This document shows, one piece after another, positions 1 to 37,198 of a stretch of 37,198 nt of DNA; position 1 is the first letter of the stretch; every line of letters starts with the position of its first letter. This DNA comes from Caldifarciminota bacterium (GTDB lineage Bacteria; Hydrothermota; Tepidihabitantia; Tepidihabitantales; DTDR01), in NCBI GenBank assembly GCA_025060715.1, contig JANXBG010000015.1:1-37198 (forward strand), read 5' to 3'. The translations under genes and the position numbers were made by a program. The notes beneath the pieces were generated by a model. It was not told the DNA's origin, searched no databases, and was given only the letters and a program-made list of their open reading frames with translations.

Positions 1-46
1 GGTTTTACTTTCTATAAAGAATGGGGCAGTATAGTATATGGTATAG
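1..46. repeat. 46-bp dispersed repeat, copy A (inverted relative to copy B)
   Basis: These 46 bases are the exact reverse complement of 33565-33610. Identity stops after base 46 on the inner side. The outer side is cut by the window start, so the full repeat may be longer. Confidence 0.95.
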
Positions 47-254
47 GTAAAGATATTTAGATAAGTTTTTAGGTAATTTTTGATATTTATCAATTTACCA
101 ATCATTTAAATTTTAGCGGAGAAAGGGAGAGTTATTAAAACCCAATAGATTTAACTTATTTATATGAAAACTTTGCTGATTTTCTATATTGTTATATTAG
201 ATAAATAGACTTCTGATTATTGTCTTTTTTATATTTATTTATATCCTAAAAGTA

Positions 255-581
255 AAATCTTAAAATCTTAATATTCGCCAGCCAGCACTAATTAATTTAT
301 TATCTCTTTCTCGGTCAATAAAGAATTGCTTTTTAGTTTTTAGTTAAATGGTATTTCTTGCCATCCCATTCAACAGCAATCTTTCTTTTTTTTAACAAAA
401 GATAACAAAATCTAAGAAATAAATCGTTAATCTTCTTCTTATGTTAGTAATTCTTTAAAGTAGTTATAATAAAAACAACCCTTTTACCTTTTTAGAAACT
501 ATCAGAGTTTTTAATTTTATCAATTCTAACTTTTAAGAGAGTTAGGATGTTTCTCTTTTTAGGTAATAAATATTTTTCCAT
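255..581 (-). pseudogene. Decayed endonuclease, DUF559/Vsr-like (PD-(D/E)XK) remnant
   Basis: Read on the minus strand, three peptide blocks in shifting frames resemble the core of DUF559-type endonuclease domains: YFLDF, then IAVEWDGKKYHLT, then FIDRERDN followed by ISAGWRILRF. They are in the correct order and spacing but are separated by stops and frameshifts. A possible original ATG lies at 579-581 (MEKYLLPKKR) and runs into a stop after about 30 codons. The rest of 1-614 shows nothing else recognisable. Family assignment rests on motif resemblance by eye; the decay is directly visible. Confidence 0.5.
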
Positions 582-614
582 AATATAAAATCTGCCACCT
601 CTAATTCGGATTTG

Positions 615-3446
615 CTAAATCTGAAGGCTTAATCCCTTCTCCCAATTTTCTCTTAAAAGTTTTATTTCTAAATCAATAAGGTTTTTGTTATAATAGTTAA
701 TTATTAAAGAGTCTTTTTCTAATACCTCACCAAGGATTGCTAATTTTATATCGCCCATTAGCCTTAAAAACTCTTCTATTTTTTCTTCTTCCACTTCACA
801 AAGAAAACGGGTATTAGATTCAGAGAATAAGATTATATCAGGTCTATTAATCTCTTCACCCAATATAACTTTTTCTAAATCAATTTTACAACCTAAATTT
901 TGGGTAAAAGTCATTTCGGCTAAAGCAACTCCTAAACCACCTTCTGATAAATCGTGGATGGAAATTATTAAATCTTTATTAATTGCTTCAAATATCTTTT
1001 CCATAATCTTTCTTCCTTTTTCAGGAAATACTCTTGGAACTTTACCAAAATTTTTATTAAATAAAGAAAAATAAACTGAACCACCAAGTTCATTATAAGT
1101 TTCACCAATTAAAATAATCTTTGATTTTGGCTTTTTAAAATAAGAAGTAATTGTCTTATTTATATTTGGGATAATTGAAACTGCTGAAATTAATAAAGTT
1201 GGTGGGATAGCAATTGTTTTTTTTCCAATTCTAAATTCATTATATAAAGAATCTTTTCCTGAAATAAAAGGAGTTTGATAACCTTTTGCTGCAAAATAAG
1301 CTCCTAAACAAGTTTCTACAATATCTCCCATCACTTCTTCTCTCTCAGGATTAGAAAAACAAAAATTATCTAAAATTCCTGTCTGATTTATATCGCCACC
1401 ACAACAAACAACATTTCTTAATGCCTCATCAACCACTGAGGCCGCCATCCAATAAGGAGAAATCTCTCCATAAGAAGGATTTATCCCACAAGCAACTGCT
1501 ATCCCTTTATCTTTCTCTCTTAAAGGCTTTAAAATTACTCCATCAGAAGGGCTTCCTTCCAAAAGAGGTTTCAAAACTGTCCTTCCCTGAACTTCTAAAT
1601 CATATTGACGAATAATCCATTCTTTAGAGGCAACATTTTCCTGTTTAATTATCTTTAATAAAAGTTCGTTATAATCTTTTATCTCCCAATCAATCTTTTT
1701 TATTTTCTCTTTTCTTTTACAAATTGCCTTTCTTTTTACTTGAGGTATTCCGTTATGTAAAAAATTTAGGTCTATTTCTCCCACAATCTTATCTTGATAT
1801 TTTAAAATCAATTTCTTATCATCTCTCAATCTACCAATTATTGTTGCTTTCACATTATGTAAATCACAAATCTCTTTGAATCGCTTAAAATTCTCTTCGG
1901 GAAGGAATATTATCATTCTTTCTTGGGATTCAGAAATCCAAATTTCGGTATAACTTAATCCGGCATATTTTAAAGGAACTTTATCTAAATAAACTTCGGC
2001 ACCGGTCTTCTCACTAAGTTCACCAATTGCCGAAGAAAGTCCGCCACCACCACAATCAGTAATCGCATTAAAAAGATTTTCATCTCTGGCCTGTAAAATA
2101 GCATCAACCATTTTTTTCTCTTCTATTGGATTACCAATTTGGACTGCGGTAGAAGCAACTCTTTTCGATTCTCTTTTTAATTCACCCGAAGCAAAAGTAA
2201 CTCCGTGAATACCATCTCTTCCGGTATCGCCACCAACTAAAACAATTATATCATTAGGAATTATCTTCTTTTCAATCTTATCTTTGGGAATAATTCCCAA
2301 GGTGCCACAGAAAACCAAGGGATTGCATAAGAAATTTTTATGAAAATATACCGCACCACAAGCAGTGGGAATTCCCATTCTATTACCATAATCACGCACT
2401 CCACTTACTACTCCTTTTAAAATTCTTCTTGGTGGCAATACTCCCTTAGGAATTTCTTTTTTCTTAATATCTAATTTTCCAAAACAGAAAATATCAGTAT
2501 TTAAAATTGGTTTTGAACCTAAACCGGTTCCTAAACAATCTCTAATCACCCCTCCAATACCAGTTGCCGCACCACCATATGGTTCAATTGCCGAAGGATG
2601 ATTATGGGTCTCTACTTTAAAACTTATTCCATAATTCTCATCAAATTCAATTACACCAGAATTATCTCTAAATGCTAAAAGCACATAAGGTTTATTTAAC
2701 TCTTCGGTAACTTTAAAGATTGTTTCTTTTAATAAATTTCTTATCCATTTTCCTTTATAATAAACATCCCCTTTCATTGTCTTATGCTTACAATGCTCTG
2801 ACCATGTTTGAGCAAAGGTTTCTATTTCAATATCTGTCGGCTCTCTTTTTAATTTTTGATAATATCTCTGAATTGCTAATAATTCTGGTAAGGAAAGGCT
2901 AAATTTTTTAGCAAGTTTTATCAATTCTTTTCTTTTCTTATTTAAAATTTTAACTCTTCTTAATTTAAACTTATATTCCTTGGGTTTTAAAAAAAGATAA
3001 TTTGGTTTGCCCTTAATAATGTGTTGAATTAAAGGATTATAAAGATGTTCTTTGGCAATCTCTACTAATTTTTCTTTTTTCTCCTTGGTCTTAAAAAGAT
3101 ATTTCTTTAAAATCTTTATTTGTAAAGAAGAATAACCAAATTCATTTAAGCTCTTTATCACTTGCTCTTCTTCTGGGTCAGTAACACCTAAATTATAACC
3201 AATCTCAATAACTTTATATCCTTTAAAATTAAAATTACCAATTTTAAATTCTTCCACTACTGGATCGAGAAATAAATTTCTTACAATCTCCTCTATTTCA
3301 TTCTTTTTAAGGGATGTTTTAAATAAAAATACTTTAACAATTATTAAATCCTCAATATTGATATTAAAATTTTCAATTAACTCTTTTTTTAATATTTCAC
3401 TTTCGTTATCAAAAATTTTCTTTTTAATTTCAACACGGTAAATCAT
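615..3446 (-). CDS. purL: Phosphoribosylformylglycinamidine synthase, PurL with fused PurS-like N-terminus
   Basis: Synthetase subunit of FGAM synthase (purine pathway step 4), converting FGAR to FGAM with ATP and ammonia supplied by PurQ. At 943 residues it is longer than small PurL (about 740) and lacks the C-terminal glutaminase of the single-chain enzyme (about 1300). The first 160 or so residues look like a PurS-type region (GVTDPEEEQVIKSL). The catalytic core follows with TWSEHCKHKT, KVETHNHPSAIEPYGGAATG and later GVAVACG-like and ISGKDSL motifs. The separate glutaminase PurQ is encoded divergently at 4147. The start lies 21 nt from the 3' end of tRNA-Leu with no Shine-Dalgarno site, so co-transcription with the tRNA is likely. 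Confidence 0.96.
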   Translation of the reverse strand: MIYRVEIKKKIFDNESEILKKELIENFNINIEDLIIVKVFLFKTSLKKNEIEEIVRNLFLDPVVEEFKIGNFNFKGYKVIEIGYNLGVTDPEEEQVIKSLNEFGYSSLQIKILKKYLFKTKEKKEKLVEIAKEHLYNPLIQHIIKGKPNYLFLKPKEYKFKLRRVKILNKKRKELIKLAKKFSLSLPELLAIQRYYQKLKREPTDIEIETFAQTWSEHCKHKTMKGDVYYKGKWIRNLLKETIFKVTEELNKPYVLLAFRDNSGVIEFDENYGISFKVETHNHPSAIEPYGGAATGIGGVIRDCLGTGLGSKPILNTDIFCFGKLDIKKKEIPKGVLPPRRILKGVVSGVRDYGNRMGIPTACGAVYFHKNFLCNPLVFCGTLGIIPKDKIEKKIIPNDIIVLVGGDTGRDGIHGVTFASGELKRESKRVASTAVQIGNPIEEKKMVDAILQARDENLFNAITDCGGGGLSSAIGELSEKTGAEVYLDKVPLKYAGLSYTEIWISESQERMIIFLPEENFKRFKEICDLHNVKATIIGRLRDDKKLILKYQDKIVGEIDLNFLHNGIPQVKRKAICKRKEKIKKIDWEIKDYNELLLKIIKQENVASKEWIIRQYDLEVQGRTVLKPLLEGSPSDGVILKPLREKDKGIAVACGINPSYGEISPYWMAASVVDEALRNVVCCGGDINQTGILDNFCFSNPEREEVMGDIVETCLGAYFAAKGYQTPFISGKDSLYNEFRIGKKTIAIPPTLLISAVSIIPNINKTITSYFKKPKSKIILIGETYNELGGSVYFSLFNKNFGKVPRVFPEKGRKIMEKIFEAINKDLIISIHDLSEGGLGVALAEMTFTQNLGCKIDLEKVILGEEINRPDIILFSESNTRFLCEVEEEKIEEFLRLMGDIKLAILGEVLEKDSLIINYYNKNLIDLEIKLLRENWEKGLSLQI

Positions 3447-3467
3447 AATTAATAATTAAAATAAAAA

Positions 3468-3552
3468 TGCCGGGGGCGGGATTTGAACCCGCACGCTCTT
3501 TCTGAGCCCACGCCCCTCAAACGTGTGTGTCTGCCAATTCCACCACCCCGGC
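3468..3552 (-). tRNA. tRNA-Leu (anticodon GAG)
   Basis: An 85-nt cloverleaf on the minus strand. The acceptor arm is GCCGGGG/CCCCGGC with discriminator A. The anticodon arm CACGT-TTGAGGG-GCGTG gives anticodon GAG. A long variable arm (class II) and a T-arm with GTTCAAATC are present. The CCA end is not encoded; the gene is followed directly by TTTTTATTTT. Its promoter lies just upstream and purL follows 21 nt downstream. Confidence 0.95.
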
Positions 3553-3562
3553 TTTCTATAAA

Positions 3563-3590
3563 ATTATAAACATAAAACCAAATTAATCAA
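3563..3590 (-). promoter_or_regulatory. Promoter of tRNA-Leu (TTGATT-16-TATAAT)
   Basis: On the minus strand TTGATT (3585-3590) and TATAAT (3563-3568) are 16 bp apart. Only 10 nt separate the -10 box from the first base of mature tRNA, predicting a 5' leader of about 4 nt. Confidence 0.75.
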
Positions 3591-3723
3591 TAATAATAAG
3601 TATTAAAATATAAAGACGAAAAAATGTCTTCAAAGGACAGAAATTTTTAAATGGAATTTTCTTATAAGTCTTTAAATATCAAATACTTATTTCACATTTA
3701 GGTTAAAGATAGGGAACGATACC

Positions 3724-3915
3724 CAGTATGGTCTTATACTTGTCTTTGGGAGTGTCTTTATTATCATTTTTCTTAATGTTTTATTATTAATCTTTAGAAG
3801 TGTATTATCGTTCATTTTCAGGAGCGCTATGTTTATAATCTTTAAAAGCATATTATTAATAATTTACCAAGGAGTATTATTGATAGACTTCCTACGTCTA
3901 TGGATATTAATCAAG
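3724..3915. repeat. Degenerate 24-bp tandem repeat, about 8 units
   Basis: Consecutive blocks of exactly 24 bases (3724, 3748, 3772, 3796, 3820, 3844, 3868 and 3892) align without gaps to a plus-strand consensus close to AGGAGTGTATTATTAATAAT plus CTTT. By eye the six central units match the consensus at about 15-18 of 24 positions and the two end units at 12-13. No open frame runs through it on either strand. The remainder of 3553-4146 holds the tRNA promoter and a weak promoter for purQ, with nothing else recognised. Confidence 0.7.
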
Positions 3916-4146
3916 GTACACAAAATAAGAAAATAAAAAAGAAAGTACTCCATTAGGAAAATTGAATTTTTAGATTTAATTTTTTGATGAAAGCTTTGTT
4001 AATTTTTTAGTATTACTTTTTAAGGTAATAATAGGCACCTATTAAGAAATAGAAAGTTGTAAAGGATAATTCGTAAGAAAATCCTTAGTATTTAGCCTAA
4101 CGCAATTTTATTGATTTTTAATATTTTTTTATTTTAATTATATCTT

Positions 4147-4896
4147 GTGATAAGTAAGGTAAAGGTTTTGATGATTTTTAGTAGCGGCACTAATTGTGAT
4201 GAAGAGACAGAATATGCTTTCAAAAAAGCTGGTGGAGAAGTTTTTAAATTGCATATCAATTACCTTAAAAGAAATAAAAAGATTTTAAAAGAGTTTCATA
4301 TTCTTTCTTTACCTGGTGGATTTACTTATGGTGATTATATTTCGGCAGGTAAAATTTTAGCAAATGAACTTCGTTATTATTTTCAGGAAGAGATAAAAGA
4401 TTTTATTAAAGAAGGTAAGTTGATCATTGGTATTTGTAATGGTTTTCAAATCTTATGTAAGGCTGGACTTTTGCCGGGTTTTGATGATTATTTTTCGTTT
4501 CCGCAAGTTACTTTAACTTTTAATGATTCTCAAAAATTTGAATGTCGTTGGGTTTCTTTAAAGGTTAATCACAATTCTCCAACACCTTTCATTAAAGATT
4601 TGGATGAAATAATTGAATTGCCTATTGCCCATGCCGAAGGCAAATTTTTTGTTGATAAAGAAGAAGTTTTAAAAAAATTAAAAGAAAATAATCAAATTGT
4701 TTTAAAATATATTAATAATCCGAATGGCTCAATAGAAGATATTGCAGGAATTTGTGATGCTACCGGTAGAATTTTTGGACTTATGCCCCATCCGGAAAGA
4801 TTTATTTTCCCCTTACATCATCCATTAAGAAAAAATAAGGTTGATGGTTTGAAATTTTTTATTAATGCTTGTGAATATGCCAAAAGAGAATTATAA
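4147..4896 (+). CDS. purQ: Phosphoribosylformylglycinamidine synthase glutaminase subunit PurQ
   Basis: Class I glutamine amidotransferase that hydrolyses glutamine and passes ammonia to PurL. The 249-residue length is typical. The N-terminal FSSGTNCDEE corresponds to the PurQ FPGSNCD motif. The nucleophile elbow is GICNGFQ (Cys near residue 98) and the catalytic His/Glu are in PHPERF (near 215). The start is GTG at 4147, since starting at the ATG at 4171 would remove the first beta strand. There is no Shine-Dalgarno site. Weak boxes TTGATT (4111) and TAATTA (4135-4140) end 6 nt before the GTG, like other short-leader promoters here. It is the first gene of a four-gene plus-strand cluster; the next ORF overlaps its 3' end. 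Confidence 0.95.
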   Translation: MISKVKVLMIFSSGTNCDEETEYAFKKAGGEVFKLHINYLKRNKKILKEFHILSLPGGFTYGDYISAGKILANELRYYFQEEIKDFIKEGKLIIGICNGFQILCKAGLLPGFDDYFSFPQVTLTFNDSQKFECRWVSLKVNHNSPTPFIKDLDEIIELPIAHAEGKFFVDKEEVLKKLKENNQIVLKYINNPNGSIEDIAGICDATGRIFGLMPHPERFIFPLHHPLRKNKVDGLKFFINACEYAKREL

Positions 4897-5182
4897 CCCA
4901 AGAATTGAAATCCATCCCATTTTAAATTTTGAAAAGAAAAAGTTGGTTAAATTTTATTTTGAAGGAAAAGAATATTACGGTTACGAAGATGAACCAATTG
5001 CTTGTGCTTTAATTGCAAATGGAATAAAGGTTTTTCATATAACAAAGGAGAAAAAAAGAAAAAGAGGTTTTTTCTGTGCTATCGGTCGTTGTTCTTCTTG
5101 TTTAATGAAAGTGGATGGAAAAAAGAATGTGATGGTTTGCATTACTAGGTTAAAGGAGGGAATGAAAATTGAAAGGCAATGA
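4865..5182 (+). CDS. Small (2Fe-2S) ferredoxin-like subunit (HcnA / Fer2_4 family)
   Basis: About 100 residues with the pattern GFFC-x4-C-x2-C and a fourth Cys in NVMVC, the binding set for a plant-type [2Fe-2S] cluster in the Fer2_4 family. That family forms the small subunit of HcnA/opine-oxidase/proline-dehydrogenase-type complexes and carries electrons from a flavoprotein partner. That partner is encoded immediately downstream with overlapping ends. The start is uncertain: ATG 4865 overlaps purQ by 32 bases, while ATG 4877 (MPKENYNPRIE) overlaps by 20 and fits family N-termini better. The real substrate is unknown. Confidence 0.85.
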   Translation: MLVNMPKENYNPRIEIHPILNFEKKKLVKFYFEGKEYYGYEDEPIACALIANGIKVFHITKEKKRKRGFFCAIGRCSSCLMKVDGKKNVMVCITRLKEGMKIERQ

Positions 5183-6272
5183 TATAGAAAGAAAAATTAC
5201 TATTATCGGCGCCGGTCCTGCCGGCTTAAAAGCAGCAATTACAATTGCTGATTTGGGGGGCGAAGTCCTTTTGGTTGATGAAAATCCTTATGTTGGCGGT
5301 CAATTAGTAAAACAGACCCACAAATTTTTTGGCTCAAAAGAATTATACTGTGGTTTAAGAGGTTTTGAAATCGCTAAAATTTTTGAAGAAGAAATAAAGA
5401 AAAGAAGTAATATAGAACTGTTTTTAAATGCCTGTGCTGTTGGTTTATATTTAGAAAATAACAAAAAGATTGTTGCCCTAGTAAAAAATGAGAAATTGAT
5501 GAAAATTACTACTGATGTTTTAATTATTGCTACTGGTGCCTATGAGAATTTTCTTTTATTTGAAAATAATGACTTACCCGGTGTTTATGGTGCCGGTGCT
5601 GTTCAAACTTTAGTTAATCAATATGGTGTAAGGCCGGGAAAAAGTTGCTTAATGGTTGGTAGTGGGAATATCGGTTTAATTGTTGCCTATCAACTTCTTC
5701 AAGCCGATATTGAAGTAAAAGCAGTAATTGAAATTTTACCAAAAGTAACAGGTTGGTATGTCCATTATGCAAAATTGAAAAGATGCGGTGTGCCAATTTT
5801 AACTTCTCACACAATTTTAAAGGCCATTGGTAAAGATGAAGTAGAAGGAGCAGTAATTTGTAAAGTTAATAGAAATCTTAAACCGATAAAAGGAACGGAA
5901 AAAAGATTAAAGGTTGATTTTATCTGTTTAGCAGTTGGGCTAACACCTTTTACTGACTTACTTTGGCAAATTAATGCTAAACTTTTATATATTCCGGAAC
6001 TGGGTGGCTTTGTTCCCTATTATGATGAAAATTATGAAACCTCAATACCGGGTATTTTTGTCTGCGGAGATGTTAGTGGTATTGAAGAGGCATCAACAGC
6101 AATGATTGAAGGCGAAATTGCTGGTATTTCGGCTTACGAAAAAATTTACGGAAAAAGAAAAGAGACGGAAGCTTTAAAAGAAAAAAAGAAAAAAGAACTT
6201 TTTGCTTTAAGAAAAGGACCCCATAGTAAAAAAATTTTAATCGGTTTAAAAAAACTAAAAAATGGCTATTGA
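5169..6272 (+). CDS. FAD/NAD(P)-dependent oxidoreductase (HcnB / opine-oxidase A-like)
   Basis: A 367-residue pyridine-nucleotide-disulfide-type flavoprotein. An N-terminal FAD-binding fold (ITIIGAGPAGLKAA) is followed by a second Rossmann motif (LMVGSGNIGLIVA, near residue 160) and the C-terminal FAD motif GIFVCGDVSG. It pairs with the preceding [2Fe-2S] protein, as in amino-acid or opine dehydrogenases of the HcnAB/PDH type. The usual third, substrate-oxidising (DAO-like) subunit is not in this window, so the donor cannot be named. The start is TTG at 5169, supported by the strong upstream site AAAGGAGGG about 8 nt away; no in-frame ATG lies near it. It overlaps both neighbours, consistent with one operon. 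Confidence 0.88.
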   Translation: MKGNDIERKITIIGAGPAGLKAAITIADLGGEVLLVDENPYVGGQLVKQTHKFFGSKELYCGLRGFEIAKIFEEEIKKRSNIELFLNACAVGLYLENNKKIVALVKNEKLMKITTDVLIIATGAYENFLLFENNDLPGVYGAGAVQTLVNQYGVRPGKSCLMVGSGNIGLIVAYQLLQADIEVKAVIEILPKVTGWYVHYAKLKRCGVPILTSHTILKAIGKDEVEGAVICKVNRNLKPIKGTEKRLKVDFICLAVGLTPFTDLLWQINAKLLYIPELGGFVPYYDENYETSIPGIFVCGDVSGIEEASTAMIEGEIAGISAYEKIYGKRKETEALKEKKKKELFALRKGPHSKKILIGLKKLKNGY

Positions 6273-6792
6273 TACAATAATTCTTGTTCCTTTCCTTCTA
6301 ATTGAAAATAATCTACTAAACTACTTACAAAGAGAACTTAATAAAACTTTTCAATTACCAATCATTATTGAAAAACCAATCCCTTTACCAAAATCGGGCT
6401 ACTCTGAAAAAAGAAAACAATATGATGGCAACTATTTTATTAATGAATTAAAGAAGAAAGAATATAAAGATAAATTAGTTTTAGGAATTTGTGATGTTGA
6501 CCTTTATGTTCCTCACCTAAATTTTATATTTGGTTTGGCATCCCCATTACAAGGAATAGCAATAATTTCCTTAACCCGATTAAGAGAAGAGTTTTATAAT
6601 AGACCAAAAAAGGAATCTCTCTTTTTCATTAGAAGTCTAAAAGAGGCAATTCATGAGATCGGCCATTTATTTAATTTAGAACATTGTAAAAACCAAAAAT
6701 GTGTTATGTTTTTTTCTAACTCCTTATTAGATACGGATAGAAAAGGTCCTAATTTTTGCTCTGCCTGCCTAAAAAAGCTAAAAGGAAGATAA
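6262..6792 (+). CDS. amzA: Archaemetzincin-family zinc metalloprotease
   Basis: A 176-residue metalloprotease with the archaemetzincin signature: HEIGHLFNLEHC (from about residue 131), then a second Cys-Met pair (KCVM) and a distal FCSAC. The three histidines bind the catalytic zinc and the four cysteines form the family's second zinc site, all intact. The family is best known from archaea and occurs sporadically in bacteria; the in vivo substrate is unknown. It overlaps the preceding oxidoreductase by 11 bases and its last 44 bases overlap the convergent YfhO-like gene. Confidence 0.93.
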   Translation: MAIDTIILVPFLLIENNLLNYLQRELNKTFQLPIIIEKPIPLPKSGYSEKRKQYDGNYFINELKKKEYKDKLVLGICDVDLYVPHLNFIFGLASPLQGIAIISLTRLREEFYNRPKKESLFFIRSLKEAIHEIGHLFNLEHCKNQKCVMFFSNSLLDTDRKGPNFCSACLKKLKGR

Positions 6793-8929
6793 CAAAAAGG
6801 AGTGTTAAAATAGTTATACTCAAACCAATTAAAATATTTTTCTTATCATAATAAAATTTAATAATATGTTTTCCTTCTTTTATCGGCACTGCTCTTAAAA
6901 GATAATTGGCTTCATAAATCTCTTCTTTTCTGTTATCCACTTTTACTTGCCATTCGGGATAATAGATTTCGGAAAGTAAAAGGATCGCAGGATAATTTGT
7001 TTCTGCTTCAATTATTATTTCATCAATATCATATTTTAAAATTTTTATTGAATTTTTAATTTTCTCTTTATTCATTATTTTAACAAAACCGGGGATTTCT
7101 TTTTTCAAAATTAGTTTATTATAAATATCAAAGGTGTCAGAATTTAATAATTCTAAAATTTTATTATTATCATTAACTACTATATAATCGTAATAAAGTT
7201 TTGCCCTTTCTAAGTATTTTTCATTTTCAACTAAACCCATCTTATCTTCTTCAACTTTAATTTTATATTTCACATTTAAAAGCTCACATTTTCTATCACG
7301 ATTAATATGAAAAGTAGAAAAATTAGCTAAGTTTAGTGGTGTATAACCTTCTAACAATTCCAATTTCCAAAGACAGCCTTCGTTTCTTTTTAATATCATA
7401 TAACTATCTATTCTTGAATTTATCCTAAAAAATTCCCCCTCTCTTTCTCTTTGAAGTTTGCTTACCAAACTGGTGTAAGGATAATAATCTTCATCACTTA
7501 TTGATGATTTACTAAATTTGCTACCGAAGATAAATAAATCAAAATAACTTATTAAACCGACAATGATTAAAAAAGTAATTGCCTTTTTTATTTTAAAGAA
7601 AAAGATAAAAATTGTGATAATTAAAAAGAAGAGATAAATAAAAAATTGGTTTTCGCTATTTTTATAAAATTCATTAGGAATCTTTTTTTTAAATCCCAAA
7701 AAGAGAATTATTGAAATTATTAGAAAGAAAATTAAAAATTTATAAAAATTTTTTCTTTCTTTCTCTTTTAAAAAATTTTCTATTCCAAAAACTGATAAAA
7801 CTGTTAAATTAAAAATATAAACTGCTAAAAAACGGCAAGGAAACCGAAACTGTTTTAGACCAGGTAGAATATTGAAAAATAAATTATATAAGAAAAAATT
7901 TTTACCAAAAGCAAATAAGAGAGCAACAATTGCTGGAATAAAAAAGAGATATTTTTCTTTTCTTTTAGAATAAATTAATCCGTAGAGAGCAAAAAAGAAA
8001 GGAAGAATTCCTAAATAAATACCAGCCTCCCAATAATAATGTCTGTAAGGATAAAGCCAATAAAATATTGTCTCCGTTCCTTCGCCACTGGTGCTACCAA
8101 AAAATTTAGGAATAAAAATATTTATCAATTGTAAAAAAGATAAAGACCCATCACTGGCTTCTTCAAAACTTAATTTCTTTCTAACGGTAAAAGGTAAATA
8201 TTTATAAGTAGGATAAAATTGAATCATTGCTATTCCTAATCCAATTAAAAAGAAAATAAAAGTATTTATAATTTGAAAACGATTAATCTTCTTAGTGATT
8301 ATAATATTTAAAAGAAAATAGGAAAGAAGATTATAGATTAGAAATAAAGAAAATTGTGGATAACCGGCTAAAAAAGATAAACCCAAAATAATTCCTCCAT
8401 ATATTGCATTTTTACTTATCTTCTCTTCCTTTAAAAATTTAAGAAAGAAATAACTAACAATTGGAAAATAGGTAAAAACCGCTAAAGGACCCAGTTGAAT
8501 TGTTCTTAAAGTAACAAAAGAAGAAAAAGTTAAAATTATTCCACCAATAAAAGAAATTTTTTCATCAATTTTTAAACTTTTTAGAAAAATAAAAGAGAAA
8601 ATAAATATTAAAAAGATGTGGAAAATTACAATCAATTCCACTTGGTAATAAGTCAATTTATCTAAACCATTAAGAAAAAGAAAGAAATAATTTAATGGAT
8701 AGAAAACTTGGGATTGGATATCATTTAAAAAAGGCATACCAGAAAAGACATAAGGATTCCAAACAGGTAATTTTAAATTTTTTATACTCTCTTTAAGATA
8801 AGTTAAAAAAGGATACCATTGATACAGAATATCATCCCATAAATATTTCTCTTTAAAAATAATCTCTTTATAAAAAAGAACAATTAAAAAAAGAATTAAG
8901 AAAAAATAAAATATTCTTTTCCTTTTCAT
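6749..8929 (-). CDS. YfhO-like multi-pass membrane protein (putative GT-C glycosyltransferase)
   Basis: A 726-residue integral membrane protein. An N-terminal signal-anchor is followed by many hydrophobic helices to about residue 460, then a soluble C-terminal domain and a final transmembrane helix. The early loop WDDILYQWYPF and WNPYVFSGMPF match YfhO-family proteins, which resemble GT-C enzymes that use polyprenyl-phosphate sugars outside the membrane. The upstream gene encodes a polyprenyl-phosphate-type family 2 glycosyltransferase; stop and start overlap as TAATG, so the pair plausibly makes and uses a lipid-linked sugar for glycosylation (inference). The C-terminus overlaps amzA convergently by 44 bp. 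Confidence 0.85.
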   Translation of the reverse strand: MKRKRIFYFFLILFLIVLFYKEIIFKEKYLWDDILYQWYPFLTYLKESIKNLKLPVWNPYVFSGMPFLNDIQSQVFYPLNYFFLFLNGLDKLTYYQVELIVIFHIFLIFIFSFIFLKSLKIDEKISFIGGIILTFSSFVTLRTIQLGPLAVFTYFPIVSYFFLKFLKEEKISKNAIYGGIILGLSFLAGYPQFSLFLIYNLLSYFLLNIIITKKINRFQIINTFIFFLIGLGIAMIQFYPTYKYLPFTVRKKLSFEEASDGSLSFLQLINIFIPKFFGSTSGEGTETIFYWLYPYRHYYWEAGIYLGILPFFFALYGLIYSKRKEKYLFFIPAIVALLFAFGKNFFLYNLFFNILPGLKQFRFPCRFLAVYIFNLTVLSVFGIENFLKEKERKNFYKFLIFFLIISIILFLGFKKKIPNEFYKNSENQFFIYLFFLIITIFIFFFKIKKAITFLIIVGLISYFDLFIFGSKFSKSSISDEDYYPYTSLVSKLQREREGEFFRINSRIDSYMILKRNEGCLWKLELLEGYTPLNLANFSTFHINRDRKCELLNVKYKIKVEEDKMGLVENEKYLERAKLYYDYIVVNDNNKILELLNSDTFDIYNKLILKKEIPGFVKIMNKEKIKNSIKILKYDIDEIIIEAETNYPAILLLSEIYYPEWQVKVDNRKEEIYEANYLLRAVPIKEGKHIIKFYYDKKNILIGLSITILTLLFVIFLLAFLGRQSKN

Positions 8930-9858
8930 TAAATATTATGGGTCTCTTTTATGATATATTGGGGTCTCCTTTTTAATTCAAAATGAATCCTTAAAAGATA
9001 TTCACCAACAATAGATAAGGCAATAAATAAAATGCTTAAAAAGAAAGAAGAAATAGTAAAAATCAAAATTATTCTATTTTTATTGATAAGAAAAATAATA
9101 AAAAGAATGAAGGTCAAAAAAATAAAAAATAAAGAAGAAAATTGGATTATTCTTACGGGCAAACTGGTAAAATTGATTAAACCATCAATTGCCAAAGAAG
9201 CCAGTTTAAAAAAGGATTTACTTTTGCCTCCTTTTCTTTCGGGTCTTTCGCTCTCAATCCCAATTTGGGAAAAGCCAACATAGGCAAAAAGACCTGGTAA
9301 AAACTTTTTTTCCTCAGATAAATTTCTCAATGCCAAAACTACTTTTCTATCAACCAAACGAAAAAGACCAACATTTGGTGGAATATTAATATTAGAAAAT
9401 CTTGTTAAAAGAAAATAAAAAATCTTCATCCCGAAAATTTTCCAAAGAGGTTCGCCTAACCTTTTCTTTCTTATATGATAGACAATATCATACCCCTTTT
9501 GCCAATAATTAACAAACTCTTTAATTAAACTTGGAGGATCTTGCATATCGGCGTCCATTATCACAATTCCGTCATTTTTACAATAATCCAATCCACAACT
9601 TACTGCTGCTTGCTGTCCAAAATTTCTTGCTAACCTAATCACTTTCACTCGCTCATTTTGTTGGGCAAATTTCTTTAAAATCAAATAAGAACTATCAATA
9701 CTACCATCATCCACATAAATAATCTCATATTCCATATTTAAAGAATCTAAAACCTTTATTAATTCTTCGTGTAATAAATTTAAAACTTTTTCTTCATTAT
9801 AGACAGGAATAACTACTGAAAGAGAGTTTCTATTATTTTTATTACCGGGCAATAACAT
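8929..9858 (-). CDS. Glycosyltransferase family 2, polyprenyl-phosphate sugar synthase type (GtrB/ArnC/DPM1-like)
   Basis: A 309-residue GT-A enzyme. LSVVIPVYNEE starts the fold, YVDDGS gives the nucleotide-binding aspartates, and DADMQDPP holds the DxD metal motif (near residue 100). Two C-terminal hydrophobic helices (about 240-265 and 270-290) anchor it in the membrane, as in GtrB/ArnC-like enzymes that load a sugar onto polyprenyl phosphate at the cytoplasmic face. It abuts purA with no gap and overlaps the YfhO-like gene by one base, so it is the middle gene of a three-gene unit. No Shine-Dalgarno site is visible, suggesting translational coupling. Confidence 0.92.
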   Translation of the reverse strand: MLLPGNKNNRNSLSVVIPVYNEEKVLNLLHEELIKVLDSLNMEYEIIYVDDGSIDSSYLILKKFAQQNERVKVIRLARNFGQQAAVSCGLDYCKNDGIVIMDADMQDPPSLIKEFVNYWQKGYDIVYHIRKKRLGEPLWKIFGMKIFYFLLTRFSNINIPPNVGLFRLVDRKVVLALRNLSEEKKFLPGLFAYVGFSQIGIESERPERKGGKSKSFFKLASLAIDGLINFTSLPVRIIQFSSLFFIFLTFILFIIFLINKNRIILIFTISSFFLSILFIALSIVGEYLLRIHFELKRRPQYIIKETHNI

Positions 9859-11139
9859 TTAATATTTAAAAATTATATCTTCTCTTTTTTCACCAATAGA
9901 AACTGCCCAAATTTCGCAACCGGTTAATCTTTCAATCGTATTTAAAAATTCCAAAACCTCTTCATCAAAATCCTTATAACTTTTAACTTTATTAAAATCT
10001 TGATTAAAAGGCTTTAACTCCAAATATTTTGGCTCTAAATGATAGGCTAATTCTGGAATGAATTCATCAATCTCATTTCCTTCATAAATATAACCATTAG
10101 CAATCTTCAACTCATTTAAACCTGAGAGAATATCAATTTTAGTAATTATTAATTTTTCAAATCCATTGATCCTTTTGGCATATCTAATAATACCGCAATC
10201 AAACCAACCGCATCTTCTTTTTCTACCCGTAGTGGCCCCAAACTCTTTTCCTTTTTCTTGAAGATATTTACCAATTTCATTAGTCAATTCTGTTGGAAAA
10301 GGACCTTCACCAACTCTTGTGGTATAGGCTTTACAAACTCCAATCACTTCTTCAATAAAATTAAAAGGGATGCCTACCTGACCAGATATACTACCAGCAA
10401 TTGTTGAAGAACTGGTTACATAAGGATAGGTTCCAAAATTTATATCCAACAAAGTTCCTTGAGCACCTTCAAAAATAATCTTTTTCCCCTTTTTTAATTC
10501 CTCATATACTTCTTTACTTACATCAGTAATTAAGGAAAGGAAAAATTCTCGATTTTCTTTTACAAAGTTCAGATAACTCTTTTCCGAAATTGGCGGAACT
10601 TCGTATATTTCCATTAAAAGATAATTTTTTCTTAAAAACTCCTGCTTTAATTTTTCAGAAAATAAACTAAAGTCTTTTAAATCACCAATCCTAATTCCTA
10701 TTCTTTGATATTTATCTTCATAACAAGGACCAATCCCTTTTTGGGTTGTGCCAATTTTTACTCCTTTTTTTAATTCTTCTCTTTTTTTATCTATCTCTTT
10801 ATGAAAAGGAAATATTAAATGGCAGCGGTAATCAACAAAAATTCGGTTTTTTATATCAATCCCTAAATTTTTTAATTCCTCTATCTCATTTTTTAATACT
10901 TCTAAATCAATTATACAACCACTAGCAATATAACCTTTTAAATGGGAATGGGTAAGACCGCTTGGTAATTGATGAAAAATTACTCTTTTATCATCAAAGA
11001 CAACTGTATGCCCAGCATTTGGTCCACCTTGAAAACGAACACAGCCATCGGCATACTTACAAAAAAAATCAACAATTTTTCCTTTTCCTTCATCACCCCA
11101 TTGGGCACCAATAATTGCCAGACTATTACTTTTTATCAT
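9859..11139 (-). CDS. purA: Adenylosuccinate synthetase
   Basis: Catalyses the GTP-dependent joining of IMP and aspartate to adenylosuccinate, the first committed AMP step. At 426 residues it is full length. The N-terminus has the signature IGAQWGDEGKGK (catalytic Asp and His region), then GGPNAGHTV; the middle has EGAQGTLLD with YPYVTSSST; the late part has TTGRKRRCGWFD. The start is supported by the family N-terminus and by a promoter whose -10 box ends 10 nt upstream. It leads a unit with two envelope glycosylation genes, which have no obvious functional link to it. Confidence 0.97.
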   Translation of the reverse strand: MIKSNSLAIIGAQWGDEGKGKIVDFFCKYADGCVRFQGGPNAGHTVVFDDKRVIFHQLPSGLTHSHLKGYIASGCIIDLEVLKNEIEELKNLGIDIKNRIFVDYRCHLIFPFHKEIDKKREELKKGVKIGTTQKGIGPCYEDKYQRIGIRIGDLKDFSLFSEKLKQEFLRKNYLLMEIYEVPPISEKSYLNFVKENREFFLSLITDVSKEVYEELKKGKKIIFEGAQGTLLDINFGTYPYVTSSSTIAGSISGQVGIPFNFIEEVIGVCKAYTTRVGEGPFPTELTNEIGKYLQEKGKEFGATTGRKRRCGWFDCGIIRYAKRINGFEKLIITKIDILSGLNELKIANGYIYEGNEIDEFIPELAYHLEPKYLELKPFNQDFNKVKSYKDFDEEVLEFLNTIERLTGCEIWAVSIGEKREDIIFKY

Positions 11140-11149
11140 AAAACAAAAT

Positions 11150-11177
11150 ATTTTATCAAAAAATTTTTCTATGTCAA
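11150..11177 (-). promoter_or_regulatory. purA promoter (TTGACA-16-TAAAAT)
   Basis: Minus-strand TTGACA (11172-11177) and TAAAAT (11150-11155) lie 16 bp apart. The -10 box ends 10 nt before the purA ATG, so the 5' leader should be about 4 nt. No Shine-Dalgarno site is present. Confidence 0.75.
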
Positions 11178-11284
11178 GATAAAGCCTTTATAAAATATTT
11201 CACTTTCAATAAAATTTTTAAAACATTATCAATAGCTCTTTTGCCCGTTTTTTTATATTTTTATATATATTGGCAAAGATAGAA

Positions 11285-12448
11285 TTAGCCACAGAAATAC
11301 ACCCAAAATGAATCTCCATTGGGAAAAATACCAGTTATCACCTTCTCAAGGGTGAGTTTCTTGCTTAAAGTTGTGTCTCCAGAAATAGTATCAATGGCCC
11401 AGACCTTAGTGATACAGGTAGTTTCAGAACTTGGCACCCAAAGGAAAGAACCTTCTCCATTACTATTGATTGCCACCGGTTGGCGGAGAAGAGTGTCAGC
11501 ATATCTCGAATTAATACTTCTCACTAAAATAACAATATGCTGTTGATTGGGTTGAAAACCTGAGAGGTGAAATTGGACACAATAACCTGTTGGTTCATTG
11601 TTCTTTTTTACAATTAAATAATAGTGCGGAATATCTTTTTCCCATTCTACATAAGCATCACTCGGTGGAGTAGTAACAATATTTATTTCACCATTAAGAT
11701 CTAATTCTCCTCGTTTAGGAGAAATCTTTATAACTTTTAAGTGAAAATAGTGAATTACGGTTTCACCCTCAATATTCATCTTTGCCTCTTCAATCTGTCC
11801 TCTTCGGATGCGAAAACTATAAATCTGTGTTTGGTCTCCTACCTTAACTTTTAAGAATGCCCGATATACTGGAGGTGTTTTCTTCTTATCTATACTCCTC
11901 TTCCCTTCTAAAAAGGTGATTTGGGGGAAACCTCTTTTATACTTCTCTTCTTCTACTATTCCCTCTATAAGATATCTTCCAGTATCTGATTTTAGTAGCT
12001 CTTCTATTAGATCATGTAAAGCAAACCCTTCCGAAGCTATCACAACAAATGCCTTTGCTAACTCAATTATATTTTTCTCATCTACTTCAAAACCATTGTC
12101 AAGTAAAAGACGATTAAACTCAACCGGTAATTTATAAAATTTGCCTTTAAACTCTGCTTTCATACAAGACTGAGGTGGTAATGATATTCCATAAAATAAC
12201 TTATAAAATTTAACCTCAGGAAAAATATTTGCTAACAATGGATGGGTCTCAAATTTATACCAACTCCGCTGCTTTTCCTTTGGTTTGTCTTTAGCCCATT
12301 GAAGATAAAGATTATCAACCATCTTATTTTCCTCTCCAGAAAGCCGGATAAGCTTACAAGCAGAATAAAACTCTATCGGCTTCCTGCCACCAGCAAATAA
12401 AATGGTGAATGACACAATTAAAATCAAAAATAAAACTCTCACTTTCAT
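11285..12448 (-). CDS. Secreted protein, truncated paralogue of the MXAN_6640-type protease gene next to it
   Basis: 387 residues with an N-terminal signal peptide (MKVRVLFLILIVSF...LFAGG), so probably exported. It aligns with the neighbouring split gene at 12516-14338: FNRLLLDNGFEV against FNRLILDNGLEV, FPQITFLEGKR in both, and LTLEKVITGIFPNGDSFWVYF against LTLEKVLTGRFSGDDSFWVYY. It stops just where the paralogue enters its metalloprotease domain; the stop falls where the paralogue has Gln in WVYYTDQFF. It therefore keeps only the N-terminal non-catalytic part. A strong AAGGAGG and its own promoter precede it. The function of the remaining part is unknown. Confidence 0.8.
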   Translation of the reverse strand: MKVRVLFLILIVSFTILFAGGRKPIEFYSACKLIRLSGEENKMVDNLYLQWAKDKPKEKQRSWYKFETHPLLANIFPEVKFYKLFYGISLPPQSCMKAEFKGKFYKLPVEFNRLLLDNGFEVDEKNIIELAKAFVVIASEGFALHDLIEELLKSDTGRYLIEGIVEEEKYKRGFPQITFLEGKRSIDKKKTPPVYRAFLKVKVGDQTQIYSFRIRRGQIEEAKMNIEGETVIHYFHLKVIKISPKRGELDLNGEINIVTTPPSDAYVEWEKDIPHYYLIVKKNNEPTGYCVQFHLSGFQPNQQHIVILVRSINSRYADTLLRQPVAINSNGEGSFLWVPSSETTCITKVWAIDTISGDTTLSKKLTLEKVITGIFPNGDSFWVYFCG

Positions 12449-12453
12449 TTTTT

Positions 12454-12503
12454 CCTCCTTTTTGTTAAATTACTAAAATTATAATCATGAAAAAAAAAGT
12501 CAA
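12454..12503 (-). promoter_or_regulatory. Promoter and strong RBS of the secreted paralogue (11285-12448)
   Basis: Minus-strand TTGACT (12498-12503), a 14-bp spacer and TATAAT (12478-12483), then AAGGAGG (12454-12460) five bases before ATG. The leader is about 25 nt, unlike the leaderless layout elsewhere. The 14-bp spacer is short for a sigma-70 promoter, but the paralogue has the same spacing. Confidence 0.5.
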
Positions 12504-12515
12504 TAATTAAAAACA

Positions 12516-13223
12516 TTAAATAATACACTCTTTTATTACTGACAACTTTGTTTTGGTATCTCCATTTTTAAAAAACTTCTCAAATAAAAACCGCCAATAG
12601 AGGCAGAAGGGATAGGAAATATTTCTAAGAGAGGTATTTAATGATTCCCATAAGTATTTAAAGGCCTCTAAGGGATATCTTCTATATTCGTCGATAAACT
12701 CTTCCTTTGGACATTGAACTGTTTGGATAAACACCGCCTGGCCTTCTGTAAAATATCTCCAAGAAGATTTTTTAAGTGTTTTGGAGGAGAGACCCCATTG
12801 GATGCCGTGATAAAATTCGTGGGCTATAACTGCTCTTATTATTGAATCTTCATTTGAATAGTTTTGATTTTGCTCCCAAATATCATATTGAAGAAATATT
12901 TTACGATTTGGTCCAGTATCACTATAAGTGCTTGGAATACCATGATACCAATGTTGAGTGTTATTTATAAAAAACTTATGCCATCTGTTGGCATCAGGTG
13001 GCAACCCTAAATCCCATTCTACCACCTGCTTCTGCCAAGACTCAATCGCTGCTTCTTTTACATATTGAGCAAAAGTTAAACTATGATTAGAACCTTGCGG
13101 ATGATTAATAAAGAACTGGTCAGTATAATAAACCCAAAAGGAATCATCGCCAGAAAACCTCCCAGTTAACACTTTCTCAAGGGTGAGGGTGCCTGGTTTA
13201 CGGACTACCACAGAATCGGGCAT
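12516..13223 (-). CDS. 3' fragment of a frameshifted MXAN_6640-family putative metalloprotease
   Basis: Carries a zincin-like site HEFYHGIQWG followed by WRYFTEGQAVF, as in MXAN_6640-family putative secreted metalloproteases. It has no signal peptide, and its ATG (MPDSVVV) is only an internal Met: the same frame stays open upstream and encodes GPIYINPDSQAYFDWVPGPE, which continues the protein begun at 14338. A single frame change near 13320-13335 separates the two parts. The end at ECII is early for the family, so the C-terminus may also be lost. Either a pseudogene or an assembly indel; domain identification is by motif. Confidence 0.75.
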   Translation of the reverse strand: MPDSVVVRKPGTLTLEKVLTGRFSGDDSFWVYYTDQFFINHPQGSNHSLTFAQYVKEAAIESWQKQVVEWDLGLPPDANRWHKFFINNTQHWYHGIPSTYSDTGPNRKIFLQYDIWEQNQNYSNEDSIIRAVIAHEFYHGIQWGLSSKTLKKSSWRYFTEGQAVFIQTVQCPKEEFIDEYRRYPLEAFKYLWESLNTSLRNISYPFCLYWRFLFEKFFKNGDTKTKLSVIKECII

Positions 13224-13300
13224 TTTAATAACGAATACTTCACCTATTCCAGTTGTTTCAGGACCAGGTACCCAATCAAAATACGCTTGGCTATCTGGAT

Positions 13301-14338
13301 TTATATAAATTGGACCAAGGATACTTCTGGACCATAAATATATGGCCTTATGGGTTTTATTTTTATGTAGACGGTTTCCATCGGATTAAAACTATATAGT
13401 CTGAATCTGAGCCAAGAGTTGGTCGGAGTTTTATTTCTATTGGTAATAAGATAATGAAAACTATCATTCTCAACAGTGGCATTTCCAATATTGGTAGCAA
13501 TCTCAATTCTCGGATTGCGAGAATCTAACTCTCCCTTCAACTTCTCTTCAATAAGCCAGACCTCATAACTTCGGTATGGTTTTTCATTTACGAAGACCGT
13601 TATGCGGGTAAACTGTCCTACTTTTATCAATCTCCTTCTTTTTTCACCAGGAGGGTTTCTATACAAGGTTTGAGAAAATCGCCATTTTTGGATTTCGCCG
13701 TCACCAATTCGTATTTTCAATTCAGCATCCATTCTCATACCTTCTTCGCTATCCCACATATTTATCCTCTTCCCTTCTAAGAAGGTGATTTGGGGGAAAG
13801 AAAGGAGTTCATCTTCAATAGTTAGTGATGGCCGCCGCTTCCGCCACTCCCCCCATTCCCCACCTTTTAAAAAAACCGGCTCGCTTCCAACCGCTAATAT
13901 TACAAACATCTTCGCTAATTCTAATATATTCTTATCCGTCACTTCAAGCCCGTTATCTAAAATCAATCTATTAAAATCTTGAGGCATCTTATACTTATTT
14001 GTACCACTTATCGCGATAAAATAAGGATACATCGCCACTAAGTTTATCCCTTTATAAAAATTGACATAAGGAAGAAATCGTTGGAGTAAATCTACCCCTT
14101 CAACTTTACTAAATGGAAATAACTCAATTACTTCTTCTGTATCTCCTTTAACAAATATATTATCTTTACACCAATCTGGAACCATCTCCGGAAACTTTTG
14201 AAGAATTTCTCTCATTATCTCTCTTGCTGATAACATCCGCATCCTTGGAACCACTACCTCCTTTCCAATCACCTTCCTTCCACCAGCAAATAAAAAGCTA
14301 AAAACTAATAAACCTAAAAATAAAACTCTCACTTTCAT
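13301..14338 (-). CDS. 5' fragment of the frameshifted secreted protease gene
   Basis: 345 residues beginning with a signal peptide (MKVRVLFLGLLVFSFLFAGG). The body aligns with the intact N-terminal region of the neighbouring paralogue (FNRLILDNGLEV, FPQITFLEGKR). After RPYIYGPEV the frame breaks to VSLVQFI and a stop, while a shifted frame continues into the protease fragment at 12516-13223. The original product would have been a signal peptide, an N-terminal domain and a C-terminal HExxH protease of about 600 residues. AAGGAAG precedes the ATG, and the promoter is related to that of the paralogue. Confidence 0.8.
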   Translation of the reverse strand: MKVRVLFLGLLVFSFLFAGGRKVIGKEVVVPRMRMLSAREIMREILQKFPEMVPDWCKDNIFVKGDTEEVIELFPFSKVEGVDLLQRFLPYVNFYKGINLVAMYPYFIAISGTNKYKMPQDFNRLILDNGLEVTDKNILELAKMFVILAVGSEPVFLKGGEWGEWRKRRPSLTIEDELLSFPQITFLEGKRINMWDSEEGMRMDAELKIRIGDGEIQKWRFSQTLYRNPPGEKRRRLIKVGQFTRITVFVNEKPYRSYEVWLIEEKLKGELDSRNPRIEIATNIGNATVENDSFHYLITNRNKTPTNSWLRFRLYSFNPMETVYIKIKPIRPYIYGPEVSLVQFI

Positions 14339-14343
14339 TTTTT

Positions 14344-14381
14344 CTTCCTTTTAAAATTATAAAAAATTTTAATAAAGTCAA
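14344..14381 (-). promoter_or_regulatory. Promoter and RBS of the frameshifted secreted gene
   Basis: Minus-strand TTGACT (14376-14381), a 14-bp spacer and TATAAT (14356-14361), then AAGGAAG (14344-14350) five bases before ATG. Same geometry as the paralogue's promoter. Confidence 0.5.
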
Positions 14382-14550
14382 TAAAATTGATAGGAAGAAT
14401 GATATATATTTATAAGTTATTTGTAAATTATGAACCAAAGATTTCTCGGACAATTTTCTATATTAAATCTTTTTTTCTCACAAATATTAATTAAAAAATT
14501 AACCATCATCTTTTCATAACTGATAACAACCCTTTAATTACTTAGTTTTA

Positions 14551-14579
14551 TTGACAATAAAATTTTTTAACTTTATAAT
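14551..14579 (+). promoter_or_regulatory. Perfect sigma-70-type promoter with leaderless geometry
   Basis: TTGACA (14551-14556), 17-bp spacer, TATAAT (14574-14579). The -10 box ends 5 nt before ATG 14585, so transcription should begin at or within a base of the start codon. No ribosome binding site is present. Confidence 0.85.
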
Positions 14580-14584
14580 TTTAT

Positions 14585-14956
14585 ATGGAAATATTTTTAG
14601 CAATTTCTTCGGTAGTTATTGCCTTTTTAAGTGTTTTTTTAGCAATTTATTTGTCAAAAAGAACTGATAAACTAATTAAAACAGAAGACCAAAGAGCAAA
14701 AGAGATGATTGAAAATGGAAAGAAAAGGTCAGAGCAGTTAATTTTAGAAATGAATAAAAGAATGGAAGAATATAATTTAAGAACACAAGAAATAATTAAA
14801 GAAATGAATAAAAGAATGGAAGAATATAATTTAAGAACACAAGAAATAATTGTAGAGATGTATAAACAAACAAGAGAAATAATCGCTGAAATGAACAGAC
14901 AGACCCAAGAAACATTAAGTCACATCGCTGACTTAATTGTTGCCCAACGAAGATAA
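14585..14956 (+). CDS. Membrane-anchored coiled-coil protein with a 54-bp tandem duplication
   Basis: A 123-residue protein with no recognised family. One N-terminal transmembrane helix (about residues 3-24) is followed by a long, charged alpha-helical coiled coil. Residues in the middle are an 18-residue unit, EMNKRMEEYNLRTQEIIK, repeated twice in a row (DNA 14747-14800 and 14801-14854, nearly identical), with weaker units after it (EMYKQTREII, EMNRQTQETL). Eighteen residues is close to five helical turns. It stands alone, with a consensus promoter giving a leaderless mRNA. It could be a membrane-tethered oligomer or spacer; no function can be assigned. Confidence 0.8.
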   Translation: MEIFLAISSVVIAFLSVFLAIYLSKRTDKLIKTEDQRAKEMIENGKKRSEQLILEMNKRMEEYNLRTQEIIKEMNKRMEEYNLRTQEIIVEMYKQTREIIAEMNRQTQETLSHIADLIVAQRR

Positions 14957-14970
14957 TTTTATCAATCTCA

Positions 14971-14995
14971 TAAGTTATTTGATTTCAATAACTTA
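14971..14995 (+). terminator. Possible weak terminator hairpin
   Basis: A perfect 8-bp inverted repeat, TAAGTTAT/ATAACTTA, with a 9-nt loop, 14 nt after the coiled-coil gene. It is all A/T apart from one G-C pair and has no T-run, so terminator function is uncertain. Confidence 0.3.
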
Positions 14996-15109
14996 AATTA
15001 TGGGGCTATCTACTATACAGCCTTATAAATAGCCTTGATATTAGATTTATAATCATCTTTCTTTAGGAATTCGTTAGAAGTATTTTTCTCATGATTTTAA
15101 TCTTATTCT

Positions 15110-16543
15110 TTAAAATATAATGGTTATTTTATTATTTTCTTTTTTAAGGATTTGGAATTTCAAATTATGGGAGGCACAGGCAAGGCAGGGGTCATAGGCA
15201 CGGAAAAACATTTCTATTTGATTCAATAATTTCTCATCTTCTTTATCTAAATATTCTTCAACAGATATGGCCCCAATTTTTAAACTGATATTTAAAATAG
15301 CATTATTATTTGTTGTTGCTACTATTAGATTAACTTTTTCAATTATTCCCTCTTCATTTAAGAAATAGTGGTGGATTAAAGTCCCTCTTGCTGCTTCCAC
15401 AATTCCCACCCCATCTTTTGGTTTTTTTAAATCCATATTTCTTATCCCATCATAACCCGTAATCTCTTTATCCAAAGATAGTTCTAATGCCCTTTCTGAA
15501 GCATAAAGTAGTTCAATTAATCTTGCCCAATGATAAGCAAAAATATTATTTACTGGTTTTTTATTATAAGTTTTATAAAATAATTCAAATTCTTTTTGTG
15601 CCTCTTTTGTTGTTAACGCTTCGGATACATTTAACCGTGCCAATGGACCAACCCGATAAAGTCCATTATCTTTTGAAAGTATAAAACCTTTAAACCCAAT
15701 ATTTTTTAAATAAGGAAATTTCACAAAGGACCACTCATAAACATATTCACTAATATAATTTAAATATTCTCTTGGTTCAAATAAAGTATATTCAGAATTA
15801 TCGGGTGCTGTTACCCTTACCTTGCCATCGTAGAAATTTAAACATTTATTACTATCAACCAATCCCATATTATATACTTCCAAATCAAATTTCTCATTAA
15901 AGAATAAATCTTTGTAATTCTCTAAAATATTTTTTTTAAATATCTCTAGTGTGAAAAGGGAAAAGTCAACACAACTTCTTGCCATATCTTCAATCTCTTT
16001 TCTTTCTTCTTCATTTATCCCTTTTGTAACACCGCCAGGAACTCCGCAAACCGGATGGGTTGCTTTACCACCAATAATTTCGGTAATTTTTTGACCATAT
16101 GCCCGGTGTTTTATAACTTGCATTCCTACCTCTTCGCCATATTTTTCAATTACACCAATAATATTTCTCTTCTCTTTCGGAGCATCTCTACCGACTAAAA
16201 AATCTGGGCCACCAAGAAAATAAAAATGTAAAATATGGTCATAAATTATATAACCACAATACATCAATTCTCTTAATTTCTTTGCTTTAGTTGGCACTTC
16301 ACAATTATAAGCACTATCTAATGCCTTAGTAGCAGCAAAATGATGGGCAACTGGACAAACTCCACAAATCCGAGATGTTAATTGGGGCATATCCTCACCT
16401 TTTCTTCCCTCACAAAATTTTTCAAAGCCTCTAAATTCGGGTACTTGCAAAAATACATCTTTTACTCTGCCGTTCTCCAAAAATATCTCAATCTTTCCGT
16501 GCCCCTCTAATCTGGTAATCGGATCGATTGATATTTTCTTCAT
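15110..16543 (-). CDS. mvhA: Group 3 [NiFe] hydrogenase large subunit (MvhA-like)
   Basis: A 477-residue catalytic subunit. Both nickel-binding motifs are intact: [11 protein letters not shown] near residue 58 and DPCLACASH near 451. About 19 residues follow the last His; a C-terminal peptide of this kind is normally removed by a maturation protease. The N-terminus ([24 protein letters not shown]) matches F420-non-reducing (Mvh) hydrogenases. It overlaps the small subunit by 4 bases (ATGA), with AAAGGAG before its start. The DNA shows no MvhD, HdrA or maturation genes next to it, so the electron partner is unknown. It would exchange electrons between H2 and a cytoplasmic acceptor. Confidence 0.92.
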
Positions 16544-17520
16544 TCTTCTCTCCTTTTATTAAGAATTGCCTTTGCTAAACTATACATATAAAAAGTTCCA
16601 ACTGGGTCTTTTATTTTATTAATCTCTTCTTCTAATATTTTATGAAACTCTTCATAATTTTTCTTTTCTTCATCCAGTAAGAGAATAGAAGTAAGAGCAC
16701 TTATCATCTTTGCTCCTTGATCAGAGACCTCTGGTGTTGGTCCCATACAACCGGTGCAGGGCCAATTGGCATTAATACAAAGATTTTTACAGCCACTTCT
16801 GGTTGCTGGTCCTAAACAGATAATTCCTTGTTCTAAAAAACAGGTATTTGGATCAGGTTGAATTTCTATCATTCTTTTTATTTTTGGCATTTTTTTAGGA
16901 AAGGTTTTGTTTCTTTCGCAGGTGTCACATAAAGATTTTATTGGTGCTAAATAGGTCTTTTTGGGTATATTCTCATTTGCAAAAATTCTTTCCATAGTAT
17001 TAATAATTAAAGCTGTAGGCGGTGGGCAACCTGGTAAATAGTAATCCACTTCACAAATCTCATCCAAAGGAAACACTTGGGGATAAAATTCAGGCAGCTC
17101 CATTTTTTCCCCATTATAAAAAATCTCTTTTTGGGGCAAAATTTTCTTAGGATTCTCAGTTGATTCAGTTTCAACAAATCCTCTTTTTAAAATCTCTTCT
17201 TTTTGATAAAGATTTGCTAACCCTGGAACACAGCCTTCTATCGCACAGGAACCAAAAGCCACCAATATTTTCGATTTTTTTCTTAAAAGCCTCGCTAAAT
17301 ATTCCTGTTCAGAATTTCTTATTGAACCATTAAAGAAACAAAAATCAAAATAATTATCGGGTAAATTTTCCACATCTTTATATTTGGTATCAATTGCTGC
17401 TGGCCAGAAAAGAATATCAGCATTTTTAATCACATCTAAAATTTTCTCATTAATATCTAATACTGCAATCTCACAACCCCCACAGGAAGCAGCCCAATAA
17501 AAAGCAAATTTTTTCTTCAT
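16540..17520 (-). CDS. mvhG: Group 3 [NiFe] hydrogenase small subunit (MvhG-like)
   Basis: A 326-residue electron-transfer subunit. [10 protein letters not shown] at the N-terminus, [11 protein letters not shown] and LPGCPPP supply the proximal [4Fe-4S] ligands. [25 protein letters not shown] and [11 protein letters not shown] supply further cluster ligands, as in Mvh/Frh-type small subunits. There is no twin-arginine signal, so the enzyme is cytoplasmic. It is the first gene of a two-gene operon with the large subunit, under a promoter whose -10 box ends 9 nt before the ATG. A group 3 assignment follows from motif style; the precise subgroup is inferred. Confidence 0.92.
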
Positions 17521-17529
17521 ACAAAAGAA

Positions 17530-17557
17530 ATTATATTAAATTTAAAAATAAAATCAA
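17530..17557 (-). promoter_or_regulatory. Hydrogenase operon promoter (TTGATT-16-TATAAT)
   Basis: Minus-strand TTGATT (17552-17557) and TATAAT (17530-17535), 16-bp spacer. The -10 box ends 9 nt before the mvhG ATG, giving a leader of about 3 nt with no Shine-Dalgarno site. Confidence 0.7.
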
Positions 17558-17704
17558 CAATTTTATATTTTATTAATTACCAGCTAGAAAATCAGAAAAA
17601 TTAGTATTAATTCATTTCCGATTATAGATTAATTAATAAGTATTTAAAAATCAATAATTTAAAAAGACTTTCTTTTTAGAGGGCAATTTTATTAAAATTT
17701 TTTT

Positions 17705-17732
17705 TTGACAAAAATTTATTATCTCTTATAAT
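17705..17732 (+). promoter_or_regulatory. Methylmalonyl-CoA operon promoter (TTGACA-16-TATAAT)
   Basis: TTGACA (17705-17710), 16-bp spacer, TATAAT (17727-17732). The -10 box ends 7 nt before ATG 17740, so the transcript should start about one base from the start codon. Confidence 0.85.
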
Positions 17733-17739
17733 TGAAATA

Positions 17740-19398
17740 ATGGAAAAAAAGAGATTAGAAGAATTACTTAAAAAGTGGCAGAAGATTTATGAAGATTCTT
17801 TAAAAAAATTGCCGGAAAGAGAGAAAGATTTTAGTTTAACTTCGAAGATTCCCATAAAACCAGTTTACACCCCTCTTGATTTTGATAGTGAGAGATATGA
17901 AGAAAAATTGTCGCTGCCTGGGATCTTTCCTTTTACTCGTGGCATTCATCCAACAATGTATCGTTCAAGATTATGGACGATGAGACAATATGCTGGTTTT
18001 GGTACTGCTGAAGAAACAAATAAAAGATATCATTATCTTCTATCCCAAGGGCAAACCGGACTTTCGGTAGCTTTTGACTTACCCACACAGTTAGGTTACG
18101 ATTCTGACCATCCAAGGGCAAAAGGTGAAATTGGCAAAGTTGGAGTTGCTATTTCCTCTTTAGCAGATATGGAAATTCTTTTTAAAGGGATTGATTTAAA
18201 TAAAATTTCTACCTCAATGACAATTAATGCTACTTGTTGTATTATATTAGCAATGTATTATCTTTTAGCAGAAAAACAAGGAGCTGATTTAAAGAATTTG
18301 AGTGGCACAGTTCAAAACGATATATTAAAAGAATATGTCGCCCGGGGGTGTTATATTTTTCCACCTAGGCCTTCTATGAGATTAGTTAGTGATGTTATTA
18401 TTTGGTGTAATGAAAATTTACCAAGATTCAATCCAATAAGCGTTTCCGGTTATCATATAAGAGAAGCTGGTGCAAATGCAGTACAAGAAATTGCCTTTAC
18501 TTTGGCAGACGGTTTGGAATATATTAAAGAAGTAGTTAAAAGAGGGATTGATATAAATAAATTTGCACCAAGAATTTCCTTTTTCTTCGCTGCTCATTCT
18601 AACATTTTAGAAGAGGTAGCAAAATTTCGGGCAGCAAGAAGATTATGGGCAAGACTTTTAAGAGAAAGATATCAAGCAAATGATGAGGCATGCCGTTTAA
18701 GATTTCATACCCAAACCGGCGGAGTTACTTTGACCGCTGCCCAACCTGAAAATAATATAATTCGTGTTGCCTATCAAGCATTAGCAGCTGTCTTGGGCGG
18801 TACCCAAAGTCTTCATACCAATTCCTTTGATGAAGCCCTTTGTTTACCAACTGAAAAGGCAGTAACAATCGCATTAAGAACTCAACAAATTTTAGCATAT
18901 GAAAGCGGTGTCGCGGATGTCTGTGATCCTTTGGCTGGTTCTTATTTTGTAGAAAGTTTAACCGATGAGATTGAAAAAAGAGCCGAAGAGATTATTAATG
19001 AGATTGAAAATTTAGGTGGTGCTACCAAAGCAGTAGAAATTGGTTATATTCAAGAAAAGATAAATGAAAGCGCTTATGAATATCAAAAAGAATTAGAAAG
19101 CGGCAAAAGAAAAGTTGTGGGCGTAAATTGTTTTCAAGAAGAAAAAAAAGAAAAATACGAAATTTTAAGAATTGATGAAAGTTTAGAGAAAAAAAGAATT
19201 GAAGAATTAAGAGATTATAAAAAGAACCGTAATCAAATAAAATTAAAAGAGGCTATGAAAAGATTAAAAGAAGTTGCCCAAAGTGAAGAGAATATTATGC
19301 CAGCTGTGATTGAAGCGGTAAGAAATGGTGCTACCGTAGGTGAAATTTCTGATGTTTTTCGGGAAGTTTTTGGTGAATACCAATCAAAAGTTTTTTAA
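17740..19398 (+). CDS. mcmA1: Methylmalonyl-CoA mutase, large (catalytic) subunit
   Basis: Adenosylcobalamin-dependent interconversion of (R)-methylmalonyl-CoA and succinyl-CoA. The 552 residues form the substrate-binding TIM-barrel chain only: FPFTRGIHPTMYRSRLWTMRQYAGFGTAEE, then SVAFDLPTQLGYDSDHP, RFHTQTGGVTLTAAQPENN and LGGTQSLHTNSFDEA are all present. The B12-binding domain is not on this chain and not in the window, so a separate small subunit must be encoded elsewhere, as in archaea and many anaerobes. The start fits the family and a promoter placed for leaderless transcription. It heads an operon with a DUF2130 protein and the epimerase. Confidence 0.96.
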   Translation: MEKKRLEELLKKWQKIYEDSLKKLPEREKDFSLTSKIPIKPVYTPLDFDSERYEEKLSLPGIFPFTRGIHPTMYRSRLWTMRQYAGFGTAEETNKRYHYLLSQGQTGLSVAFDLPTQLGYDSDHPRAKGEIGKVGVAISSLADMEILFKGIDLNKISTSMTINATCCIILAMYYLLAEKQGADLKNLSGTVQNDILKEYVARGCYIFPPRPSMRLVSDVIIWCNENLPRFNPISVSGYHIREAGANAVQEIAFTLADGLEYIKEVVKRGIDINKFAPRISFFFAAHSNILEEVAKFRAARRLWARLLRERYQANDEACRLRFHTQTGGVTLTAAQPENNIIRVAYQALAAVLGGTQSLHTNSFDEALCLPTEKAVTIALRTQQILAYESGVADVCDPLAGSYFVESLTDEIEKRAEEIINEIENLGGATKAVEIGYIQEKINESAYEYQKELESGKRKVVGVNCFQEEKKEKYEILRIDESLEKKRIEELRDYKKNRNQIKLKEAMKRLKEVAQSEENIMPAVIEAVRNGATVGEISDVFREVFGEYQSKVF

Positions 19399-19433
19399 TC
19401 AAATTAATTATTATTTATTAAAGGAGGTTTAAA

Positions 19434-20579
19434 ATGAATGAAAATATAATTATCTGCCCAAATTGTAAAACAAAAATTAATGTAAATGAAATTTTATATC
19501 AACAGATTGAAGAGAAAATTAGAATTAATTACGAAAAGAAATTAAAAGAAGAAATTTTGACAGAAAGAGCAAAGTTAAGAAAAAGTTTAAAAGAAGAACT
19601 TGAAAAAGAGCAAGAGGAATTGATAAACAGACTCAAAACTGAATTAGAGGAGAAGTCGAAAAAGGTTAAAGAAATTTATATCTTACAGGCAGAGTTAGAA
19701 AAATTGAAAAGAGAAAAAGAAGAGAATGAAGCAAAAATAAGATTGGAAATGGAAAAGAGTTTTTCTGAAAGATTAAATGAAGAAAAGAGAAGAATCCAAA
19801 CGCAAATAGAAGAACAAATCTTTCTGAAATTGAGAGAGAAAGATAAAATCATTGAAGACTTGAAAAACCAATTAGAAGAAGCCAAGAGAAAAGCAGAAAT
19901 GGGTTCTATTCAGTTAAAAGGAGAAGTGCAGGAGATTGAAATTGAGAAACTCTTAAAAAGTTTATATCCCAACGACAAAATTCAAGAAATTAAAAAAGGT
20001 CAAAAAGGGGCTGATGTTTTACAAATAGTGATAAATAATCAAGGAGAAGAATGTGGCAAAATTTATTATGAAAGCAAGAGGACAAAAGAGTTTAATTATG
20101 ATTGGTTAAGAAAATTAAGAGAGGATAATTTAGAAATGAAAGCCGATATTTTAGTTTTAGTTACAGAAGCTATGCCCGAAAAGGAAAATAAGTTTTTCTT
20201 TGAGGATGGTGTTTGGGTATGTAATTTTTTTGAATTAAAGCCTGTCTCATATATTTTACGCCATTTTCTTTTAGAAATAAATAATATTGAAACAATTCAT
20301 AAGGGCAAAGAAACTAAAATGGAACTTTTGTATAATTACTTAACAAGCAATGAATTTAAAAATCAATTTTTAGCAATTGTTGAAGGTTTTGTTGAATTAC
20401 AGAAAAGTTATTTAGAAGAGAGAAGAAAAATGGAAGCCCTTTGGGCAAAAAGAGAAGAGCATTTAAGGAAAATTTTGGATAATGCGGCACGATTTTATGG
20501 AAAAATCAAAGGTATTGCTGGGAAAACTTTACCAGAGATTGAGATTTTTGAAGATAGAAAAGAAATACCTTTATTATAA
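19434..20579 (+). CDS. DUF2130 domain protein (zinc ribbon, coiled coil, nuclease-like domain)
   Basis: A 381-residue protein. An N-terminal half zinc ribbon (CPNCKTKI) is followed by a long charged coiled coil (about residues 20-160) and a C-terminal DUF2130 region (KGQKGADVLQIV, IYYESKRTKEFNYDW, WVCNF). The family is thought to be related to restriction-endonuclease-like folds; GADVLQ with YESKRTK looks like the D...ExK core, but activity is unproven. A perfect AAAGGAGGT lies 8 nt upstream. It sits between the mutase and the epimerase, 13 bp from the latter, an unexpected place for a putative nuclease. Confidence 0.85.
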   Translation: MNENIIICPNCKTKINVNEILYQQIEEKIRINYEKKLKEEILTERAKLRKSLKEELEKEQEELINRLKTELEEKSKKVKEIYILQAELEKLKREKEENEAKIRLEMEKSFSERLNEEKRRIQTQIEEQIFLKLREKDKIIEDLKNQLEEAKRKAEMGSIQLKGEVQEIEIEKLLKSLYPNDKIQEIKKGQKGADVLQIVINNQGEECGKIYYESKRTKEFNYDWLRKLREDNLEMKADILVLVTEAMPEKENKFFFEDGVWVCNFFELKPVSYILRHFLLEINNIETIHKGKETKMELLYNYLTSNEFKNQFLAIVEGFVELQKSYLEERRKMEALWAKREEHLRKILDNAARFYGKIKGIAGKTLPEIEIFEDRKEIPLL

Positions 20580-20592
20580 AAGGAGGAATTAA

Positions 20593-21030
20593 ATGATAAA
20601 AAAAATATCTCACATTGCTATCGCAGTAAAAAGTATTGAAGAGGTTAAAAATTTTTATGAAGAGGTGCTAGGTTTAAAAATTGAAAAGATCGAAAAAGTT
20701 CCTGAAAGAAAAGTAAAGGTGGCCTTCATACCAATCGGAGAAACAAGAATTGAATTAGTAGAACCCTTGGATGAAAATTCTCCTGTGAAAAAATTTTTAG
20801 ACGAAAGGGGTGGAGGTATTCATCATATCTGTTTTGAAGTTAATGAGATTGAAAAAGAAATGGAAAGATTAAAAGAAAAAGGAATAAAATTAACTACTGA
20901 TAAACCAGAAAAGGGAGCAGAAGGCAATCTGGTTTGTTTTATCCATCCTAAAAGTGCTTATGGAGTATTGATTGAGTTGAATGAAAAGAATCTAAAAGAA
21001 AAAAACGAAAGTTTGGTTAGAAAAGATTAA
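20593..21030 (+). CDS. mce: Methylmalonyl-CoA epimerase
   Basis: A 145-residue glyoxalase-fold (VOC) enzyme that racemises (S)- and (R)-methylmalonyl-CoA, linking the mutase to the carboxylase/decarboxylase. Metal ligands are visible in HIAIAVKS, the GGIHHICFEV strand and VLIELNE; ETRIELVEP holds another conserved acidic site. Length is typical. AAAAGGAGG precedes the ATG. The C-terminal dozen residues (NLKEKNESLVRKD) are an extra charged tail. It is the third gene of the mutase operon. Confidence 0.94.
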   Translation: MIKKISHIAIAVKSIEEVKNFYEEVLGLKIEKIEKVPERKVKVAFIPIGETRIELVEPLDENSPVKKFLDERGGGIHHICFEVNEIEKEMERLKEKGIKLTTDKPEKGAEGNLVCFIHPKSAYGVLIELNEKNLKEKNESLVRKD

Positions 21031-21035
21031 GGATT

Positions 21036-21566
21036 TCAACACCCATAAAATTGAATTACAAAAAGATAAATCTGCTTTATTAATATGCAAAATTTTTTCT
21101 TAAAAGAAGACTTAATAACCTTTGTGAAAAGTGGTTTAGTAATATTACCAAAAATTAAGAATTTGATTAATCTTTTTAGAAAAATAGAGAGGCCAGTGAT
21201 TTTACTAAACATATCTATCATCCTTCTCTTTGTAATTTAGGAATTATGGGTTGGTGATGACAAGGAAAAGGTTGGAAAGAAAGCAAAGAGAGCGAAATTC
21301 ATAATGAATTAGCACCTTTACCAGAAGGAAAAAGTGGTAACCAAACATTGTTATTCTGCTTTTATAATACCGATTTTAAAAATAGAAGATTTAGTAATTA
21401 CTGGAATAATGACTAATATGTGTTGTGAATCAACTGTCCAGGATGCCTATTTTCGGGATTATTAGGTTTTCTTTTTGACTGATGCAATAGACACAATCAA
21501 CGAAGAGATGCATTTAGCAAGTTTGTTAAATTTAGCTTATGATTTTACTTCGGGTTACTACTTCTA
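21036..21566 (+). pseudogene. Isochorismatase-family cysteine hydrolase, decayed
   Basis: Fragments of one protein appear in order but in changing frames. KSALLIC matches the ALLVIDMQ strand, VKSGLVILPKIKNLI the next helix, and TKHIYHP the region after the cis-peptide strand. NELAPLPEGK follows, then the diagnostic DLVITGIMTNMCCESTVQDA with the catalytic Cys, and VFFLTDAIDTINEEMH. At least two frameshifts and several stops (for example W-stop-stop and DY-stop-VFFL) break it. It follows mce in the same orientation and was probably once the last gene of that operon. The minus-strand ORF at 21036-21221 is only its shadow. Confidence 0.88.
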
Positions 21567-21588
21567 AGAAAATAATTAATACACTATC

Positions 21589-22986
21589 TTGAATTCCGAA
21601 AATAGAAAACAGAAATTTTATATTTCCCTTTTTGCGGGTTTAGCTTCTTTTTTAACCCCTTTTATGAGTTCTTCAATAAATATTGCTTTACCTGCTATTA
21701 GTAAAGAATTTAAGATGTCATCAATTTTAATAAGTTGGGTGCCGACGATTTTTCTTTTATCTTCAGCAATTTTCCTTATTCCTTTTGGAAAGATTGCCGA
21801 TAATTACGGTAGAAAGAGAATATTTCTGTTAGGAATTATTATCTATACCCTGGCTTCTTTTTTATCCTGTTCTTCTTTTTCTTCCTCTTTCTTTCTATTT
21901 ATTCGTTTCTTGCATGGTCTTGGTGGTGCGATGATTTTTAGCACCGCCATTGCTCTTTTATCTTCATTTTTTTCTGTTGGCGAAAGAGGAAAGGCATTAG
22001 GAATAAATGTTTCGGCAACTTATTTTGGTCTTTCTTCCGGTCCCTTTTTGGGCGGAATTCTTACCCATCATTTTAGTTGGCGAAGTATTTTTATTTTTAA
22101 TGGGATTATTGGTTTAATAATTATTATTTTAACAATCTTAAAATTAAAAATTAAAGAAAAAGAAATAAAATCCATTAAATTTGATTATTGGGGATTTATT
22201 TTATACTCCTTCACAATTATTCCGTTGATGGTTGGATTTTCTTTCTTACCCAGATTAATAAGTTTTTTATTAATTCTCTTTGCTCTTTTAATCTTATATT
22301 TTTTTATCTTTTATGAGTCAAAGACTAAAGAACCCATATTAGATATAAAGCTTTTTAGAAACAATCCAAATTTTACTTTCTCTAATTTAGCAGCGATGAT
22401 TAATTATAGTGCTACTTTTGGAATCAATTTTCTTTTAAGTTTATATCTTCAATACTTGAGAAATTTTGATCCCCAAAGAACAGGTTTTATTTTGCTCTCC
22501 CAACCATTAACAATGGCAATCTTTTCACCTTTTGCCGGAATGCTTTCCGATAGGAAAGAACCAAGAACAATTGCTTCCTTAGGAATGGCCTTAATTGCTT
22601 TTTCACTTTTTTTATTAAGTTTTATTCATAAAGATTTTAAGATAACATTATTAATAATTTTATTATTTATTTTAGGATTTGGTTTTGCTCTTTTTTCTTC
22701 ACCAAATACCAATGCGATAATGGGGTCGGTAGAAAGAGAATTTTATGGAGTGGCTTCGGCAACCTTAGCAACAATGAGAACATTGGGGCAGATGTTCAGT
22801 ATGGGAATTATTATTGTAATTTTTGCTATCATTATAGGAAAAACAAATCTTAATAAAATTAATTCTTTACTTCTTTTAAAAAGTATAAGGATAATCTTTT
22901 TAATATTTGCTTTTTTATGTTTCTTAGGAATTTTTGCTTCTTTAAAAAGAGGAAAAATGTTGAAAAATAATGAAAAAATTTTATAA
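21589..22986 (+). CDS. MFS transporter, DHA2-type drug exporter family
   Basis: A 465-residue polytopic membrane protein. The motif-A loop GKIADNYGRKR lies between TM2 and TM3, and GVGGAMIFSTAIALL-like sequence and GLSSGPFLGGIL (motif C, antiporter) follow. The second half has GMLSDRKEPR. About 14 hydrophobic helices fit the DHA2 family. The first in-frame start is TTG 21589; the next candidate Met (MSSSINIALP) would cut TM1, so the TTG is preferred, though no clear ribosome site precedes it. The substrate is unknown. Confidence 0.88.
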   Translation: MNSENRKQKFYISLFAGLASFLTPFMSSSINIALPAISKEFKMSSILISWVPTIFLLSSAIFLIPFGKIADNYGRKRIFLLGIIIYTLASFLSCSSFSSSFFLFIRFLHGLGGAMIFSTAIALLSSFFSVGERGKALGINVSATYFGLSSGPFLGGILTHHFSWRSIFIFNGIIGLIIIILTILKLKIKEKEIKSIKFDYWGFILYSFTIIPLMVGFSFLPRLISFLLILFALLILYFFIFYESKTKEPILDIKLFRNNPNFTFSNLAAMINYSATFGINFLLSLYLQYLRNFDPQRTGFILLSQPLTMAIFSPFAGMLSDRKEPRTIASLGMALIAFSLFLLSFIHKDFKITLLIILLFILGFGFALFSSPNTNAIMGSVEREFYGVASATLATMRTLGQMFSMGIIIVIFAIIIGKTNLNKINSLLLLKSIRIIFLIFAFLCFLGIFASLKRGKMLKNNEKIL

Positions 22987-22987
22987 T
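22960..22987 (+). promoter_or_regulatory. Internal promoter ahead of the DUF2007 gene
   Basis: TTGAAA (22960-22965), 16-bp spacer, TATAAT (22982-22987), inside the MFS 3' end. The -10 box ends 5 nt before ATG 22993, the same leaderless spacing as at 14585. Confidence 0.55.
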
Positions 22988-22992
22988 TTTTG

Positions 22993-23223
22993 ATGGCTTT
23001 AAAGGTGTTATATAAACCAAAAGATGAGATAGAAGCGATTACTATTCAGAGTTTTTTAGAAAGTATTGGTATAAAGGCGGTTATCCGTTCTTACGATTTA
23101 CCTTATTTTGATGGAATTGCTAAAATGATGCGTTCAGAGTGGGGCGAGATTTTAGTTTTGGAAGAAGATTTTGGAAAGGCAAAAGAATTTTTAGAAGATT
23201 TTTTCTCTCAAAAGAATGATTAA
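22993..23223 (+). CDS. DUF2007 domain protein
   Basis: A 76-residue protein with the DUF2007 pattern: LYKPKDEIEAITIQSFLESIGIKAVI, then WGEILVLEEDFGKAKEFLEDF. The family is often called a putative signal-transducing protein, but no activity is established. The ORF track adds an upstream TTG codon; ATG 22993 is the better start because a promoter-like TATAAT ends 5 nt before it. It overlaps the DUF2905 gene by 8 bases, indicating coupling. Confidence 0.85.
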   Translation: MALKVLYKPKDEIEAITIQSFLESIGIKAVIRSYDLPYFDGIAKMMRSEWGEILVLEEDFGKAKEFLEDFFSQKND

Positions 23224-23443
23224 CCGCTTCTTTTTAGCCAAATTTTTCTTCCTTTTTGGAATTATCTTTTTGGTAATTTCTTTACTTATTTATCTTTCAC
23301 CCAAATTAAAACTTTTTACATTGCCGGGTGATATTATAATCAAAAGGGAGAATTTTGTTTTTTATTTTCCTATTATGACTTCTATCATCCTTTCAATAAT
23401 CTTAACAATTATCTTTTTTTTAATCTCTATTTTAAGGAGATAG
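23216..23443 (+). CDS. DUF2905 small membrane protein
   Basis: A 75-residue protein with two transmembrane helices (about residues 7-29 and 50-72) joined by LKLFTLPGDIIIKRENFVFYFPI, the loop typical of DUF2905. Function unknown. It overlaps the DUF2007 gene by 8 bases and ends two bases before the ppdK start; the ppdK ribosome site (AAGGAGAT) lies in its last codons. Confidence 0.85.
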   Translation: MINRFFLAKFFFLFGIIFLVISLLIYLSPKLKLFTLPGDIIIKRENFVFYFPIMTSIILSIILTIIFFLISILRR

Positions 23444-23444
23444 T

Positions 23445-26057
23445 ATGAAAAGAAAATGGGTATATTTTCTTTCGGATAATTTAAATATTAAAAACAGTGA
23501 TAAATTAAAAGAAATTCTTGGTGGCAAAGGAGCTGGGCTTTATTTTTTAGCCAAAATGGGTTTGCCGGTGCCACCAGCATTTATTATCTCTACTTCTGCC
23601 TGTCGGTATTATCTAAAAAATAAAAAACTTCCTAAAGGCCTTTTGAAAGAAGTTTATTTAGGAATTGAATATTTAGAAAAAAGAACTAAAAAAAGGTTTG
23701 GTAATAAAGACAATCCTTTGCTTGTTTCGGTAAGAAGCGGTGCTAAGTTTTCTATGCCCGGGATGATGGATACTATTTTAAATTTAGGAATCAATGATGA
23801 AGTGGTTGAAGGACTTATTAAAAAAACTAATAATCCAGATTTTGCTTATGATATTTATAAAAGATTTATTGAGATCTTTTCTGAGATAATTTTTGGTATA
23901 AAAAGGGAAGAATTTTTAAAAATTTCTGATAATAAAGAGAAAACAATTGAAAAATATAAAGAAATTTTTTACGAAAAAACAAAAAGAGAGTTTCCCCAAA
24001 ATCCTTATGAATGTTTAAAGATGGCGATAGAAGGTGTTTTTAACTCTTGGAATAATCCCCGAGCAAAAGAATACCGAAAAATTTATCAAATACCTGAAGA
24101 TTTAGGAACTGCGGTAAATATTCAAGCAATGGTTTTTGGTAACTGGGATGAAAAAAGTGGCACTGGCGTACTTTTTACCCGAAATGTAAAAAATGGAGAA
24201 AATAAGATTTATGGTGAGTTTCTTTTTAAAGCCCAAGGAGAAGATTTAGTTGCTGGTCATGTGACACCTTTACCCTTAGAGACATTAAAAGAAAAGATGC
24301 CAAAGGTATACATCAAATTAGAAAGATATGTGAAAAAATTAGAGAAAAAATTAAGGGATGTTCAAGATGTGGAATTTACAATTGAAAATGGAAAATTATA
24401 TTTTCTTCAAACCCGGGCAGCAAAGAGAACTCCCTTGGCAGCAATAAAGATTGCGTGCGATATGGTAAAGGAGAGATTAATTACTAAAGAAGAAGCAATT
24501 ATGCGAATAAGTAGCGAGGATATTGATTATTTTCTTCATCCCACTTTTGATCCTAATCATCCTTTAGAAATAATTGCCAAAGGCAAACCGGCTTCTCCTG
24601 GTTGTGCTGTTGGTGAAATTGTTTTAACAGCCGAAAAAGCAATTGAAGTAGCCAATCAAAATAGAAAGGTTATTTTGGTAAGAAATTTTACCAAAGCCGA
24701 TGATGTTGCGGGAATGGCGAAATCCGAAGGGTTTGTTACTACCACTGGAGGAGAAACTTCTCATGCAGCAGTAGTAGCCCGAGGTATGGGAAAACCTTGT
24801 ATAGTTGGTTGTGCCGATATCATTATTGATTTTGAAAAAAAGATATTAAAAATAAAAAATTTAATTTTAAAAGAAGGCGATAAGATTTCAATTAATGGAA
24901 CGACAGGAGAGATTATAAAAGGAGAAGTTCCACTAATAAAATCTGAATTTCCGCAAGAATTAAATCTTCTTTTATCTTGGGCTGATGAGATTGCCAAAAT
25001 AAAAGTACGGGCTAATGCTGATACACCAATAGATGCTGAAAATGCTAAAAAGATGGGAGCAAAAGGAATTGGTTTGGCAAGAACTGAACATATGTTTTTT
25101 GCTCCAGAAAGGATTAAATATGTTCAATTAATGATTTTAGCAAAAGATGAAAAAGAGAGAAAAGAAATACTTTCTAAACTTTTGCCTTTCCAAAAAAATG
25201 ATTTTAAAGAGCTATTCAAAGTGATGAATGGATTACCAGTAACCATTCGAACCTTGGACCCACCTCTTCACGAATTTTTGCCGCCTAAAGAAAAAGTTGA
25301 AGCAATAAATCAGTTAGCAAGTGAATTAAATGTTAATAAAGAAATATTAATAAGAAAAATTGAAGAATTAGAAGAACATAATCCAATGATGGGATTAAGG
25401 GGATGTCGTTTAGGAATTATTTACCCTGAAATTACCGAGATGCAAGTAAGAGCAATTTTGGAGGCCGCCTGTGAAGCAAAAAAAGAGGGAATAGAAGTTA
25501 ATTTAGAAATTATGATACCTTTGGTGTCGCTGGTAGAAGAGTTTTTATCACAAAAGAAAATAATTGAAAAAGTAAGTAAGGAAGTCTTTGAAAAAGAAGG
25601 TGTGAAATTGAATTACAAAATTGGCACAATGATAGAAACTCCTCGGGCTTGCTTGATTGCTAAAGAATTAGCAAAATATGTTGACTTTTTCTCCTACGGA
25701 ACCAATGATTTAACCCAATTTGTTTTTGGTTTTTCCCGAGACGATTCAGAAAAATTTTTAATTCCTTATCAACAAAAAAGAATAATTAATTTTGAACCTT
25801 TTAAAACTATTGATGAAGAAGGGGTTGGTTCTTTAATTATTACTTCAGTTTTGAATGCCAAAAAGATAAATAAAAATATTAAAATTGGTATCTGTGGTGA
25901 ACATGGTGGAGATGAAAAAAGTATTTTCTTTGCTAAAAAAATAAATATAGATTATGTAAGTTGCAGTCCCTATCGGGTGCCAAAGGCAAGATTAGCTGCT
26001 GCCCAAGCGGAGATTTATTTAAGAAATAAAAAAATTAGTTTAATTACAACAAAATGA
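23445..26057 (+). CDS. ppdK: Pyruvate, phosphate dikinase
   Basis: Reversibly interconverts pyruvate + ATP + Pi and phosphoenolpyruvate + AMP + PPi. The 870 residues cover the whole enzyme. The N-terminal ATP-grasp domain has GGKGAGLYFLAKMGLPVPPAF and SVRSGAKFSMPGMMDT. The swivelling phosphohistidine domain has TTGGETSHAAVVARGMGKPC. The C-terminal PEP-binding barrel has ARTEHMFF, GLRGCRLGI, FFSYGTNDLTQF and the catalytic Cys in GICGEHGGD. AAGGAGA lies 7 nt before the ATG. The last four bases overlap apgM, so two consecutive steps of lower glycolysis/gluconeogenesis are translationally coupled. Confidence 0.97.
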   Translation: MKRKWVYFLSDNLNIKNSDKLKEILGGKGAGLYFLAKMGLPVPPAFIISTSACRYYLKNKKLPKGLLKEVYLGIEYLEKRTKKRFGNKDNPLLVSVRSGAKFSMPGMMDTILNLGINDEVVEGLIKKTNNPDFAYDIYKRFIEIFSEIIFGIKREEFLKISDNKEKTIEKYKEIFYEKTKREFPQNPYECLKMAIEGVFNSWNNPRAKEYRKIYQIPEDLGTAVNIQAMVFGNWDEKSGTGVLFTRNVKNGENKIYGEFLFKAQGEDLVAGHVTPLPLETLKEKMPKVYIKLERYVKKLEKKLRDVQDVEFTIENGKLYFLQTRAAKRTPLAAIKIACDMVKERLITKEEAIMRISSEDIDYFLHPTFDPNHPLEIIAKGKPASPGCAVGEIVLTAEKAIEVANQNRKVILVRNFTKADDVAGMAKSEGFVTTTGGETSHAAVVARGMGKPCIVGCADIIIDFEKKILKIKNLILKEGDKISINGTTGEIIKGEVPLIKSEFPQELNLLLSWADEIAKIKVRANADTPIDAENAKKMGAKGIGLARTEHMFFAPERIKYVQLMILAKDEKERKEILSKLLPFQKNDFKELFKVMNGLPVTIRTLDPPLHEFLPPKEKVEAINQLASELNVNKEILIRKIEELEEHNPMMGLRGCRLGIIYPEITEMQVRAILEAACEAKKEGIEVNLEIMIPLVSLVEEFLSQKKIIEKVSKEVFEKEGVKLNYKIGTMIETPRACLIAKELAKYVDFFSYGTNDLTQFVFGFSRDDSEKFLIPYQQKRIINFEPFKTIDEEGVGSLIITSVLNAKKINKNIKIGICGEHGGDEKSIFFAKKINIDYVSCSPYRVPKARLAAAQAEIYLRNKKISLITTK

Positions 26058-27241
26058 AAGAGTTGATTGTAAAAAATGAAAATAAAATTTTGTTAATTGT
26101 TTTAGATGGATTAGGTGGTTTACCGATTAATGGAAAAACTGAATTAGAAACAGCAAAAACCCCTAATCTTGATGAATTAACAAGAAAAAGTGAATTAGGT
26201 CTAACAATTTCTGTTGATTATGGTATAACCCCTGGTTCTGGTCCTGGACATTTAGCTATATTTGGTTATGACCCATTAGAAATTAAAATCGGTCGGGGAG
26301 TATTAGAAGCTTTAGGATTAGGACTTAGGTTAGAAGAAAATACGTTAGCAATAAGAGGAAATTTTGCTACTTTTAAAGATGGAAAAATAATTTCCCGTAG
26401 AGCCGGAAGGATAAGCAGTGAAGAAAACAGAAGATTATGTGAAAAACTAAGAAGAGAGATTAAGTATATTAAAGATTATGAGATTGAATTTCATTCTGGA
26501 ATTGAACATCGTTTTGTAGTATTAATAAAAGGAAAAGATCTAAGCGAAGAAATAAAAGAAACAGACCCCCAAAAAGATGGTCTACCACCATATTTGCCCG
26601 AACCTTTGTCAGAAGAAGGTAAAAAGACAAGTGAAATTTTAAAAATTTTAATAGAAAGGGGTAGAGAAGTTTTAAAAGAAGAAAAAGAAGCTAACTATTT
26701 TCTTTTGCGGGGATACAGTAAGGTGCCGAAAGTTGAAAATTTTTGTGAAAAATATCAATTAAAAAGTTTAGCAATCGCTACCTACCCAATGTATAAAGGT
26801 ATTGCTTCTTTAATTGGTATGGATGTGGTTAAATCTTCTCTAAACAGTTGGGAAGAAGAGATAGAGGAGTTAAAAAGAAATTATCAGAGTTATGATTTTT
26901 TTTATCTCCATTTTAAAGAGATAGATACTGCGGGTGAAGATGGTGATTTTGAAAAAAAGGTTTTGTTAATTGAAAAGTTTGATTCCCTTTTGCCAGAAAT
27001 TTTAAAATTAAATTTTTCGGTTATTGCAATAACTTCTGACCATTCCACACCAGCATTATTGAAAAGCCATTCTTGGCATCCTTCACCATTCCTATTGTAT
27101 TCTCCCTTTTCCCGAAATAATGAAAAAGTAAAATTTTGTGAAAAAAATTGCCAAAAGGGGAGTTTGGGGGTTTTTAAAGCCCAAAAAATCCTTCCCCTTC
27201 TTTTAGCTTATTCTTTACGATTAAAGAAATTCGGTGCCTAA
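26054..27241 (+). CDS. apgM: 2,3-bisphosphoglycerate-independent phosphoglycerate mutase, archaeal type
   Basis: Interconverts 3- and 2-phosphoglycerate. The 395 residues belong to the alkaline-phosphatase-superfamily ApgM type rather than to GpmI. IVLDGLGGLP provides the first metal site, LETAKTPNLDELT and GITPGSGPGHLAIFGYDP the catalytic Ser region, and TSDHSTPALLKSHSWHPSPFLLYSP the distal metal ligands. It overlaps ppdK by four bases (ATGA), and its stop overlaps the convergent PIN-like gene by four bases. ApgM is standard in archaea and occurs in several thermophilic and candidate bacterial phyla. Confidence 0.95.
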   Translation: MKELIVKNENKILLIVLDGLGGLPINGKTELETAKTPNLDELTRKSELGLTISVDYGITPGSGPGHLAIFGYDPLEIKIGRGVLEALGLGLRLEENTLAIRGNFATFKDGKIISRRAGRISSEENRRLCEKLRREIKYIKDYEIEFHSGIEHRFVVLIKGKDLSEEIKETDPQKDGLPPYLPEPLSEEGKKTSEILKILIERGREVLKEEKEANYFLLRGYSKVPKVENFCEKYQLKSLAIATYPMYKGIASLIGMDVVKSSLNSWEEEIEELKRNYQSYDFFYLHFKEIDTAGEDGDFEKKVLLIEKFDSLLPEILKLNFSVIAITSDHSTPALLKSHSWHPSPFLLYSPFSRNNEKVKFCEKNCQKGSLGVFKAQKILPLLLAYSLRLKKFGA

Positions 27242-27822
27242 AATTCTTTCTTTTGTAAGGAAATAAGATAATCCAAAAGAGAAATATTTTTTTCCTTTCT
27301 TTCTTCGTATTTCTGTTTTCTAATTTGATGGATTAATTTAAGATTTTCATAAGGTCCAGGAACGCCTGTAATCTCTTCCGGCATCCTTATTTCCGGAGTT
27401 TTTGCGTAACCAAATTTTTGATTTACTTTTTTAAATCGGCGGTAAAGAAATTCATTTGCCGAATAGGTAGTATCAACAGAAGCAAAGATATCCATCTCAT
27501 TTATTGTGGCAATCGCAAAATGGCAAGCAGCAAATTCCATTTCCGGGACAAGAATTTTTTCTTCTAAATAATTTTGGACTAAATGGACAATATCCTCAGG
27601 TTCAAATTCACAAAGATATAATTTACTTTTCTTTATTAAATTGAGGGTATTTTCTTTTAAGGGAGAAGGTAAAAAGGATAATTCATCAATGGTTAATAAA
27701 GAATAAAATCCAAAAAAATTGCCTTTTTCAATTTCAGAAAAAAGCACTTCAATTGCCCTTGATTTAAAATTTTCAAAATAACTTGTAAAAATACTTGGCC
27801 CTAAATAGATTTTTAATTTCAT
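27238..27822 (-). CDS. PIN-domain-like protein with degenerate active site
   Basis: 194 residues resembling solitary VapC-like PIN proteins: KIYLGPSIFTSYFE stands where the family has YLDTSxF, TIDELSFLP is the acidic helix, and FAIATINEMDIFASV is the late helix and strand, ending in IRMPEEI. The first catalytic Asp is replaced by Gly (GPS for DTS), and the late ADALHIA-type Asp appears to be changed to CHFA, so RNase activity is doubtful. No antitoxin gene is adjacent. It is the last gene of the L19-YraN-ComM-dehydrogenase unit, 3 nt after the dehydrogenase. Fold assignment by motif only. Confidence 0.6.
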   Translation of the reverse strand: MKLKIYLGPSIFTSYFENFKSRAIEVLFSEIEKGNFFGFYSLLTIDELSFLPSPLKENTLNLIKKSKLYLCEFEPEDIVHLVQNYLEEKILVPEMEFAACHFAIATINEMDIFASVDTTYSANEFLYRRFKKVNQKFGYAKTPEIRMPEEITGVPGPYENLKLIHQIRKQKYEERKEKNISLLDYLISLQKKEF

Positions 27823-27825
27823 AGT

Positions 27826-29133
27826 TTAAATATTGCAACCTAAAAGATATACTTTTTTATCTTTCTTTTTAATGGCATTCCTGGTATCAAAAATAAGTTT
27901 CGCATTTTTTAAAAGCCAATCATAATCATAAATTGAATGGTCGGTCACGATTAAAACACAATCAACTTTTTTTAATAGAGTTTTACTCAATTTGACTGAG
28001 TAATATTTTTTATTATTCACCTCTAAAATTGGCACATAAGGGTCATTATAATAAATCTTTTTAACTTTTCCTTCCAATAGAGAAATAATCTTAATTGCTG
28101 GTGAATTCCTCGTATCACTCACATTTCTTTTAAAAGCCGCTCCTAAAATAAGAATTTCGGACTCTTTTATTTTAATTTTATTTTGTCCCAAGATATCAAA
28201 AAGTTTATTAACCACAAAAAAGGGCATATATTCATTTGTCTCGGCGGCCAATTCAATAAAATTTAAATGAAAATCATATTCTCTTGCCTTCCAAGAGAGA
28301 TAATACGGATCAACTAAAATACAATGACCACCAATTCCTGGTCCGGGATAAAAAGGCATAAAACCAAAAGGCTTTGTAGAAGCAGCAGCAATTACTTCCC
28401 AAACATTAATATTTCCCATCCGCTCACAAAGAAGGGCAAGTTCATTCACCAAAGCAATATTTACACTGCGAAAAATATTTTCTAAAAGTTTTGCCATCTC
28501 AGCAACCCGTGGCGAGGAAACTATAAAAACTTTATCAACAACCTTTTCATAAAAGATTTTTGTTAAATAAGTACATTTTTCTGTTATACCACCAACCACT
28601 ATCGGTGTATTTTTTATTGTCCAAATTTTATTTCCTGGATCTACCCTTTCAGGAGCAAAAGATAAGAAATAATCTTTACCAATTTTTAATCCACTTTCGT
28701 CTAAAATTGGTTTTAAAACTTTTTCAGTAGTCTCGGGATAAGTGGTACTTCTCAAAATTATTAATTGCCCTTTTCTCATTCTTTTGCTAATCTCTTTTCC
28801 ACTCTCAATAATATAAGAAATATCCGGATCTTTATTAGTAGTAAAAGGAGTTGGAACGGCAATGTTGATTATATCACATTCTTTTATTTTTTCGTAAGTA
28901 TAATAAGCTTTTAAAAGGCCTTTTTTAAGAAGATTTTTAATATCTTCACTTTTTACATCTTCTAAATAGCTTTCTCCTTTATTTACTTTGTTTACTTTAT
29001 TTTTGTCAACATCAATACCAATAACTTTAAAACCACTTTCCCCAATAGCAATTGCTAATGGTAATCCTACATAACCAAGTCCAATTATACCTACAATTGC
29101 TTCTTTTTTTAATATTTTTTCTTTTAAATCCAT
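27826..29133 (-). CDS. UDP-sugar 6-dehydrogenase (UDP-GlcNAc/ManNAc dehydrogenase, WecC/WbpA type)
   Basis: NAD-dependent four-electron oxidation of a UDP-N-acetylhexosamine to its uronic acid for surface polysaccharide. The 435 residues show an NAD-binding Rossmann motif (GIIGLGYVGLPLA), AVPTPFTTNKDPDIS, the ERVDPGN motif typical of the WecC/WbpA group, and the catalytic Cys in PGPGIGGHCILVDPYYL. VSDTRNSPAI marks the C-terminal UDP-binding domain. It lies one base after comM and three before the PIN-like gene, probably in one operon. No other genes of a polysaccharide cluster adjoin it, so the exact sugar is unresolved. Confidence 0.92.
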   Translation of the reverse strand: MDLKEKILKKEAIVGIIGLGYVGLPLAIAIGESGFKVIGIDVDKNKVNKVNKGESYLEDVKSEDIKNLLKKGLLKAYYTYEKIKECDIINIAVPTPFTTNKDPDISYIIESGKEISKRMRKGQLIILRSTTYPETTEKVLKPILDESGLKIGKDYFLSFAPERVDPGNKIWTIKNTPIVVGGITEKCTYLTKIFYEKVVDKVFIVSSPRVAEMAKLLENIFRSVNIALVNELALLCERMGNINVWEVIAAASTKPFGFMPFYPGPGIGGHCILVDPYYLSWKAREYDFHLNFIELAAETNEYMPFFVVNKLFDILGQNKIKIKESEILILGAAFKRNVSDTRNSPAIKIISLLEGKVKKIYYNDPYVPILEVNNKKYYSVKLSKTLLKKVDCVLIVTDHSIYDYDWLLKNAKLIFDTRNAIKKKDKKVYLLGCNI

Positions 29134-29134
29134 A

Positions 29135-30676
29135 TTAAAAAATTATTTTATCAAAACTCCGATATTGAATAGCTTCAGCAATATGGTTTTCTTTAATTTT
29201 TTCTTCACCTTCTAAATCAGCGATTGTTCTTGCTACTTTTAAAATCCGGTCATAAGCCCTTGCTGAAAGTCCAAATTTTTCCATTGCCAATTTAATTAAA
29301 TTCTGACTTTTCTCACTAATTTCACAAAATTTTTTGATATCTTTGTGGTCCATTTGAGAATTGGCAAATATTGGTTTTCTTTTCTTTAATCCTTTAAATC
29401 TTTCTAATTGAATTTTTCTTGCTTTTTCTACCCTTTCCCTAATTTTTTCTGAACTTTCGCCTGGTTCTTTTGAACTAAGTTCTTCAAATTTTAAAGAAGG
29501 GACTTCAATATGAATATCAATTCTATCAAGAAGAGGTCCAGAAGCCTTTTGCCGATATTTTTTCACTGCCGTAATTGGGCAGGTGCAAGTTTTATAAAGG
29601 TCACCAAAATAACCACAAGGGCAAGGGTTCATTGCAGCGACAAGCATAAAACGAGCAGGATAGGAGACCGTTAGTTTACTACGGCCAATAGTAATAAAAC
29701 CATCTTCTAATGGTTGTCTTAAAGATTCTAAAACATCCCGATGAAATTCCGGCAGTTCATCCAAAAATAAAACTCCATTATGGGCTAAAGAAACCTCACC
29801 TGGTTTAGGAACTGCCCCACCACCAATTAAACCTGCTTCCGAAATACTATGATGGGGAGAACGAAAAGGACGGGTAGCAATTAAAGATTGATTTGAAGGA
29901 AGTAGCCCAGCCACACTATGAATTTTTGTTGTTTCTAGAGCTTCCTCTAATTCCATTTTTGGTAATATTGTTACCAATCTTTTTGCTAACATTGTTTTGC
30001 CAGCACCAGGTGGACCAATCATTAAAACATTGTGACTACCAGCAGCAGCAATTTCTAATGCCCTTTTTGCATGAAGTTGACCTTTTACTTCAGAAAAGTC
30101 AATATTATATTCAGAATAAGTATTGAAAATATCATTGATATTTATCTCTGTTTTTTCCCAATTTAAAGAACCATTAAGAAAATTAACAACTTCATTTAAA
30201 TGGGAAAAACCAAAAACTGAGATTTCTTTTACAATTGCTGCTTCTTTGGCATTTTCTTTCGGCAAAATGATTCCAGAAAAACCAAGTTGTTTTGCCATTA
30301 AACTCATTGATAAAACACCTTTTACCGGCCTTAATAATCCATCTAAAGCAAGTTCACCAAGAATAATAAACTTTTCAAAACTTGGTTGTCGAATAATTCC
30401 AAAAGCCGAAAGAATACCACAGGCAATGGGTAAATCAAAAGCCGCTCCTTCTTTTTTCATATCTGCTGGTGCTAAGTTAACAGTAATTTTTCTTAAAGGG
30501 AAAGGATACCCATTGTTTCTAATTGCTGCTTGAATTCGGTGTTGGGATTCCTTTATTGCGGTATCAGGGAGGCCAACAATATTAATCCCTGGAAGCCCCA
30601 TTGAAAGATCAACTTCTACTGTTACTAAAAATCCATCAATTCCATAAACCGATGCTGAATATAGTTTAGAAAGCAT
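29135..30676 (-). CDS. comM: YifB/ComM family Mg-chelatase-like AAA+ ATPase
   Basis: A 513-residue hexameric helicase-type ATPase; ComM in naturally competent bacteria promotes branch migration during recombination. The N-terminal Lon-like domain (VEVDLSMGLPGINIVGLPD, PADMKKEGAAFDLPIA) precedes the AAA+ core: Walker A GPPGAGKTMLAKRL, Walker B LFLDELPEF, and the zinc-like NPCPCGYFGD with CTC. The C-terminal Mg-chelatase domain has GLSARAYDRILKVARTIADLE. It overlaps yraN by 11 bases. The pairing with YraN, a putative nuclease, is common and suggests a role in DNA processing. Confidence 0.95.
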   Translation of the reverse strand: MLSKLYSASVYGIDGFLVTVEVDLSMGLPGINIVGLPDTAIKESQHRIQAAIRNNGYPFPLRKITVNLAPADMKKEGAAFDLPIACGILSAFGIIRQPSFEKFIILGELALDGLLRPVKGVLSMSLMAKQLGFSGIILPKENAKEAAIVKEISVFGFSHLNEVVNFLNGSLNWEKTEININDIFNTYSEYNIDFSEVKGQLHAKRALEIAAAGSHNVLMIGPPGAGKTMLAKRLVTILPKMELEEALETTKIHSVAGLLPSNQSLIATRPFRSPHHSISEAGLIGGGAVPKPGEVSLAHNGVLFLDELPEFHRDVLESLRQPLEDGFITIGRSKLTVSYPARFMLVAAMNPCPCGYFGDLYKTCTCPITAVKKYRQKASGPLLDRIDIHIEVPSLKFEELSSKEPGESSEKIRERVEKARKIQLERFKGLKKRKPIFANSQMDHKDIKKFCEISEKSQNLIKLAMEKFGLSARAYDRILKVARTIADLEGEEKIKENHIAEAIQYRSFDKIIF

Positions 30677-31010
30677 TCTTTATATGTTCAACTTGAAAAC
30701 CTTTATTATTTTTAATTAAGCCAATAATATCAAATCTTATCTGTTTATCAAAAATCCCTTTTTCACTTAAATAATTTAAAGCCAAGATTTTTAATTTTTT
30801 GATCTTTCTTTGATTAATTGTTAAAATTGGTGAAAAATCATCTTTTCCTTTGCTTCTTATTTCAAAAAAAATTATTTCATTATCTTTTTCAGCAATAATA
30901 TCAATCTCACCAAATCTTCTGTAATAATTCTTCTCAAGAATTTTATACCCTCTTTCTTCTAAATAATTTAAAGCAAATTTTTCACCTTCTTTACCATTTA
31001 ATCTTTTCAT
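30666..31010 (-). CDS. YraN family putative endonuclease (UPF0102)
   Basis: A 114-residue protein of the PD-(D/E)XK superfamily, with GEKFALNYLEERGYKILEKNYYRRFGEIDIIAEKDNEIIFFEIRSK. The acidic GEID and the EIR motif (EVR or EVK in relatives) are the predicted catalytic core. Length is typical. AAGGAT lies a few bases before the ATG. Its overlap with comM implies joint expression. Confidence 0.9.
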   Translation of the reverse strand: MKRLNGKEGEKFALNYLEERGYKILEKNYYRRFGEIDIIAEKDNEIIFFEIRSKGKDDFSPILTINQRKIKKLKILALNYLSEKGIFDKQIRFDIIGLIKNNKGFQVEHIKNAF

Positions 31011-31025
31011 AAAAATCCTTAAATT

Positions 31026-31054
31026 ACAATATTTTGAATTTTTTCTGTTGACAA
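31026..31054 (-). promoter_or_regulatory. Possible promoter of the yraN-comM unit (TTGTCA-17-TATTGT)
   Basis: Minus-strand TTGTCA (31049-31054) and TATTGT (31026-31031) with a 17-bp spacer, 15 nt before the yraN ATG. The boxes deviate from consensus, and L19 read-through could also supply transcripts. Confidence 0.4.
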
Positions 31055-31064
31055 AATAGAAACA

Positions 31065-31433
31065 TTAATTTTCTTTTTTTTCCTCTTTGTTATTAACTTC
31101 GGCTGGTTCTTTTATTTCTTCTTTAGTTACTGTTCTTTCTCTCTTCAGTTTTAGACTTTTTCTTTCTCGTAAGTAATAAAGTTTTGCTCTTCTTACTTTT
31201 GCTCTTTTTTTGATTTCAATTTTGGTAATTAAAGGAGAGTATAAAGGGAAAATTCTTTCTACACCAATACCATAAGAAATTTTTCTTACCGTAAAAGTTT
31301 TGCTTTCATTTTTTCCTCGGATGGCTAAGACAACTCCCTCAAAAACCCCGTGTTTTTCATTATCTCCCTCAAAATATTTAAAATGAACTCTTATTGTATC
31401 ACCAACTCTAAAATCAGGAATCTTTTTTTCCAT
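31065..31433 (-). CDS. rplS: 50S ribosomal protein L19
   Basis: A 122-residue L19 starting at [18 protein letters not shown], which matches the family N-terminus. The core [35 protein letters not shown] and [13 protein letters not shown] is complete. The ORF-track start at 31472 adds [13 protein letters not shown], but those codons are the promoter: TTGACT and TATAAT lie inside them, so ATG 31433 is the true start. A charged 25-residue tail ([19 protein letters not shown]) extends past the usual end. L19 contacts both subunits at the 30S-50S interface. Confidence 0.95.
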
Positions 31434-31440
31434 AGAAAGT

Positions 31441-31468
31441 ATTATAATAAAAGAAAAAATAAAGTCAA
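31441..31468 (-). promoter_or_regulatory. rplS promoter (TTGACT-16-TATAAT)
   Basis: Minus-strand TTGACT (31463-31468) and TATAAT (31441-31446) with a 16-bp spacer. The -10 box ends 7 nt before ATG 31433, so the mRNA should be leaderless or have one extra base. Bases 31473-31775 beyond it contain no gene I can recognise and look like decayed sequence. Confidence 0.8.
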
Positions 31469-31775
31469 TCAACTTTTACAGAGGTGTTAAGGACTTGATC
31501 ACAAGTTAATAATGGTCTTAATGCTAGGTGTTCAAATAAGAATTAAAAAACTTGTCTTCAAAGCAAAGTAGAAAGATTTCCTTCTGGTTAGGGTATGATA
31601 ATATTATCCCTTAAAAAATTAAAATCTTTAAGTTTAAGCTATTTGGACTTATAACTGGTAACGATTTAAATAAATTTTGAAAATAAACTTGTTGCTTTAT
31701 ATAAAATTGATTTTAACTATTGAAAAAAAAGAAATAATTTTTGATTGAATCGTATTTTCCTTGATACTAATAGAG

Positions 31776-33329
31776 TTATAAAGGAATATTTCCGTGTTTC
31801 TTTTTTGGATTTTTTAACCTTTTATTCTTTAATAATTCTAATGCCCAAATAATTTTTTCTCGGGTATCTTCAAACATTATAACCTCATCAATATAACCAA
31901 GTTCTGCTGCTTTAAAAGGATTATTAAATTTTTCTTCATATTCTTCAATCAATTTTTTTCTTAATTCCTCTTTATTTTCTGCTGCTTCTATCTCTTTTTT
32001 AAAAATAATATTTACTGCTCCTTCGGCTCCCATTACCGCAATTTCAGCAGTTGGATAAGCAAAATTGAAATCACCGCGGATATGCTTAGAAGACATTACA
32101 TCATAGGCACCACCATAGGCTTTCCTGACAATAATTGTAATCTTCGGTACGGTCGCTTCACAATAGGCATATAACAATTTGGCACCGTGTCTTATTATCC
32201 CACCATATTCTTGAGCAGTGCCGGGTAAAAAACCGGGAACATCAACAAAGGTAATTATTGGAATATTAAAACAATCTAAAAACCTAACAAATCTTCCTGC
32301 TTTAATAGAAGCATTGATATCCAAACAGCCTGCCAAGTATTTTGGTTGATTAGCAACAATGCCAACAACTTCGCCATTCATCCTTGCAAATCCAATAATA
32401 ATATTCTTTGCCCAATCTTTTTGGACCTCAAAAAAAGTTCCTTTATCAACAACCGTTTCAATTATTGGCAACATATCATAAGATTTTCTTGGATCGCTAG
32501 GAAGCATTTCTTTAATTTCGGGTGTTTTTCTTTTTGGATCATCGTTAGTTTCTATTTTTGGTGGCTTTTCTTTATAATTTAAAGGCAAATAAGAAAGTAA
32601 TTTTCTTGCAATCATTAATGAATCTTTATCATCCTTTCCTTTAAAATGAGCTACACCGGAAATTTGGCAATGGGTATCAGCGCCACCAAGTTTTTCCATC
32701 GTTACTTCCTCTCTTGTTACTGCCTTTATCACTTCTGGTCCAGTAATAAACATAAAACTTGTCTTTTCAGTCATAATAATAAAATCGGTTAAAGCCGGTG
32801 AATAAACTGCGCCACCAGCACAAGGCCCCATTATTACTGAAATTTGAGGAATAACACCCGACGCCAAAGTATTTCTCAAAAAGATTTCCGCATAACCTCC
32901 TAAGGAAGCAACCCCTTCTTGAATTCTTGCTCCTCCTGAATCGTTTAATCCAATTATTGGAATACCTACCTTCATTGCCAAATCCATTATTTTACAAACC
33001 TTTTCCGCAAATACTTTAGAAAGGGTTCCGCCAAAAACAGTAAAATCTTGGGAAAAAACCGCTACATTCCTACCATCAATCTTACCAAATCCGGTTACCA
33101 CTGCATCACCATAAAACTTCTTTTTATCCATTCCAAAATCAACACAATCGTGAACCCTTAATCTATCAACCTCACAAAAACTGTCTCTATCTAATAAAAT
33201 ATCCAATCTTTCACGAGCAGTAAGCTTTCCTGCTTCATGTTGTTTTTGAATTCTCTCCTCTCCCCCACCTTTTAAAGCTAATTCATTCCTTTTCTTTAAT
33301 TCTTCAATTATTTTTTTATATCTTTCCAT
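31776..33329 (-). CDS. pccB: Acyl-CoA carboxylase / methylmalonyl-CoA decarboxylase carboxyltransferase subunit
   Basis: The 517-residue carboxyltransferase (beta or MmdA) chain. It transfers CO2 between carboxybiotin and propionyl-CoA/methylmalonyl-CoA. Both crotonase-like halves are present: [40 protein letters not shown] and [17 protein letters not shown] in the first; [25 protein letters not shown] and [13 protein letters not shown] in the second. With the mutase and epimerase at 17740-21030 it completes the propionyl/succinyl route. Biotin carrier and partner subunits are not in the window, so carboxylase and Na+-pumping decarboxylase cannot be separated. The start is 19 nt after tRNA-Cys with no Shine-Dalgarno site. 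Confidence 0.93.
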
Positions 33330-33348
33330 ATTTTCATAATAAAATAAA

Positions 33349-33421
33349 AGGCGGCGCCGGGATTTGCACCCGGGAATAGCGGTTTTGCAGACCGCCGCCT
33401 TAGCTGCTTGGCTACGCCGCC
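33349..33421 (-). tRNA. tRNA-Cys (anticodon GCA)
   Basis: A 73-nt cloverleaf on the minus strand. The acceptor arm is GGCGGCG/CGCCGCC with discriminator U, and the anticodon arm GCGGT-CTGCAAA-ACCGC gives GCA. The T-arm CCGGG-TGCAAAT-CCCGG has G where almost all tRNAs have T55, and the D-loop lacks the usual GG pair. CCA is not encoded. The carboxyltransferase gene follows 19 nt downstream. Confidence 0.95.
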
Positions 33422-33429
33422 ATAGAAAA

Positions 33430-33457
33430 ATTTTAAATAAATTTTATTTTTGGTCAA
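33430..33457 (-). promoter_or_regulatory. Promoter of tRNA-Cys (TTGACC-16-TAAAAT)
   Basis: Minus-strand TTGACC (33452-33457) and TAAAAT (33430-33435), 16-bp spacer. Eight nt separate the -10 box from the mature tRNA 5' end, predicting a leader of about 2 nt. Confidence 0.7.
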
Positions 33458-33564
33458 TAAATTAAAAAATAATTTAAAAAATCAACAAAAGTTTCCTCAA
33501 AAGGTTAAATTTAAGCGTTTTAATTTCTTATTAACAAATTATATAATCTACATCATTATAGATA

Positions 33565-33610
33565 CTATACCATATACTATACTGCCCCATTCTTTATAGA
33601 AAGTAAAACC
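33565..33610. repeat. 46-bp dispersed repeat, copy B
   Basis: Exact reverse complement of bases 1-46. It lies between direct copies of ATACTATAC (33562-33570, 33574-33582; these overlap the repeat) and two copies of TGTAGTAT (33626-33633, 33636-33643) in the opposite sense. The rest of 33422-34000 contains the tRNA-Cys and secA promoters and an antitoxin-like remnant. Confidence 0.95.
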
Positions 33611-33639
33611 CCCTTGTCTTATCAATGTAGTATAATGTA

Positions 33640-33790
33640 GTATTAAGAAGATAATTAAAAGAATTACTTATCTACCTGCTAACTAAAAGATATATAACTT
33701 CCCTAATACCTCCCTTTTCTTAATTAAGTTCTTTAGCAATTTGTAAGTCTTTCTTTGGTAGTAATATAATTTTCTTATCTTATTAGCCAT
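33640..33790 (-). pseudogene. Remnant of a ribbon-helix-helix (CopG/antitoxin-like) gene
   Basis: AAGGAG-type site and ATG (33790) open MANKIRK; after a one-base shift the other frame reads IILLPKKDLQIAKELN, a stop, then GIREVIYLLVSR. Together this resembles the N-terminal strand and two helices of RHH DNA-binding antitoxins. The unshifted frame gives only a 35-codon basic peptide (33683-33790). No toxin gene is adjacent. Assignment by eye. Confidence 0.4.
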
Positions 33791-33929
33791 AACTTCTCCT
33801 TCTATCTATATATATAACGAAAAAATAGCCCCAAAGGTTATCATTTTTTTAAATTTCTCAGAAATACCGAAACTTATTATTAAACTGGTAATCAAGTCTT
33901 AACACTTCTGCTAATATTTATTATATTTA

Positions 33930-33958
33930 TTGACAAAATCTTTATATTTTGTTATAAT
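33930..33958 (+). promoter_or_regulatory. secA promoter (TTGACA-17-TATAAT)
   Basis: TTGACA (33930-33935) and TATAAT (33953-33958), 17-bp spacer, both perfect. Unlike most promoters here it leaves a leader of about 36 nt, containing AAGGTGAGG (33976-33984) and a three-codon mini-ORF, ATGTTAAGGTGA (33971-33982). Confidence 0.85.
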
Positions 33959-34000
33959 TATCTATAAGGGATGTTAAGGTGAGGATTAAAATTAAAATTT

Positions 34001-36982
34001 ATGGGATTTTCTAATATTTTAGTTAAATTATTTGGTGGCACAAAAAATGAAAGGGAATTAAAGAAACTTTGGCCTATTGTTGAACAGATTAATGAGTATT
34101 TTGAAAAGTTTAAAGGTTTAAAAGAAGAAGATTTTAGAAAAAAGACGGAAGATTTTAAAAAAAGAATTTCTGAAGGTGAAAGTTTAGATTCAATATTACC
34201 AGAGGCTTATGGGTTGGTAAAAGAAGCCTGCCGAAGACTTTGTGGTAAAAAGTGGTTAGTCTGCGGTATAGAAACTACTTGGGATATGGTTCCCTATGAT
34301 GTTCAACTATTAGGTGCTATCGTTCTTCATCAAGGGAAAATTGCCGAAATGAAGACGGGAGAGGGAAAAACTTTAGTTGCCACAATGCCTTTATATTTAA
34401 ATGCGTTAACAGGCAGAAATGTCCATTTGGTTACTGTTAATGATTATTTGGCAAAAAGAGATAGAGAATGGATGGGACCGGTATACGAAACCCTTGGTCT
34501 AAGTGTTGGCTGCATTCAACAAGGAATGGAAACCGAAGAAAGAAAAAGAGAGTATAATTGTGATATAACTTACGGGACTAATAATGAATTTGGTTTTGAT
34601 TATCTGCGTGACCATATGGTTTTAAGATGGGAAGATAAAGTTCAAAGGGGACATTATTATGCAATTATTGATGAGGTGGATTCAATCTTAATTGATGAGG
34701 CAAGAACACCTTTAATCATTTCTGGTCCGGTAGAGGAGGAAGAAAAAAATATTTATCGTGATTTGGTTCCAGCAGTAAGAAATCTATATAATTTACAAAC
34801 TATCTTGGTTTCTAGGATTGTTGATGAAGGGATGAAATTATTAAAAGAAGGAAAGATAAGAGAGGCAGGAATAAAATTCTTACAAGCAAAGAGAGGTTCT
34901 CCCAAAAATACCCAACTTTTAAAAGCGGAAAGAGAGGTAGAAGTCAAAAAACTTATTGAAAAAACTGAGTTAGAATTTATTCGTGAAAAAAAGATTTATG
35001 ATTTGGACGAAGAGCTTTATTATGTGACCGATGAGAAAGACCATAGCATTAGATTAACAGAAAAAGGAAGGAAGCAAATAATTGAATATCTTAAAGATCC
35101 CGACTTTTTTTTATTACCTGATTTGGCAATTGAAATTAAAAAGATTGATGAAAACCAAAATTTAACTCCGAAAGAAAAAATCTTTGAAAAAGAAAAATTA
35201 TATGAAATTTATGCAAAGAAAAGTGAAAAATTAGCTTGCTTGGAGGCATTGCTTAAAGCCTTTGACCATTTTAAAAAAGATGTTGATTATATTGTCCAGG
35301 ACGGAAAAGTTATTATCGTTGATGAATTTACTGGCCGTTTGATGCCGGGGAGAAGATTTTCCGATGGTATTCATGAGGCTTTAGAAGCAAAAGAGAATGT
35401 TAAGGTCCAAGCAGAAACTCAAACTTTGGCAATGATTACTTTACAAAATTACTTTCGCCTTTATGAGAAGTTAGCAGGTATGACGGGAACGGCTGCAACG
35501 GAAGCTAAAGAATTTTGGGATATCTATAAATTAGATGTGGTAGTAATACCAACCCATAAGCCTATTAGAAGAATTGATGCACCAGATATTATATATAAAA
35601 CAAAAAATGAAAAATACAAAGCAATCTTAGAAGAAATAGAAAAATGGCATAAAATCGGAAGACCAATTTTAGTAGGTACTACCTCCGTAGAAGTATCAGA
35701 ATTATTATCAAAGATGCTTAAAAGAAAAGGAATAAATCATCAAGTTTTAAACGCCAAACACCATCAAAGAGAAGCAGAAATTATTGCCAAAGCAGGTCAA
35801 CCGTATGCAGTGACAATCGCCACCAATATGGCAGGAAGAGGAACAGATATAAAATTAGGACCTGGTGTAGTAAAAGGGAAAAAATGTTATATCAATAGCA
35901 ATGGTGAGGGTGAATGTGAATATTGGGAGAAAAATCCAGGGAAATGTTTAGAAGAGCCTCCTTGTGGTTTATATATCATTGGTACAGAAAGACACGAAGC
36001 GAGAAGAATTGATAATCAGTTAAGAGGAAGAAGTGGTCGCCAAGGAGACCCAGGATTTTCAAGATTTTTTTTATCTTTGGAAGATGATTTGATGCGTCTT
36101 TTTGGTAGTGACCGAGTAGTAAGTATTATGGAAAGATTTGGGAAAAAAGAAATGGAACCTTTAACCCATCCTTTAGTTACCAAAGCAATAGAAAACGCTC
36201 AAAAAAGAGTAGAAATACGTAATTTTGAAATTAGAAAACATCTCTTAGATTTTGACAATGTGATGAATAAACAAAGAGAAGTGATTTATGCTTGGCGTGA
36301 TGAAATACTCAAAGGTGAAAATATTATAAATTTATATAGAGAAGCTAGTGAGGCAATTATTGATGAATTGATAGATAAGTATACAGAAGATAAATTTCCG
36401 GAAAATTGGCAATGGGATGAGTTAAAAGCTGAGTTCGGAATTATTTATCTTGTAGATATTCAAGTACCAAAGGAAGAAATTCATAAAATGAAAAAAGAAA
36501 TTTTAAAAGAGAAATTGTTGGCAATTGCTGAATCTCGGTTCTTAAAAAGAAAAGAAGAGCTTGGAGAAGAAACTTTTAAGGAGCTTTTTAAATTTATCTT
36601 TTTGAGAACTTTGGATTCAAAATGGCAACATCTTTTAAGAGAATTAGATACTATCCGGGAAGGAATAAATTGGCGTGCTTACGGACACCAAGACCCGTTA
36701 ATTGAATATCAAAAAGAAGCCTATAATCTTTTTGAAACTTTAATAAAGTCAGAATTCTATAAAGAAGCTGTTATGATGTTATTCAGAATTGCCGTTGCGC
36801 CTAAAGAAGGAAAGGCGCCAAGAAGAGTGGTGGCGTATAAACCAACTATTACCGCCACCCCTAATGAAAAACCAGAAGAAATAGTTTCACAAACAGTAAT
36901 AAAAGAAAAAAAAGTTGGAAGAAACGAACCCTGCCCTTGTGGTTCAGGGAAAAAATATAAAAAATGTTGTGGAAAGAAATAA
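34001..36982 (+). CDS. secA: Protein translocase ATPase SecA
   Basis: Motor ATPase of Sec-dependent export. At 993 residues it is longer than E. coli SecA (901). Walker A MKTGEGKT lies near residue 117, with the DEVDSILIDEARTPLIISG motif, then VDEFTGRLMPGRRFSDG, MTGTAATEAKEF, NMAGRGTDIKL and GTERHEARRIDNQLRGRSGRQGDPG. The C-terminal zinc tail is GRNEPCPCGSGKKYKKCC. Two extra segments stand out: a helical insert near 268-320 (EGMKLLKEGKIREAG...KRGSPKN) like that of Bacteroidetes/FCB SecA, and a four-cysteine insert near 628-655. The upstream AAGGTGAGG is 16 nt from the ATG, rather far for a ribosome site. Confidence 0.97.
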   Translation: MGFSNILVKLFGGTKNERELKKLWPIVEQINEYFEKFKGLKEEDFRKKTEDFKKRISEGESLDSILPEAYGLVKEACRRLCGKKWLVCGIETTWDMVPYDVQLLGAIVLHQGKIAEMKTGEGKTLVATMPLYLNALTGRNVHLVTVNDYLAKRDREWMGPVYETLGLSVGCIQQGMETEERKREYNCDITYGTNNEFGFDYLRDHMVLRWEDKVQRGHYYAIIDEVDSILIDEARTPLIISGPVEEEEKNIYRDLVPAVRNLYNLQTILVSRIVDEGMKLLKEGKIREAGIKFLQAKRGSPKNTQLLKAEREVEVKKLIEKTELEFIREKKIYDLDEELYYVTDEKDHSIRLTEKGRKQIIEYLKDPDFFLLPDLAIEIKKIDENQNLTPKEKIFEKEKLYEIYAKKSEKLACLEALLKAFDHFKKDVDYIVQDGKVIIVDEFTGRLMPGRRFSDGIHEALEAKENVKVQAETQTLAMITLQNYFRLYEKLAGMTGTAATEAKEFWDIYKLDVVVIPTHKPIRRIDAPDIIYKTKNEKYKAILEEIEKWHKIGRPILVGTTSVEVSELLSKMLKRKGINHQVLNAKHHQREAEIIAKAGQPYAVTIATNMAGRGTDIKLGPGVVKGKKCYINSNGEGECEYWEKNPGKCLEEPPCGLYIIGTERHEARRIDNQLRGRSGRQGDPGFSRFFLSLEDDLMRLFGSDRVVSIMERFGKKEMEPLTHPLVTKAIENAQKRVEIRNFEIRKHLLDFDNVMNKQREVIYAWRDEILKGENIINLYREASEAIIDELIDKYTEDKFPENWQWDELKAEFGIIYLVDIQVPKEEIHKMKKEILKEKLLAIAESRFLKRKEELGEETFKELFKFIFLRTLDSKWQHLLRELDTIREGINWRAYGHQDPLIEYQKEAYNLFETLIKSEFYKEAVMMLFRIAVAPKEGKAPRRVVAYKPTITATPNEKPEEIVSQTVIKEKKVGRNEPCPCGSGKKYKKCCGKK

Positions 36983-37004
36983 ATAAACTAACAAGGAGGA
37001 AACA

Positions 37005-37198
37005 ATGAAAACAAGAACAATAGTTTGGACAATCGTTGGTATTGTTGTAGTTGCAGGTGTAATTTTTACAATTATCTCTCGACGGCAGGCAGGCACATTG
37101 GGTCCTTACCATCGTACGAGAGACATGGCTGACTGGCAAAGAGACTATCAAAATATGGTAGAGGATATTGAAAAATTTCAAAAGAGATATGAACGAGT
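37005..37198 (+). CDS. Membrane-anchored protein of unknown function (cut by window end)
   Basis: Sixty-four codons are visible before the window ends. A strong AAGGAGGA (36993-37000) precedes ATG 37005. One N-terminal transmembrane helix (about residues 6-26, VWTIVGIVVVAGVIFTII) is followed by a polar stretch heading into a likely coiled coil (MVEDIEKFQKRYE). It lies 22 nt after secA in the same direction and may share its transcript. No family recognised. Confidence 0.7.
   Translation, partial: MKTRTIVWTIVGIVVVAGVIFTIISRRQAGTLGPYHRTRDMADWQRDYQNMVEDIEKFQKRYER

Follow-up and report, generated by a model that had tools for sequence, protein, structure and literature searches.

In this bacterium and its relatives, the sigma-70-type promoters of one-third or more of the first genes lie so close to the start codon that transcription very probably begins on that codon or only a few bases ahead of it, which would produce leaderless or nearly leaderless mRNAs. 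Such first-gene transcripts, predicted to have no leader or one of at most about 5 nt, are strongly supported for this genome, for its genus, and for part of the phylum. The window (the whole stretch of 37,198 nucleotides analyzed here) is contig 6 of a 1.6-Mb genome that is 92% complete and comprises 86 contigs. The closest public deposit is the MAG CALHQW01, whose PurA is 88% identical, and the presence of methylmalonyl-CoA mutase, PurL, and a carboxyltransferase argues against membership in the CPR. The original prediction placed a consensus promoter directly before the start codon of seven genes in the window, with no Shine-Dalgarno (SD) site at any of them. Inspection of each site agreed on both points, as all seven have a sigma-70-type −35/−10 pair 5–10 nt upstream of the start codon and none has an SD. 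These sites are listed below, with the gap counted from the −10 hexamer to the start codon.

14551–14587, forward strand: anchor site; −35 TTGACA (14551–14556), 17-nt spacer, −10 TATAAT (14574–14579), gap 5 (TTTAT), ATG 14585 of a 123-aa membrane/coiled protein
17705–17742, forward strand: methylmalonyl-CoA mutase; TTGACA-16-TATAAT, gap 7, ATG 17740
31431–31468, reverse strand: ribosomal protein L19; TTGACT-16-TATAAT, gap 7, ATG 31433
22960–22995, forward strand: 76-aa DUF2007 protein; TTGAAA-16-TATAAT, gap 5, ATG 22993
17518–17557, reverse strand: hydrogenase/Oxidored_q6 small subunit; TTGATT-16-TATAAT, gap 9, ATG 17520
11137–11177, reverse strand: PurA; TTGACA-16-TAAAAT, gap 10, ATG 11139
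4111–4149, forward strand: glutamine-amidotransferase (PurQ-like) gene, weak site; TTGATT-16-TTTAAT, gap 8, GTG 4147

The positions and gaps first given for these sites were right to within one or two bases, apart from the gap at 4147, which is 8 nt to a GTG rather than 6 nt. Six of the seven sites have TATAAT or TAAAAT, and the −35 hexamers match TTGACA at 4–6 positions. All seven, including the weak GTG site, keep the promoter in one or both of two sister species (G001 and G002), which belong to the same genus and have a median protein identity of about 85%. The anchor ortholog in G002 reads TTGACT...TATAAT-6 nt-ATGGAAATATTT. For methylmalonyl-CoA mutase, the boxes and the gap are identical in both sister species, and the L19 promoter is likewise the same in both. 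The gap of the DUF2007 gene is 5 nt in both, and a close −10 is present in the more distant G005 and G028 as well. The gap of PurA, for which a leader of 2–5 nt is probable, is 11 nt in G001 (L030). At 4147, the GTG and the boxes are conserved in both sister species; a downstream ATG at 4171 is not conserved. As a separate observation, the −10 of the DUF2007 promoter (22982–22987) overlaps the TAA stop (22984–22986) of the preceding MFS gene.

For the genome-wide comparison, genes were called on 803 kb of the genome, including the window, with a hexamer coding model that uses no upstream signal; G+C content is about 30% in this sampled part. First (transcript-heading) genes were defined as those that are divergent or lie more than 100 nt away from a co-directional neighbor (n = 186). 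The distance from the −10 motif to the start codon has a sharp peak, in line with the genome-wide pattern that had been predicted. When the −10 is considered alone, a TATAAT-like box is found at gap 5–9 in 70 of the 186 first genes (38%), most commonly at gaps of 5–6 nt. In other 5-nt windows, such a box precedes 16–24 first genes (9–13%), and among operon-internal genes 25 of 374 (7%) have one at the same gap. Pairs of −35 and −10 boxes at gap 4–9 number 74, compared with 6.4 in dinucleotide-preserving shuffles, and a stricter cut leaves 56 compared with 1.3. The remaining distances have at most a few promoters per nucleotide and no comparable peak. The exact pattern TTGACA-N16..18-TATAAT-N4..9-ATG occurs 28 times genome-wide, compared with eight times for N20..25 and zero for the reversed pattern. 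Among divergent gene pairs, 42 of 51 have at least one close promoter. The share of first genes with a close box is 45% in G001, 32% in G002, and 43% in G028, which belongs to the same class and another order. Through the same pipeline, Escherichia coli has close promoters at 0 of 66 genes, and Deinococcus deserti has the expected TANNNT peak (13 of 74, compared with 0–4 per control window). Because 45 of the 186 first genes have no promoter that passes the cut, this picture of first genes is incomplete. Among the divergent pairs, the genes at L012:10834(−)/10886(+) share an intergenic region of 51 bp that is conserved in G001 and contains both close promoters, which overlap; further pairs separated by 51–58 bp in a similar manner are found elsewhere in the genome.

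The close boxes are conserved among orthologs. Where a first gene has a close −10, the box is retained in 9 of 9 comparisons with G001 and 10 of 10 with G002, and those that have no close −10 also have none in the sister species in 10 of 11 and 12 of 15 cases, respectively. When genes 26–100 nt from their neighbor are added, the box is kept at 5–9 nt in 29 of 31 comparisons, 24 of them with the exact gap. In a direct comparison of G001 and G002 under a strict definition, the close box is lost in four of eight first genes and kept in the other four, so turnover does exist. The −10 block is more conserved than the discriminator, and the same is true for the −35 block in the larger comparisons. 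Substitutions in codons 2–13 number 45, 20, and 101 by codon position, whereas those in the 12 nt upstream number 23, 25, and 26, indicating that translation starts at the close start codon.

The original prediction also described a genome-wide split, in which first genes are leaderless and internal genes are SD-led. Leaderless transcripts at first genes are strongly supported, given that a leader of up to about 5 nt is allowed, whereas the split as a whole was drawn too cleanly: SD sites precede 48 of the 186 first genes (26%), and most overlapping internal genes have none. The 3' end of the 16S rRNA (GGATCACCTCCTTT) is a normal anti-Shine-Dalgarno sequence, and the five genes that had been named as SD-led (19434, 20593, 23445, 16543, and 5169) all have a strong SD. 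An SD is found in 0 of 74 first genes in which the best promoter is at gap 4–10, and in 52% of those in which it is at least 15 nt upstream. This absence is partly geometric, since an SD would have to sit where the −10 box already lies. Of the co-directional genes, only those that start 6–15 nt after the previous stop frequently have an SD (57–86%). For overlapping co-directional genes, the frequency is 32–36%, compared with a background of 23–31%; since this is near background, such genes are probably translationally coupled. Three first genes in the window have distant promoters:

12446–12483, reverse strand: −10 TATAAT (12478–12483), 29-nt leader with AAAAAGGAGG, ATG 12448
14336–14361, reverse strand: −10 TATAAT (14356–14361), 17 nt with AAAAGGA, ATG 14338
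33930–34003, forward strand: SecA; TTGACA-17-TATAAT (33930–33958), 42 nt upstream of ATG 34001

All three were overlooked in the original prediction, and the first two carry an SD with the promoter 29 and 17 nt away. These two genes, 11285–12448(−) and 13301–14338(−), have the same beginning (ATGAAAGTGAGAGTTTTATTT) and similar SD-led leaders, and neither has a Pfam match. Elsewhere in the window, the convergent genes 27238–27822(−) and 26054–27241(+) end in a 4-bp overlap at the stop codons.

In bacteria, transcription starts about 6–8 nt after the −10 hexamer. Gaps of 5–7 nt would therefore place the first transcribed base on the start codon, and those of 8–11 nt leave space for a short leader of a few nucleotides. 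In Deinococcus and mycobacteria, leaderless mRNAs are read by recognition of a 5'-terminal start codon. A similar arrangement probably operates here. A housekeeping sigma-70-type promoter adjoins the start codon of one-third or more of the genes that head a transcript, and RNA polymerase would begin with the A of that codon or only a few bases earlier. The resulting mRNA would be leaderless or nearly so and leave no room for an SD, such that ribosomes would recognize the 5'-terminal start codon. Other first genes have a promoter 15–50 nt upstream together with an SD, and downstream genes rely on an SD when a short gap follows the previous stop and probably on translational coupling when they overlap. 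The promoter position, the excess, the conservation of the box, and the start codon are directly supported; from these we infer the 5' ends of the transcripts and the ribosomal mechanism. A leader of 1–5 nt and no leader at all look alike at this level, above all at gaps of 8–11 nt.

This ambiguity bears on a possible but rather unlikely explanation, namely that the mRNAs have very short leaders (about 1–10 nt) and that ordinary AU-rich, SD-independent initiation takes place rather than recognition of a 5'-terminal start codon. The gaps of 8–11 nt at 17520 and 11139, the variation of the gap within 5–9 nt among orthologs, and the AT-rich spacers with purines available before the ATG are consistent with such leaders. 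However, the normal start point at the commonest gaps of 5–6 nt is the ATG itself, and the gap of 9 nt at 17520 becomes 6 nt in both sister species. Alternatively, the TA-rich box may be a translational signal, such as an AT-rich site for ribosome or S1 binding other than an SD, of the sort suggested for Bacteroidetes-like genomes, rather than a −10. AT-rich upstream signals are known from non-SD genomes (PMC5397173), and the present genome is AT-rich (30% G+C). This explanation is nevertheless very improbable, as TTGACA-like hexamers accompany the box at 16–18 nt, the box is nearly absent at internal genes, which need initiation too, and the same promoter module is found 15–50 nt upstream together with an SD.

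That the true starts lie further downstream behind an SD, with the close ATG being incidental, has an even slimmer chance. Starts called from sequence can err, and the coding model did pick the wrong one at 4147, but the codon-position bias in substitutions begins at the close ATG and ortholog N-termini align from the residue that it encodes. As for chance alone, single near-matches to TATAAT are indeed common at 30% G+C, as seen in the 9–13% of first genes per 5-nt window, but the dinucleotide shuffles, the other distances, the internal genes, the reversed pattern, and the ortholog conservation refute this explanation almost completely. Transcription from sigma-70 promoters adjoining the start codon thus is the preferred reading. 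A practical consequence is that gene finders built around an SD will call wrong starts in this genome, as happened at 4147 with the coding model.

Leaderless genes as such are a known kind, because they have been predicted for about one-fifth of bacterial species: for 207 of 953 bacterial genomes in 2011 (PMC3160421), and as a leaderless transcription class in 21.6% of species (Lomsadze et al., 2018, as cited in PMC9581028). The GeneMarkS-2 leaderless class, as described in PMC9581028, resembles the present case in its promoter-proximity criterion and its mixture with SD genes (Lomsadze et al., 2018). Sequence features of the TA-led class are found here: an excess of the box about 10 bp upstream, its concentration at first genes, the absence of SD at these genes in a genome that uses SD elsewhere, conservation of box and spacing among orthologs, and a genuine start codon. 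The TA-led genes of Deinococcus-Thermus (Zheng et al., 2011, PMC3160421; Zhong et al., 2025, PMC12340547) similarly have a −10 just before the start and no SD there, and coexist with SD-led genes in the same genome. However, theirs have TANNNT, often with no −35, occur in GC-rich genomes, and were shown experimentally, whereas those reported here combine a TATAAT close to the consensus with, in most cases, a −35 similar to TTGACA, lie in AT-rich DNA, and are known from sequence alone. The window sites thus fall outside the Deinococcus type (TANNNT, no −35 needed). Mycobacterial genomes, too, contain leaderless genes alongside SD-led ones (Shell et al., 2015, PMC4633059), but these were mapped by RNA-seq and ribosome profiling; the close-box genes found here start with ATG in 82 of 88 cases and with GTG in three. 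The TA-led genes of low-GC Firmicutes such as Lactococcus and Mycoplasma share the TAtAAT-like box in AT-rich DNA (PMC3160421), although Lactococcus has an extended TG box and a weak −35, whereas the −35 is kept here. In a literature search that covered few subscription journals, no report of leaderless genes was found for this lineage, WOR-3, or uncultivated genomes. The lineage appears to be unreported as a user of leaderless genes, and with it an AT-rich uncultured lineage would join the bacteria that use them heavily.

The leaderless signature extends unevenly over the phylum, as judged from pattern counts in 60 genomes drawn from it. TTGACA-N16..18-TATAAT-N4..9-ATG is present in 59 of the 60, with 944 matches compared with 487 for N20..25. 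The far pattern is a conservative control, because its matches include genuine SD-led genes, with AAGGAGG visible in many. Among the genomes outside the genus, near matches outnumber far ones in 45 and are outnumbered in seven; by these counts, families f11, f12, f23, and f24 have no near-over-far excess. Since one phylum includes both families in which the excess is strong and families that lack it, gains and losses may be traced gene by gene. Single genes do change mode. Within the genus, the 17520 gene is preceded by a close promoter (gap 6 in both sister species), as it is in G006 of another family (TATGAT), and its orthologs in G003 and G028 have an SD in place of the close promoter. In one genome of the same order, G005 (L123–L132), closely spaced genes are unusually rare (18 of 152), and the match to methylmalonyl-CoA mutase contains a TGA. 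Recoding of TGA was rejected, as ORF coverage is almost the same when this codon is read as sense; the odd spacing may be real or may come from assembly errors.

Some tRNA-adjacent genes have neither an SD nor a close promoter. The window has two genes that begin 19–21 nt after a tRNA, both overlooked in the original prediction:

3444–3552, reverse strand: tRNA-Leu(gag) (3468–3552), 21-nt spacer with no SD and no close −10, ATG 3446 of PurL
33327–33421, reverse strand: tRNA-Cys(gca) (33349–33421), 19-nt spacer with no SD, ATG 33329 of a carboxyltransferase

The 41 tRNAs examined from this genome include 23 with a coding start no more than 80 nt away (one such start is an artifact inside another tRNA) and 16 with one no more than 25 nt away; an SD is present at 8 of the 23 tRNA-led genes. 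Because the genome is densely packed, chance could account for such adjacency. The missing SD is nevertheless curious, because coupling to an upstream gene is impossible behind a tRNA. The tRNA-Leu(gag)–PurL pair is kept in G001 with a 12-nt spacer and no SD, and a tRNA-Val(tac) pair persists among the sister species with spacers of 20, 16, and 20 nt, also with no SD. These two are among several tRNA–gene pairs that the sister species retain with spacers of altered length and no SD. In G028, 11 of 14 tRNA-led genes reach the same SD threshold. The tRNAs located 7–22 nt upstream of same-strand genes mostly have no encoded CCA, and several directly precede a T-rich run. This arrangement may serve as a lead. 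It is conceivable, if doubtful, that two routes set mRNA 5' ends near start codons in this genus, namely promoters 5–9 nt away and tRNA 3' processing (7–22 nt), with SD sites used mainly by leadered genes and spaced downstream genes. If so, tRNA 3' processing would release an SD-free mRNA, as a bacterial form of tRNA punctuation. As in mitochondria, a tRNA directly upstream could set the mRNA 5' end by 3' processing; unlike in mitochondria, the case here consists of the arrangement, spacers of 7–22 nt would remain, and about one-third of the genes have an SD. Finally, a tRNA-Sec at L039:16767(−) to 16904 is followed after 42 nt by a 627-aa gene that has its own close promoter in the gap and is, by position, probably selB; this arrangement is kept in G002.
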